From positions 5,336,698-5,400,697 of the forward strand of contig JAJEKV010000051.1 in NCBI GenBank assembly GCA_021234155.1: a stretch of 64,000 nt of DNA. Reading direction: 5' to 3'. A program made the translations under genes and the position numbers. Source of the DNA: Isoetes taiwanensis (taxonomy: Eukaryota > Streptophyta > Lycopodiopsida > Isoetales > Isoetaceae). Under the pieces are notes generated by a model, which saw only the letters and a list, made by a program, of their open reading frames with translations, did not search any database and was not told where the DNA came from. Below are positions 1 through 64,000 of this stretch, piece after piece; the stretch's first letter is position 1, and the number at the start of each line of letters is the position of its first letter.

Positions 1-1640
1 ATAATATGTATTTGTAGAAGATAGGAAATTGATCAGCTGATATGCCATTCAAAGTCTTGGAAGATGGAAGAGATGATTTTATAATGATTATTTCTTAAAC
101 AATCTAGCCAGTCGTTTATGATAGGTGGTTATGCGGAATGGATGTAACAGAAGTTAATTGAGAATTTCACATCCAAAGGGCAAAGTTGATGGTGTTTCTA
201 TGACCTGTATCCAAGATAGTAGGATACTTTAAGCAAAAGAAAAGAGGCCCAAGGCAAATGGTTGCAGGTGCTAAGGAGAGAAATAGTGTCCTCCGTAAAT
301 TTGACTGAGTGCTCCAGAGATGTTTGATGAGGAAGAATTAAGAGGAGGGTTTCTAGGTGTTATATAAACTACCCTTGTGGGATTTTATGCTCTTTTAAGG
401 GTTGGTGCAATGCGAGGTGGTGGCTGTGAAAGCAGCGAAGTCCATTGCCGAGCCTTGCACTGCGCTTCTTACATATTTGCAATAGGTTTTGCAATAGACG
501 ATTCTCATCATTTTTTTAAAGGTTGGGTTTTTTGTTTTAATATTTTGGGCTTTGTGTAGGCTAGCCTAACGTATTCTCAAAGGTTTATTTTAAGAGAGTC
601 CATGCGTGTCACATGGGCTTCCTTGTTTGGCCCAACCTTATTTTCCTGTTGAGCGATGCTAACACATTTTATTGTTGAACGATGCGTTTCTTGTTTCCAC
701 AAATTTTTGAAACAAATTTTATTGTCGAACGATGCGTTTCTTATTTCCACAAATTTTTGCCGAGGGTTCTTGTTGAGCGATGCCAGTAAATCTGCTGCAG
801 TGCTTATGGTTGATCACTGATCATTTCTGCCTTGGTCCCAAGTACATGCTTGCTCCAATTCGAGTACAGGTCTTCCTTCATCGAAAGCACTCTAATTCTT
901 ATTGGAAGATGTTGGAAATGTGAAAAATGAAAGAATTTGGGCCAATTTGTGACTAGTCCTTGCTTCTTAATCCTCCACAACATCAAGAATTAGGGGCAAT
1001 TTTGTTGAGTTGGTTGAGTTGCTGCTCTTACTTCGATTCAGCCTTCAATTCAGTCACCTTGGAGATGCGCCTGTGGCATATTGCAATGGATAGTTCAGCT
1101 TTACGGTTCCAAAACCCTAGTGGCCAATAGACTGGTTAGAATGGCCTTGGTAGATAGTCCTTGCTTCGGTCAAATCCTTGCTTTGGTTGCTGAATATTTC
1201 TAAAGAGCTTCCATTTCTCCTTCCTTCGATTGCTTCTATTGAATCCATGCTTCGATTTCAACGGATCTGGTATAGTCGAATCACTGATTTGTGCATGGAT
1301 TTGCACATTATGATGTATTTCTTGTTTATATTTAACAATTCAATGGTCTAACAATGGTCACAACTTAAAAAAAAAAAAAAAAAAAAAATACAAAAGAGCA
1401 CTTAGATGATAAGGATAAGGAAGCAAGGATTCTACCCCACAAGGGGCATTTTATAAAATGGACTTGTTGAAATCAAGTGCATTAGGCAGTAGTGTACTAT
1501 ACATGATTTAAAACATTGACTTAAAAAAATTGAAAAAGATGATGTAATTTGGTGGTAATTTTAAGAGAAGTGCTTCCATAGTTTATAAAAATAACTTTTA
1601 ATTCCAACAGTAACGACATTCCTAAACTTTTCAAACATCA
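1..1640. other. non-coding sequence without a recognisable gene
   Basis: I see no convincing coding region here. All ORFs are short and lack family motifs. The stretch contains a 50-bp-period tandem duplication (listed separately), a poly-A run near 1368-1388, and a segment at about 500-660 that is related to 32250-32360 (shared phrase around 'catgcgtgtcacatgggctt'). That similarity points to a dispersed repeat rather than a gene. Confidence 0.5.
667..759. repeat. two-copy tandem repeat, period 50 bp
   Basis: A 43-bp unit (667-709) recurs at 717-759 with a C/T and a G/A-type difference. Related shorter pieces ('gttgagcgatgc') lie at about 650 and 771. This looks like simple local duplication; no coding sense is evident. 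Confidence 0.7.
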
Positions 1641-1641
1641 A

Positions 1642-1777
1642 GTTATGTGGAACAGCAATAAGGAGCTGATTCTTGCTTTGGAATGGGAGCCGGCTACTGT
1701 AGGCGCGACTGGCTGCTGCCAGTAGCCAGCTCCCATTCCAGAGCAAGAATCAACGACTTGTTGCTGCTCCACGACGT
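1642..1777 (+). repeat. long imperfect hairpin, possible MIR precursor or MITE
   Basis: The arms at about 1642-1699 and 1721-1777 are reverse complements over about 57 bp with few mismatches, separated by a loop of about 21 nt. The 5' arm contains 'ggaatgggagccggctact' and the 3' arm ends in 'ctcccattcc'. The last ten bases resemble the conserved 3' end of plant miR482/miR2118. The fold is seen directly; the miRNA reading is inference, since a small foldback element would look the same. Confidence 0.4.
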
Positions 1778-2359
1778 CAAGGAAAGCCAAGAACAAGCTG
1801 ACTTAAGCGATTTTAGATGCAAGAACAGAGATTTGGGCCAAGAACAGAGTGATTCGAAGAGATTTCAGATGTAAGAAGAGAGATTAAGGCCAAGAACAGA
1901 CAATTTATAGTAAAAAAACTGAGAGTTCAGGGCTTCACGCTTTGAGCTATGGTTTCGGCAGATGGTGCACATGCTTCAGATGCTTCAGTCGAGCTATGGT
2001 TTCGACAAATTATGCTTCAGGCTTCGAGTGCGATGGTGCAAGATGCTTTGCGATCTTTAGAGTTAGGGAACAGAAACTGGCTGTAACAGGTAATCGGGAG
2101 AATGCTTACCCATCTATCATTCTTGATTAGAATGGTCGCCACATGGTGGCCATTCATTGGTCTATAATCAAGAACGCGAATCCACTTTCCTTGACGTAAA
2201 TGTAAAATGTACTCGTAATAATTATCGTATTTAAATATAGTTTTATTGTTATGTAATACCTAAAATGCCATGATATCACGATAATTGGGAACACTATTCC
2301 CGTAAAGCAAACAAAGAAACATGAACGGAAATCTCTTTGACAAATGTAACATTGCCACT
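1778..2359. other. non-coding spacer
   Basis: No gene recognised. It contains a loose roughly 60-bp repetition around 'aagaacagag' at 1820-1900 and AT-rich sequence up to the point where the duplicated block begins at 2360. Confidence 0.4.
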
Positions 2360-3050
2360 GCAATTCTTTTCAACGAGAGGAAGGCGTTTAATTTTCCATT
2401 TAAAGTTGGCTTTCTATTATAGATAGCAGTTTCTTTATGTTTTGGTTGTTAGTTTTTTGGGTTAGCAATTAGGAGGTCTTGTGTTTATGTCTCTCTTGAG
2501 ATACTTAGGGGAATGTCATATATCCCTATGAGATGCAACTTCGTTCTTTTTTCTTCGGCTTTTCGACAAGGTTAAGTCCTTGCTTTAACGTAAGCATGTT
2601 TGCCCTCTACTTTAATGACACATCTCACTTGAGTATTTCCTTTTGTGCAAGGCCATTCTCCTAAGCACATATATCAATAGACATAGCTCGTGTGCAATCC
2701 CATTGTGTTGGATCAACTCCATTGAAAAGGTAAGTTCTATATGACTACAAGTTACCATGAACATGGTGTTCGTAGGTAGAATATAAAAGATGTAAAGTTT
2801 TTGTAGATAAATACTCCCAAATTGATACGACCTCTGACTCACAAAATATAAAAGTCAGTAGTAATAATACATAGAGCTCCAACTATACCAACTGGTGGGC
2901 ATATCAATCTTAATCAATGGCACATCAACTTGATCCAAAACAGGCTACCAACCACCGGAGTTACATGGAACTCCTCTTGGAAGTTAATCAAAAGTGGGAA
3001 AGGAATTCAACAAGGGATTAAACTAACTCAACAATTTTTGTCATATAGAA
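2360..3050. repeat. segmental duplication copy A, left part
   Basis: This segment is nearly identical to 44415-45105. The match begins at 'gcaattcttttcaacg' in both places and runs without a break to 'tcatatagaa' at 3050 and 45105. Copy A is then interrupted by the 3051-15470 block and the match resumes at 15471 (equivalent to 45110). No gene is evident in the shared sequence; its ORFs lack motifs. Confidence 0.93.
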
Positions 3051-3052
3051 AC

Positions 3053-3255
3053 CAACACAAACCATTAACATCCAACATATAAAAATTAAACCCCCCAACA
3101 CATAACAACCATTGACATTAACAACCAACACATAACTACCATTGACATTAATTAACACAACCATTGGGTCCAACACATTTAAATTAAAATCCCCCTTAAA
3201 CCCCCTTTGGTTTGGGTGCATATTCACACGGGGGGTGACTCCGGGCAACGAGAGC
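3053..3255 (+). repeat. inverted repeat, left arm (203 bp)
   Basis: Reverse complement of 14281-14483, starting at 'caacacaaaccattaac' and ending at 'gagagc' with only a few mismatches near the inner end. It starts within 3 bp of the left edge of the block absent from copy B. It therefore behaves like a terminal inverted repeat of a DNA transposon that later received the Ty3 insertion. No transposase is visible. Confidence 0.85.
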
Positions 3256-3439
3256 TGTTGGATAGGCATATTCACCCCTTATTCCTTAATCTACACCGTA
3301 CGTAAAGTTCCTCGTTTGTGGGGTATGCAAGTACAAAATTTGCTATACTGTATAACAAGATTCGCAAAATACTATAAGATTTCAAGCAGAATACTATATA
3401 GTGTTGATTTCATACGTGCAAAATACAATTATGAGGGCT

Positions 3440-4014
3440 TGTTTGGGGTCTGGGTTCGGGAACTCCTGGAAGACAGCCCTCTGTGAGGACCCGTGGATCT
3501 TACAGGAGAGTCCGGGGGACTATGTCACGCGGGATTTGCTGAAAGAGAAGAAAAAGAAGAGAACAGAGCAAATGAGAGAAAGATGATAAGCTTCCTTGAT
3601 ATCAATGATGAAAATACATGAGCTCTCACAATGGAGAGAAAACTGAAAGGAGACAAGACTCAAAACTCATCTAAAAACTTATGAGCTAACTCTACTCATA
3701 TATATAGTACAATGGCCTTGGGCCCAATATAGACACTCGACCGATCGGTGCCGACTCTCGGAAGGAGGCCTGATTTGAGGAATGTTGGCGGTGCCTCTTG
3801 AAGTGCCTCGAATCACGCCGACGCCGACGCTGGGCGTGACGGGCCGTCACTTGTCCGAAGGGCGCCTCTTGTTGACAGCCAAAGGCTTTGACTGCGTGGG
3901 TCTGGCCGCTTGGTCTTCGTGGAGCCTTGGATGTCGACCCGCGGGTTGATCGAGGATCCTTGAGCTTGACCTGGTCTGTCATCGTATGCATGAATAGTCC
4001 CGCACTGTGAGGCA
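3440..4014 (-). repeat. 3' LTR of Ty3 element 1
   Basis: The 575-bp sequence begins TGTTTGGGG and ends GAGGCA, and it is repeated at 13699-14266. Since the coding order runs on the minus strand, this is the downstream (3') LTR. Differences between the two copies are concentrated at CTG-like sites, for example 'actcgacc' here against 'actccgacc' there, which fits the base-calling problem described in the findings. I see no matching 5-bp target duplication outside the two LTRs. Confidence 0.85.
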
Positions 4015-7000
4015 CAGACTAACACTCCCCCACCAAACCACACTCGAGTGAAGAAGAAAAGGAGGAAGTTGCCGGAGGGCGGGAAGCCATCGGCTCGAAA
4101 GTGATCCTCACGAGTGAGGACCGCACCATTATGGTAATCGGGCTTATGAGATCCCCGGGCGTGATTGAAGAGCTTGAGGAGTGTTTTGGCCAAGGGCAGG
4201 ATCGCATCTATGAGAAAGCGAGAGAGCGGACCATGTCTTCAAGGGCAAAGATGGGCGCCTCAAGAAATGTAACCGACATTCCATGAGGAGACAGTCCGAA
4301 GGCCAAAGGCACCGACGCCGGGCATTTGGATTGCAATGAAAATGGGACATTTGCCGATTTAAGGAGCTGAGCAAAATGCATTTGAGGGCAGCGCAAAATC
4401 CGGCTTGAAGATGGACAGAAGGATCAGGTGAGGTGGAGGCATTCTGCAAGAAGGTGTTGAGACCATGAAGCGCATCCGCGGGCTGTTGCCAACCACGCCA
4501 TTAGCAATGTAGATCCAATTGGTGGTGTTGTCCGTGAGTGGCACCTTCTTCCCAATGTGAGCGGCGAACAAAACGCGGATCCCACCGAGATCCGTCGAGA
4601 TCCGAGGTGGTGTCCACCGCATGACCATCCATGACCTTGGTCCAAAAAGGAAGGCGCCAATCGAAGTCAGAACCCGGGGCGTGGAGGTACGCCTGTGGAA
4701 GCATAGGGAGAAGGAACCATGCCCGTGGGTGGGGTTGGCCGATCTCCCCGAATTGATCGACAAGATCGGGATCAAGTGCCCGACACCAACGATCCCAAAG
4801 AGAAGCAGAGAGTCGAGAGTTGACAGAGGGCTATCCCATCCCGTGGGGACCGCTCTTGCTATCCAACGAGCTTGTAATCGATTGTAACCCCGAGGTGTTT
4901 GATATAAATTTGTGCATAGGGAAGATCTTTGGGATGTCCTAGATACTTCCTAATTTGTTGCAGCCGGGCTTCCGCCGCGAGAGATAAATGATTGGCAAGC
5001 TCGGGCATGTACTCCTCGATGAAGAGTTTGGGTCCGAGCAGATCCATAAGATATGGATTGTTATCCCGAAGCACCCATTGCACAATTGGGGTCACCCCGG
5101 AAAAGCCTGGCGTGGCCCATTTCCAAAGTTTTTCCGTATACCCGGATAGAAATCATGAAAGATGTAAGCCATGGGCTGAACCACTCAAGGTGAGAAAGTC
5201 CGGATCGGCACAAATGGATGAGATCAAAGGCGACAAGGGCACAAAGACAACCCTTTGTCTTCAATGGAGAGTTCTCGCCAAATCCAAGAAAATCAGACCG
5301 CTTAGTGGGATATCCACGGGACCATCGGCCGCGTGCCACTTTGAAAGGAAGAGGTGGCGCCGAGCAACTACATAATCATGATAAAGGAGGGAGCTGGGAA
5401 GTCAACTGGCATTCTGTGAAGAATTGCAGTCTGGGCGTCAAGTTTTGCTTGAGCCTCATCAGCAGACTGAATAGCTTGCTGCAGCTGTTGTTCGAGATCA
5501 CGGATCCGATTGTCCCTTTCGAGTAGCAGGCGTGACTGGTCACGGACCCGTTTCTGAGAAGGATTGACCTGGGAGGAAGATTTCCCCGGTGTATTGAGAC
5601 GAAGCACGGCAATCTCGCGTCATCTAGTATTTTTCGTTTCGCGACCTCCTCGTAAGCTGATCTTGAAGAGAGGTGAGCCGAGAGAGGTCTGTGGTAGAAA
5701 GCCGAGCCGCCAAGGAGGCTTAATTTGAGCGTCCCGGGCTGAAAGATTTTGAACTTGAGTGCTGAAATTTTCACACAGTTCCGAGTACAAGGCATTGAGT
5801 TTAGCAATATCTGCGTCCTTGGTACTCAGGAGAGCGGCTTTGGACTTGTTGTGCTCCAATAAAGTCTGAATTTCTGACCGAGCCGAGCCCGCTGACCGCG
5901 AAGTTGGCTGACTTGAGCTTGTGTACTTTTGAGATCTGCATGAGCCTGTAAGAGAGCTTCATGCTTGTCTTGAAGTTTGGCCTCCAAAGTTGCAACTTGG
6001 GCAGTTGCAGCTTGAAGGTCTTGGTGTACCGCGATCGGAGAGGCCTCGAAAGTGCTCGTTGAACCCCTCGGCTCATAAGAGCGCCTTGGGATTCTTGTAA
6101 CTTAAGAGCGGCAGCCTTGAGCATCCCGGGCGATATCGATACAACAACTGACGAGGGTGTTGTGGTGGTGGAGCTGGCTGTTGCCTGGTTTGGGAGGTCT
6201 GGGAAAAATGGTGTGAAGTGGATGGTGTAGCGGAGGAGGAGACAGTGACATGAGTGTGACTGTGGTCATGACCAGGGGAAGACGGGCGTGAAGTGCCAAC
6301 TTGGTGAGTGATTGGAAGGGAGCGCTGAGTGGAATTATGAGAATTTGGTGGTGTGGGAGGGAAGTAATGACGGATGAGGGCTTGAAAGTGCCCTCCCACA
6401 GAAACTTCAGAAATGGAAGTGGTACCCCGAAGGCGGTCCATTTCTTGGAGAAGACGATAGAACATCATTTGGGGCCAATCTATGTGGTGTTTGGAGTGTG
6501 TAGCAGTGAGGACCAGGTTATAGAAAGGCTTATTGATATGGGTGTTCTTGATAGAATACCCAAGGAATTTTCGCCACAGAAATTTAACAAAGGTCTCGTG
6601 AGGCTTGTCGATATTGGTCAGACGATGGACATTGGCATGATAAGCGGGTGCTCCAAACTCGCGGACATCAATATCCCCAGATAGCGCACCATGATACACA
6701 AGGAGTGTGCAAGGGAATATGAAATACCTCGTAAATCAAATGTTGAGTCAATGAAATAGTGGTGCCATCGACCACAAGTTGGTGTAACCTTATGGGCCGT
6801 TAACGATATTGGCGATGAACCGCCGCGAATCGGGTCGATTTGGAGCCGGAAGTTCCATTTGAGAGAATTCGTAAAAGCTGGTGTCGCTTCAAATGACTTC
6901 TTTATTTGGGCCAACAAGGGCTTCACGGAAAGTGGGCGTCAAGAAAGATACAGATGCAAAAAGGGCCGGATCCTTGGGAGTAGTAGCTTGAAGTGTAGAA

Positions 7001-7017
7001 AATCTTGGGGCAGCCAT
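4015..7017 (-). pseudogene. extra ORF between integrase and 3' LTR of Ty3 element 1
   Basis: On the minus strand, coding-like sequence starts at an ATG in good context (7017, 'MAAPRFSTLQ') and continues in several frames to near 4900. The clearest stretch is 6073-6699: 'DVREFGAPAYHANVHRL' followed by a Pro/Ser/His-rich tail. Then comes coiled-coil sequence at 5368-5900 ('RIRDLEQQLQQAIQSADEA'). The N-terminal part resembles the 'putative plant transposon protein' domain found in extra ORFs of some plant Ty3 elements; this is by pattern, not by search. Frameshifts are many and may be partly artefactual. Being in sense orientation 3' of pol, it sits where env-like or accessory ORFs lie. Confidence 0.5.
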
Positions 7018-7960
7018 GGGAATGATGTGCGGAATGAAGAGGGATGCCAAAGGCGGAAGACGAAAGTCGAGCACGGAGGACGAAAGCGCAGAGGAACGAA
7101 AAGGTTTGTTTTAGGGCTTAATAACCGGAGGCTTAAGAGGTATGAAGAGTTCGAAACTGGAACCGTTGATGGTGCCAGGTGTCAAAAGATGCGAATAAGG
7201 GTATTGAGAGGCAAAAATTTGGCTAAGTCCCAAAAACGTAAGGGAGAAGCAATGAACGGTGAGGATGAGACGTGAAAGAACGATCGGATGTGACAGATGG
7301 CAAAGGACACCCATTAATGTTCAACGGGCGTGGAAAGAAGGAATGGCATTCAATGCTGGCAACTCGAAGTGGGATATCATTAAAAGGAATGTGTCAGAAG
7401 GTACCATGGCTAGATATGCTACGGAGAACAGATTCTCATTTTAGAAACAATTTTGCATTGCAAACACGTTGGCGATTTGTGTGATTGGTCCACGCCGACA
7501 AGGAGGTCCTCGATTGGCTATATAAGACTAACCGAGAGAAACGAAGGCATCCGATGGCGCCAAGATGGGTGTCGGCCGGGCTTGAACGAAGATTGCACCA
7601 TGCCCACTAACCGCCGTGAGTGGATCACTTGTAAGATGAATTGTTCGGATCTCGGGCGCCGCCACAACCGTGGCATTCGTGATGGACGGCTGGTGTGCCG
7701 GGATGGCTGAACATCCCGACCCAAGACCAATGGGATGGAGGTGGTTCGTGATCTTATTTGGGACCCGAGCAGAACCTCTACCATCTCTCCTCAAGATCAC
7801 CTCTGCTCCGAACCCGGAGTAGAGGGTTTTTCCTCGTAGGACTTAGTAAATAGGGCTCTGAGCCCGTTTTTGTATATAGGGCAGTGCCCATAGCGGAAAT
7901 AGCTGGGCTGCGCCCACATTTTGTAAAAAAATCTCCACTATAATATAATCTACCGCCTTT

Positions 7961-9073
7961 CTAGTCACTTTCTGTGGTGTTTGCTTCTTGAACTGTCTCT
8001 GTGTGTTGATGTTCACTTTCTGTGTGATGAAATGCTTTGAGACGAAAACCATTAACCAATGTAGGTAATGGAGTGCCATCTAACTCAGCTAGTTGGAAAA
8101 CGCTTGGTCTAACCACTTGAACAATTTGATAAGGGCCAAGCCAACGAAACTTGAGTTTACAGGAAAAAATTTTTTGTACTGAATCATAAAGAAGAACCAA
8201 ATCTCCTTCTTTGAATGTTTTTGTCTTCAAACGCGTTTGTCATGTAAAGATTTTTGCAATCAAGTTGTCCATGAAGAACACGAATATAAGCATCCCTTCG
8301 AAGTTCATCCAACTGTTCTAATTGATAGACCCGTTCTTTGAGAGCAGCTGGTGGATTATGAGCAGTAGCCAGTTGAAAACGGAGTGTTGGAAGGATGTAT
8401 TCAAATGGCATGAGAGCTTCCTGACCATAAACCAATTTAAAAGGAGTGTGACCCGTAGCAATCTTGAAACAAGTATTGTAGGCCCAAAGAACAAGAGGGA
8501 AGTTTTTGTCCGCCAACTGCAAGGGAAGCGCCACAAATTTTCTTGAGAATGGTGACCGAGTTTTGTTGGTGCTTTCTCGCCAACCCATTGCCTTGAGGAT
8601 AGTAAGGTGTGCTCTTGTGATGATGGATCGTGAGATAATCCGTCGGCTCTTTGATAGTATGATTGATGAAATGAACACCACGGCCACCGACCAGCCCGCG
8701 GGGCAGCCGAATCGCGTGATGATTTGTTGATAGAGGACTCTAGCCGTGCTTTTGCAGCAAGTTGTTGTTCGGAAGTGCACAAGATTCCGCCCATTTGGTG
8801 GCGAGTCGGTGAGAACTGAATGTATCGCACGAAAGTGTGCCTCGCAGAGGATCTATAGGTCCCACAAAGTCCATTCTCCATTTGTTGAAGGGAAGTGGCG
8901 TGGCGGCGACCGGGCCAAGGGAAGAGCGCCACGGGCCGTGGGGGCGCCCCACCCACGGGCAAGCGCCACACGCGGCGGGCGTGGGCGTGAGCATCTTTGA
9001 AGAGCGTGGGCCAATAATACCCCATGAGAAGGATTTTTTGCGGCCGTGGTGTCACCATGAAAATGACCACCAC
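7961..9073 (-). pseudogene. integrase of Ty3 element 1, frameshifted
   Basis: Minus-strand pieces give integrase landmarks in order: 'FNKWRMDFVGPI' (core, near 8890), 'LWAYNTCFKIATGHTPFKLVYG' in part (8400-8500), and the C-terminal 'KEGDLVLLYDSV' and 'LKFRWLGPYQIVQVV' (8000-8200). The reading frame changes several times, so no intact protein is encoded as written. It follows RNase H at 9.3-9.8 kb and precedes the extra ORF, the usual Ty3 order. Confidence 0.75.
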
Positions 9074-9291
9074 CTAGCCCTTGATGAGCTTCTCTAACAA
9101 TGTCCGAACTTCATGAGGTAGAACACAAATACGAAGGATGGTGTCCTTACCCTTTTGTAGAGATGTCCCGCAACCATGGTGTAGTCACGGACCCTCCTGA
9201 GAAATTGATGGCGACGGGATTGGCGCTATGTGAGAGAGCCGCCTCGCCTTTCTTACGTGGAAGAGCACCGTGAGGAGGAACTGGCTGAAAA

Positions 9292-10260
9292 TCATGGAAC
9301 CAATGTGGTGTTGCCGTGACTAAAAAGAGTTGAGCATCGTGGAAGGCGCCCCGAGACCCCTGTTGCGGGATCATCCCGGTGGATGCGTGAAAGATAATCC
9401 GGAACAACATGAGATTTGCCCTTTATGAACGATTTCAAAAGGAGCAAATTCTTGGAGAAGAAGGACCCAACGAGCAATGCGCCCGTGGGCGTGGACTTGT
9501 TGATCAAATAGAGGAGTGCTTGGTGGTCCACAAAGAACTTGATTTGACTGCCCAAAAGGTAATGACGGAAGCGTTGGACAGAGAAAATGAGACCCAAAGC
9601 TTCACGCCCGCGGGCGTAATAGTTGCGCCGCGAGTAATTGAGTTTTCTACCGGGCGAGCGATTTGGTTTATCAAGCAGCGATCATATTCTTGAGAAAGAA
9701 CAGCTCCAATAGCAAACGCCGGAGACATCGACATGAACGCGGAAAGGGCTTGTCCCATTGAGGAGGAACAAGAACCGGTGCGAAAGTAAGCAAAAGCTTG
9801 TTGTTGGAAAGCAACTTCACTGGGAATTCCAAACCCTGTGGATTCACACCGTGAGTTTATGAATGGGATCTGCAATGGCTGCCGATCCCGTATGAAGGTG
9901 GAGTAATAATTGACCTTTCCCGTGAAAGAGCGTGTCTCTTTGATATTGGCCGGTGCTTGAGCTTTGAGCACACAACCGATTTTGGCAGGATCGGTGGTGA
10001 CCTTGTAGGCAAAAAGTGACCTAAGGGGGTGGTGAAAGTGGTCTTGAGTTGATCAGATTCTTTGATGGAGATCTGATTGTAGCCGAAAAAACCATCCATA
10101 AAGGAGTACATCTCATGTCCACCACTTCTTCCGTAACTTGGTCCGTGAAGGGAAGTGGAAAATGATCACGCCCGCGGGCCCGATTGAGTTTCCGATAGTC
10201 TACAATGCACGCCGATCTTACCATTGTGCTTAAGGGCAATGACGATGGGGCTCACCCATT
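9292..10260 (-). pseudogene. reverse transcriptase and RNase H of Ty3 element 1, frameshifted
   Basis: RT motifs are seen in different frames: 'VDYRKLN' with 'DHFPLPFTDQV' at 10140-10210, and 'SFMDGFFGYNQISIKESD' at about 10050-10110. RNase H follows: 'FSVQRFRHYLLG' and 'FFVDHQALLYLINKSTP' at 9450-9590. The DHFPLPFTDQ and GYNQI wording resembles the Athila/Tat group of non-chromodomain plant Ty3 elements. CTGCAG-like places here read as 'cgcccgcgggcg' (9604, 10168), which breaks the frame. Confidence 0.75.
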
Positions 10261-10899
10261 CGTAATGTTTGACCTCATAGATCAAACCTGCAGCAGAAGG
10301 AGTTTGTCAATTTCGCCTTGACGCGATCACGGTAATTAGGGTTGAGCTCAGATCGCCGCGTTGCTAATCGGGTCGCATCGATTTGGTAGGAATGGTGAGT
10401 TCCCCAAGCTTTTGTTGATTCCCCCAAGATCTTTGTAACTCCAGCTTAAAATGTGTTTGAATTTTTGAACAGCCGCGGACGGCCCCGATACGATAAGGAG
10501 CCGGAAGGTTTGAAAGCAATGCGACACAGTTGATTGTTGCCAACATCCACAATCTCGACTTCGGAGTCCGAATATGGGGTATGACTTCAAGATCCCGACA
10601 ATGTGTGCAGGAGGTTGGAGCACAACCGATGCGTGGCACTTTGCGTGGTGAAAAGAGAGGTTGCTCAGTGTCATCTAGCAGTGGTTGCTTCATGACAGCG
10701 TGTACATCAACAGGAGTTGCAGGAGTGTCAGTATCTGAAAAGTGATCAACGCGTTGGATTCGATTGCAAGGAGCCAGATAGGGGTCAAGTAAGGCAGCCA
10801 CAGCCTGGTCCTGATCAAGAGTCATTTCTCCCCAAGGATCAGCATATTCAGGGTAGGATGACAGAGGCAGACTTGCAGGTGGAGCCTGAACTTGATAAA

Positions 10900-11900
10900 T
10901 ATTCTGAGCTTCTTCGTAATCGCTAATGAGAGAGAGGGTTCCGCATTGTCAACGTAAATGATCCCGCCGCTTGCAAGTCCATGGTGGCATTGAGATGACC
11001 ATCGCTGATGACTAACCGTCCGTGGCCCAGTAATGGATACTCTTTGCCTGGCGGAGAAAAGGTCTGCCTACCAGCATTTCATAGTCACCGGGATCTTCGC
11101 CAGCTTTCCACACTCCAAATTCCATGGGAAAGCGGAGATCACCTATGTTGATGTGAAGAATAGGTGTGACGCCTTGAGGTCTCGTGATGTGGCCATTAGC
11201 CAATTTGATGTCATATGGGGCACGAAAGAGTTGTGTGATGCCCATTTGTTTTGGAGTTTATCCGTGATGAGATTGACCGCACTACCTCCATCGATTTGAA
11301 CATGGTTGACTTGTTGATTTCCCACCGTGGCATGGACCGTGGGTGTAGAGGTAGCCACAGCCCCAACTAAAACAGTTGGGAGTGGTAACTGGTCCTTGAG
11401 AGCAGGACAGAGTTTTAAAATGGTTGCCAAGCTTAAAGGAATTTTGATCTTGGCGAGCTCCTCTTGAAGTTCGAGAGGTACATGAGAAAAAAGGATCTGG
11501 CTGGTTCCACCGGTGCGGAGGCGCGGGCGGTGGAAGCAAAGAACTTTTTTGAGTAAGTCAACCTCGGCTGCAATATTGGGATATGTCCGAGAGCGTGGAG
11601 GTTGAGATGTTGAAGGTGTATCTTGTCTTTGTTGAGCTCTAGTGGTGGCATGAACATTTGCCAATGTGCGGCCTTCAAAGCAATTTTGCATGAGGTTCAA
11701 AATGCTTTGGCTTAACTTTGGGCATGACATGTGGCATGAGCTTTTCCAAGTCAGGTGCAAAGTGAACCTTTTTTTCGTCCCCATGAGGAATGGTGTCAAC
11801 GGCAAAGGCGGGTTGCGTGCCCTTCCTCAATAATAGTCAAGGGACGGATGCCTTGGTCCGGGCGTGAAACTAAACCAACCCAATTTGACTACCGGACTGG
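10900..11900 (-). pseudogene. gag-linked aspartic protease region of Ty3 element 1
   Basis: An open minus-strand stretch (11143-11805) contains 'VQIDGGSAVNLITDK', the DGGS form of the retropepsin active site (usual DTGS or DSGS). Downstream 'GDYEMLVGRPFLRQAK' (11012-11100) fits the second protease strand motif. The frame is interrupted on both sides. This is the protease that would process Gag-Pol in a working copy. Confidence 0.7.
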
Positions 11901-13560
11901 AGGATTAAGTGCCCGAAAAATTTCCTCTTGGGCTTGTTGATCCAAACCGAGGTTGATTTGCCGGAGCTGGTTGATAGCGGGATTGCCGAGGCGCTCTTGG
12001 GGCTTCTTAAGAACGGTCGCTGGGCCTTGTTTGCCATTAGCGAGCCGAGTTGGTAAGCCGTGAGACGGACCAATGTGGTCCGATTTGTGCCGTGAAGCCG
12101 TGACTGAACTTGTGGAAGTTGAGGACACGCCGTGGTGGTATGACCCCATTCTTGGATGCTGATAACACCGAGCTTTAGAAGGATCAAAAGGAGGACGTTG
12201 GTTGGATCCCCCCGTGGTTGGTCCCCTGGTCGATAGAGTTGCGGGCTGCACCAAGAGGTGGTGCCGATAGTGCGATTGTTGCCGAGGTGTGGTTTGTACT
12301 TGATAAACCATTTTGTTGCGAACGGTGTGGGATGAGTGCGAAAGTGCACTCTTCCCGGGCATGATTGCACATGTTGCATCGCTGCAATGAGGCGGGCCAT
12401 TGGTGGAGTTGCACTCATTGGCCAAATGGCCTTGATATTTGCAAATATGGCACCGTGATTTGATCGCTACTGTGGATTAGCGGTTGAGGCTGAATGTACC
12501 GCTTGTGGAACCATGACAGTGGAATGAACGGGGAGCTCTTGAAGAGCCACGGAGGAAACATTGACGTGAGTGGTTGACAGAATCGATAGCCTGCTCCAAA
12601 GTTTTTGGACGCAGTATTCAAATCATGAGTCTAATAGCGGGAGGAAGTCCTTGGAGAAACCGCACCAAAATCTGGCTCGGGTAGGGTACTCCTTGAGCTT
12701 ACTTAGCGAATGTGAAGTCGATCCGCAAAATCCCGCGCGCACTCGTGGGGCTCTTGGCTGGGTTCATTGAGTTGCTTGAGATGAAGTTGATCATCATCCG
12801 TGGTCCCAGAATGAGACGTAAAAGCAAAGGCGCATTTGGACCAGTCTTGTTTCCAATGGCTTTGTTGGACATGAGCCATTGGTGAGGAGAGCCACGCAAA
12901 GGTGGTGGAAAAGATGTGGAATTTCAGTTGAGGTTGCGCTGTGACCATTTAGGACAGCTAGAGCCTCAAATTCTTCCATGTGGGCCCGAGCACTTTGGTC
13001 TAACGGTTTGCCTTTCGTGTTGCCAAAGGTGGGATAAGTCGCCAGAGTCCGAAAGGTAGATGTGAAAGTGCCGGGCTGGACAGAACAAAGATAGTGAGGA
13101 TATTGAGGTTGAGGTGGATGTGGCATTGTGCCCGACCGGACCCTCGATGAAGGGGTGATCGCGTTGAGAAACCGAAGTAGCCGAGCATTGGTTTTGAGAT
13201 CCGTAAGGTTGTAAACAGAAGAGCAAAGGGGAAACGAGGGAAAGGATATTCCCGGATAGGCTTAAAGGAGACATGTGGATAGCCGTGCCTCCACCGGGGA
13301 GATGATGGTTGGCGGGCGAAGAGGCGTATGGCCCAAGAATGATGGATGTAGGCATGTTCAGTGGGTGTGAAAGTACCGCTGGAGAAGGTTGAGTCCGATA
13401 AGGCTCCCCGATAGTGATGAGGAGACCGAGGTTGTGAGCAATGTTTGCACGCTTTGGGCGGGAACTCGACAGACCGACACGAGGGGTGGGTGGCGCCGAC
13501 CGAGCCCCTAGACCAAGATGGCCTCCCTCTATGTCATAAGCGCATCCATACATGTCGCTA
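11900..13560 (-). pseudogene. gag of Ty3 element 1, frameshifted
   Basis: Minus-strand fragments between the 5' LTR and protease include a CCHC zinc knuckle (C-H-I-C-K-Y-Q-G-H-L-A-N-E-C, near 12420-12470) and upstream Pro/Ser/His-rich sequence. Capsid-type pieces such as 'ARDFADRLHIR' are at 12.7-12.9 kb. No single frame spans the gene. Assignment rests on position and the zinc knuckle. Confidence 0.65.
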
Positions 13561-13698
13561 AACAGCTTTTCTCGACAACGATGGCGCTTCCAAGCAGATG
13601 CCGCCTCGAGAAAGGAGTTCTTCCGTGTGAAATTACTTTACGTACATGGCGCATGTAAGAAAAGTAGGAGAAAATCAGACCCGCAGCGGGCGACATGT

Positions 13699-14266
13699 TG
13701 TTTGGGGTCTGGTTCGAACTCCTCGAAGACAGCCCTCTGTGAGGACCCGTGGATCTTACAGGAGAGTCCGGGGGACTATGTCACGCGGGATTTGCTGAAA
13801 GAGAAGAAAAAGAAGAGAACAGAGCAAATGAGAGAAAGATGATAAGCTTCCTTGATATCAATGATGAAAATACATGAGCTCTCACAATGGAGAGAAAACT
13901 GAAAGGAGACAAGACTCAAAACTCATCTAAAAACTTATGAGCTAACTCTACTCATATATATAGTACAATGGCCTTGGGCCCAATATAGACACTCCGACCG
14001 ATCTCGTGCCGACTCGGAAGGAGGCCTGATTTGGTGAATGTTGGCGGTGCCTCTTGAAGTGCCTGGAATCACGCTGACGCTGACGCGGGCGGTGACGGGC
14101 CGTCACTTGTCTGAGCGGCGCCTCTTGTTGACAGCCAAAGGCTTTGACTGCGTGGTCTGCTGCTTGGTCTTCTGTGGAGCCTTGGATGTCTGACCCGTGG
14201 TTGACTGAGGATCCTTGAGCTTGACCTGGTCTGTCGTATGCATGAATAGTCCTGTACTGTGAGGCA
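13699..14266 (-). repeat. 5' LTR of Ty3 element 1
   Basis: 568 bp, matching 3440-4014, with TG and CA ends. Immediately inside (minus strand from 13696) the sequence reads 'tgtcgcccgctgcgggtc'. This weakly resembles a tRNA-Asp-type primer site of Athila/Tat elements, but local CTG errors make that uncertain. Confidence 0.85.
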
Positions 14267-14280
14267 CTGGGACTACAGTG

Positions 14281-14483
14281 GCTCTCGCTGCCCTACGTCA
14301 CCCCCCGTGTGAATATGCACCCAAACCAAAGGGGGTTTAAGGGGGATTTTAATTTAAATGTGTTGGACCCAATGGTTGTGTTAATTAATGTCAATGGTAG
14401 TTATGTGTTGGTTGTTAATGTCAATGGTTGTTATGTGTTGGGGGGTTTAATTTTTATATGTTGGATGTTAATGGTTTGTGTTG
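14281..14483 (-). repeat. inverted repeat, right arm (203 bp)
   Basis: Reverse complement of 3053-3255. It lies 14 bp outside the 5' LTR of Ty3 element 1, so that element sits almost against this arm. Beyond it a further 987 bp, also absent from copy B, follow before the duplicated sequence resumes. Confidence 0.85.
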
Positions 14484-15470
14484 CAAAAAAAAAAATTTTG
14501 GCCCTTCGGGCCTTAGGAACATCACAGACCCCTCCCCAGGTGAGACAAAAAATTTTAGAATTCAAACCTAAAAAAACTAGAATTCATTTGAGGCTTTCAT
14601 CACTTGTAACTTTTGAATTTCATCACAATAAAACAAATAGAACATAAGTAAAAGTTACCATAAAGATAGAGCAGATTGATCCCATTATTCTGAAACTCAT
14701 AAAGTTTGCAACACCCATACACAAACATTTTTCAACTGGAATTTAACAGCAACCTTTGGCCTCCATGGATTCTTGTGGTGAGAAACCAAAGTGGGAAACT
14801 TTTCTGCTTGTTAGCACAAGGATCTAGAAGCCTCAAAATCTAAAAAAATGCATGGTAATTTTTGCAGGCTTCATTCGAATGAGCCATAAAACAATATCCA
14901 ATAGCTTAATCCTCAGATTAATCACTGGTAGGATGTAAAAGCCTACCAAACCCGGCCGGAAAATTGCTGTTTTAGCATAGATAACTTAACCAAACATATC
15001 CATATCATACACTATCAAAAAGATCTCGGAGAGAGCTTTCCAACGCAATAAAAATCATCTCAAACAGAGCTCTGGATCAAAAGTTATGATAAGAAATGTG
15101 TTGCCGGCGGGGAAACTGCACTACATGCGCCCTTCATGTGCCCATTATGCACCACACACACAAAAAGAGGGCTTTTGTTGTGAGCCATTGGTTGTTGACC
15201 ATTATGCACCACACACACAAAAAAAGAGCTTTTGTTGTGAGCCATTGGTTGTTGACCATTATGCACCACACGCACAAAAAAAAGGGCTTTTGTTGTGAGC
15301 CATTGGTTGTTGACCATTGGAAAAAAAAAGGCTAAAATCAATGGCTCAGAAATGATGCACTCTAGATGTACGCATTAGTACATCCATTTGAATACATCAC
15401 GAAATCATAGGAAAACCTTAGTGAAAAGCGTACAAAAACACAAAGAAAACCCCCTGTTATTATGCTACAT
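14484..15470. other. non-coding sequence inside the copy-A-specific block
   Basis: No gene seen. It contains three tandem copies of a roughly 57-bp unit at 15140-15325 ('ccattatgcaccacac' followed by an A-run and 'ttgtgagccattggttg'). The block ends at 15470, where similarity to copy B resumes. Confidence 0.6.
15140..15325. repeat. tandem repeat, three copies of about 57 bp
   Basis: Units start near 15152, 15209 and 15265, differing mainly in the length of the A-run. Too few and too regular in the A-run to suggest function; it looks like replication slippage. Confidence 0.85.
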
Positions 15471-16496
15471 ATTCATGATAAAATTAGCTTTTTACAAGGA
15501 AATAGTAAAGTAAGACACAAGACAACCTCAAATTCAATCAAAAATTCAACAGCTGTTGTCATTTAATCAACATAGATGCATATGCACATTTCTGCTACAT
15601 CTCTCGAAAACTATAGATTTGGAATTTCTTTGTCAAAGTCTTAGGTCTACTTCATAGCTTTGATTATTTTCCATATTGTTCTATGAAAGGTGATTCCACC
15701 GTGCTAAAGATGCTTAACTCTGAGCATAAAAAAAAAAAACCAAGCACTAATCTGAGTACTAATCTATTTAGATTACGTACATCTATGTTATCAAATAAGT
15801 ACAAAATTCACATTTGGATACGTATATTTTTGTTAGAAATGCTCAATCGGAGCATTAGGTTTATGAAGAATGGTTTCATTAAGCTTCCACTGCGTCTAAG
15901 ATGGATGGCTAGTTTTCTCCCACTCTCCTCTTGATGGTGTTGCAAATGATTTGAATGGCTTGGCCTCTTCCCAAATTGCGCTAACATTATAGAAGAGTTG
16001 AACTCCTACTTAAATGATTAAAAAAAAACAATCAGCCTTGTTCCCAAGTTGCAACTTGCCAGCATGCATCACACACCAAATCATCTCGTGCCAAGTAAGA
16101 AAAATCTTAAACTGAACCTTCCTTCATAAAGGTCCACAGGGCAGATTCCAGTCTTAGAACAGACATATTCTGGCAGAACCTGTTAGCAGCATATGTAACT
16201 TATAAGCAAATATTGGTTATTCTTAGGTTTATACTTGTGGGTTCACACCTACTCCAGAAGATCAATGAGTAGCTCCTCATATTTGCTAACCATATCGTTG
16301 CATTCCTTGCTAATAATTCCAGATGCACTCATGGCCTTGTTAATTTCTGCAATTATTTCCCGATTGAAAATACAAAGGGTCAAATGCAGAAGGTCAAATT
16401 AAATACACTAATTTCCAAGCTCTTCGTATAGAGGGTTCTGCTATAGCAACTTGGACATAACTTGAAGAATTATGATAAGGCCCAATGTCTTTGCAT
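15471..16496. repeat. segmental duplication copy A, right part, pre-LINE
   Basis: Nearly identical to 45110-46135. Unannotated AT-rich sequence with no convincing ORF. Because it lies 5' of the truncated LINE in both copies, it is probably the pre-insertion flank. Confidence 0.85.
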
Positions 16497-18433
16497 CAGT
16501 ACATTGCACGTCATCAAAGGGAAATGTTTTACATGTTGGAAAGCCACCCTAGAACCTTTTGGCGCAAGGTTCTTCGAAAGCCAGTCCAGCCTACGAGAAA
16601 CATCACTAATGAGCAGTGAGAACAATACTTGCAGCAACTCTATGATCCTCAAGAGACACGAGCACTCATACCCCCACAGAATGGTCCGACATTAGAAATC
16701 ACAGAGGATGATGTTACCCAGGGTCTGTAGCGCTTGGCCAATGGGAAAGCAAAGGACCTGGATGGTATGCAGGCAGAGTTGCTCAAGTGGGCAGGGGAGC
16801 CTATGGTACCAGTCCTAACCACTATGTTCAATGAGAGCGCCACAGAAGGATTCCCCAGCCAGTGGACCACAAGCGAGTTGTCCCCATTTACAAGGCAGGA
16901 GATCCACATAGTCCAATCAATTACCGAACAATCATGGTCAGTTCGGTGTTTGCCAAACTGCTAGCTGGCATTATTGAGCAACAGTTGACTAGGTGGGCAG
17001 AAGCAACAGGTGTGCGAGCTCTCACGCAAGCGTGGTTCGAGACCGGCATTCAACCATTGATCATATCTTCACATTGAGGACTTTGGTTGAGGATAGCGTA
17101 AAACCGCTTGGTGGGGAGCTATATTGTTGCTTTGTTGACTTTGGCGAAGGCTTTTTGACACCGTGCCTCGGGAAAACTTATGGGAAAGATTGCGGCAATC
17201 GGAGGTTCCCTGTGGATATGCAAAATGCAAAGATACAAAGTTGTACGAGAGTTGTTCAGTCGAATCGCGGATGATGGGGCAACCATTCACTAGCAAGTAT
17301 TGGGATCCGCCAGGGGATGTCCTCTTTTCCCAACATTGTTTGGTGCGTACATTGACCCGGTTGGAAACACCGCTCATGGACAATGGGGTGGCGGGACCCA
17401 ACTTTTGCATCAGTCATCGGGCAACTCATCTATGCGGATGATGTTGACCTCTTAGCTCACACTCCGGAGGATATGCGGATCTCACCTAGATGCTCGGATA
17501 CATTCCTCGCCAGCCACGGACATGAACGCCAATCCGCCAAGACTAAGGTGGTCCTAATCTTATCCCAAGGCCATCCAAGGCCCCCTTCATTCACTTATCG
17601 AGGGCAACAAGTGGAGGTGACACCCACCTACAAGTATCCGGGAGTGGAGTTTCCTTCTACACTATCTTTGGGACACTTCCATAAGATTGCGTGTAGCGCC
17701 AGGGCCGAAAGCACTTTATACAATAAACCACAGAGCAGAATTGTATGATTGGGGACATCAGGCACATCTGTTCAGGGTATTGGTAGAGCCCGTTCTTTTG
17801 TACGGGGTTGAAGTCTGGGGCCCGGTGGTGTTCCTTGCTACTTGGAGCGACTTAGAACAGGTGCAGAAGGCCTTCTTAGCACGGGCACTCGGAGTGAAAT
17901 CCACGGTTCCATATCAAATTTTGTTGCAGGAGACAGGTTTCCTGCCACTTCAGCGAGCGACCCTTGATAGACACGTCGTCTATTTCCAGAAGGTGGTAAA
18001 TATGGATGATAATCGTCTACCGCACTTGCCTTATGCAGTGACAATGGGACCACAACGACTCAAGAATTGTTGGAAGGATAAAAGAGTGCAGTGGCTAACT
18101 AGATGGAATGTCCAGGAGCACATGTGCATCCAGGTAGAAACAGAGGCAGATCGCGATAGCCTGAGATGTTACCTTGATGCTTGTTTCTCCATCAAGCTTT
18201 GGGATTCCAGGGCCCTGGAGCAAGTCAAAACAGCACATTACAGGCAGCACATAAATCCCACAATAGAACGAGGCCCACAGTGCTACCTACGTTCACATCT
18301 ACCCATGAAAAAGCGCAGGCATATCGCCTCCATTCGCACAGGTGCACACCATCTCCGGATTGAGACAGGTCGATGGATTGGGGAGCCACGTCAGGATAGG
18401 GTTTGTCGGTGCTGCCAGACGGGAGCTGTTGAG
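16497..18433 (+). pseudogene. 5'-truncated LINE, RT to C-terminus (copy A)
   Basis: Non-LTR reverse transcriptase sequence: 'NGKAKDLDGMQAELLKW' at about 16740, 'IFTLRTLVEDS' at 17070, 'YADDVDLLAH' (the YADD catalytic box) at 17430, then the post-RT region 'GVEVWGPVVFLATWSDLE' and the cysteine motif 'CRCCQTGAVE' at 18400, where the LTR element interrupts it. The endonuclease part is missing, as expected of 5' truncation. Frames are broken between 16860 and 17710 mostly at CTG/CAG sites, while 17760-18433 is open. Copy A keeps 11 codons ('VVRDRHSTIDH') that copy B has lost. Confidence 0.85.
18429..18433. repeat. target-site half TTGAG next to LTR (copy A)
   Basis: TTGAG precedes the LTR here exactly as at 48024-48028 in copy B, where the matching half follows the solo LTR at 49606-49610. 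The partner half for copy A is not found, because the 5' LTR is truncated. Confidence 0.8.
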
Positions 18434-19998
18434 TGTGACGCTCCCTAAACATATACGACACTCGGACGTATACATACGGGGACTTTCCCCTCCCATGGCG
18501 ACCAACTCACCATGAGCAGGACCCTCCATCTAACTCGGGCCATCTATAAGAAGATGCTCAAGTGAAGGGCACAGAGGGGTCATTCGGCCCACGCCTTCAA
18601 TGGGCTCCTACGTCGCGGAAGCGTGAATACAAGGTTAGCACACAACATAATCATATCATAATTTACCACCACGAGGGGTGGCCCATCCATCCAAGTGACA
18701 ACAACAAAGAATATGCATTTAATACTAAGGAAAACACCCAAACCCATGGTTCTACCCCGGCTCAGATTCCAGTGAGGATCGACTGACGGCTAGGTCTCAA
18801 GAGATCAGCAGACCGAATCTTGACATGGCGTTGGCTGGCATAGAACATCGGCTAGGGTTGTCCACTCTATCCGCCCCTCCTGTGCACACTTTGCAGATGA
18901 GTCCAATCATGCTATGGCATCACTATAGCCTTCCGGACACGCAGACTCAAGGTATCACCCTTTGAGCCTACTACAGGGTTCATGAAGCCCCGTCCGATGA
19001 GGCAGGTCGGGGAAGCGTCCCCTTCCAGGATCACAGTGGTTCCATGGGTGAGCTAGAGAATACGTGCCGCATCAGCGACCCCCGAATCCGTACCCAACTT
19101 ACTCACCCTAAATCTACTCAAAGTGCAAGATGCTCCATACGGATCACACCTCTACACCCAGGGAGTGTCAGACCCATACCCGGCCCTCTACGTGACTGGC
19201 TATCAGGCCTAGCCCACTGTAGGAGTCTCAGGAGCCTTTTATGTTCGTGCAAGACCCCACCCCCACTTCACCACTGTGTCCCTTGTTTGGTGCTAAGTCA
19301 TTCCATAGGTGGTCTCTTGTACACAGGCCGCATCTAATGGGAAGTACAGGGATCAACCTAGGAGTATACTACTAACATGGCTCAGAGGTCTCTACCCCCC
19401 TCCTTAATTCCCCCATTTCCAGAGTAATACTATACAAAGAACTATCAATCCATCCTTTAAGAGCAAGACCAGAATCAGAATTAAAGAGAACTCAACTTTA
19501 CAATCAAGGGTTAGTTCTTATAAGTAAGACACAGAGAGAACAGACGAAGCAAACACAACAAGTGCCCAACAGGGGCGCTACCCTAGAATTCACAAGCTAT
19601 ACTAACCACCTACCTGAGTTCTTGCTGGACCCGTTGTCATTTGGTGCTTCCATCTTCCCTGGACTTGGCGCTCAGCTCTGGACACACAGGTAAAGGTGCT
19701 TGGCAAGGTGGGCGCTCAGCTCCTGCTCCTCTTGGGCGATTTTGGGAGTTAATCAGGCCTAGGGGTCAAGATGATGGCTCAATTTGGAATTCCCCATGAT
19801 GGCCAATCGAATTAGGCCAAGTGGTGCTCCCCTAAATAGCCAATTAGTCTACTTCAAGTAATTGGATAATTATCCTTTAATGGTTAATTTAACATAGCTA
19901 ATTAAATCCCTTTTAGATCAATGTCAAAATACCCCATGGTGGCGTACCTTTGTTGGTGACGTGTCAGCATATTACGTATAAATACATGGAACGTCACA
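18434..19998 (-). repeat. 3' LTR of giant chromovirus
   Basis: 1565 bp with near-palindromic ends, TGTGACG at one side and CGTCACA at the other. It is also present at 39547-40376 (truncated) and 48029-49605 (solo). The adjacent polypurine tract and the minus-strand pol define it as the 3' LTR. The short ORFs inside it are not genes. Confidence 0.93.
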
Positions 19999-20012
19999 TT
20001 CTCCCCCCCTTA
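19999..20012 (-). other. polypurine tract of giant chromovirus
   Basis: On the minus strand this reads TAAGGGGGGGAGAA directly before the LTR start. It is the standard plus-strand primer of LTR retrotransposons and fixes the element's orientation and the internal border of the 3' LTR. Confidence 0.88.
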
Positions 20013-20611
20013 GAAATAATGCTGTCCTCAGCATTGGGATGAGTTAACTAAAATAGTTAATTGAAGAACTGAAATAGAAGTACTTAAGAAAGGAAGATAA
20101 TTCATTATTGTGGACTGTAATATATTGAAGTTCAAAATATAACAGAGGACAAGCACCAGGGTGCATTTTGCAGACTTATCATCAAAAAAAAGTTTAAGGA
20201 CTGATGTCCCATTTTAAAACATCATAACAAGGAAAATTAACACACGTAGACAAAACGGATCTGAGAAAGTTGGGTCATCAGTAACCCTCTATGCATGGGC
20301 AGGTCACGAACTGCTTACTGGCCTGCACATGTCAATATATATCAGTATATATGAATAATATAATTAGATTGTGGTTGAAGGGACCACCCCCTATAATAAC
20401 TAAAAGAAAACCCTATCTACAAGGGAACTTATCATGCCTAGGGTTCGCAATTCATTGCGGCGTAAGGAATGGTCAAGTTCCTATTATAGCCAAGATGAAT
20501 GCGGCCTATCAAATACATGCTTTTCAGGCAGTTCGCGGTCATGTCGACATTGACAGTACACCCCGTCCTAGGGAACACGAAGGTGATCCCATCATCGGTA
20601 ACTATTATCAA

Positions 20612-23011
20612 CTATGATGCATCTACCCCTCTAGTGCATGATTCTCGGCGAATCAAGCCTTCAAGCTTACCGCCGGGAGCGGGGTTGATAGCATCGTTGA
20701 TGGTGCGGCCTTGAGATTCGCGCATGAAGTCTGGATAGTGCTTCTCGAGGTCCGTTTCCATCACCCATGTAGCATCCTCGGCTGGCAAGTGTTTCCACTT
20801 GACCAAGTATTGCAGCATTTGGGTCCTTCTGGTTTGTTTATATGCTCGATCAAGAAGAGCTTCAGGCACTATATCTAAATGCTCTTCTGTCATTTCCAGT
20901 AGGGTGGGTGTATCCAAGATCTCCTCTGGATCTGGGGTGTGTTGCTTTAGAAGACTCACATGAAAGACCTTGTGGATCTTCAAGCGGGGTGGCAATTCCA
21001 GGTGATATGCTTGTTCCCCAACACGTTCAGTGATCTTGAACGGCCCAGCCCATCTGGGTGCCAACTTCTTGCAGTTACCAATTTTAAGCTTGGCTTGTTT
21101 TACCTTAATCTTAAGCCAGACCGTTTCACCCACCTGGAAAACTCGGGGGGTTCTGTGCTTATCCGCTACACTCTTTTGACGACTGCGTGCAGCCAATAGG
21201 TAACCACGAACTTCTTCAACCAAAGCTTGCATTTCCAAGAGGAGTTGCTGAGAAACCTCCACCTTAGACACGGGATTATGCCATGTGTCAGGAGTAAGAC
21301 ATTGATAACCATAATTTATCATGAAGGGAGACATTCTGGAGGACTCCTGTTTCATACTGTTATAGGCAAACTCAACTAGATAAATATAGTCAGCCCATTG
21401 TGATTGCTTACTCCATACATAACTACGTAGCATGTCCTCTATAATACGATTAATACGTTCTGTCTGACCATCCGTCTGAGGATGATATGCCGTACTCATA
21501 GCAAGCTTGGTCTGGATAGTGGCAAAGAAATCTTTCCAGAATGCACTTACAAATTTGGGATCCCTGTCGGAGACAATAACCCGTGGCATTCCATGCAACC
21601 TGAAGATCTCCTTTGCAAATAGCAGCGCGGTATCAAAGGCTGTGTCCGTGGTACGACATGGCAAGAAATGAGCCATTTTCGACAATTTGTCGACCACTAC
21701 CATTAATGCATCATATCCACGGAGAGTGCGTGGAAGGCCCACAATAAAATCCATGGTTATCACTTCCCACTTAGCATTGGGCACATCCAACGGTTGCAAC
21801 TCTCCTGGAATCCTTAGTTGCTCAGCCTTGGTCTGCTGACAGACTTGACACTGGTTAATGTATCTGGCAATGTCCTTCTTCATGGAGGGCCAAAAATAAC
21901 TGGAGCGGATCTTAAAGTAGGTCTTCATAAAACCTGCATGTCCAACTATAGAGCTGTTGTGCGTGTCATGGAGAATGAGCTTACGTACTCCTGAAGTCTC
22001 AGGTAAACACAACTTATCCTTGTAATATAACAAGTTGCCTTCTTTCTTATACGAACGGAAAGCTTCACGCTCTTTATCTGTGCGAGCTTCCTTAGCCAGA
22101 CTATCCCAAACATGACGGAACTCGGGATCCGTGGCCAAGGTCTGTTCTATCTGTTTCCCAAACTCACTGGTGAGTGTAGAAATTGCATTACAATGGGTTC
22201 GGGTTACCAAGGGATGGCGTGACAATGCATCCGCAACCACATTGTGTTTCCCAGGCTTATACATAATCTCAAAGTCGTACTCTTCCAGAAATTCCATCCA
22301 TCTTCTCTGACGGAGATTGAGATTTGGCTGGGTGGATAAGTAACGGAGGCTCTGATGATCCGTGTCCAGTTGGAATCTTCTACCAAGAAGGTAGTGTCTC
22401 CATATCCGCAGAGCACGGACAACGGCTAACAATTCCTGATCATGGGTAGGGTATCGCTGCTCCGTGTCGTTTATTTTCTTTGAATCATAGGCAATAACCC
22501 TCCCCTCCTGCATTAGGACTCCACCGGTAGCAATTTTACTGGCATCCGTTGCTACTAATTTATCCTTTTCAAGATCGGGCAATGTGAGGACTGGTGCTGA
22601 TGTTAAAGCGTCCTTAAGCTGCTGAAAACCTGTCTGGACTTTTGCTTTCCAATGTTCAATCCAATCCTTCACCTTCTCGTGCTTTGTGAGATCCGTAAGA
22701 GGTGCGGCAATCTTTGCAAAATTCCTAACAAATTTCCGATAATATCCCGCTAGTCCTAAGAAACTTCGGACCTCGGAAACATTACCTGGAATAGGCCATT
22801 CCCTTACTGCCTCGATCTTTGCCGGATCTGTAGCAATTCCCTCTGCTGAAATGACATGTCCCAAATATTCCACCTTCTGAGTGGCAAACTTGCACTTAGA
22901 GAACTTGGCAAAGAGTTGGTGACGTCTTAACTTTTGTAGGGCCAATCGAAGATGCTGCTCATGCTCCTCCAAAGTTTTACTATAGATGAGAATGTCATCA
23001 AAGAACATCAT
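20612..23011 (-). CDS. pol: chromovirus pol: RT end, RNase H, integrase, chromodomain
   Basis: 799 residues open. Starts at the RT catalytic strand '[10 protein letters not shown]'. RNase H follows with '[12 protein letters not shown]', 'HDQELLAVV' and 'TDHQSL'. The integrase HHCC zinc finger lies in '[13 protein letters not shown]' to 'CQVCQQTK'. The DDE core is 'TMDFIVGLP', '[10 protein letters not shown]' and '[14 protein letters not shown]'. The C-terminus carries a chromodomain, '[17 protein letters not shown]', the mark of chromoviruses, thought to steer integration to modified H3. The upstream RT half is in another frame (22998-23546). At the junction about ten residues usual between 'RLMNDVL' and 'FFDDIL' are missing, so this copy is probably inactive. 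Confidence 0.93.
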
Positions 23012-23546
23012 TCATCAATCGCATGAAGGTTGCGGGGGCATTAGTTAATCCAAAAGGCATAACAGTAAACTCATAATGCCCATATCTAGTGCGAAAGGCA
23101 GACTTATGAATGTCCTCCTCCTTAATCCTTATTTGATGATATCCGGAGCGTAAATCAATCTTTGAGAAATGCTTGGCCCCTTGCAACTGGTCCATTAGAT
23201 CATCTGCCCTAGGCAAAGCGTAACGGTTCTTGATGGTATGTTTATTGAGCTGCCTATAATCAATACACATCCTCAAGGAGCCATTCTTAACAAAAAGGAT
23301 AGGAGCGCCAAAAGGCAAAACACTAGGCCGAATAAAACCTAGGTTTAATAACTCCTGTAGTTGCTTCTTAAGCTCTGCCAACTCAGGGGGACTCATACGG
23401 TACGGGGCCTTACTGGTAGGCTTAGTACCGGGTTCTAAAACTAATTCGCATTCTACTCCTCTGAAAGGAAAGTTTCTGGATCTCATCTGGAAAAAGATCG
23501 GTAAATTCTCGGAGAAGATTAGCAATGCCCTCTGGCAAGGTATCAA
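22998..23546 (-). pseudogene. pol: chromovirus RT, N-terminal half
   Basis: Contains '[13 protein letters not shown]', '[16 protein letters not shown]', '[18 protein letters not shown]', '[15 protein letters not shown]' and '[18 protein letters not shown]', the classic Ty3 RT blocks. It overlaps the protease-side ORF near 23422-23546 in another frame, so a frameshift of one base lies near 23480. It joins the downstream pol only through a small deletion at about 23000. Confidence 0.92.
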
Positions 23547-25370
23547 TTACTTGCTTCTGTTTGGCATCTGACTCAATGGATGCAAGTCTGATAATGCAAA
23601 GCAACTTATCCTTACGTACAGCCTTATCTAACTGCCTGATGGTGATAGACTGCATAATAGGGTTTAAGGAGTCACCTTTAATAGTCACGCGGGCTCCGTT
23701 AGCGGCGTTGAAGGTAACTTCCCGTTTCTCGCAGTCTATATTGGCTTTTGCAGAGGCCAAGAATTCCATACCAACAATCAGATCATATTTGCCAATATCC
23801 ATTATCTCGGCACCCAAGGCAACTGGCGCACCTGGCAACTGCATCTTAAGGTTAATGCGACGGCCATGAGTGTGTCTGATCTTACCACTGGCTAAAGTAA
23901 CGGGTTTCGGTCGGGATCTCAAAGTTTCAATCCGCAATACCTGGGCCATTCTAGGAGAAGCAAAATTATGTGTACTACCCGTATCCATCAGAATTATAAA
24001 AGGTTTGCTGTCTACTTGACCTATGGTGGAAATAACGGCAGGCTGACTTTCAGCATTGTCGGTTTCAATGGCTGCAAGGATATGGGACTCACCGTGAATG
24101 TATTCGGGAGCCTCCTCCTCGACAGGTAGTGTGGACTCGAGATCGTCCCAATTGAGGTCGGCCATGGCCAGCTGTGCAGTGTGTGTGACATAAGGGCAAT
24201 TCTGCATGAAGTGCCCGGGTCGCATACACCTGTAACATGCCTTATCTCGGCGGAGCTGTTCTCGGGCCTCTTTGGGAATCGACTGTAAGAGGTTCCGAAC
24301 TTCCTTACCGACATTGTTCTGTTTGTCGGACACGTTGAAGGTGACTTTCTTTTCCTGGCGGCCATAAGAGTTCTGCTGAGAGGGCCCTGGACTTGGTGAA
24401 CGGGGTTTGTACGGTGTGGACGGGTGTGGCTGTGAGTAAGGAGCAGGACGCGGGTACTGGTTCCTTGGTGTGTCCTCCTCGAGGCTCAATGCCTTAGCCT
24501 CAGCCTCTACAACTGATTTTGGGTCTATGGCCTTAACCATTCGTTTTATTGATGGGGCCAACCCTTCAATGTAGCCCTCCACCGCCCTCTTTTCATTCAT
24601 TCCTAGCACATACAGCCTCAAGCGCATGAATTCATCAGTGTAGGCCTGAACTGTCATACCCTTCTGCTCTAACCTGTAAAAGGTCTGGATTTGTTGGCAT
24701 TTGTGCGCACGAGGCACATAATGCGACTTAAAAGCTTTGGCAAACTTCCGGAATTTGCATCTGCTTCTATCCAGATGCTTGGCTCTGGCATAGCCCTTCC
24801 ACCAAATACGGGCAGCTCCTGTAAGGTTTGTGGTGGCAACCTTTCCCGTATCCTTTTCTGTCATGCCATAGGATTTCCCAAACTCCTTCATCTCGTCCAA
24901 CCAGGACTCTGCATTCAGGCCGCCTCGAGATTTCCCATCAAACTGGGCCAATTTCCTATTTTTCCATATGCTGGTTATGGCCGTATCAACCGTCTTACGG
25001 TACTCTTTGTCCCGACGCTTTGCATGGTCACCAGATGATCCAGACGTCTGAGAGGACACAGAAGTGGCTGATGGTGAAGATGTAGCACTATCCCTTGAAG
25101 AACTTCGATGGTGTTTGGAATGGTGCTTCCTTCGTGCGGGTACAGGGCTTGGTTCAGGTGCAAGTGGCTGCTGGGGTGGTGGACTTGGCAGTAAACGGGG
25201 GTAATTCCGGCCCATTCTCCTGCATAGGCTGCGGTGGGTTGGCATTCAACACATAAGTTTGTAACTCAACTAATTGCCTCTTCATCAACATAAGTTCCTG
25301 CTCAGGTGTTAATCGACTGGCATTCGAGGGTGTTTGCCAGACGGCGTTGCGTGCACCGTCTATATTGAGT
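23422..25370 (-). pseudogene. gag: chromovirus gag and protease
   Basis: The long ORF 23422-25245 (607 residues) holds a basic Ser/His-rich start, a retrotransposon gag capsid ('FKSHYVPRAHKCQQIQTFY', 'QAYTDEFMRLRLYVLGM'), a CCHC knuckle (CYRCMRPGHFMQNC) and a retropepsin ('ILMDTGSTHNFASPRM'). The natural N-terminus continues upstream in another frame to about 25370 ('LTPEQELMLMKRQLVELQ'), so a frameshift lies between 25170 and 25240. Position directly upstream of RT fits a Gag-Pol polyprotein. Confidence 0.9.
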
Positions 25371-25815
25371 ATAAAAAGGTATAAGCAGAACTACAGTGAC
25401 ATGAAGTCTCACAAAGAATGTCATTTTGGATAGTATTCAGAGAAAAAATAGATAGAAGAGTACAATAGAGAAGGCATTTATTATCAGAGTCATTAGATTG
25501 AAAATCATTACATTGAAAGTCACTTACAACTTAAAGTTATATCATACAAGGGTAGACACTTTACATTGAGCAATTCTTCAAGTCACACATAGCATAGAAA
25601 ACAAAACTGAGTGGACCAGGCCTAGGGGTTCGCGAAAGGGTACAAGATAGAGTAGCGAACGCTTTCGCGTACAGCTCTCACTAACTTGTAGCGAGCCCAG
25701 GCCTGGATGATAACAGGTTGGTAGTCGTACATGGGGCTGATGATAAGGAGATTAAAAAGCCTCACACACACCCCAACATTTGGTCCACAGCTGAAAACAA
25801 CAGTAAAAACAAAAT
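25371..25815. other. spacer upstream of gag
   Basis: No gene recognised. On the minus strand an AG acceptor-like 'caatatag' lies at about 25368, just before the gag reading frame opens. This could be a splice acceptor for a leader exon, but I cannot pair it with a donor. Confidence 0.3.
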
Positions 25816-26090
25816 ACGAGTTGTTTTTTTTGAAGATTTGAAAAAACCCTATACGTAGTTATATGGGGGTGTGGTTTTCCAAGGATATGCTGTAGTTTTT
25901 CTTAAGGATATGTAGTTTTTTTTTTAAAGAATGGGTGGTTTCTTAAGGAGGTGTAGTCTCTTATTTAAGGATGTGTTGTTTTCACAGGCAGTATGGTTTT
26001 TTGAAGGGATTTTTTTTTAAGGTGTTGTTTTTTTAGGTAGTGTTTTTTTGAGGTGTGGTTTTTTAAGGTTTTCTAAGAATCCGTGTATGA
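25816..26090. repeat. degenerate T/G-rich short repeats
   Basis: Repeated 'tgtggtttttt', 'aaggatatgtagtttt' and 'ggtgttgtttttt' phrases with no fixed period. Sequence of similar composition in the opposite orientation (A/C-rich, 'aaaactacaca') occupies about 34900-35342. The two together frame the 9.5-kb insertion-filled interval. Confidence 0.55.
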
Positions 26091-26169
26091 CCAAATTGTC
26101 CACATGCCATTACTGCCACAAAATGGCAGCATACAAGAGTTATATATGCTTGACACACTTCACTAGCAT

Positions 26170-28110
26170 TTGACTTCAAACATGCTACCTAGGCTCCAAC
26201 ATGCAAGGTGGCTCAGACATGCCAAGGTGTCTCCAACATGGCAACTAGGCTTCAATATGCCAAGGTGGCTCAAACATGCCACCTAGGCTCCGACATGCCA
26301 AGGTGGCTCAAACATGCCAAGGTGGCTCAAACATGACACCTAGGTCTCGGGACATGCCAAGGTGGCTCGAACATGCCAAGGTTTCTCCAACATGGCACCT
26401 AGGCTCCGACATGCCACGGTGGCTCAAACATGCCACCTAGGCTCCAACATGCCAAGGTGACTCAAACATGCCATACGAGCTCCAACATGCCACCTAAGCC
26501 CAAACATGCCAAGGTGGATCAAACATGCCATGCGAGATCCAACATGCCAAGGTGGCTCCAACATGCCACCTAGGTACAAACATGCCAAGGTGGCTGAAAC
26601 ATGCCACCTAGGCTTCAACATATGCCATGTGGGCTCCAACATGCCACCTAGACTCCAACATGCCACCTAGGCTCCAACGTGCCACCTAGTCTCCAACATG
26701 CCAAGATGGCTCAAACATGCCACCTCGACTCCAACATGCCACCCAGAATCAAACATGCCAAGGTGGCTCAAACATGCCAGCAGGCTCTAACATGCTAAGG
26801 CGGCTCAAACATGCCACGTAGGCTCCAACATGCCACCTAGGCTCCATCATGCCAAGGTGGCTCAAACATGCCACCTAGGCTCAAACATGCCAAGGTGGAT
26901 CAAACATGCCACGCAGGCTCCAACATTCCACCTAGGTTCCAACATGCCAAGGTGGCTCAAACATGCCACGCTGGTTCGAACATGCCACCTAGGCTCAAAC
27001 ATGCCATGCGCGCTCCACGATGCCACCTTGGCTCCAACATGCCAAGGTGGCTCAAACATGCCACGCTGGCTCCAACATGCCATGGTGGCTTAAACATGCC
27101 GCCTAGGCTCAAACATGCCAAGATGGCTCAAACATGCCACACGGGCTCCAACATGCCACCTAGGCTCAAACATGCCAAGGTGGCTCAAACTTGCCACGTG
27201 GCAAACAACATGCCACCTAGGCTCAAACATGCCAAGGTGGCTCAAACATGCCACGCTGGCTCCAACATGCCAAGGTGGCTCAAACATGCCATGGCTCTAA
27301 CATGCCACCTAGGCTCCAATATGCCAAGGTGGCTCCAACATGCCACCTAGGCTCCAACGTGCCACCTAGGCTACAAACATGCCAAGGTGGCTCAAACATG
27401 CCACGAGGGCTCCAACATGCCACTGGCTCCAACATCCACCTAGGCTCAAACATGCCAAGGTGGCTCAAACATGCCATGCAGGCTCCAACATGTCAACTAG
27501 GCTCAAACATGCCAAGGTGGCTCAAACATGCCACGTGGACTCCAACATGCCACCTAGGTGGCTCAAACATGCCACCTAGGCTCCAACATCCACCTAGCCT
27601 CAAACATGTCAAGGTGGCTCAAACATGTCACGTGGGCTCCAAAATGCCACCTCGGCTCCAACATGCCATAGCTCAAACATGCCACCTAGGCTCTAATATC
27701 CACCTACGCTTAAACATGCCAAGATGGCTCAAACATGCCACCTAGGCTCAAACATGCCAAGGTGGCTCAAACATGCCACATGGACTCCAACATGCCAAGG
27801 TGGCTCAAACATGCCACGTGGGCTCCAACATGCCACCTGGGCTCCAACATGCCACTTAGGCTTCAACATGCGAAGGTGGCTCAAACATGCCACCCATGTC
27901 AAACATGCTAAGGTGGCTCAAACATGCCAAGGTGGCTCAAACATGCCCGCGGGCTCCAACACGCCAAGATGGCTCAAATATGCCACCTAGGCTCAAACAT
28001 GCCAGGGTGGTTGAAACATGCCATGTGGGCTCCAACATGCCACCAAGGCTCCAACATGCCAAGGTGCCTCAGGCATGCCACCTAGGCACCAATATGCCAC
28101 CTAGGCACTC
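26170..28110 (+). repeat. minisatellite array of about 19/38-bp units
   Basis: About fifty tandem half-units of the form 'aacatgccaaggtggctc' alternating with 'aacatgccacctaggctc'. The stretch is nearly 1.9 kb long. The ORFs inside it, on either strand, are artefacts of the repeat. A shorter array of the same unit in opposite orientation is at 29450-29745, forming the outer parts of an inverted repeat. Confidence 0.95.
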
Positions 28111-28560
28111 CAAGCGGTGACATGGCATGCCAACTAAGCAAGGCCAAGTTTTGACTAGGCCAAAAATGAAAAGATGTCCATCTTTGGTCCTTTCATTGGG
28201 TGATGTTGGCAAATTTTGGTTGACATGGCTAGATGGTGGTGATGTGGACATGATGACTAGGACTTTATGCAAGAAATATGATAACCTTTAAAAATTTTGG
28301 CAGAGGAGTTTGGCAAGGGATAGAATAGAGGGATCTTGAAGAACTTAAACGCTGACACCCTTCCCCAAATCGAACCAGGCCAGGACTTTGCCCTCACCAG
28401 AGGGGAGAGGTCAGACCCCAGGAGACGGACCTCAAAAAGGTTGCGGAGGTAGCCTTTCCTGCCAACGATCCTCCGGGAAGGCAAATGCCAATGCCCCGCC
28501 TCCTGGAGCTCGGTTTCCCTATCCGACTATTGAATCCACCATTCAAGTAACACACAGGGT
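28080..28560 (+). repeat. inner inverted repeat, left arm
   Basis: Reverse-complementary to about 29100-29480: 'ccaaaaatgaaaagatgtcc' with 'ggacatcttttcatttttgg', then shared 'gatagaatagagggatctt' and 'gaatccacc' blocks. It continues directly from the minisatellite array. Confidence 0.85.
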
Positions 28561-29099
28561 TTCGGAGACCATATCCTAATCAGATTCGACCAGGATCTTG
28601 CACAATGTCATCACGTAGAGGGAGGGTGTTGATGCCAGAAGATGGACCCTTAAAACCTTTCAAAAGCAGTTCATCCCAAAGGTTTTCTCCCAAAGGCCCT
28701 TGGCCACGGACAGACAACTCTCCCACTCCGAAATTGTAAACTGACCCTGCCAATGGACTCAAAACATCGATATTACCCTCGGGACCAAGGTTTGTGGGCA
28801 GAGGACCACCCTTTCTCCAAGAAGCGCCAAAGTAGCTCATGTCCAATACGTTCCTAGTCAATTGGCATAAGAGATGGCTGCAGAATATTGTCATGTAGAG
28901 GGTTCGTGTTTCTTTCGTTGCAAAAAATGACCATATAACTTGGCCCCTAGGGTAATGTCACTATTCCGGATGACATGGCGAAGTCGAATCTCCATTTCGG
29001 AGCCTTTGTACTGCTCGAACGACAAAACACTTGGGTTTCTACATGGTCGAGCAGGACGCTTCACGGCTTGATAAGTTTCTCCGGACGGATCTTGGATTT
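28561..29099. other. central spacer of the foldback-like element
   Basis: About 540 bp between the two arms, without a credible ORF. Part of it ('attcgaccaggatcttgc' then 'atgtcatcacgt') resembles 32008-32042, indicating that this family occurs more than once. Confidence 0.5.
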
Positions 29100-29745
29100 T
29101 TTTGAACCTGCTCGAAGCAGGTTACTTGAACGGTGGATTCAACAGTCGGATAGAGAAATTGAGCTCCGAGAGGAAGCCGCGCAAAGTTCTGGCCTGGTTC
29201 GATTTGGGGAAGGGTGTCAGCGCAAGATCCCTCTATTCTATCCATTGCCAAACTCCTCTACCAAAAATTCCAAAGGTTATCATATTCCTTGCATAAAGTC
29301 CTAGTCATCATGTCTATGTCACCATCATCTAGCCATGTCACCCAAAATTTGCCAACATCGCCCAATGAAAAGACCAAAGATGGACATCTTTTCATTTTTG
29401 GCCTAGTCAAAACTTGGCCTTGCTTACTTGGCATGCCACATCACCATTTGGAGTGCCTAGATGGCATGCTTGAGCCTAGGTGGCATGCTTGAGCCACCTT
29501 GGCATGTTGGAGCCTAGGTGGCATGTTAGAGCCTCGGGTGGCATGTTTGAGCCACCTTGGCATGTTGGAGCCCACATGGCATCTTGGAGCCCACGTGGTA
29601 TGTTTGAGCCACCTTGGCATGTTGGAGCCCACGTGGCATGTTTGAGCCACCTTGACATGTTTGAGCCATCTTGTCATGTTGGAGCCTAGGTGGCATGTTT
29701 GAGCCCCGTTGGCATGTTGGAGCGACCTTGGCTCCAACATGAGGA
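29100..29745 (-). repeat. inverted repeat, right arm with minisatellite end
   Basis: 29100-29480 mirrors 28080-28560, and 29450-29745 is the same 'catgttggagcc' / 'cctaggtggcatgtt' unit array as 26170-28110 but reversed and much shorter (about 15 half-units). Together with the left arm this gives a foldback architecture with tandemly repeated ends. Confidence 0.85.
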
Positions 29746-30194
29746 GCCTCATCCCCATACCAAGTTGTAAACATGAGAGAACTCGTAACTATACCAAGCT
29801 TGCATCGCAAACTAGCCTTAATAAAGCATGCCCCTTAGCTATACACCGCAACCAATAAGGCCGGGTACCATGATAAATAATAATAAAATAGGATATAGCT
29901 AAGCACACAATGGGGGGAGTCATACATGCACCATGGAAAATACATAATATCATACAAGGGTCCCCAAAAAAAGAGGACACAAATGGCTCTCCCCTCCTTA
30001 ATCAAGTCGAAGTTTGAGTCGAAACATACCTATAGTAAGAACATGACCACTAACATGGGGGGACTCGTACCTCCATCAAGTGTGAAATACGTGACAAAGG
30101 GTAGGAACCCTTGACCGTCTAGCCTTGGGGCATGCCCCTTAGCTATATGCCACAACCAATAATGTTGGACATTATGCTATAAAAGAAAGAAGAA
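29746..30194. other. non-coding sequence
   Basis: No gene recognised. It shares phrases such as 'ccccttagctata' with itself (29832 and 30138), suggesting an older diverged duplication that leads into the 134-bp array. Confidence 0.4.
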
Positions 30195-30729
30195 GGTACC
30201 TAAGTATCAAACACAAGGAGGGACTAATACCCCCACCATGTGAAAAAACACATCTATCGTAGAGCTTAAATAATCTCGAATGGCACAACCCTAAGAACAC
30301 CATCCCTCCCTCTAGATGAGACCAAGAAAGTACCTAAGTATCAGACACAAGGAGGGACTAATAACCCCACCATGTGAAAAAACACATCTATCATAGAGCT
30401 TAAATAATCTCGAATGGCATGACCCTAAGAACACCATCCCTCCCTCTAGATGAGACCAAGAAAGTACCTAAGTATCAGACACAAGGAGGGAACTAATAAC
30501 CCCACCATGTGAAAAAACACATCTATCATAGAGCTTAAATAATCTCGAATGGCACAGCCCTAAGAACACCATCCCTCCCTCTAGATGAGACCAAGAAAGT
30601 ACCTAAGTATCAGACACAAGGAGGGACTAATAACCCCACCATGTGAAAAAACACATCTATCATAGAGCTTAAATAATCTCGAATGGCACACTAAGAACAC
30701 CATCCCTCCTTCTAGATGAGACCAAGCGA
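30195..30729. repeat. tandem repeat, four copies of about 134 bp
   Basis: Copies start near 30195, 30330, 30464 and 30599 at 'gtacctaagtatca' and run to 'tagatgagaccaag'. They are almost identical, so amplification is recent. No coding potential or hairpin is evident. Confidence 0.93.
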
Positions 30730-31199
30730 ACCTCATCTCCAAATAGACATACAAGCAAACGAGGGGGACTCATGCATCCAACATGAGCTCAATACAATAT
30801 GAGAATTCGAACTCTTGATCTCACATCCCAGGAAGAAACTCTAAACTTAACATCGTGACCATGAGAGCTAAGCTCAACAACCATAAATGAATATCTTCCC
30901 ATAGGAAATATCACCAACATAAGGAAGGCTCTTACTTTGCTACTTATTGAAATCAGTGTGAATCAACTCCATACAACATCAGATATTGAAACTACAGTAA
31001 TAGATTTATTGGCATAGGGTGTTCTTGAGCAGTAGCAAGAAATACCTTGGCTACATCATCAAGTTTTTGTGATTTGAGTTGTGTGATATTATACCTAAAC
31101 TTTAGGTGCTTATAGTACTTGGCTTATAGTACTAGAAGGAAGCAAATTAATGTACTGTCAAATCCCAATGGCATTTATGGACTTTTCAAAAAAAGGATT

Positions 31200-31980
31200 C
31201 AAGGCAAATGCAACTTATATAAGAAATAGTTGACATATGCCAATGACTTAGCAAATTGTTGTGATGACATGGCAAAAGTGGCATGATGATTTGGCAAAGT
31301 GTTATTCTTGCAATTTCTACAAGATAAGTGGAAGAAATAAAAATTTACAAAAGTTGACACGAAATATGATGACATGGCACTCCAAGTAGGTGACATGTCA
31401 TGCAAAGTAAGCAAGGGCAAACAAGAATGAAGTACAATCTTGGTCTTTCATGGGGTGGTGTGGCAATGTTTGGGCGATATATCAAGATAAGATGATGTGA
31501 ACATGATGACTAAGCATTTTTACAAGAAATATGACAACTTTTAACGTTTCATAAAGGAATTGGCAAGGGAATTTAGGGGCACTAAGAAAAACCTCTTATC
31601 TCACTAAAAAACCCCTTTTCAAAAAATTGGCCTAGTCATTTTCTATCTAAAGTGCATAAAATGCTTGGTCATCATGTGACATGTCACACCATCCAAAAAA
31701 ATGCCATGTCACCATGGAGAAATATGTTTTTTAAAAAGTTGTCAATTTGTCTATGCACATTCTTCATTTTTCTACACCTTCATATTTTGCCATCTCATCA
31801 CTCATCTTTGCCACCTCATCATACTCATGCCATGTCATCACCCATTGCATATAGTCACTTTCTCCCAAAAAAAAAGTTTGCTTGCTCTTTTTTATGCCAC
31901 CTCATTATTTCTAGTGCCATATCATTGCCATGTCACCTTGTGTGCCACTATTCCACTGCACCAACGAAGCAGATTTTAAC
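31200..31980. repeat. degenerate relative of the foldback element
   Basis: 31370-31580 resembles 28100-28320 ('gacatgatgactaggactt' against 'aacatgatgactaagcatt', then 'ggcaaggga'). 31650-31980 holds partly reverse-complementary phrases ('aaatgcttggtcatcatgtg'). It looks like an older diverged copy of the same inverted-repeat family. Confidence 0.5.
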
Positions 31981-32564
31981 AACCTCCCCAAACCTAAGGC
32001 AACGTTGGATTCGACCAGGAATTGGGCACCATGTCATCACGTTTGGGTTTTTTTTTTTTTTTTTGGGGGGGGGCATTAACATATGACCTTATGGAATATC
32101 AAAACCTATAGGTTATGCTAAAAGAAGCTATTACCTTAAGCATGACATCTCAGTGTATCCAAAACTCAAAGCATGTAGAATTGAAGTGTAGTTGAAAATT
32201 TGACTAGATGCCATAAGGTTTCCACTACACGTTTTTCATCCGTTTTTTAAAGGTTGAGAAGGGTTTTTAATATTCTAGGTAGTTTCAAAGGTTTATTTTT
32301 GGAAAGTCCATGCGTGTCACATGGGCTTCCTTTTTGACCAAACATTTTTCTTGCAGTGCGACGTTGATAACTGAGATTCCATGGCCAGAGGGGGCTTTGT
32401 TGAAGAGGAGCGATGGCGGTGAATTTGTTCTCTATAGGTTTTGGCAAATTCAATGCTAGAAAAATTAGTTTGAAAAACAAAATGAGCGATAAACATTCAA
32501 GAACTTGAATTCAAATTATCCCGCCCTCCCATGCAACAGGCGGGATAAATTTGAAATGCATTGT

Positions 32565-33161
32565 CGTAATGCACACCTAGGCAGAATTACTGCATTTTTC
32601 TGCTGATTTTATACCCCGCAATTCTCTCTCCGCCTGTGTACAGCGGCGCCGCCAGTATTTTGTGGCTATGGCGGATCAGAATACTGTGGCTATGGCGGAT
32701 CAGCTCTCCTGGCGACCCTTCCTTCACATCTCTTCTTCTGAAGCCAGCATAGCTAAGGAGAGCAAATCAAAGTGATGCACTCTTGCCGGATGTTTGAAGT
32801 AGAGCAGTTTGAATAGCAGAGAGCCAGAGGCAGAGGGTTTTTATAAGGCGAACAGAGCTTTCTTCTTTCTTGCCAGCGATCGGCATCGCCATAGCTGTTC
32901 TTGGTCGGTCTTCCAGGGTTGAGAAGGGATTCCATTTTCTTCGCTTTTTGGCTATGGCGGATTCAGAGCTTTCAATGTCTCCGGTGGTCCGTCTTTTGAA
33001 GCGCCTCCGATCCGCCGATCGCCTTGGAAAGCTTGGCCGTTCCGACGATGAAATTGATCCATAGCCGTTCAAGGGAAAAATGCCATAGCTGTTCTGGTCC
33101 TCTGTTCTCCTCCGTTCAGCAAATTTTTTCTTTTCGTAATTCTGCCTAGGTGTGCATTACG
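32565..33161. mobile_element. 597-bp element with perfect 26-bp terminal inverted repeats
   Basis: 32565-32590 is the exact reverse complement of 33136-33161 (starts cgtaatgcacacctaggc). The interior carries two 27-bp-like 'ggctatggcggatca' repeats and open stretches on both strands, none with a family I know. There is no transposase, so it would be non-autonomous. I do not see a clear target duplication. Confidence 0.75.
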
Positions 33162-33320
33162 TAAGGGAAAGTTCTATGTCTTGGAATATTCCCTCGGGAA
33201 TATTCGGCTGGCCGCCCGGACTTCGGGCGCTTGTGGTTTCGGGCTTGGGCCGCCTCGTCTGGCGGCTCCGCCTCGAGAAATTCCCTCGTGGAATTTCCTC
33301 GACTAGAACTTTCCCTAGTA
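33161..33320. repeat. short palindromic MITE-like element
   Basis: Ends are inverted ('gggaaagttcta' at 33165 and 'tagaactttccc' at 33304). The interior has nested hairpins such as 'ttccctcgggaa' and GC-rich 'cgcctcgtctggcggc'. It abuts the 26-bp TIR element directly, sharing the 'gtaa' junction. Confidence 0.5.
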
Positions 33321-34899
33321 CTTTATTCTTCAAACCCTTATTCGAAACCCTATTCTTCATGTTGAAACCCTATTCTCCACGTCCACTCCAGCGTCCAACT
33401 CCGACCTCTTGGCGGATCCAACTCCGGCCTCCTGATACCAGCGGCTCCCCTGTCGGAAAAAGATCTGGCTTTGGATACAAGATGAAGATTCCGGTATCTC
33501 CCTGTCCCGTTTGTATAACTCTGTTCCAATCCATCTTCTTTCAGCCATTTCTATTTGTATAACTCTGGGCAAATATGCTAAATGCCTGATCTTCAGGACG
33601 GATCTGCCTTTTCCTCCAGTAAAGATCTTGGCTTCTAAGATTATTCCATAAACCTGCAGGATTTAGCTCGATGGAGGTTGAGGTAATCTGGCTCTGCTAG
33701 TTCACAAAAGCCTGAGCTAGAGATTGACGTATAAAACAGGTGTAAAGAACTGAGCTACTGCAGTGTACACGGGATCAAACATCCAGAAAATACATATGAA
33801 CAAAACACTGTTCATTTGAATTCGTCACTGTTCATAGACCATTCTCCATGTGCTGTCTTTGCAAAAGCTGAGCGTCCAGACTGCAGCTACATTTCTGTAA
33901 GTATTTGTTATTTGCTTGAGGATGTGGGACCTCTGCCTGGAACTCAGTTGTCTTATTTATTTTTAGCTCCATATAAAGCATAGATCTATTATTATCAGTA
34001 TAATATTGTTTTTGCAGGTTGTGCTTATGCAGGTTTTGGTAGGCTTCTGTAGGTTGGAATCTTTGTAGCATAGTTGGGCCTGCAAGGATTGTCTAAATAA
34101 TCTCTAACACCCAAACAGGTACTCTGTTTTCCAGTTTTTTATTTATCTTTTTTGCGCTATTTTTCTAACCCGAGTTTGTTTTTGTTTTGTTACAGCTGTT
34201 GTATCTTGTTGAATCTTTTAAATCCCAACTATAGAATAGATAAACGTGTTGGCAGCGCCACTGGATCTCAGATAGCCCTTCCCTGGTATCAGATTTATCT
34301 CTTTATGCTATATTTTCTGCACCCTAATGTTGTAAAGGTTACACAATAGTGGTAAGGTTACACGACAGCAGTTGCTGGCAGTTTATTTTTTTTTCTAATC
34401 TTCTCTCTGCTATCAAAGAGACGATCTGGCAGTTAAAGATGGAACAAAGATGATCTGACAGGTAAAGACGGAAGGGAGAAGTGATCGATTTTAGCAAGCT
34501 GAAAATATTAAGTAATGTGTCACTATGACGACATCCTCCAGAAGTTGAATGCAATTCCGAGAACAATATGACCCACATTACCTGTTTTACCGTCAATTTC
34601 ATGGAGATCCGCCACAAAAATGCATGTGGCTGGGTTGCAAACTTGCAAGCATGCAGAAAATGTTTACTTTTCATTCAATAATACCAAGAATGATCATCTT
34701 ATTTTTCTCAATGCCTTTGTTTACAATCAAGAATTCAAAATATTTAAAATGTACAAAGTTGTATAGGAAATAAAATATGAATGTATTGACTATTCAATAA
34801 CATGTTAACCTATGGTTATTAATTTTTCTACAGTTATTACCCTTTCTTGATGACAACTGAAAACAACGTTGTTCTTAAGTTTTATATATTTGTTGTTTT
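33321..34899. other. non-coding sequence inside the insertion-filled interval
   Basis: No gene that I can support. ORFs on both strands are short and motif-free. Confidence 0.4.
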
Positions 34900-35342
34900 G
34901 TTTAAATTCACACATTGTTTAAAACTACACTAGAAAAAAAAACGTGTTATTATATAAAAAAAACAATGCATGGTTGCACTTCAAACAATGAAAACAACAC
35001 GTGGACATATGAAGGAAACCCATGCTAAAAAGTCTTACAAATGAAGACCATGCATTGTTTTTATGTGAATACCACACCTAAAAATCATGTGCAGTTTTTG
35101 TTTTTGAGCAAAAATCACACATAGAATTTACATGTTGTTTTTCTTGAGAACCATGGCAAAAACTACACATAAAAATTACGGGTCGTTTTTTGTCTAAAAA
35201 CCACGCATGAAAACTACACGTTCTTTTTGTGTGAGAAACTGCACTAAAAAACTACACATTGTTTCTAGCATTTTCGGAACATTACTATGGGTGATTTTTA
35301 AGTGTTGTTTTTTTGTAAAAAAGACAGCAAAAAACAACACAT
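34900..35342. repeat. degenerate A/C-rich short repeats
   Basis: Repeated 'aaaactacaca', 'acaacac' and 'aaaaaccac' phrases, opposite in orientation to 25816-26090. The outer edge at about 35342 ('aaaacaacac') meets the end of extra ORF C. Confidence 0.55.
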
Positions 35343-35720
35343 AGAGCCAACTTTGGGGTTATAGTGCCTCCTTAGCGCATAGAAGATCTGCCACAAGTGA
35401 TCGTTGGCGTCAGCAAATGCTTCATGCCTTGTCATATCCCAATAGTCCCATGTGCGACGAAGAGTTTGCTTCAGGTTCTCAAAGGCCCGTTCTCTGAGAA
35501 TGTTAATTACTTCCAACCCCTTTTCTGGATCATAGGGCTCTCCTGGCTCTACGGGTTCCCCTACCTCGTAACCTTCATCCCATTCCGGGTACTCCCCATA
35601 CCGCTGGCCATAATCCTGGTCAGGCGGTCCTGGATCATCCCTTCGTATCTGGTTGGTAATTCTTTCTTCATATTCTTCGAGTCCCTCGTCTGCAAGACGG
35701 TAGGAATGAATATAGAACAT
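35298..35720 (-). CDS. extra ORF C of the giant chromovirus, acidic protein
   Basis: The open minus-strand frame of up to 140 codons has strongly biased composition: Glu/Asp/Pro/Tyr-rich ('YGEYPEWDEGYEVGEP') followed by a helical part ('RERAFENLKQTLRRTWDY', 'IFYALRRHYNPKVG'). The frame probably opens after a splice-like 'cttgcag' at about 35694 rather than at an ATG. The 3' end runs into repeat sequence, so the C-terminus is likely truncated by the insertion. No family recognised. It lies on the same strand and downstream of ORF B (190 bp apart). Confidence 0.5.
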   Translation of the reverse strand: MFYIHSYRLADEGLEEYEERITNQIRRDDPGPPDQDYGQRYGEYPEWDEGYEVGEPVEPGEPYDPEKGLEVINILRERAFENLKQTLRRTWDYWDMTRHEAFADANDHLWQIFYALRRHYNPKVGSMCCFLLSFLQKNNT

Positions 35721-35909
35721 TGCACAATTTTCTTATACTCTAAACTGTACTAGATACAAGGAAGTATCATGGAAGAAAACGATTTAATTGTAGTCATTAA
35801 CACAATAATGGATCATAAGAAAATGGCACATATATTGTAAATGTGTAACGAAGATGCCAAGTCCAAAATTTTACAACTATACGTAGTAAAATATGCGTAA
35901 TACAAATGT
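35721..35909. other. spacer between extra ORFs B and C
   Basis: 189 bp, AT-rich. A stop codon for ORF B precedes it on the minus strand, and a 'cttgcag' acceptor-like site lies at its far end, so an intron or simple spacer are both possible. Confidence 0.3.
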
Positions 35910-37310
35910 CTAGGAACTAGGTCCCTCCCCTTCGTCCATAGGCCGAGGACGTGGTGGCGGCGGTCGATGTCGTAACAGAGTCACCCCTGGGTCTACGGTG
36001 GCAGCCGCAATGGAGGCAACCTCTGGCGGATAGGCAACAGCCAATGGGGCCGCCGTAAGGAGTTTCATACTCATCCAGGGTGCAATATCCTGTCCCAAGG
36101 CCGTCAGGGCAAGATCCCGTCGTACGAGTACATAAGTGAACGTACGATAGGGAAGCTTCTTGTGCCCTGCCAGTGTGGAAAGAGCACGGAGGGTCCACCA
36201 TGAAGCCTCGGCCTCCGGCCCTAAGTCCCGGGCTATAAAAAGAACTTGCCCCTGCCGAAAAGCTGATAGGAAGAAGCGAGTAAGGTGGTTTCCCAATACC
36301 TTCCCTTGCGGGGTCTCTGATGTGGCAACCTCCTTGTCCAAGTCCATAGGGACTTCTTCTTCCTTGAGTTCTTGCTGCTCTTCCTTCAAATGAGCAGGAT
36401 TATGGTATAGATCCTCTCCCTCCTCATCCGAACCGGAGGGAACTTCGACCATATTAATATTTGGGACATGAGGTCCCATAGCTGTAAAGGCATCCGGTGA
36501 AGGCTGAGATGGCGGATCCTGCATCACCAATTCCCGAAGCCGTAGCAAGGTCTCAGCTGGCTCTATGGTCTCCTGGTGGAATTGGAGTAGCTGCTGTACC
36601 TCCTGGGGCAGATCCATAGGAGCAAAGTCGATGAAGTCATCCATACAGTACTCCGCTAACTCATAGAGTACATGGTCCTTGCGCTGGCGCTTAAACCCGT
36701 CCACCATGTGATAGGTCCAGATGATATCATCCAAGAGAAGATATTCTTGGCCTTGGTGATACACAACTGGAAGGGCGTCTAGCCCGGACAAGCGTGCAGC
36801 TTGTTCGCGACGCGGTGGCATCTCCTCTGCCAACTGCTTCCAACGGGTGAAGTCACCCATGCCTATGTGCTCATCGTCTTCCTCCTCGGAAGACTCAGGA
36901 AGTTTGCCTTTCTCTACTGGCAATGTCTCATCCTCAACGTACTGATCCATGAGGATGGCTAGGGCAAAGGCAACTTCAAGATATTGTCGCCCCTGATGCT
37001 GCACAACTGGCAGCTGCTTGCCCCATCTAAGCTTTCCCTTCAACACATCATATGCGTGGGTGTCACCCCCTAGCATATCCCGGACCACATCCCGTTCTAA
37101 ATACAACTGGGGAGGTTCCCCAAGAGGAATGCACAGAGGAAGCATCTCCTCCGTATAAAACTCTAAGAATCCGGCATAATCTGGGTGCCGCTGCATATTG
37201 GTGATGAGGTCAAGGCGCTGACATAAAAGGGGTCGTAACAGGTCGAAGGGCACCTGTGGATCCCAATGCTCTCCATCCTGGTACCATGCAAGTAGGTCGG
37301 TGGTAGCCAT
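35910..37310 (-). CDS. extra ORF B of the giant chromovirus, 466 aa, unknown
   Basis: I chose the ATG at 37310 (context gccATGg) rather than the in-frame upstream codons. The protein has an internal repeat: 'LPVVQHQGRQYL' near residue 100 and 'LPVVYHQGQEYL' near residue 180. There are acidic patches at 138-149 and about 320-360, an Ala/Leu-rich helical region at 370-440 and a Pro/Arg-rich tail 'RPPPPRPRP'. No zinc knuckle, protease, RT or membrane segment is seen. Intact over its whole length, which is notable beside the broken gag-pol. I do not recognise a family. Confidence 0.7.
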   Translation of the reverse strand: MATTDLLAWYQDGEHWDPQVPFDLLRPLLCQRLDLITNMQRHPDYAGFLEFYTEEMLPLCIPLGEPPQLYLERDVVRDMLGGDTHAYDVLKGKLRWGKQLPVVQHQGRQYLEVAFALAILMDQYVEDETLPVEKGKLPESSEEEDDEHIGMGDFTRWKQLAEEMPPRREQAARLSGLDALPVVYHQGQEYLLLDDIIWTYHMVDGFKRQRKDHVLYELAEYCMDDFIDFAPMDLPQEVQQLLQFHQETIEPAETLLRLRELVMQDPPSQPSPDAFTAMGPHVPNINMVEVPSGSDEEGEDLYHNPAHLKEEQQELKEEEVPMDLDKEVATSETPQGKVLGNHLTRFFLSAFRQGQVLFIARDLGPEAEASWWTLRALSTLAGHKKLPYRTFTYVLVRRDLALTALGQDIAPWMSMKLLTAAPLAVAYPPEVASIAAATVDPGVTLLRHRPPPPRPRPMDEGEGPSS

Positions 37311-37494
37311 GGGCGCTGGAAGGAAGGAGGAAGGAAGAGAAACAGATATGAACAATTGAAATGAAACTTTGAAGATCCTTTTTATCCCTTTTATTTATGC
37401 TGACGTCAGCATTTTCGTACTCAATACAAAACAAAAAGTAAATTTTTATTTAATATAAGAAAATATTTACATTGCAAATATCCTGCAACTTTTG

Positions 37495-38541
37495 CTAAGG
37501 ACGCTCTCCCCGAATCCTGCGGGCGAGGGCTAAATCCTTTGGCATTATGGTGACCCTCTTTGCGTGGATAGCGCAAAGATTGGCATCACCAAAGAGTGCC
37601 ACCAGGTAGGCCTCCGCAGCCTCTTGGAGCGCTAGGATGGCAAAAGTCTGGAAGCGGAGGTCGGTTTTAAACTCTTGGGCGATCTCCCGAACCAACCTTT
37701 GAAAGGGAAGCTTCCGTATCAGAAGTTGCGTGGACTTATGAAATTTACGGATCTCCCGTAAGGCCACAGTACCAGGTCTATACCGGTGGGGCTTCCTTTG
37801 TGGAGCAGGGTTAGGAGGCGGCCCCTTGTGCCCCGGGATCGTCTTGGCCCCTACAACTGGACGGGGCCGAGAGGCATCCACCCGCTCCTGCCTCCGGCTG
37901 GAACTGGCGTTCTTCCCAAAGGCTCCGACAGTCTTCAGCTTTTCCTTGTACTGGCTGCCGGCCTTTCGGGCTACGGATTTCCTCCGGTGCTTAACGGTCG
38001 CATGCTCCGTTTGGTTTGGGCCCTGCCCATTCCCTGATCCCCCATCGCCCTGCTGATCCGGCTGCTCTTGCCGGGCCTTCTCCTCCTTTTCCTTTTGGAT
38101 CCTTTCCTGCTCCTCCTCGTACTCCCGAGCTCTCCTGATGTCTTCTTCAATCTCATTGTATCGTCGCTCTACGATGCGGCGAAGGAGTTCGGCATGGTAT
38201 CGATCGGGCCACTGGTTCATATCGATCTGGATTGTCGTTAGATAATCTATGCTGATGTCAGGAATCTCTCCCCACGTGAAGCTCTGAGAAGCTTCATGCC
38301 ATTGGTATGGGGGAATCTCGATGGCCCTGCCATCTATAACGGCAACTCCATCTCCAAGATACCGGTATTCCCTACCTCGAGCCGCGGTATCGGCTCGTTC
38401 TATCTCTCTGCGGTCATCCTCCCTGGCCAAGTTCCTAATGCGGTCGGCCTCTGTTCTTATGTCCTCCTCTTCAGTGTGGCCTTCACATTCGGGAGGGTAA
38501 AATTTTATTAGCATCATGACCAAGTCAGGTTGCTCGGCCAT
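37495..38541 (-). CDS. histone H3-like fusion protein, extra ORF A of the giant chromovirus
   Basis: 348 aa from the ATG at 38541 (accATGg). Residues 1-113 are mixed acidic sequence, 114-158 a charged helix likely to form a coiled coil ('[16 protein letters not shown]'), and 159-249 a Gly/Pro and basic linker with '[11 protein letters not shown]'. Residues 250-348 are a complete H3 core from '[15 protein letters not shown]' through '[14 protein letters not shown]', '[15 protein letters not shown]' to 'ARRIRGERP'. By eye 84 of 99 residues equal canonical H3; L90 and A96 (H3 numbering) match plant H3.3. The normal H3 tail is replaced. There are no introns. Residues at the H3-H3 interface (C110, H113, D123) are kept, while E105 is Gly and residue 87 is Phe. 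It would be expected in nucleosomes or with histone chaperones, but that is inference. Confidence 0.9.
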
Positions 38542-38760
38542 GGTGTAAGGAAGCTTTCGGAGATTCAGCCTGACCAAAAACGGCTCCGAGTAATGTTAAA
38601 TTGGATAGGGGATCCTATCGTTGTTCTCAAATCTGTTTACCAACTCGTCCAAAAGTATATCTATCAAGGCAGGGTCAGTAGCCATGTGCTTGGCGATGAA
38701 GGCATAGATCTGAGCTATGGTAAGGGTAGCGGGGTCCACAATACTCTTGGTGTTGGCCAT
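38542..38760 (-). pseudogene. upstream in-frame extension of the H3 fusion ORF
   Basis: From an ATG at 38760 the same frame reads 'MANTKSIVDPATLTIAQIY' and onward as good protein sequence to a TAA at 38596-38598, then continues open ('[18 protein letters not shown]') into the ORF A start. One stop therefore separates a 54-codon upstream piece from ORF A. It may be a nonsense mutation in an originally 421-codon ORF, or a short upstream ORF. Confidence 0.55.
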
Positions 38761-39532
38761 ACTATGGCGCTGGGGTCAACAGACTGCGGGAAGGAGGCGC
38801 TGGTGGTTAAGGCGACGGTAAGGAAGGCGCTAGGGTCGGAGAAGGCGGTAGGGATAAAGCAAGGTGGGTAGGCAAGATCGGGTCCGGTAGCTATGGCGGT
38901 CGTCTGGCTTAGTGGGCGGAGGTGCAGAAGGCAAGGCGGACATAATAATTTTAACGGCCGCCTAACTTTTAAATTTTAAATTTTTTTCTTGTTAACTTTT
39001 TATTTTATAAAAGAAATATTTATACGGCGGAAATACGCGAAAAATTACGGTCGGGCGCCGACGGCATTCTACGCGCTCCCACCGCGACTGGGGGTCGACG
39101 AAAAGCAAGCGGCGCCCGGGTTGACTTTCGCGCCCGAAATTCACGCGATGGTACGGTCGGGCGCCGACTGCATTCCACGCACTCCTACCACCCCTGTAAA
39201 TCACTAAAAAGCAAGCGGCGCCCGATTGACTTTCGGGGCCCCTCCGTCGCCATTTTTCGCCAGCGACGACTGTTCTAGGGTATTTGGGGTACGCCCGATC
39301 CAATGGAGCCGTTTCCGCCTTCGTCCAAGCTACCTACAAGAAGTTATATCCCCTCCAAACTTGGGTCTTCTAGTCGCCCTAACTTCTTTAAACCTACTAT
39401 TTCTTACTTTAACCTACCACAAAGCCAAACATCAAAGAAAACTAAGCAACACACTAGATTAGGCTCCTACCTAACTGCCGAAATACGAGTTAGGGTTTGG
39501 CCAGTGCTATGGTTTCGAGCGATCGAAATCAC
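38761..39532 (-). other. leader of the giant chromovirus
   Basis: 772 bp between the PBS and the first extra ORF. It contains a two-copy repeat (39047-39136 and 39150-39241). No other gene is evident. Confidence 0.6.
39047..39241. repeat. two-copy GC-rich repeat in the chromovirus leader
   Basis: About 90-bp copies share 'tacggtcgggcgccgac', 'aaaagcaagcggcgccc' and 'ttgactttcg', offset by about 104 bp. The GC-rich inverted 'gggcgcc' cores could fold, which would suit a packaging or translation signal, but that is speculative. Confidence 0.75.
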
Positions 39533-39545
39533 GGCTCTGATACCA
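39533..39545 (-). other. primer-binding site, initiator tRNA-Met type
   Basis: On the minus strand the LTR end CACA is followed by one base and then TGGTATCAGAGCC, the standard complement of plant initiator tRNA-Met. It confirms that the LTR at 39547 is the 5' LTR of a minus-strand element. Confidence 0.93.
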
Positions 39546-39546
39546 C

Positions 39547-40376
39547 TGTGACGCTCCCTGAACATATACGACACTCGGACGTATACATACGGGGACTTTC
39601 CCCACCCATGGCGACCAACTCACCATGAGCAGGGCCCTCCGTCTAACTCGGGCCATCTATAAGAAGATGCTCAAGTGAAGGACACAGAGGGGTCATTCGG
39701 CCCACGCCTTCAATGGGCTCCTACGTCGCGGAAGCATGAATACAAGGTTAGCACACAACATAATCATATCATAATTTACCACCAGAGGGGTGGCCCATCC
39801 ATCCAAGTGCCAACAACAAAGAATATGCATTTAATACTAAGGAAAACACCCAAACCCATGGTTCTACCCCGGCTCAGACTCCAGTGAGGATCGACTGACG
39901 GCTAGGTCTCAAGAGATCAGCAGACCGAATCTTGACATGGCGTTGGCTGGCATAGAACATCGGCTAGGGTTGTCCACTCCACCCGCCCCTCCTGTGCACA
40001 CTTTGCAGATGAGTCCAATCATGCTATGGCATCACTATAGCCTTCCGGACACGCAGACTCAAGGTATCACCCTTTGAGCCTACTACAGGGTTCATGAAGC
40101 CCCGTCCGATGAGGCAGGTCGGGGAAGCGTCCCCTTCCAGGATCACAGTGGTTCCATGGGTGAGCTAGAGAATACGTGCCGCATCAGTGACCCCCGCATC
40201 CGTACCCAACTTACTCACCCTAAATCTACTCAAAGTGCAAGATGCTCCATACGGATCACACCTCTACACCCAAGGAGTGTCAGACCCATACCCGGCCCTC
40301 TACGTGACCGGCTATCAGGCCTGACCCACTGTAGGAGTCTCAGGAGCCTTTTATGTTCGTGCAAGACCCCACCCCC
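39547..40376 (-). repeat. truncated 5' LTR of the giant chromovirus
   Basis: Matches the first 830 bp (plus-strand order) of the 18434-19998 LTR, then stops at about 40376 ('gcaagaccccacccc') and continues into unrelated A-rich sequence. The outer half of the LTR, with the promoter end and the target-site partner, is missing. The element therefore cannot be transcribed from its own complete LTR as it stands. Confidence 0.9.
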
Positions 40377-40625
40377 CATGGATAGGTTCTGAACGTATTT
40401 AAACCTCGCCCACGGAAAAAAAAAAAGACGCCGAAAACAACGCGAAAAAGCGTGACGCAAAAAAAAATTTCGGCAGTGAAAACCGCGTCAGACGCAAAAA
40501 AAAAAAAAACACACACAAAAAAAAACGGCGACGCGAAACCTTCAGATCGCAGACGCGAACGCTGATATCTAAGAATTCGCGTACGCAAAATTCAATTTTT
40601 TTTTTTTTTTTAAATCCGTAAAAAC
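40377..40625. other. A-rich, CG-rich junction sequence
   Basis: Unusual mixture of A-runs and 'gacgc', 'cgcgaa' and 'gcgtacgc' words with no similarity to either neighbour. It contains a poly-T run at 40596-40611. It may be filler DNA formed when the LTR was truncated, or a poor-quality stretch. Confidence 0.35.
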
Positions 40626-43561
40626 AAGTTCTAGCAAATAAGACGGCCTCCATCTCAGCATAAACTTTGGAAATCACAGTCTTGCAAACTTCCAGTTTAA
40701 AATTTGCAATTTTCATCTTTTGAAATGCGGCAAACCATCCGTTAAAGCCAAAGTAACTTACAGGTGATTTTTCCTTGTCAATCAGGCTCTTTTCTTTGAA
40801 AATAATGAATTCATGCACCTCCTTGTTCCTAATACATGCGATCAGGGACTGAACAGCAAGATTCGGGCTTGAAATGTTGCATTGATCATAGTTTAAAACC
40901 AGAAGCTCTTTCATCCATACATTGTGCAGACCAGTATTACTATCATCGGGTTGAAAATTCTGCACAACAAAAGATAACAGAATAAGTATAAAAAGAAGAA
41001 AGGAGCACCATAACCCAATACAAGGTCCCAAGTTAAACTTGGAAGCTGGGATAACATTAAAAAACCCCAAAAGCCTGAAATATACTAGCCTAGACTAGAT
41101 ATACAGACATTTAAGACTTCAGATCCCTTTTGGAATAAAAAGCCTTTGAAATGCAGCCTTAGATAAGATTAGGTGCACAATCCAATCCAAGCCTTGTGAA
41201 GGGTCAAAAAATAGATGGTAAAAATACATTTAAGAAATCAAAACTTAAGAAAGATCAATTAAGACAAATGAACTAAATAAACAGGAGATGAGTGAACAAA
41301 TATTGACCAAAACCTTTTGACACTATAAAGAACAATGAAAGCATCAAGATAATTAAGCCAAAAGATATGCAACCGAGTGAAAGCGAAAGATTATCATAAA
41401 GAATTGAGTTGATTTGAGCAGAATCATTGTAAAAGATAACAAAAGCAAACATGGATGAAATACTAGATATCATACACAAATATGGAACCTAGATAAATTA
41501 AGAATCATGGAAATGAAACATCATAGGAATATAACTTAGACATAGCCCAAAAGATATTTTAAAGAAGTACAGTAGTATATCAAGACAAGCAAAGCAAAAA
41601 ACAGAGTAAGACTTGCGTGAAGAAAGGAATACTATTAATTAAATATATGTTCATAGACAACAATAGTACAAATATATCAAATATTTAAAAGTTAAAGTCA
41701 GGATAAATCCACTGTAAACGTCAAAATAGATAAAACAGAATTTACTTTAACTCAACCAGAGAGATTGCAGAATATCACCAAATAGGAAGTTCATAGCAAA
41801 AGACTTGCAGATCCACTTAGAGTCGATTCTCATATAATTAAGCAAAACCTTTGCTCCGAAAAACACCAAGCAAACGTATGGAGGGTTCAGTCCGGTTACC
41901 TGCACCACAAGAAATTAGACAAGCATTAAAATGGTTGCCAACAACAGGGTAACAGGTAAGCAATGGACAAAACTGGCTTATCGCCTTTCACCACAATAAC
42001 GCGGCCAATAATATCTTTCAGAAATAAGTTAAACAATATATGCACTTAGAGGAATTAAGGTTCTTAGTACAGGGCATAATTAAGAGGATCCAATAGGCCC
42101 GAATACTGACAACATTACCAAAACAAAAAACAAACCACATGTTTTACTAAGTGAGACTTATTCAAGCCATCAGAAGTATGGACAACTGCATCAAAAGCCT
42201 AGAGTAGTTAAGAAATGGATAGTTTAACATGTAAGAGTAGTCTACAATTTGAAAAAGAGGGCTAACTTAAAGAAACATGAGTAGTACTAGTGTTTAAAGC
42301 ATGATACTGCAACATTATGCCTACTGACTGTGCCAATTCTTCTAAATGCGATAGACCAGGCAAGAAATTTTCTTGTTTTAGATGCCATAGCTAATTTTGG
42401 GCAGAATGATAGCTGGAGCCACTGGCCGTCAGTTACGCAGTGCAATCAGTATTGTACGGGTCTCATTCTATAACTTATTCAGCAGGGAAGAAGTAAACTA
42501 AGCACTCTAGAATAGCAAAGGATCTTTGTATGCATTCAACACAATTTTATCTTATCTGGTAGCTTTTATAACGAATTGAGCCAGCTTGAAGATGCAAAAA
42601 ACGACCAAAGCAATCTAAAAGAACTGGTTCTCTAATGGAGGAATGTTGGAACCCTGATGAAGACATATGCGAGACCTCTGATGAACATCTGCAGAGACTA
42701 TTATATCAAGCCATCAAAAGTATGGACAGTTGCATCCAAAGCTTAGAGTAGTTAAGAAATGGATAGTTTAACATGCAAGAGCAGTCTACAGCTTGACAAA
42801 GAGGGCTAACTTAAAGAATCAATCAAAAAAATGTACATAAGCATAAGAACCCCAAGTGAAATTTTAAACAAAGACCAAGCCATTATACGCATGTATAACA
42901 TAATCCTAAGCTTAGAGCAGCAGAGAATATAGTAAATAGAGATGTAGGAGCAGCCGAAGCTTAGAGAGACTAAGCTTAAAAAACCGGGTGTTCAGATGTG
43001 CAGCCAAAGTTCTAAGTATACCAGTAACATAATGATCCAAACATTAACAGCGGCAGGAAAAGGGAAATATTATGAAGAGAGATCCAAACAATAACAACAG
43101 CAGTAAAAAGCAAAGACAAGCTATAAGAGGAATACACAAGAACATGGACCTATCGGAAGATCAAGAGTCTGAATCCGGGGAAACTTCAACATCAGGGTAG
43201 AAAACAGAAACAAGGAAAATTAAGATAACTCTAAAACCTGAGTGGAAGCCTTGGCAGGTTCCGAATCGTCAATTAGATCAGCATCATGAGAGTGAGCATC
43301 CGTAGAAGTAGCTTGTTCATCCGAACTAATGACAATGGGAGAATTCACAGCAGAAACAAGGTTTTTAATAGCTGAAAGTTGCTGATTCTGGGCAGAACTG
43401 CTCTCGCCTTCAAGATTAGGCACCTCTTTAGAAACAAGCTTGGTCATTGCTTTTGCAGGTTTATGATAATCAAACAAGCTTTTCCTCTTTTCAGCTAGGC
43501 TCTTTTCCATTTGTAACTTGAGAATAGTGGCTTTGTTTAAGCCACCCTTCTTCCTTCCCAT
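40626..43561 (-). CDS. unidentified spliced gene, three exons seen
   Basis: Exon 1 (43561-43238) starts 'MGRKKGGLNKATILKLQ' with an ATG and ends CAG/GT. Exon 2 (41899-41849, 51 bp, 'VTGLNPPYVCLVFFGAK') has AG and GT borders. Exon 3 starts at 40959 after 'gttgtgcag' ('NFQPDDSNTGLHNVWMKEL') and is open to about 40626, where the end is uncertain. All three join in phase 0. The N-terminus is basic and nuclear-looking, and exon 1 is Ser/Asp-rich later on. No family recognised. The 3' part is missing or lies beyond the junction with the truncated LTR, so the gene may be broken. Confidence 0.55.
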
Positions 43562-44414
43562 ACACAGGAACCAGGTACAAGATTGGGTGACGGTGAAAAG
43601 GAGAATCAAGGAAAAACTAGAGACAACCAACCGGTTTATATGAGGTACTAGGAAGTCGGTCAGGATTCTGCCAAAGGAGATCCGTCCGTTGATCTCACCA
43701 CCTTGCAAGAGCCAGCCTGTGTGTGCATGCAGAAAAGACATCTCCGGCCATCACTAGCCCGATAAGATTAGAGGAAAACCCTAACGTGGTCATAAGGCCA
43801 AAGGTTTTACAAAAAAGGAAAATTAAGAAATAGATAAAAGAAAACATTAAAAGGCTTATAATAAAGGAGATAGCAATAGTTTAAGATCCAGCAACCAATG
43901 GGGCAAAAAACTAACGGAAGGATTACAAGTAGTAGAGTCAATACAAGAAACCAAGAGAAAAAAAAAAAAAAAAAAAACCTTTTAATCTGGTTATCCAGAT
44001 CATTAATCTTGATCCAAGACCAAGACCCAATTTGCAGCCTTTGATACATTCAGGTGTTACTGTACCAAAGCTTAGACATGGTTTATATTTCCATTTCATC
44101 CAAGATCCAGTACAATAGCCAAACTCATAACTACTACAAAGTATAAACAAACTTCGTAGCACAAAGTAATGATTATAAATTCTTGCTGTGGAAAAGTAGC
44201 AATCTTTACAGCATGAAACTTACCACTTAACAGAGTAGTATATTTGCACAAACAGTCATTCCAAAATCTGATCATAGTATACCTTTGTAGTCATATACTT
44301 AGAATATCCAAAGTACTGAAAAATCATTTTCCAAACCAATGTAGGAAGTAAACTCCAAGTGGAACGCTAAATCAAATATTGAATAAAGATGAAAACCAAA
44401 CAGAGAGCAGAGGA
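43562..44414. other. upstream sequence of the unidentified gene
   Basis: No separate gene recognised. It would contain the promoter and 5' UTR of the minus-strand gene. An A-run lies at 43958-43976. Confidence 0.35.
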
Positions 44415-46139
44415 GCAATTCTTTTCAACGAGAGGAAGGCGTTTAGTTTTCCATTTAAAGTTGGCTTTCTATTATAGATAGCAGTTTCTTTGTGTTTTGG
44501 TTGTTAGTTTTTTGGGTTAGCAATTAGGAGGTCTTGTGTTTATGTCTCTCTTGAGATACTTAGGGGAATGTCATATATCCCTATGAGATGCAACTTCGTT
44601 CTTTTTTCTTCGGCTTTTCGACAAGGTTAAGTCCTTGCTTTAATATAAGCATGTTTGCCCTCTACTTTAATGACACATCTCACTTGAGTATTTCCTTTTG
44701 TGCAAGGCCATTCTCCTAAGCACATATATCAATAGACATAGCTCGTGTGCAATCCCATTGTGTTGGATCAACTCCATTGAAAAGGTAAGTTCTATATGAC
44801 TACAAGTTACCATGAACATGGTGTTTGTAGGTATAATATAAAAGATGTAAAGTTTTTGTAGATAAATACTCCCAAATTGATACGACCTCTGACTCACAAA
44901 ATATAAAAGTCAGTAGTAATAATACATAGAGCTCCAACTATACCAACTGGTGGGCATATCAATCTTAATCAATGGCACATCAACTTGATCCAAAACAAGC
45001 CACCAACCACCGGAGTTACATGGAACTCCTCTTGGAAGTTAATCAAAAGTGGGAAAGGAATTCAACAAGGGATTAAACTAACTCAACAATTTTTGTCATA
45101 TAGAAAGGAATTCATGATAAAGTTAGCTTTTTACAAGGAAATAGTAAAGTAAGACACAAGACAACCTCAAATTCAATAAAAAATTCAACAGCTGTTGTCA
45201 TTTAATCAACATAGATGCATATGCACATTTCTGCTACATCTCTCGAAAACTATAGATTTGGATTTCTTTGTCAAAGTCTTAGGTCTACTTCATAGCTTTG
45301 ATTATTTTCCATATTGTTCTATGAAAGGTGATTCCACCGTGCTAAAGATGCTTAAATTTGAGCATAAAAAAAAAATAACCAAGCATTAATCTGAGTACTA
45401 ATCTATTTAGATTACGTACATCTATGTTATCAAATAAGTACAAAATTCACATTTGGATACGTATATTTTTGTTAGAAATGCTCAATCGGAGCATTAGGTT
45501 TATGAAGAATGGTTTCATTAAGCTTCCACTGCATCTAAGATGGATGGCTAGTTTTCTCCCACTCTCCTCTTGACGGTGTTGCAAATGATTTGAATGGCTT
45601 GGCCTCTTCCCAAATTGCGCTAACATTATAGAAGAGTTGAACTCCTACTTAAATGATTAAAAAAAAACAATCAGCCTTGTTCCCAAGTTGCAACTTGCCA
45701 GCATGCATCACACACCAAATCATCTCGTGCCAAGTAAGAAAAATCTTAAACTGAGCCTTCCTTCATAAAGGTCCACAGGGCAGATTCCAGTATTAGAACA
45801 GACATATTCTGGCAGAACCTGTTAGCAGCATATGTAACTTATAAGCAAATATTGGTTATTCTTAGGTTTATACTTGTGGGTTCACACCTACTCCAGAAGA
45901 TCAATGAGTAGCTCCTCATATTTGCTAACCATATCGTTGCATTCCTTGCTAATAATTCCAGATGCACTCATGGCCTTGTTAATTTCTGCAATTATTTCCC
46001 GATTGAAAATACAAAGGGTCAAATGCAGAAGGTCAAATTAAATACACTAATTTCCAAGCCCTTCGTATAGAGGGTTCTGCTATAGCAACTTGGACATAAC
46101 TTGAAGAATTATGATAAGGCCCAATGTCTTTGCATTAGT
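44415..46139. repeat. segmental duplication copy B, left part
   Basis: Matches 2360-3050 and 15471-16500 with only scattered differences and without the 12.4-kb block. The join reads 'tatagaa' + 'agga' + 'attcatgata' at 45105-45110. No gene in it. Confidence 0.93.
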
Positions 46140-48028
46140 ACATTGCACGTCATAAAGGGAAATGTTTTACATGTTGGAAAGCCATCCTAGAACCTTTTGG
46201 CGCAAGGTTCTTCGAAAGCCAGCCCAGCCTACGAGAAACATCACTAATGAGCAGTGGGAACAATACTTGCAGCAACTCTATGATCCTCAAGAGACACGAG
46301 CACTCATACCCCCACAGAATGGTCCGACATTAGAAATCACAGAGGATGATGTTACCCAGGGTCTGCAGCACTTGGCCAATGGGAAAGCAAAGGGCCTGGA
46401 TGGTATGCAGGCAGAGTTGCTCAAGTGGGCAGGGGAGCCTATGGTACCAGTCCTAACCACTATGTTCAACAGAGCGCTACAGTAAGGATTCCCCCAGCAG
46501 TGGACCACAAGCAGAGTTGTCCCCATTTACAAGGCAGGAGATCCACATAGTCCAATCAATTACCGAACAATCATGGTCAGTTCGGTGTTTGCCAAACTGC
46601 TAGCTGGCATTATTGAGCAACAGTTGACTAGGTGGGCAGAAGCAACAGGTGTGCGAGCTCTCACGCAAGCATCTTCACATTGAGGACTTTGGTTAAGGAT
46701 AGCAGAAACCGTCGGCGGGACCTGTATTGTTGCTTTGTTGACTTTGCGAAGGCTTTTGACACTGTGCCTCGGGACAAGTTATGGGAAAGATTGCGGCAAC
46801 TGGAGGTCCCTGTGGATATGCAAAATGCAGTATACAGGTTGTACGAGAGTTGTTCAGGTCAGTTGCGGATGACGGGGCAACCATTCACTAGCAGTATTGG
46901 GATCCGCCAGGGATGTCCTCTTTTCCCAACATTGTTTGGTCTGTACATTGACCAGTTGGAACACTGGCTCATGGACAATGGGGGTGGCGGGACCCAACTT
47001 TTGCATCAGGTCATCAGGCAACTCATCTATGCAGATGATGTTGACCTCTTAGCTCACACTCCAGAGGATATGCAGTCTCACCTAGATGCTCTGGATACAT
47101 TCTGCCAGGCCACAGACATGAACGTCAATCTGGCCAAGACTAAGGTGGTCCTAATCTCATCCTCGCGCCATCCAAGGCCCCCTTCATTCACTTATCGAGG
47201 GCAACAAGTGGAGGTGACACCCACCTACAAGTATCTGGGAGTGGAGTTTCCTTCTACACTATGCTGGGACACTTCCATAAGATTGCGTGTAGCAGCAGGC
47301 TGGAAAGCACTTTATACAATAACCACAGAGCAGAATTGTATGATTGGGGACATCAGGCACATCTGTTCAGGGTATTGGTAGAGCCCGTTATTTTGTATGG
47401 GGTTGAAGTCTGGGGCCCGGTGGTGTTCCTTGCTACTTGGAGCGACTTAGAACAGGTGCAGAAGGCCTTCTTAGCACGGGCACTCGGAGTGAAATCCACG
47501 GTCCCATATCAAATTTTGTTGCAGGAGACAGGTTTCCTGCCACTTCAGCGAGCGACCCTTGATAGACACATCGTCTATTTCCAGAAGGTGGTAAATATGG
47601 ATGATAATCGTCTACCGCACTTGGCTTATGCAGTGGCAATGGGACCACAACGACTCAAGAATTGTTGGAAGGATAAAAGAGTGCAGTGGCTAACTAGATG
47701 GAATGTCCAGGAGCACATGTGCATCCAGGTAGAAACAGAGGTAGATCGCGATAGCCTGAGATGTTACCTTGATGCTTGTTTCTCCAGCAAGCTTTGGGAT
47801 TCCAGGGCCCTGGAGCAAGTCAAAATAGCACATTACAAGCAGCACATAAATCCCACAATAGAACGAGGCCCACAGCGCTACCTACGTTCACATCTACCCA
47901 TGAAAAAGCGCAGGCATATCGCCTCCATTCGCACAGGTGCCCACCATCTCCGGATTGAGACAGGTCGATGGATTGGGGAGCCACGTCAGGATAGGGTTTG
48001 TCAGTGCTGCCAGACGGGAGCTGTTGAG
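46140..48028 (+). pseudogene. 5'-truncated LINE, RT to C-terminus (copy B)
   Basis: Cleaner copy of the 16497-18433 LINE. RT blocks: 'NGKAKGLDGMQAELLKW' (46380), 'LYCCFVDFAKAFDTVPRD' (46720), 'SIGIRQGCPLFPTLFGLYI' (46900) and 'YADDVDLLAH' (47030). After that come 'GVEVWGPVV' and 'CQCCQTGAVE', cut by the solo LTR at 48029. Relative to copy A it lacks 33 bp near 46672 and has frame breaks at about 46485 and 47270. No endonuclease domain, so it was truncated on insertion. Confidence 0.88.
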
Positions 48029-49605
48029 TGTGACGCTCCCTTAACATATACGACACTCGGACGTATACATATGGGGACTTTCCCCTCCCATGGCGACCAA
48101 CTCACCATGAGCAGGGCCCTCCGTCTAACTCGGGCCATCTATAAGAAGATGCTCAAGTGAAGGACACAGAGGGGTCATTCGGCCCACGCCTTCAATGGGC
48201 TCCTACATCATGGAAGCGTGAATACAAGGTTAGCACACAACATAATCATATCATAATTTATCACCACGAGGGGTGGCCCATCCATCCAAGTGACAACAAC
48301 AAAGAATATGCATTTAATACTAAGGAAAACACCCAAACCCATGGTTCTACCCCGGCTCCGACTCCAGTGAGGATCGACTGACGGCTAGGTCTCAAGAGAT
48401 CAGCAGACCGAATCTTGACATGGCGTTGGCTGGCATAGAACATCGGCTAGGGTTGTCCACTCCATCCGCCCCTCCTGTGCACACTTTGCAGATGAGTCCA
48501 ATCATGCTATGGCATCACTATAGCCTTCCGGACACGCAGACTCAAGGTATCACCCTTTGAGCCTACTACAGGGTTCATGAAGCCCCGTCCGATGAGGCAG
48601 GTCGGGGAAGCGTCCCCTTCCAGGATCACAGTGGTTCCATGGGTGAGCTAGAGAATACGTGCCGCATCAGCGACCCCCGCATCCGTACCCAACTTACTCA
48701 CCCTAAATCTACTCAAAGTGCAAGATGCTCCATACGGATCACACCTCTACACCCAGGGAGTGTCAGACCCATACCCGGCCCTCTACGTGACCGGCTATCA
48801 GGCCTAGCCCACTGTAGGAGTCTCAGGAGCCTTTTATGTTCGTGCAAGACCCCACCCCCACTTCACCACTGTGTCCCTTGTTTGGTGCTAAGTCATTCCA
48901 TAGCATCCACGACTCGGTGGTCTCTTGTACACAGGCCGCATCTAATGGGAAGTACAGGGATCAACCTAGGAGTATACTACTAACATGGCTCAGAGGTCTC
49001 TACCCCCTCCTTAATTCCCCCATTTCCAGAGTAATACTATACAAAGAACTATCAATCCATCCTTTAAGAGCAAGACCAGAATCAGAATTAAAGAGAACTC
49101 AACTTTACAATCAAGGGTTAGTTCTTATAAGTAAGACACAGAGAGAACAGACGAAGCAAACACAACAAGTGCCCAACAGGGGCGCTACCCTAGAATTCAC
49201 AAGCTATACTAACCACCTACCTGAGTTCCTGCTGGACCTGTTGTCATTTGGTGCTTCCATCTTCCCTGGACTTGGCGCTCAGCTCTGGACACACAGGTAA
49301 AAGTGCTTGGCAAGGTGGGCGCTCAGCTCCTGCTCCTCTTGGGCGATTTTGGGAGTTAATCAGGCCTAGGGGTCAAGGTGATGGCTCAATTTGGAATTCC
49401 CCATGATGGCCAATCGAATTAGGCCAAGTGGCGCTCCCCTAAATAGCCAATTAGTCTACTTCAAGTAATTGGATAATTATCCTTTAATGGTTAATTTAAC
49501 ATAGCTAATTAAATCCCTTTTAGATCAATGTCAAAATACCCCATGGTGGCGTACCTTTGTTGGTGACGTGTCATCATATTACGTATAAATACATGGAACG
49601 TCACA
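48029..49605 (-). repeat. solo LTR inserted in LINE, with TTGAG duplication
   Basis: 1577-bp complete LTR of the giant chromovirus family, TGTGACG to CGTCACA, with TTGAG on both sides (48024-48028 and 49606-49610). Removing it and one TTGAG restores the LINE frame, joining '...CCQTGAVE' to 'DECHTFQHCPAYDQIR'. The solo state results from recombination between two LTRs of a former full element. Confidence 0.95.
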
Positions 49606-49985
49606 TTGAGGATGAGTGTCACACTTTCCAGCACTGCCCGGCATATGATCAGATTCGGACACGCTATGCTCAGTTGAGTAGACCTGATGAGCCGCTACAT
49701 ATGATACTGGGCACGACTTTGGTGCGCTCACTCGGATCATACATTCAAGAAGTACTGGACTTGAGGGCTCAGATATGCCCCCAGTCAACCATTTAATCGT
49801 TGTCAGCAGTCTTATTGCTGCCATGGTTTTTCCCTCGAAAACCCTTCGGGGCGGGGTTTTTTTTAATCCGGGCAGTAATGTGACTGCTGCGCTTTTTGTA
49901 TTGGGTCCCATAGGCCGATTGGTCTCCGTGGACGATAAAAACAATTCTATTCTATTCTATTATTTTATTTCACATTCTATTTCAT
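49606..49985 (+). pseudogene. LINE 3' end (copy B)
   Basis: Continues the LINE C-terminus 'DECHTFQHCPAYDQIRTRY' with a CCHC-like cysteine-histidine motif shared with the part before the solo LTR, then a stop at about 49795. The 3' UTR contains a hairpin ('cgaaaacccttcggggcggg') and the tail is a short repeat of 'attct', not poly-A. Confidence 0.85.
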
Positions 49986-50423
49986 ACAACAGCTACAAAG
50001 AAAGTCAAATTGAGACAAGGTCATTGAAATGGAGCGTTAAAATGGAACACTCATTGGAAAAATCAAGATTGCCAAAGTATTTTATAGATATACATGGAAG
50101 ATGAAGCTATAAACTATACACTCATATATAGAAGATAATTCTTTGTATGCACAGGTAACAATAATGATACTTGTTAGGTACTATAGTTTCTAGCCTAATG
50201 ATCTTTAACTTAAGGCCTAGAGGTCAAATAAATAATATTAACAAGACCTCAAAATCAACTTGCCTAAACAAATGGCAACTACCTAAAAAGATTAAGTGTG
50301 AAAGGAGTATGGCAAGGAAAGATTTTGTATGAAAGCACTATAGCAAAAGAAAGAAATATACTATGCTTCTAGCTACTATGTGATTTCCATGTCTCTTTTT
50401 TATTTTCTACTTCCCCCTCGCCT
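49986..50423. other. non-coding sequence
   Basis: AT-rich flank of the LINE, with nothing recognised. Confidence 0.4.
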
Positions 50424-50810
50424 TCATTCTCGATATGGCAAACTTTCTTTTCTACCCTCGCCTGCATTTGGAATGGCAAGCTCGTATTTGATCACTATGG
50501 ATAAATCCAGCGAGTGTATAGCACGGAAAATAGTAGCACCTCTATAACCCCAAGATTTGCTACAATCTCTTACAACATGGCAAAAACAGTCAGACTTGAC
50601 TTGCAGCCCATATTTGCATAAATATTTCCACCAACTCATGCTAGCATATCCTCTAGTATTCCATGCCTTCTCATTCCATTCTTGTTCAATTTGTTGCTGC
50701 TCCTTGGAGCACACACAGAGCAATGCAATAGCAACACGGTGTGTTCTAATAATCTGTTCTACAACTAATATAGCTGGTGTGGCTCCACTTCTGATTATGG
50801 TGGTACACAA
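50424..50810 (-). CDS. hypothetical ORF of 128 codons
   Basis: Open minus-strand frame with natural-looking composition ('VVEQIIRTHRVAIALLCV', 'SMSWWKYLCKYGLQVKSD'). No family recognised, no clear splice sites matched, and no neighbour in the same strand supports it. It may be an exon fragment or chance. Confidence 0.25.
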   Translation of the reverse strand: MCTTIIRSGATPAILVVEQIIRTHRVAIALLCVCSKEQQQIEQEWNEKAWNTRGYASMSWWKYLCKYGLQVKSDCFCHVVRDCSKSWGYRGATIFRAIHSLDLSIVIKYELAIPNAGEGRKESLPYRE

Positions 50811-50869
50811 TGTCAGAAGGTTCTTCTGGAAGTGGTGTAGGCAGCAGAATTAGTAGCAGTACGTTACTT

Positions 50870-53800
50870 TCGTACAAGAAACTCCTTTACACTTATAGTT
50901 GTAGCAACAATGTTGCTAATGAGTTTACTTCATTTGGCGAGTCTGGGAGTAGTGATGATAAGAAAGAAATTGCTCCTTAAAAACTGGAGGAAAGATGCTT
51001 AGTTCCTCCATCATTATTTAAGTCCAATTGAAGTTAGCAGAAGAAAACTTTACTGGTCCTAATCTTTACAAATGCTAGATTCATTTATTCATGATACAAG
51101 CCTGGTGTATATGAAGCCCCTCTTCTAATTACTGTGATATTAGCAATACCTATAAGAGCTATTATGGAAGAGGACCTATGCATTATCCTAATATGTTATT
51201 ATATTTCGGAGCTATTATGGAAGAGGACCTATAAATTATCCTACTATGTTGTTAAACTTTGAAAACTAGTATGATGTTATGGATTTGCTAACCCTAGTTT
51301 TGTAATAGCAATTACAACTACGATATGCTGGAAGTTATCTAGGTTTGGATTTGCTTAACAACCCAGATTTTGGAGCAGAATGTAGATAATTCAATCGAAT
51401 CGGCATTGTGGTTCTGGACCCAGAGCCCACCCATTCAAGTTCATGTCGATTGGGATAAAAAGAGTATGTGATACTGTGTGGGAAACATGAACACCAACTT
51501 GGGACCTTTTTACACAACCACATCTTAAAAGAAAAGAGCATCGTTTTGTGGGTCGTTCACATGAGAGCTTTTTGTATCAGCGGTTGTAAGCCGCTGATTC
51601 AGTGCTTAGACAATTACCTCCAGCTTATTCAGCCACGTGTGGTTTATCCAGCATGAGCTGAGATTCAAAATTTCCCTTGGCTGGTCAAATTTTGGATCAA
51701 CGCTGATTCAGCCGAAGTCCATTCACATTCAACAAATTACTATCCTTTTCACAACCCAAAATAATTATGAAAAAAGCTCATGTACCATTCTTCTGATCCA
51801 TCCTTCACCATTTTTGCTGCCGGATTTGTCCTTAAAATCCTTTCTTTTATTCTTCCCTTGCAGACTCCATTCAAATTCGTCCATTCTTTTAATTTTTTTT
51901 TAATCCTTTGGTTTTCTTCGCATTTGCTCTCAAGGATCTGAACCCCTTTCTAGAAGATGACTTCACAAAATTTGATGAGGAAGGTGACATAGTTCCATAG
52001 TTAATTCATGGTCATAAGAAGCATCCAACATAGATAGATCACTGTAAAAACAAAGGTAGATACATTGAATGGTTTTTCCTGAGAACTTTCTGCCAGATTT
52101 TATACGACTGATTAATTTTCAGCAAGGGGGCACCTGGAAGCGGAGCATGCCATGTGAACGCGTTGCTGATGCATTGGGTTAGTGCTGACATAGCCAGCTG
52201 GAATAAGTGATGAAGAAAATTAGTCATGTGAATCCAGCATTATTATGTACAACCTTGCAAACATAGACCTTTCTAAGGGTGGAGAAGCAATTTTAACGTC
52301 ATGCCACAATTGGCAGCATCCTATGAGACATATGACATACACATGCACCAATAAAGTGCTAAAGTTGGAATTCAATCTCAACAACGATAGCAAAAATAAG
52401 CTCAAAGTTCTATAAAGTCTTAGAATAAATTCTCAATAGCAAAAATAGGGCTCTCAAGTTGAGCTGCCATCATGAGATTCAAACATAGGAATTAAAACTA
52501 CGTTGATCTTTTGCCATAAGCTTGATGGACTAGAAGATCCAACTTCTGGGTGCCAATCACATGCTTTTTGACGATCATCACAATGTCTAGGTAATCAGAA
52601 TTCTAGGCATTTCAGATCCAGGAGTTCTAATGAATTGGTAAACAAACCGAGGATACAATCAACTACTCCACATGATACCATAATCTTCATGACTAGTTTG
52701 TAGTACCGATGCTTACTCTAAGATTGGTGAAACTCTTGTACCTCAAAAGAAGTCCCCTTTATCAGAAGCTAGACAAACATCCATAGAATCATACTAGGAT
52801 GCCATTTTCTTTTTAATGTTATTTACCTTAGTTGAAGTGGCAATTAGATGAACGTTAGGAGGTCACTATATCATAAGATCTTTAAGGAATAGAGATGGAT
52901 ATAGGTGGATGGATATAAACGAAAGTGCAACAAGGAAGTCATATAAGGTTGACGGGGAGGTAGTGGAAAAGTCTTTATACCGAGGTTCCATGCGCAACCC
53001 AAAAGATATCACTCGCCTAGAAGAACCTCCATTATGCATCAGATTATGCACTTCCAATTTATGTTGAAAGAGCAGCATGTGCATAGGAACCTTCAAAAAA
53101 TGTTGAGCGCGATGGTCTTCCAATACATGTCGGAGGCTCAAGAGAAAATAATTATTAAGGAGAAGCTCCACATGACAGGTATAACATTTTGAGGAAAATA
53201 TGCCATTCACCTACTTATATATTCTCTATAATGCACGAATTCATTAATTTGAAAAAAAATGCCATTCTCATTTTGCTCCAAATAGCTTCCAACATGTGGT
53301 TTGAAGCATGTTTTTCGCGTGGCGTTAGGCTCCATCGAAGCTAGGGGCCCACATATATGGCTCATATTCTGCAAATCAATCCCAACCGAGTATGGGTTAG
53401 GTTTTGTGTCTGCCTTTCTGAGTAAGAATCATGTTACAATTGGAGATCTTCTTGTGGAGAATGAGATTTTACTTTCTTAATCTCAAAAATCAAAATCTAC
53501 ATAGATGTTGTCTAGTATTCCTTTTTTATTTATGTCTTTGCTTAGGCAACAAGCAAGCCATGGCATCACATTCTTGACTGCAAAATTTGATGGGATTCTT
53601 GGTCTTAGTTTTAAAGCTATTGCTCAAGCTAAAATAGCTCAAATATGGTTGGCCTCTTATCATACCCTTAAATTTTGATGATGCCAATAATGTCTTTGCA
53701 ATGCATAATTCAATAGGTTTATAAATAGAAAATTTTGTTGTTTTTGTTATTTTCTTCTTTTTGTATTGGAAATAGGGGATATTAGAATAGAAATTAAGGC

Positions 53801-54519
53801 AAAACAGATAAGCCAAGGTTTTAAGGCTTTACATATAATCCAAGACTTGTATTTAGCAGGTTTGCCTAAGGCCCAAATCACACTTCTGCCCAAACCCAAA
53901 GATTTTTTTGTTTAGGCTAATAATAACTTGGCATGTGGATAAAAGAAGCACCCAACATATCACACCATGTTGCCTAAAGTATGACGTGGCATTTGGCGTG
54001 CATTAAAGTTTTGGACAGGCAATGTCGCCTGTCTAAACTTCATGCATTATTTTTTTGCTACGTGGACGCTTGCCCATTAAATTCAAATCTTGGCTATTTA
54101 ATCCAAATTTCTTTTTTGGTTTGGATGGGCTCTAGTTCTTGACGAGGAGAAGGCTTGCGTTCATCGTTTGGGCATCAATATTATTCCGATAATAGAAGTT
54201 CGTTGCGTGACACTTCATTTCTGCCATGGAGCACTATGTCTTTCGGATCTGAGCTTGATCAAATTTCAATTTGGTTTCTAGTCCCTTCAAACGGGATTTT
54301 CATATCGTTGCATGCTGTTTTGAAAATTGCAAAACCGTGTAGAAATGTGCTAAAGAATTAAAAGAAAACGTGTGTTTGTTTATCTAGTTTGCAAGGGGCG
54401 AGAGGCACATATAAAATTGTCAGATACATAGTGGTGTCAAACTTTGTTGATGGATAAAATCTCAGCTTAGAGGCCAAGGAGGATATTACAAGCATATGTT
54501 TTATGACGTTGAAAGCCAC
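50870..54519. other. non-coding sequence
   Basis: 3.6 kb with only short motif-free ORFs. Small duplications are visible, for example 'agctattatggaagaggacctat' at 51157 and 51210. Nothing else recognised. Confidence 0.45.
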
Positions 54520-54683
54520 TGGTATTTATTTATTTATTTTTTAACGAAGGCTAGGAGTATTATATTATTAAATATAGTTAAATATGTACAATAGTGGTGC
54601 CCCTAAGGGCTTGAGCACAAATGCTCTCGTTTTAGCCAAGACCCTATGCTGAAGACTTGAGACTAAACCCTTTTAGTCCCCTT

Positions 54684-55560
54684 TTAGTCCCCTAGTGCCC
54701 ATGAACATTTGAAGTACATATAAAACCCCTGAATTGAGCCAAGTCTGTCCATGGGTTTGTCGTACTTGATTCCATACTTCCTCCTACGTGAAATCGCCAT
54801 CAGTGCTACTGCATGGTTGAAGAAGTTCCTGATTTTGCTAACCGATGGTTCATGCCCCCCTGGAGCTACTGTGCATCTGTGCTTCCTCACTGCCCATAAT
54901 GCTATAAAAATCATTGTGTAGCCTAGAGTATCAGACCGTGTTCTTACGATGTTGGGCCACTGTAGGTACCTTGTATCTACCTGGAGTAATGGAGCGACCC
55001 AATGCAAGAATTCCCATATTCGAGGGCAAAAAAATAGATGCTCTGTGTTCTCACGGTTGCCACATTGCATCGGGCAATCCATATTATCTGTAATCTTTCG
55101 TCTGTGAAGCCATGTCTTAGTGGCCACGCCATTCCTCCAACTCAACCATATGAAAAATTGGATCTTCCTTGGGCAGTACGAGGTCCAGCACTTTTTCAAG
55201 TGTGTTGCTAGTTTCTTGGCTGGATATGTTGATTCCACTTTGGCAGCTAGGCAGCTCATCGTCTGCTAGCAACTTATATGCTTCCCTAACCTTGAAAATT
55301 GGCTTATTATTGAGAAGCCATCTCTCTTCCTCTCCTTCATTGCCAGAAATCATATCGACCTCCTTCATTATTTTTTTATAGACTGCTTGTCTGAGTGACT
55401 GCCAGATATCCTTCTCTTAAGCTTGGTCCATGACCACCATATTTCATTGTCTGTGTCCCAGATGTCCTTTAGTTTTACAATTCCTGCTGCCTCCCATTTT
55501 CTACAGATCCGTGGGTGCATAAGAGCCAAGGGATAATCTTCCTGTGGGCTGAACATTGGA
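54684..55560 (-). pseudogene. LINE ORF2 remnant with zf-RVT domain
   Basis: Three frames cover the end of ORF2: 'HPRICRKWEAAGIVKLKDIW' (55368-55556), 'IFKVREAYKLL' (55117-55368) and the zinc-binding zf-RVT domain 'RKIQFFIWLSWRNGVATK' with 'CPMQCGNRENTEHLFFCP' (54684-55259). Frameshifts separate the pieces. The RT catalytic part is not present. Confidence 0.85.
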
Positions 55561-55852
55561 CTCTTATTTCCTCCTTGCTTCTCATTTTTTAGGATGGATC
55601 CCTAGCAATCTCTTGCTGCTGATCCAGTTCAGCTGAACACTCTAGTCCTGATGCCTCTGTTGTGGTCTTTTGGATTAGAGCCCAATCTCCATTTATTGCT
55701 TCCCCTTTGTCCTTACTGGTTCGACTGGGTTCCCTTGCCTTAGCAGGACAAGGATTGCCCTCAACACGACTGGGAACATCCTCTTTACCCTTGGACCTCA
55801 TTACCAACGAGGAGGTAAGGCTTTTCTCATGGATGCTGTGAACATTTGTCTC

Positions 55853-57106
55853 CTATCTAGTTATGTCTGCCTGCGTGTCTTGCATAGTCATCTGAATGTC
55901 CTGCATAGCTGCCCCTGTTTGATTAACCTCCACATGGCCCAGGGCATTAGGTGCCACATGGTGTGGGAGTGCCACATCATCCTCATGATGGTTTTCAACT
56001 CCCAGTCCCATGTCAACATCCACGGGTAGGATGGCAGTTGGGGCTGGCCCTTCTCCATCAACATCCTGGGGGAGTGCGATTGAAGTAACAACGTTGGCAG
56101 GTGGTTGCTCCATGACTAACTGCTGCCTTGAGGGTTGTTCTAAAACAGAATTTGGTTGTACTGGAAATGGTACAACGGGCTGTCTTTGATTTGAACATTC
56201 ACCAACCTCAAATTGGCGGGAAGAGGCATATGGAAAGGCGTAACCACGTCCCCTGCCGTGGACTCTACTAGCCAGACCTGCTCTGCCACCTCGACCACGG
56301 CCTCTAACTTGTGTCCAACCAGCTTCTGCTCCAGCTTGTGCACCAATAATTTCCTCAACGTTCTGTAGTGGCGGGGCGTGGGCACACTTATCTTTGTGTA
56401 GTCTGGATTGACAGATTGCACATATTGGAGGAAGCCCATCAAGCTTAAGGGGGAACCAGATTGGCTTCCCATTATAACCCAAGAAGAAGAGACCCTCAGG
56501 GATGCTTTTGAGCAAATCCAGAGTAAGCCGAATACGGGGAGTGGCATCTGGCTTAACTTCCAATAGAAGGAATTCCCCTACTGTGGAGCAAATAGCTTTT
56601 AGAGCAGTTTCTGTCCAATATTCTGCACTTAACCCCCTGAGCGAAGCCCATACTAGGTAAGGGACAGAGAGAGGATTATCACACTCAAAATCAGGCTGCC
56701 ACCTTTGCAAATAGACTTGCCCACAGTTGATCATTCCTTTCCGCAAGAGAATGTCCACCTCTTTGGATGAGTTTAACTCAACTATGAAATGAGGTGAACC
56801 CAGCCAGTATATTCTGGGGATGATAGGAGTCCTGCAAACCCTTTCCAGGGTTCTTCTCGCTTCTGCTAGAGTGACCACACCTCTGACCACTCTTCCTATT
56901 ACTACTTCCCTTTCCATCCTTCTAATTTTGTCTGCAACTGCTGGAATGCGCAGGGAAATGGCCCAAGGAGGGGAGCTGCTTACTTCCGGCTTCATTACCT
57001 CAACTGGGATATCACTTGAACTAGCCTCCATAGGATTGCTATTAGAGGTGACTTCTGCAAACGTTCTGGGATCAGCAGGCAGATCCACAATGGTAGTCTT
57101 CTCCAT
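55853..57106 (-). CDS. LINE ORF1 with DUF4283 and zinc knuckle
   Basis: 417 residues. An N-terminal low-complexity part is followed by a DUF4283 domain ('IPRIYWLGSPHFIVEL', 'GQVYLQRWQPDFE', 'YLVWASLRGLSAEYW') and a near-CCHC knuckle (C-A-I-C-Q-S-R-L-H-K-D-K-C). Then comes a Gly/Arg-rich patch ('GRGRGGRAGL'). This is the RNA-binding ORF1 protein of plant L1-type LINEs. The start ATG at 57106 fits the beginning of conserved sequence. Confidence 0.85.
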   Translation of the reverse strand: MEKTTIVDLPADPRTFAEVTSNSNPMEASSSDIPVEVMKPEVSSSPPWAISLRIPAVADKIRRMEREVVIGRVVRGVVTLAEARRTLERVCRTPIIPRIYWLGSPHFIVELNSSKEVDILLRKGMINCGQVYLQRWQPDFECDNPLSVPYLVWASLRGLSAEYWTETALKAICSTVGEFLLLEVKPDATPRIRLTLDLLKSIPEGLFFLGYNGKPIWFPLKLDGLPPICAICQSRLHKDKCAHAPPLQNVEEIIGAQAGAEAGWTQVRGRGRGGRAGLASRVHGRGRGYAFPYASSRQFEVGECSNQRQPVVPFPVQPNSVLEQPSRQQLVMEQPPANVVTSIALPQDVDGEGPAPTAILPVDVDMGLGVENHHEDDVALPHHVAPNALGHVEVNQTGAAMQDIQMTMQDTQADITR

Positions 57107-57420
57107 TAAGCTTGAAAAAGAACCAGCTGAATATTGCTTCGCAAAATATTACAACGAATAAGGACAGAAAGATCTTCCTGAGGTTCATTCACCAGCAGAT
57201 AATTATGCAGCACTACTGCCCTGATTAGTTCAAAAAGATCTCTAGTGGCAGAGCCCTGTTCTTGGAAAAGGTGGGAGGGGAACTCCCGATCAACTACTAA
57301 AGGGACCCAAAGCTCCTCAACAAAGGCACTTAACCAGCCCCTAATCACTCTATTAGGAGTAAAGATCTCCAAGAGAAGGGGAAACTCGAGCAGACAAACC
57401 CAGAACCATCAGGGGAACTA
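57107..57420 (-). other. open minus-strand stretch upstream of LINE ORF1
   Basis: About 100 codons open ('VIRGWLSAFVEELWVPLVVD', 'LFELIRAVVLHNYLLVNEP') ending just before the ORF1 ATG. It could be the LINE 5' region or an exon of the gene that the LINE hit. I do not recognise it. Confidence 0.3.
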
Positions 57421-57456
57421 TATAAAAAGAAGGAATGCTGAGTGCCCTCCCTTTAA

Positions 57457-57690
57457 TTAAACCGAGTAAAGCTTGACGTTGATCTTCCCATCAGCCCATT
57501 CACAGAAGACATTGAAAATGCCCACAGCTGGGGCGTCTCTATCACCAACGTGCTCACCAAGCCAGCTTTCTACCAGGTCAATGGGGATTTCTGGTGTAAG
57601 AGCAGCTACAGCCGAGAACAGGTGGTCTGTAAAGACTTGCTGCACCAATAGAGCTTCCCAAAGATCAAGAATGGGCCCTCAAGCCAGCCC
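57457..57690 (-). other. exon-like minus-strand stretch
   Basis: Open frame with coding-like composition: 'DLWEALLVQQVFTDHLFSAV', 'PIDLVESWLGEHVGDRD' and 'FNVFCEWADGKINVKLYSV' followed by a stop. Family unknown; it may be the terminal exon of a gene truncated by the LINE insertion. Confidence 0.35.
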
Positions 57691-57986
57691 CCGATGTAAT
57701 GCAATCCCTTAGTCAGAATGGCAAAACTCTTGTCTGCTTGGCTCCAGAGGGCGCAGGTGAGCAGGGAACGGCAAGCCCATCGATTATTTTTTAATGCTTG
57801 AGACTTCAGATTATTCTTTCTAGAAATAATGAATCTGATTGGAAAAATCATGGGTGGTCGTATGTCTTGAAAGGAACATAAAATAAAACGTAAAATTGCA
57901 TTGTATTCCAGAATATTCACGGATATCTTACATGACTGGCCTAAACTTGCTGCAGCCAGTCATTCTGCCCATCGCCCCTATTGCAG

Positions 57987-58141
57987 GTCGATACCGCAGT
58001 TTCAAACCGGCAAACCGGACAGGATCAGGGAACCTTCGATGTTGGTCAGAAGAGGAGCTCAGGGTATGGATGACGTGTGAAAAATATGGTCTTGATTCTG
58101 TGTTTTGTGCTGCTAGGTGGAGAGCATATGTTCGCTTTTAG
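57987..58141 (+). pseudogene. possible terminal exon of a SAM-dependent methyltransferase
   Basis: After an acceptor-like 'ctattgcag' the frame reads 'RYRSFKPANRTGSGNLRCWS', then 'EEELRVWMTCEKYGLDSVF' and stops at 58139. The pattern 'W(T/S)EEEL..(C)..(C/Y)GL' before a short C-terminus resembles the ends of plant chloroplast methyltransferases of the At1g78140/At2g41040 type, recalled by pattern only. No upstream catalytic exons are seen, so at best this is a fragment. Confidence 0.3.
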
Positions 58142-58684
58142 CAGATGCCCACTTTGGTTCAGTCGATTCCTTTCTTACATTTGTTGAAATATAGGAGAAT
58201 CATGCAGATGCATCAGAGAGAAGGAGTCAAGCATCTCAGACGCCATGTCCCGAATAGAGCTCGGGACCACACCCAGACTGGAGAACAAGAGCTCACATCA
58301 TGATAGGCGCAGGAAAAGAGGGGAAGAAGGTGTCTACTACTGATCCAAGAAGGCCTTCATATAGTGCATGAAGTCAGTGGAGATTTGGCCAACTATAGGA
58401 ACAATGAGTAATGATATAACGGCTCTCTCCTACACGTCATATATTCCAACACATTTATGGATTTGGATAGGTCTGTCAGCTTGGCCTTTCTTCTTGATTC
58501 GAGATTCCATGCACAAGTAAGTATGCATCCTTTGCAGTCTTATTTAAGGATTGGGTTGTGATGGACATTATCCCAATGCTCAAGCAATGAATCTTGAACA
58601 TCGTCACTTGCACTAGGTAATTTAGATAGAGATGACACCTTGATAGCTAAATCAATGTCTTGCATGTTCATTTTTTATTTGCAG

Positions 58685-59046
58685 GTGCTTGGGGAACAAC
58701 AAGGCTCAGATCTAGAAAGAGGCTCTGAGCTTGAAAACGTATGGTCTGTTGCTTCATTTATGTTTGTTTTTAAATCAGGCCTACACTTTGAATGACATGC
58801 CAAATATGCAAGTTTGTAGATCAAGGTGGAAAGTTGGTGTAAGAAAAGGACTTAAAAGAAAGTGTGTTCAAAGGGATTGAAGATGAAAATGTGCGCAAGA
58901 AGCTTGGTGATGGTGGCTTTGGAGATATATTGCAGCGTGCAAGTAAAGATATAAGGAGAAAACAAAAGGAAAGTGTTTGGGAAGAAGAAATAGAATGCAG
59001 TACTGAAGTGCTTTTCAATCGGGGAGCTGTTGTTTCTCCACCATAG
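58685..59046 (+). other. exon-like pieces of an unidentified gene
   Basis: 58685-58738 is open between AG and GT ('VLGEQQGSDLERGSELEN'). 58843-59046 is open and ends in a stop ('KGIEDENVRKKLGDGGFGD', 'RRKQKESVWEEEIEC', 'NRGAVVSPP'). The composition is coding-like, but the phases do not join simply, so I do not link them. A 48-bp repeat flanks the second piece. Confidence 0.35.
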
Positions 59047-59115
59047 ATTGCTTTAGCAGTCGGAATCGAATGACATGCCGAATGTACAGGTTTGTAGATC
59101 AAGGTAGAAAGCAAC
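58789..59115. repeat. 48-bp direct repeats flanking an exon-like segment
   Basis: 58789-58836 and 59068-59115 share 'gaatgacatgcc' and 'tttgtagatcaaggt' with few differences. They bracket the 58843-59046 open stretch, as after a small tandem duplication or an insertion. Confidence 0.6.
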
Positions 59116-59935
59116 ATATGCAGAGCTCTTTCTTGCTTGTGCTTGCAGTATGTATTTCCTTTCTAGTTACCAAGAGAAATACCTCATGCCACCATGCCTG
59201 ACCAAATATGAAGTTCTTAGAAAGAATAAAGTTGCACCAAGGGTATTTTAGTGCAAGCAATAAAGGAAAACCAAGTCTCAATATTGTACATCAAAGTCTA
59301 GAAGCTATGGTTTGCCAAGGGTAACAAAGTAGCCTGCTTGTTTCTCATAGGTATCCAGTACTTATGGAAAGCTACATCAATCAATATTAGGTTGATGCTT
59401 AATGGAATGTCACAGACCTCTGTCTACACATAAAATCGTGAGTACAGACCTATTAAACCTTCGTCTCAATTTGGCGACGAATAGATTTGGACCTGAATGC
59501 TCGTGGAAGGGTTGTGATCCCCTCTTCTCCACCCCCCTTCCCTCCCAAATAAAAAATAAAAATAAAAAAATAAAAATAAAAAATAAAAAATAAAAAATAA
59601 AAAATAAAAAACAAAAAAAACAAAAAAAAAAAACCACAGGCAAACCTAGAATCCTAGGTCAGACATCAATCCTCGGTCAATCCCAAGGATTGTATTATCA
59701 AATTGAGTTCCATTTTCATGTGAACCAATGGTACTTAATCCCCCTTAGCCTTTGGGATCTTTATACAATTAGACTGTTACTTAGAAAGATAATTTACAGA
59801 GCACTTGAAGTCTTTACACATCTATGCACAAGTCATGCAGCTTCCCTTTCATATTTATCTCTCAATGTACATGAGCAATTACTATATTAAAGTCACAAGA
59901 CCTATATACATACCATCACCCATTAAGCTTTAAGT
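59116..59935. other. non-coding sequence with A-rich simple repeat
   Basis: No gene. 59549-59632 is an 'aaaaat' simple repeat. Confidence 0.5.
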
Positions 59936-60056
59936 CACGTCTTTTAAATCAAAGACAAAGACTAGTCACATCTTTTAAATCAAAAGAAAAGACTAGTCAC
60001 ATCTTTTAAATCAAAGACAAAGACTAGTCACATCTTTTAAATCAAAAGAATGACAC
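59936..60056. repeat. tandem repeat, period 36 bp
   Basis: About three and a half copies of 'catcttttaaatcaaa' + 'gacaaagactagt'. Simple local amplification. The following 60057-60990 holds no gene I can support. Confidence 0.85.
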
Positions 60057-61476
60057 GTATTGTGCCACTTTAGACTTTATGCATGTTACATATGCACTAC
60101 TTAAATTCTTTTTAACCACTTGCATGTTAGGCATGCGACACTTAGAATCATTTTGCATTTTTGCATGTTAATTCTGCATACACCATAATTTTTGCACGCC
60201 AACTTCTCTAACTTTGTCCTTTTCTCTAAAAAAAAAAAAACCTTAACCTCATATGTCATATCCATGCTTTATCTTATTTCAGTTTTGATACATGCATGCA
60301 TTTTCCCACAGTTCTTTTTGACAAATTTGAAGTCTTTACAAATCAATGCACAAGCAAATGCAATTTCCCTTTCTTATTTTCCTTTTAATGTATATGAACA
60401 AGGGTTAAATCCTTTTTCTCAAAACAGCAAGACCACTATTCATATAACCATCTTTATAGTTTTAAGCCATAACTTTTTAAAGGGTCAAAGACAGGTTTGT
60501 GCCTCTTTTGACCTTTTGCATGTTATGCATGCATAAACAAGAGTCATTGCATGCAAACATTTCTGACTTTTTTCCTTTACTGCTATAGATTTATATGTCT
60601 TTAATTATGCAGTTCAGTCACAGTAACATGCAGGCCTTTGCATACGTCCCTTAGTCCTATTATTCTCATAAATGACTGACACATGTTTTACGTCAATGGG
60701 CTCCTATATCTTATGGTTTAACGCTACACCATAGATCTATTGATTCCTTATGCAGACCATTTCATAGACGTTCTGGGTCACCATAAATGAAAATTCATAA
60801 CGTAAACTTCCTTTAAATATAACAGTCATGTACATACAGTCATAAAGCATTTCATGTTTGTATCCCAGTTTTGTTACTTTGGATGCTAGCAAAAATGCTT
60901 CATTAAACAAAAAAAGCAAGTAGTTACCTCTATTTCAGATAGAGCTTCACTCGCAAATGTTTATCCACAATAAATCAAATTTATACAACCTGTTTTTATC
61001 TGTGGGAAGAGCTTGATACAGCATCTTCTGCTTGTATATCTTCAAAAATTTGCTGAAATCCAAGTCCAGATCAATCACATTCATCCAACAAAAAGCAAGA
61101 AAAAAGACAAGGGCGGAAGAGGTCCAGTACCTGAAGCCAATCATCGAACTTTAGCATGATAATGGTAAAGAATGAAGGGCCAAAAGGTACAATGGAGCCT
61201 CTCAATTTATAGCCGATCAGCTCTTTATCCTTCTACCCTGTTAGTAAAACATAATAGATCTGCTTAAAAAAAATGTAGACAATGTAGACAACGAATTTAT
61301 TGTAAGCTTTCAGACCTGCTGTTCAATGCAATAGTAATGATTATTTGATCAATTTAATCAGCAGGGCACTGTTATTATTTCTTTTAAACCCTAAGATACC
61401 TGAACTTCATCTTGGTCTGAAGTATAATCCTCAGCTTGTTGTGTCTCAGGAATGGTAATTTCTCCCTTATCCTTAT

Positions 61477-62569
61477 TTTTTTTTTTTTTTTTTTTTTTTT
61501 TTGAAGGTAAGAAAATTTTTATTAAAGATAGGAAGAATTACATCATAGGTCTCACATAGACCAGAAAGAATTTAAGCACAAAGATCTCATGTAGATCAGA
61601 TTTCATATCCATAATTTCTGTACTAATCTGCCTTTCTCAACATCTTCTTCTATCTAACCAGTACTACATGATTAAAACCAATCTTCCTGTTTAGATAAAA
61701 TACTACAGGAGCTTAGCACAAGCTTTCTAGAAACTGCAGATAAGTCGTGAATGCTCCAAAAAAACCTCTTGCAAAACTAAAAATGAAGAGAAAAGAGCTG
61801 AAGAGTAATCTGATCAATTCTCCCGCACTGCTCAGAGAAGCCCAACTGCTTCAAACTATGATCTGATTCAGCAATTTTTTCTGAACGCGAAATTAAAAGG
61901 AGATCTTTGATTGTCGGGATGTGCCGGTCACCTACGTAAAGCTAGACACAGACCCAAAGACCAAAACCTCCCTAAATTTTGGTTCATGATATCTGGATCG
62001 ATATGGAAGCGTCTTCCTGGACACAGTTATCTCCCTAGCTCGGCAATCTCAGAAAAATTAAGCATTCTGTTCCTAAACTGTGAAATCAAAATCAAGAATT
62101 TACCCTGACTCCTTCCAGAACAACATTCTTAGATCTTTCCACTAGAAAGAAAGAGCAAGAGGAAAGGGGAAAAAGCCAGTATTCAGAAGATCCACCATAG
62201 ATTAGACTGCCTAGAATATATTTACATGAGAACTGCTCTCTTTATGTTTCTGCTAAAATCTGCTACCTTATAGGTTGTATGCCTTTTCGGATCTTGATAA
62301 ACAAGAAAATGGTAAATTCCAGAAAACTTACATGATCTTGCTCATCCATTAGCAAATCGGGCCACATTAGTGGCATCAGGCAAAAACATTAGGACCGCCT
62401 TGAAGCAGTTTCAGGCAAGCACTCCGGAACATTCTTTAAAGAAAAGAAAGATCCACCTGAAATTGATGGCAAAACCCCGCTAGTATCCAGTTCAATCTCT
62501 GATCTGCAAGGAGTGCTGAGGCAGTGCCGGAATCAGGGAAGAGGAGGGCGGCGTCCTCTCCCCTTGCCG
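61477..62569 (-). mobile_element. retroposed element with poly-A tail, 13-bp duplication
   Basis: Flanked by CCCTTATCCTTAT at 61464-61476 and 62570-62582. On the minus strand it ends in a poly-A tail (T-run from 61477 to about 61502) preceded by 'taataaaaattttcttacct', a typical LINE 3' end. No RT or zf-RVT domain is visible in its 1.09 kb, so it is a heavily truncated LINE or other retroposed RNA. Confidence 0.85.
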
Positions 62570-62635
62570 CCCTTATCCTTATCAGAGCTACTGTTATATG
62601 CACTTCTGGTCCCAGAATTCCCCTTCTTTGCGTCT

Positions 62636-62848
62636 GGTGGTTTAGTCTAGTGGTAATACACTAGGTCTAGCAACTATTCGAGTTTGAGACTGCCCAGAAT
62701 CGCACTTTGAACTGTTGGGTGTCAAAACCCACAGACGCAATGTAAAGTGGTTGGGGGCAGGGCCAACAAAGCAATGTAGTGTGGTCACATGTCCAGTTGG
62801 ATGCTGCCTAGTGGTGTGACGTTAAAATACTATCTATCTATCTATTAT
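62636..62848 (+). repeat. tRNA-derived SINE head
   Basis: RNA polymerase III promoter-like boxes lie about 30 bp apart (62637-62653 and 62675-62687), followed by a tRNA-unrelated body and a '(ctat)n' tail. It does not fold into a full tRNA, so it is not a tRNA gene. Confidence 0.65.
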
Positions 62849-63560
62849 TGGGGCGATGGGATAGAGTTCTTTGGCAAAAAGTTGCTGATTTTCTACAGCC
62901 TATTCTGCCACACCAAGAAGATATTTTGGTATGGGTTTGTCATGAAGAAATTAAGGAGTGCAAACTTGTGAACTCTATGTATCAGTTGTTGCTTGATACT
63001 GATATTCTTCCTCCGTCTAATAAGTGGTCTCTTCAACTTCCTCCTCCTCAATGGCAGAAGGTGTGGTCTTGGGCATGGGACAAGCTACTTCATCCTAAAG
63101 TGGCAGTTCTTTGGTGGCAGATTCTTCATAGGTGTCTGCGGGTTAATGTGCTTATCCATAAGTTTAACCCTAGAATATCAAATCGTCCGGTATGCAAGCG
63201 TGGATCCGAGACCATTGAGCATTGCTTTTTCATGTGTGAACACCTTAGACGGTGTATGGGATTGGTTGTTTCCCTTTTTCGGGTTTCACTAACAAGTCAA
63301 CAACCGCTTTTGGCAATTTACCCAAGTACACGGACAGAGTTACAAGGCCGGGCTTTTCATCTAGCAAAGCGGGATGGTTGCTTTGGACTATCTGGAAAAG
63401 ACGAAGATTGGTAATCTTCAAAGGTCTGGATGTGGCAGATAATCGTGTTCTCCAAGAAGCTCAAGGTTACATTGTAAAGTCATATCATTGTTCTTCACTT
63501 GCCTCTCGCAAGAGGCAATTGATTTTTGAGGAGTTTTTGGATGTGCACTCTTATGCTTAG
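62848..63560 (+). pseudogene. LINE ORF2 C-terminus with zf-RVT domain
   Basis: Open frame 62848-63414 contains 'KVWSWAWDKLLHPKVAVLWW' and 'NRPVCKRGSETIEHCFFMCE', the reverse-transcriptase zinc-binding domain of plant L1 LINEs. A frameshift near 63250 carries the end ('FPKYTDRV') to about 63560. RT and endonuclease are absent by 5' truncation. This part belongs to the chimera 62629-63689. Confidence 0.85.
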
Positions 63561-64000
63561 GCAGGTTGCTTCACTCGGTGGGTCTCCGCTTATCCGCTGA
63601 GATTTTATTCCTGTCTCTGCATTTATACTTGTATTTGACTCTTTGATTGAATAAAGTCTGACGTCCTTCAACAAAAAAAAAAAAAAAAAAGAATTCCCCT
63701 TCTTATTTCCAAATGCAGTCTTATTATGGCTAGCCTCCCTCTTAAGGCTAGCAGCATTTTTCTGCTCACCCATATTGTGGTGAAACTGGAAGCTATCAGG
63801 CAGATCAAGGCAAGCTAAAAATTCGTCTTCAAGCCACTTCTCATGAAGCGTTTCTTCTTCAGAGCTGGAGCCACAAGGTCGGTCGTATGAATCAAACTCC
63901 CCTTCCATAATATGGGAAGGACTTAGTGTTTTAAATCTATTTTTCCAGTGAATCCAAAGTCTGCCATGCCTTGTGCTGGGCATCCTTTCTACGACCAAGT

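Follow-up and report, generated by a model that had tools for sequence, protein, structure and literature searches.

We have found that a histone H3 core forms the C-terminal end of a larger protein, ORF1, whose gene probably belongs to an LTR retrotransposon of a plant. The open-reading-frame list gives ORF1 348 codons, from ATG to stop (37495-38541, minus strand), in the 64-kb stretch of DNA that we analysed and that we call the window. The last 99 residues are a plant H3.3-like core, and no relatives were found for the 249 before them. A plant host is suggested by the residues of this core and by the chromodomain element described below. We give a probability of roughly 0.65 to the reading that this is an element-borne H3 fusion gene. 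Support for it comes from the 249 upstream codons being free of stops, from a long terminal repeat (LTR) and a primer-binding site (PBS) lying upstream in sense, from a conserved second gene, ORF2, that follows in sense 184 bp on, and from the intactness of ORF1 and ORF2, in contrast to a gag-pol that is divided between frames. What weakens the proposed explanation is that the H3 ORF is known from one copy.

That the end of ORF1 is an H3 core is beyond any reasonable appeal to chance. Residues 250-348 (37498-37794, minus strand, followed by the stop codon at 37495-37497) run from K37 to residue 135 of H3 and end in RRIRGERP. The comparison with the histone domain that an earlier note on this DNA had proposed as a check was positive: Pfam Histone PF00125 matches ORF1 at E 1.3e-40 over positions 20-122 of its 122. 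The best PDB chain in a phmmer search is a histone H3.3 (7ux9_E, E 1.8e-52), and the core aligns free of gaps. Compared position by position from K37 to A135, it is identical to the H3.3 of Rosa (P0006) at 86 of 99 residues, close to the 84 or so that the note had estimated for the last 99 codons; the corresponding figures are 84/99 for the H3.1 of Cynara (P0093) and 85/99 for an H3 of Closterium (P0011). The 13 changes relative to H3.3 are Y54F, Q55H, E59Q, D77E, S86T, H87F, V89I, G102A, E105G, T107A, I124L, Q125A and A135P. The note's assignment of the core to the plant H3.3 type is supported by Y41 and L90, which are present as in the Rosa protein, and A96 is of the plant H3.3 type too. We take residues 41, 87 and 90 to be sites that distinguish plant H3.3 from H3.1; residue 87 is of neither type, being F in ORF1, H in H3.3 and S in H3.1. 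Given Y41 and L90, an origin from H3.1 was judged less likely.

Two other identities were tried and rejected. CENH3 has a divergent core with a longer loop 1; the core of ORF1 is canonical and H3.3-like, has no gap relative to H3.3 and keeps loop 1 unaltered. A plain reading artefact does not go together with a full-length H3 match in an open frame. As had been described before, the core lacks an intron and ORF1 is one open frame from ATG to stop; the core is also free of indels and internal stops. The earlier proposal went further and had an H3.3 mRNA captured and fused to a new N-terminal region. The intronless, fused core is there, and since plant H3.3 genes usually have introns, capture through mRNA is what we infer from it rather than what we observe.

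A modest case can be made for constraint on the core during its time in the element. The BLOSUM62 sum of the 13 changes is 8; a neutral model, in which a back-translated H3.3 core was mutated until it carried 13 amino-acid changes, gives a mean of -5.4 and an SD of 5.8 (one-sided P 0.0135, with values of 0.008-0.026 across eight settings). Changes more conservative than neutral mutation gives suggest selection on the core during its residence in the element. If the two LTRs called A and B below belong to one insertion, their difference of 1.9% would imply that few changes have accumulated since that insertion. Other counts are less telling. Of 25 positions taken as DNA contacts, 1 is changed (S86T) where 3.2 changes are expected (P 0.12, not significant), and of 8 taken as belonging to the H3-H3' bundle, 0 where 1.1 are expected (P 0.30, not significant). 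In a set of 27 distinct H3 domains taken from the search matches, 22 of the 99 sites are variable; five of the 13 changes fall on these, where about 2.9 would be expected, so the overlap is weak.

The recognisable H3 tail is replaced in ORF1 by 249 novel residues (37795-38541, minus strand). By charge counts residues 1-113 are acidic (26 D/E, 12 K/R) and residues 185-249 are basic (17 K/R, 3 D/E). Between them, a long helix is predicted for residues 114-158, with a G/Q/N-rich spacer between the helix and the basic stretch. The helix is the sole confident region (block means of 64-93 for residues 121-160) of a single-sequence AF2 model of the whole ORF1 that is otherwise poor (mean pLDDT 44.5). 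A protein search with residues 1-250 found no relative at E 1e-3 among 2087 scored candidates, and conservation of the fusion itself is for this reason not seen. Pfam gave nothing above cut-off for this part and, at E 10, just a sub-threshold coiled-coil-like match; its profile had three weak matches in the PDB, the best at E 0.016, over the helical part. When full-length ORF1 was used, 7884 of 7932 scored candidates passed, mostly tandem H3 gene models. Nine proteins inspected among the matches listed (the best 120 of the 7884) are H3 repeats or fusions whose N-terminal part is, by eye, unlike that of ORF1; a relative may stand lower among the matches.

Does anything of the tail remain? Residues 1-36 of H3, compared with three N-terminal regions of ORF1, show no significant similarity (P 0.87, 0.38 and 0.09). 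None of the canonical sites K4, K9 and K27 is present, and R stands in the place of K36. The basic stretch holds RKS at 187 and ARK at 191, which may be a mimic of the ARKS motif of H3. The frame of ORF1 also continues upstream over 73 codons, beginning with an ATG at 38760 and interrupted by a single stop at 38596-38598. This in-frame segment (38596-38760, minus strand, from the stop-to-stop list) looks protein-like by eye and has no Pfam match. As it is cut off by a stop codon, the original ORF1 protein was perhaps longer, and the present copy is perhaps damaged.

ORF2 (35910-37310, minus strand, 466 codons) is the part of this locus for which conservation can be argued from a second sequence. 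A search of 5.8 billion protein sequences, in which 7996 candidates were scored, returned one relative, P0001, a protein of 471 residues encoded on a contig of 2953 bases. The two are 43% identical over 100% of the length with few gaps (E 2.3e-106). A frame that is open over its full length at such a level of identity is most likely conserved and under selection as a protein. ORF2 has no Pfam domain, its profile has two matches in the PDB that we take as chance (E 0.37 and 0.53), and its AF2 model is poor (mean pLDDT 32.6). A short repeat, LPVV.HQG..YL, occurs inside ORF2 (P 0.01) and is not seen in P0001 (P 0.85). Further downstream is ORF3 (35298-35720, minus strand, 140 residues), with no Pfam match above cut-off. 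Ten pairwise comparisons among the N-terminal part of ORF1, ORF2, ORF3, gag, the upstream segment and P0001 gave no P below 0.05, the lowest being 0.074, and the ORF2 profile had no match in ORF1. Between ORF1 and ORF2, at 37399-37410, there is a perfect 12-base palindrome, GCTGACGTCAGC, a kind of site that appeared in 0 of 100 shuffles and that is presumably a CRE/TGA-type motif. Pyrimidine-rich tracts ending in CAG lie upstream of ORF2 and of the ATG at 38760. Promoter or splice roles for the palindrome and the tracts are guesses.

The surroundings are those of a Ty3-type retrotransposon. Self-blastn finds three LTR copies in direct orientation: B (39547-40376, 830 bp, minus strand, starting TGGGG and ending TCACA), A (18434-19264, 831 bp, minus strand) and C (48029-48859). 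The LTR ends are TG..CA. Copies A and B are 97.95% identical over 831 aligned columns, with 16 differences in 830 (1.9%). One base inside the edge of LTR B, at 39533-39545 on the minus strand, is an exact match to TGGTATCAGAGCC, which we take to be a primer site of the tRNA-Met type; it is the sole exact occurrence within the window, where 0.01 would be expected by chance on average. The position of this site marks LTR B as a 5' LTR; A is taken as the 3' LTR. The ATG of ORF1 lies about 1 kb downstream of LTR B, in sense. The leader also contains a 106-bp tandem repeat in 1.8 copies (39046-39235) and then, by eye, the motif TATAAATA on the minus strand. Searches for tRNA genes and Rfam families gave no match.

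Gag, protease, reverse transcriptase, RNase H, integrase and chromodomain are all encoded downstream of ORF1 on the same minus strand. The gag and protease frame (23422-25245) matches Ty3_capsid (1.1e-14), Retrotrans_gag (5.5e-14) and RVP_2 (1.8e-13). The first part of the reverse transcriptase (22998-23546; RVT_1 4e-20, profile positions 5-138 of 205) is in a frame that differs from those of its neighbours. The rest of pol (20612-23011) contains the end of the reverse transcriptase (RVT_1 151-205), RT_RNaseH (3e-32), Integrase_H2C2 (1.6e-19) and Chromo (2e-9), together with an rve match of 1.8e-7 that is slightly below its cut-off. Gag starts about 12 kb past ORF1, and ORF2 and ORF3 stand in between. 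The earlier note had placed ORF1 between the PBS with its 5' LTR and the gag of a Ty3 chromovirus, in sense: the LTR, the PBS, the orientation and a chromodomain-bearing gag-pol downstream are all found, but gag is not adjacent.

The H3 ORF, ORF2, gag-pol and both LTRs are likely, judging from their arrangement, to be parts of one element. Doubt arises from the absence of a target-site duplication (no common 5-mer or 4-mer in the 25-30 bases compared at the outer edges of LTRs A and B), from the distance to gag and from a nested foldback-like insert between ORF3 and gag (26176-29732), where further unassigned DNA is also found. In that insert a 19-bp minisatellite, present in about 102 copies on one side, recurs as an inverted array on the other, and the two arms enclose a 311-nt inverted repeat (28028-28338 and 29223-29533, 91%). 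At 30190-30726, a 134-bp unit is tandemly repeated in four copies with 96% matches.

It is possible, although we favour the single element, that the block of H3-ORF1 and ORF2 and the gag-pol genes (18.4-25.4 kb) came with separate insertions that share one type of LTR and were brought together through recombination or nesting; the element with H3 may then be non-autonomous. The lack of a target-site duplication and the nested repeats in the 12 kb before gag would both fit, and so would a gag-pol split over frames beside an ORF1 (from its ATG) and an ORF2 that are intact. The flank of LTR A (15471-18433) contains, on the plus strand, a reverse transcriptase (RVT_1 3.1e-14 in its second copy) and is LINE-like by eye; beyond LTR B nothing resembling a continuation of it is seen, an observation that need not tell against one insertion, and two ORFs there have no Pfam match. 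Against separate insertions speak the strand and order of the genes, which are as in one element, and the 98% likeness of the LTRs. The flank, moreover, may have been lost for a separate reason, namely duplication: 15471-20000, which comprises the LINE-like stretch together with the LTR and some 0.74 kb from inside the LTR element, is present again at 45110-49607 (96%; parts of it are 95.2, 98.3 and 97.3% identical). Apart from this duplication the flank has no further match elsewhere in the window. The pairwise differences among LTRs A, B and C are 16, 14 and 15, so that the three are nearly equidistant and A and B do not necessarily belong together; this fits one insertion with an early duplication of its 3' side as well as joined parts of different insertions.

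The window contains more duplicated DNA. The segment 2360-3051 matches 44415-45106 (98.8%), immediately before the duplication at 45110-49607. One copy of the duplication contains an insert (3053-14483) flanked by inverted repeats (3053-3255 and 14281-14483, 98%), with direct repeats at 3439-4015 and 13698-14267 (94%) and weak similarity to Ty3 pol at 9385-10001 (28-29%).

A less probable account of the fusion is that a functionless, processed H3.3 pseudogene came by chance to lie in frame with an open stretch of a decayed element or of intergenic DNA. The core is present once in the window, lacks an intron, differs by 13 amino acids from the highly conserved H3.3 and misses the tail, as a 5'-truncated copy would. 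Such an accident requires a stop-free frame of 249 codons to have existed upstream beforehand. With a chance of 0.049 per codon of meeting a stop, derived from the composition of the region, we estimate the probability of this at 3.6e-6. The changes in the core are conservative, indels and stops are absent from it, no poly-A immediately follows the H3 stop, and a conserved ORF2 stands next to it, all of which make us regard the pseudogene as improbable.

Still more improbable is an origin of ORF1 and ORF2 from an endogenised DNA virus of the algal or giant-virus type, or from another genomic neighbour, with the LTR element beside or around them: compact genes on the same strand with a short spacer, TATA-like (by eye) and CRE-like motifs upstream of the ORFs, the N-termini of two viral H3-like proteins, each extended by about 170 residues that have no homologs, and TAIL in the Sylvanvirus H3 where ORF1 has FAIL at 87-90 (both as described in PMC9145170) would suit it, but the core is 86/99 identical to land-plant H3.3, PBS and LTR lie upstream in sense, ORF2 has its one relative in the protein search, and three scans of viral contigs with a few short peptide patterns each, which have limited sensitivity, found no relative, nor did a similar scan of bacterial and archaeal contigs.

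Returning to the element-borne fusion gene, we can suggest what it might be for. A family of Ty3-type LTR retrotransposons would have taken up an H3.3 messenger, and the core would have survived as the C-terminus of a larger protein encoded by the element, ORF1, beside a second, conserved accessory protein, ORF2. The core, which keeps the listed bundle and DNA-contact positions except for S86T, may form nucleosomes with H4, H2A and H2B. The fusion protein might pair with the H4 of the host and be deposited in its nucleosomes via the H3.3 pathway; the N-terminal part of the fusion would thereby be docked on chromatin. With K4, K9 and K27 missing and R in place of K36, nucleosomes of this kind would lack the usual silencing marks on that H3, and this could help the expression of the element, its integration, or both. 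We propose this mechanism of nucleosome entry, docking and relief from silencing tentatively, by analogy. For the combined explanation, that is a captured H3.3 kept as a tail-less fusion in a Ty3-type element together with such a mechanism, we see the chances as evenly balanced. The widest version is a doubtful one: it would have a lineage of LTR retrotransposons encode its own tail-less H3.3 with a self-made N-terminal domain, under selection and with the conserved ORF2 as a partner, and have this protein enter the nucleosomes of the host, either at the element or at target sites, where it would remove the residues used in silencing and tether the machinery of the element.

Plants silence retrotransposons largely via marks on the H3 tail. 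If the suggestions above are true, an element with a tail-less H3 core would be a direct counter to the substrate of silencing, or a use of it, and would offer a testable case of a retroelement editing nucleosomes. LTR retrotransposons would join DNA viruses and DNA transposons as carriers of parasite histones. Should other copies agree, a mobile element would have taken over a chromatin protein of its host. Even as a one-off capture, an H3.3-type core would be documented in a new protein setting.

An H3 fold whose N-terminal tail is replaced, as in ORF1, is also found in CENH3/CENP-A; ORF1 is unlike it in its canonical H3.3-like core (86/99) and unaltered loop 1. In plant chromoviruses of the Ty3/gypsy group, gag-pol with a chromodomain goes together with a PBS of the tRNA-Met type, as here (PMC6317226). 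In the main text of that survey the terms for extra ORFs that were looked for do not occur and the word "histone" occurs once; here ORF1 with its H3 core and ORF2 precede gag.

Other parasites encode histones as well. According to PMC9145170, H3-like proteins occur in Xenomavirus, a relative of the prasinoviruses, in Sylvanvirus and, with N-terminal extensions, in late phycodnavirus MAGs. As with ORF1, H3 is thus carried in the genome of a parasite, and the two extensions of about 170 residues mentioned above recall the N-terminal part of ORF1; these are DNA viruses, however, whereas ORF1 has an LTR and PBS setting and a plant H3.3 core. CpBV-H4 is an H4 of viral origin that becomes part of the nucleosomes of its host and alters host expression through its tail (PMC5423620), and it is a precedent for the mechanism proposed for ORF1, as a parasite-encoded histone acting in the nucleosomes of the host. 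It differs in being an H4 of a wasp polydnavirus (bracovirus) with an insect host, and its action is shown by experiment, while the role of ORF1 is inferred from sequence.

A close likeness is found in fungi, where hAT DNA transposons carry H3-like genes (H3L), as described for Pyrenophora tritici-repentis (PMC3538342) and for Pseudocercospora fijiensis and relatives (PMC6710886). Like ORF1, H3L is a captured H3 coding sequence in a mobile element, and in Pyrenophora it is accompanied by a further ORF of unassigned function (PMC3538342), as ORF1 is by ORF2. The fungal carriers are DNA transposons, with H3-like proteins encoded between terminal inverted repeats, and the passages describing them do not mention a long new N-terminal region; in the present case the setting is that of an LTR element, apparently in a plant, and the core is fused to 249 residues. 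None of the five ORFs scanned with Pfam shows a hAT domain. Of 198 inverted repeats within the element, the 25 longest all lie at 26-29.8 kb, away from the H3 ORF. The earlier note knew of no described family of LTR retrotransposons carrying an H3 fold. For LTR retrotransposons a search of the open-licence literature by titles and the beginnings of abstracts agrees in having found none; for mobile elements in general the fungal hAT transposons had already provided the case. Capture of host genes by mobile elements and histones encoded by parasites are thus both known, and what would be new here is the LTR setting with a fused core.
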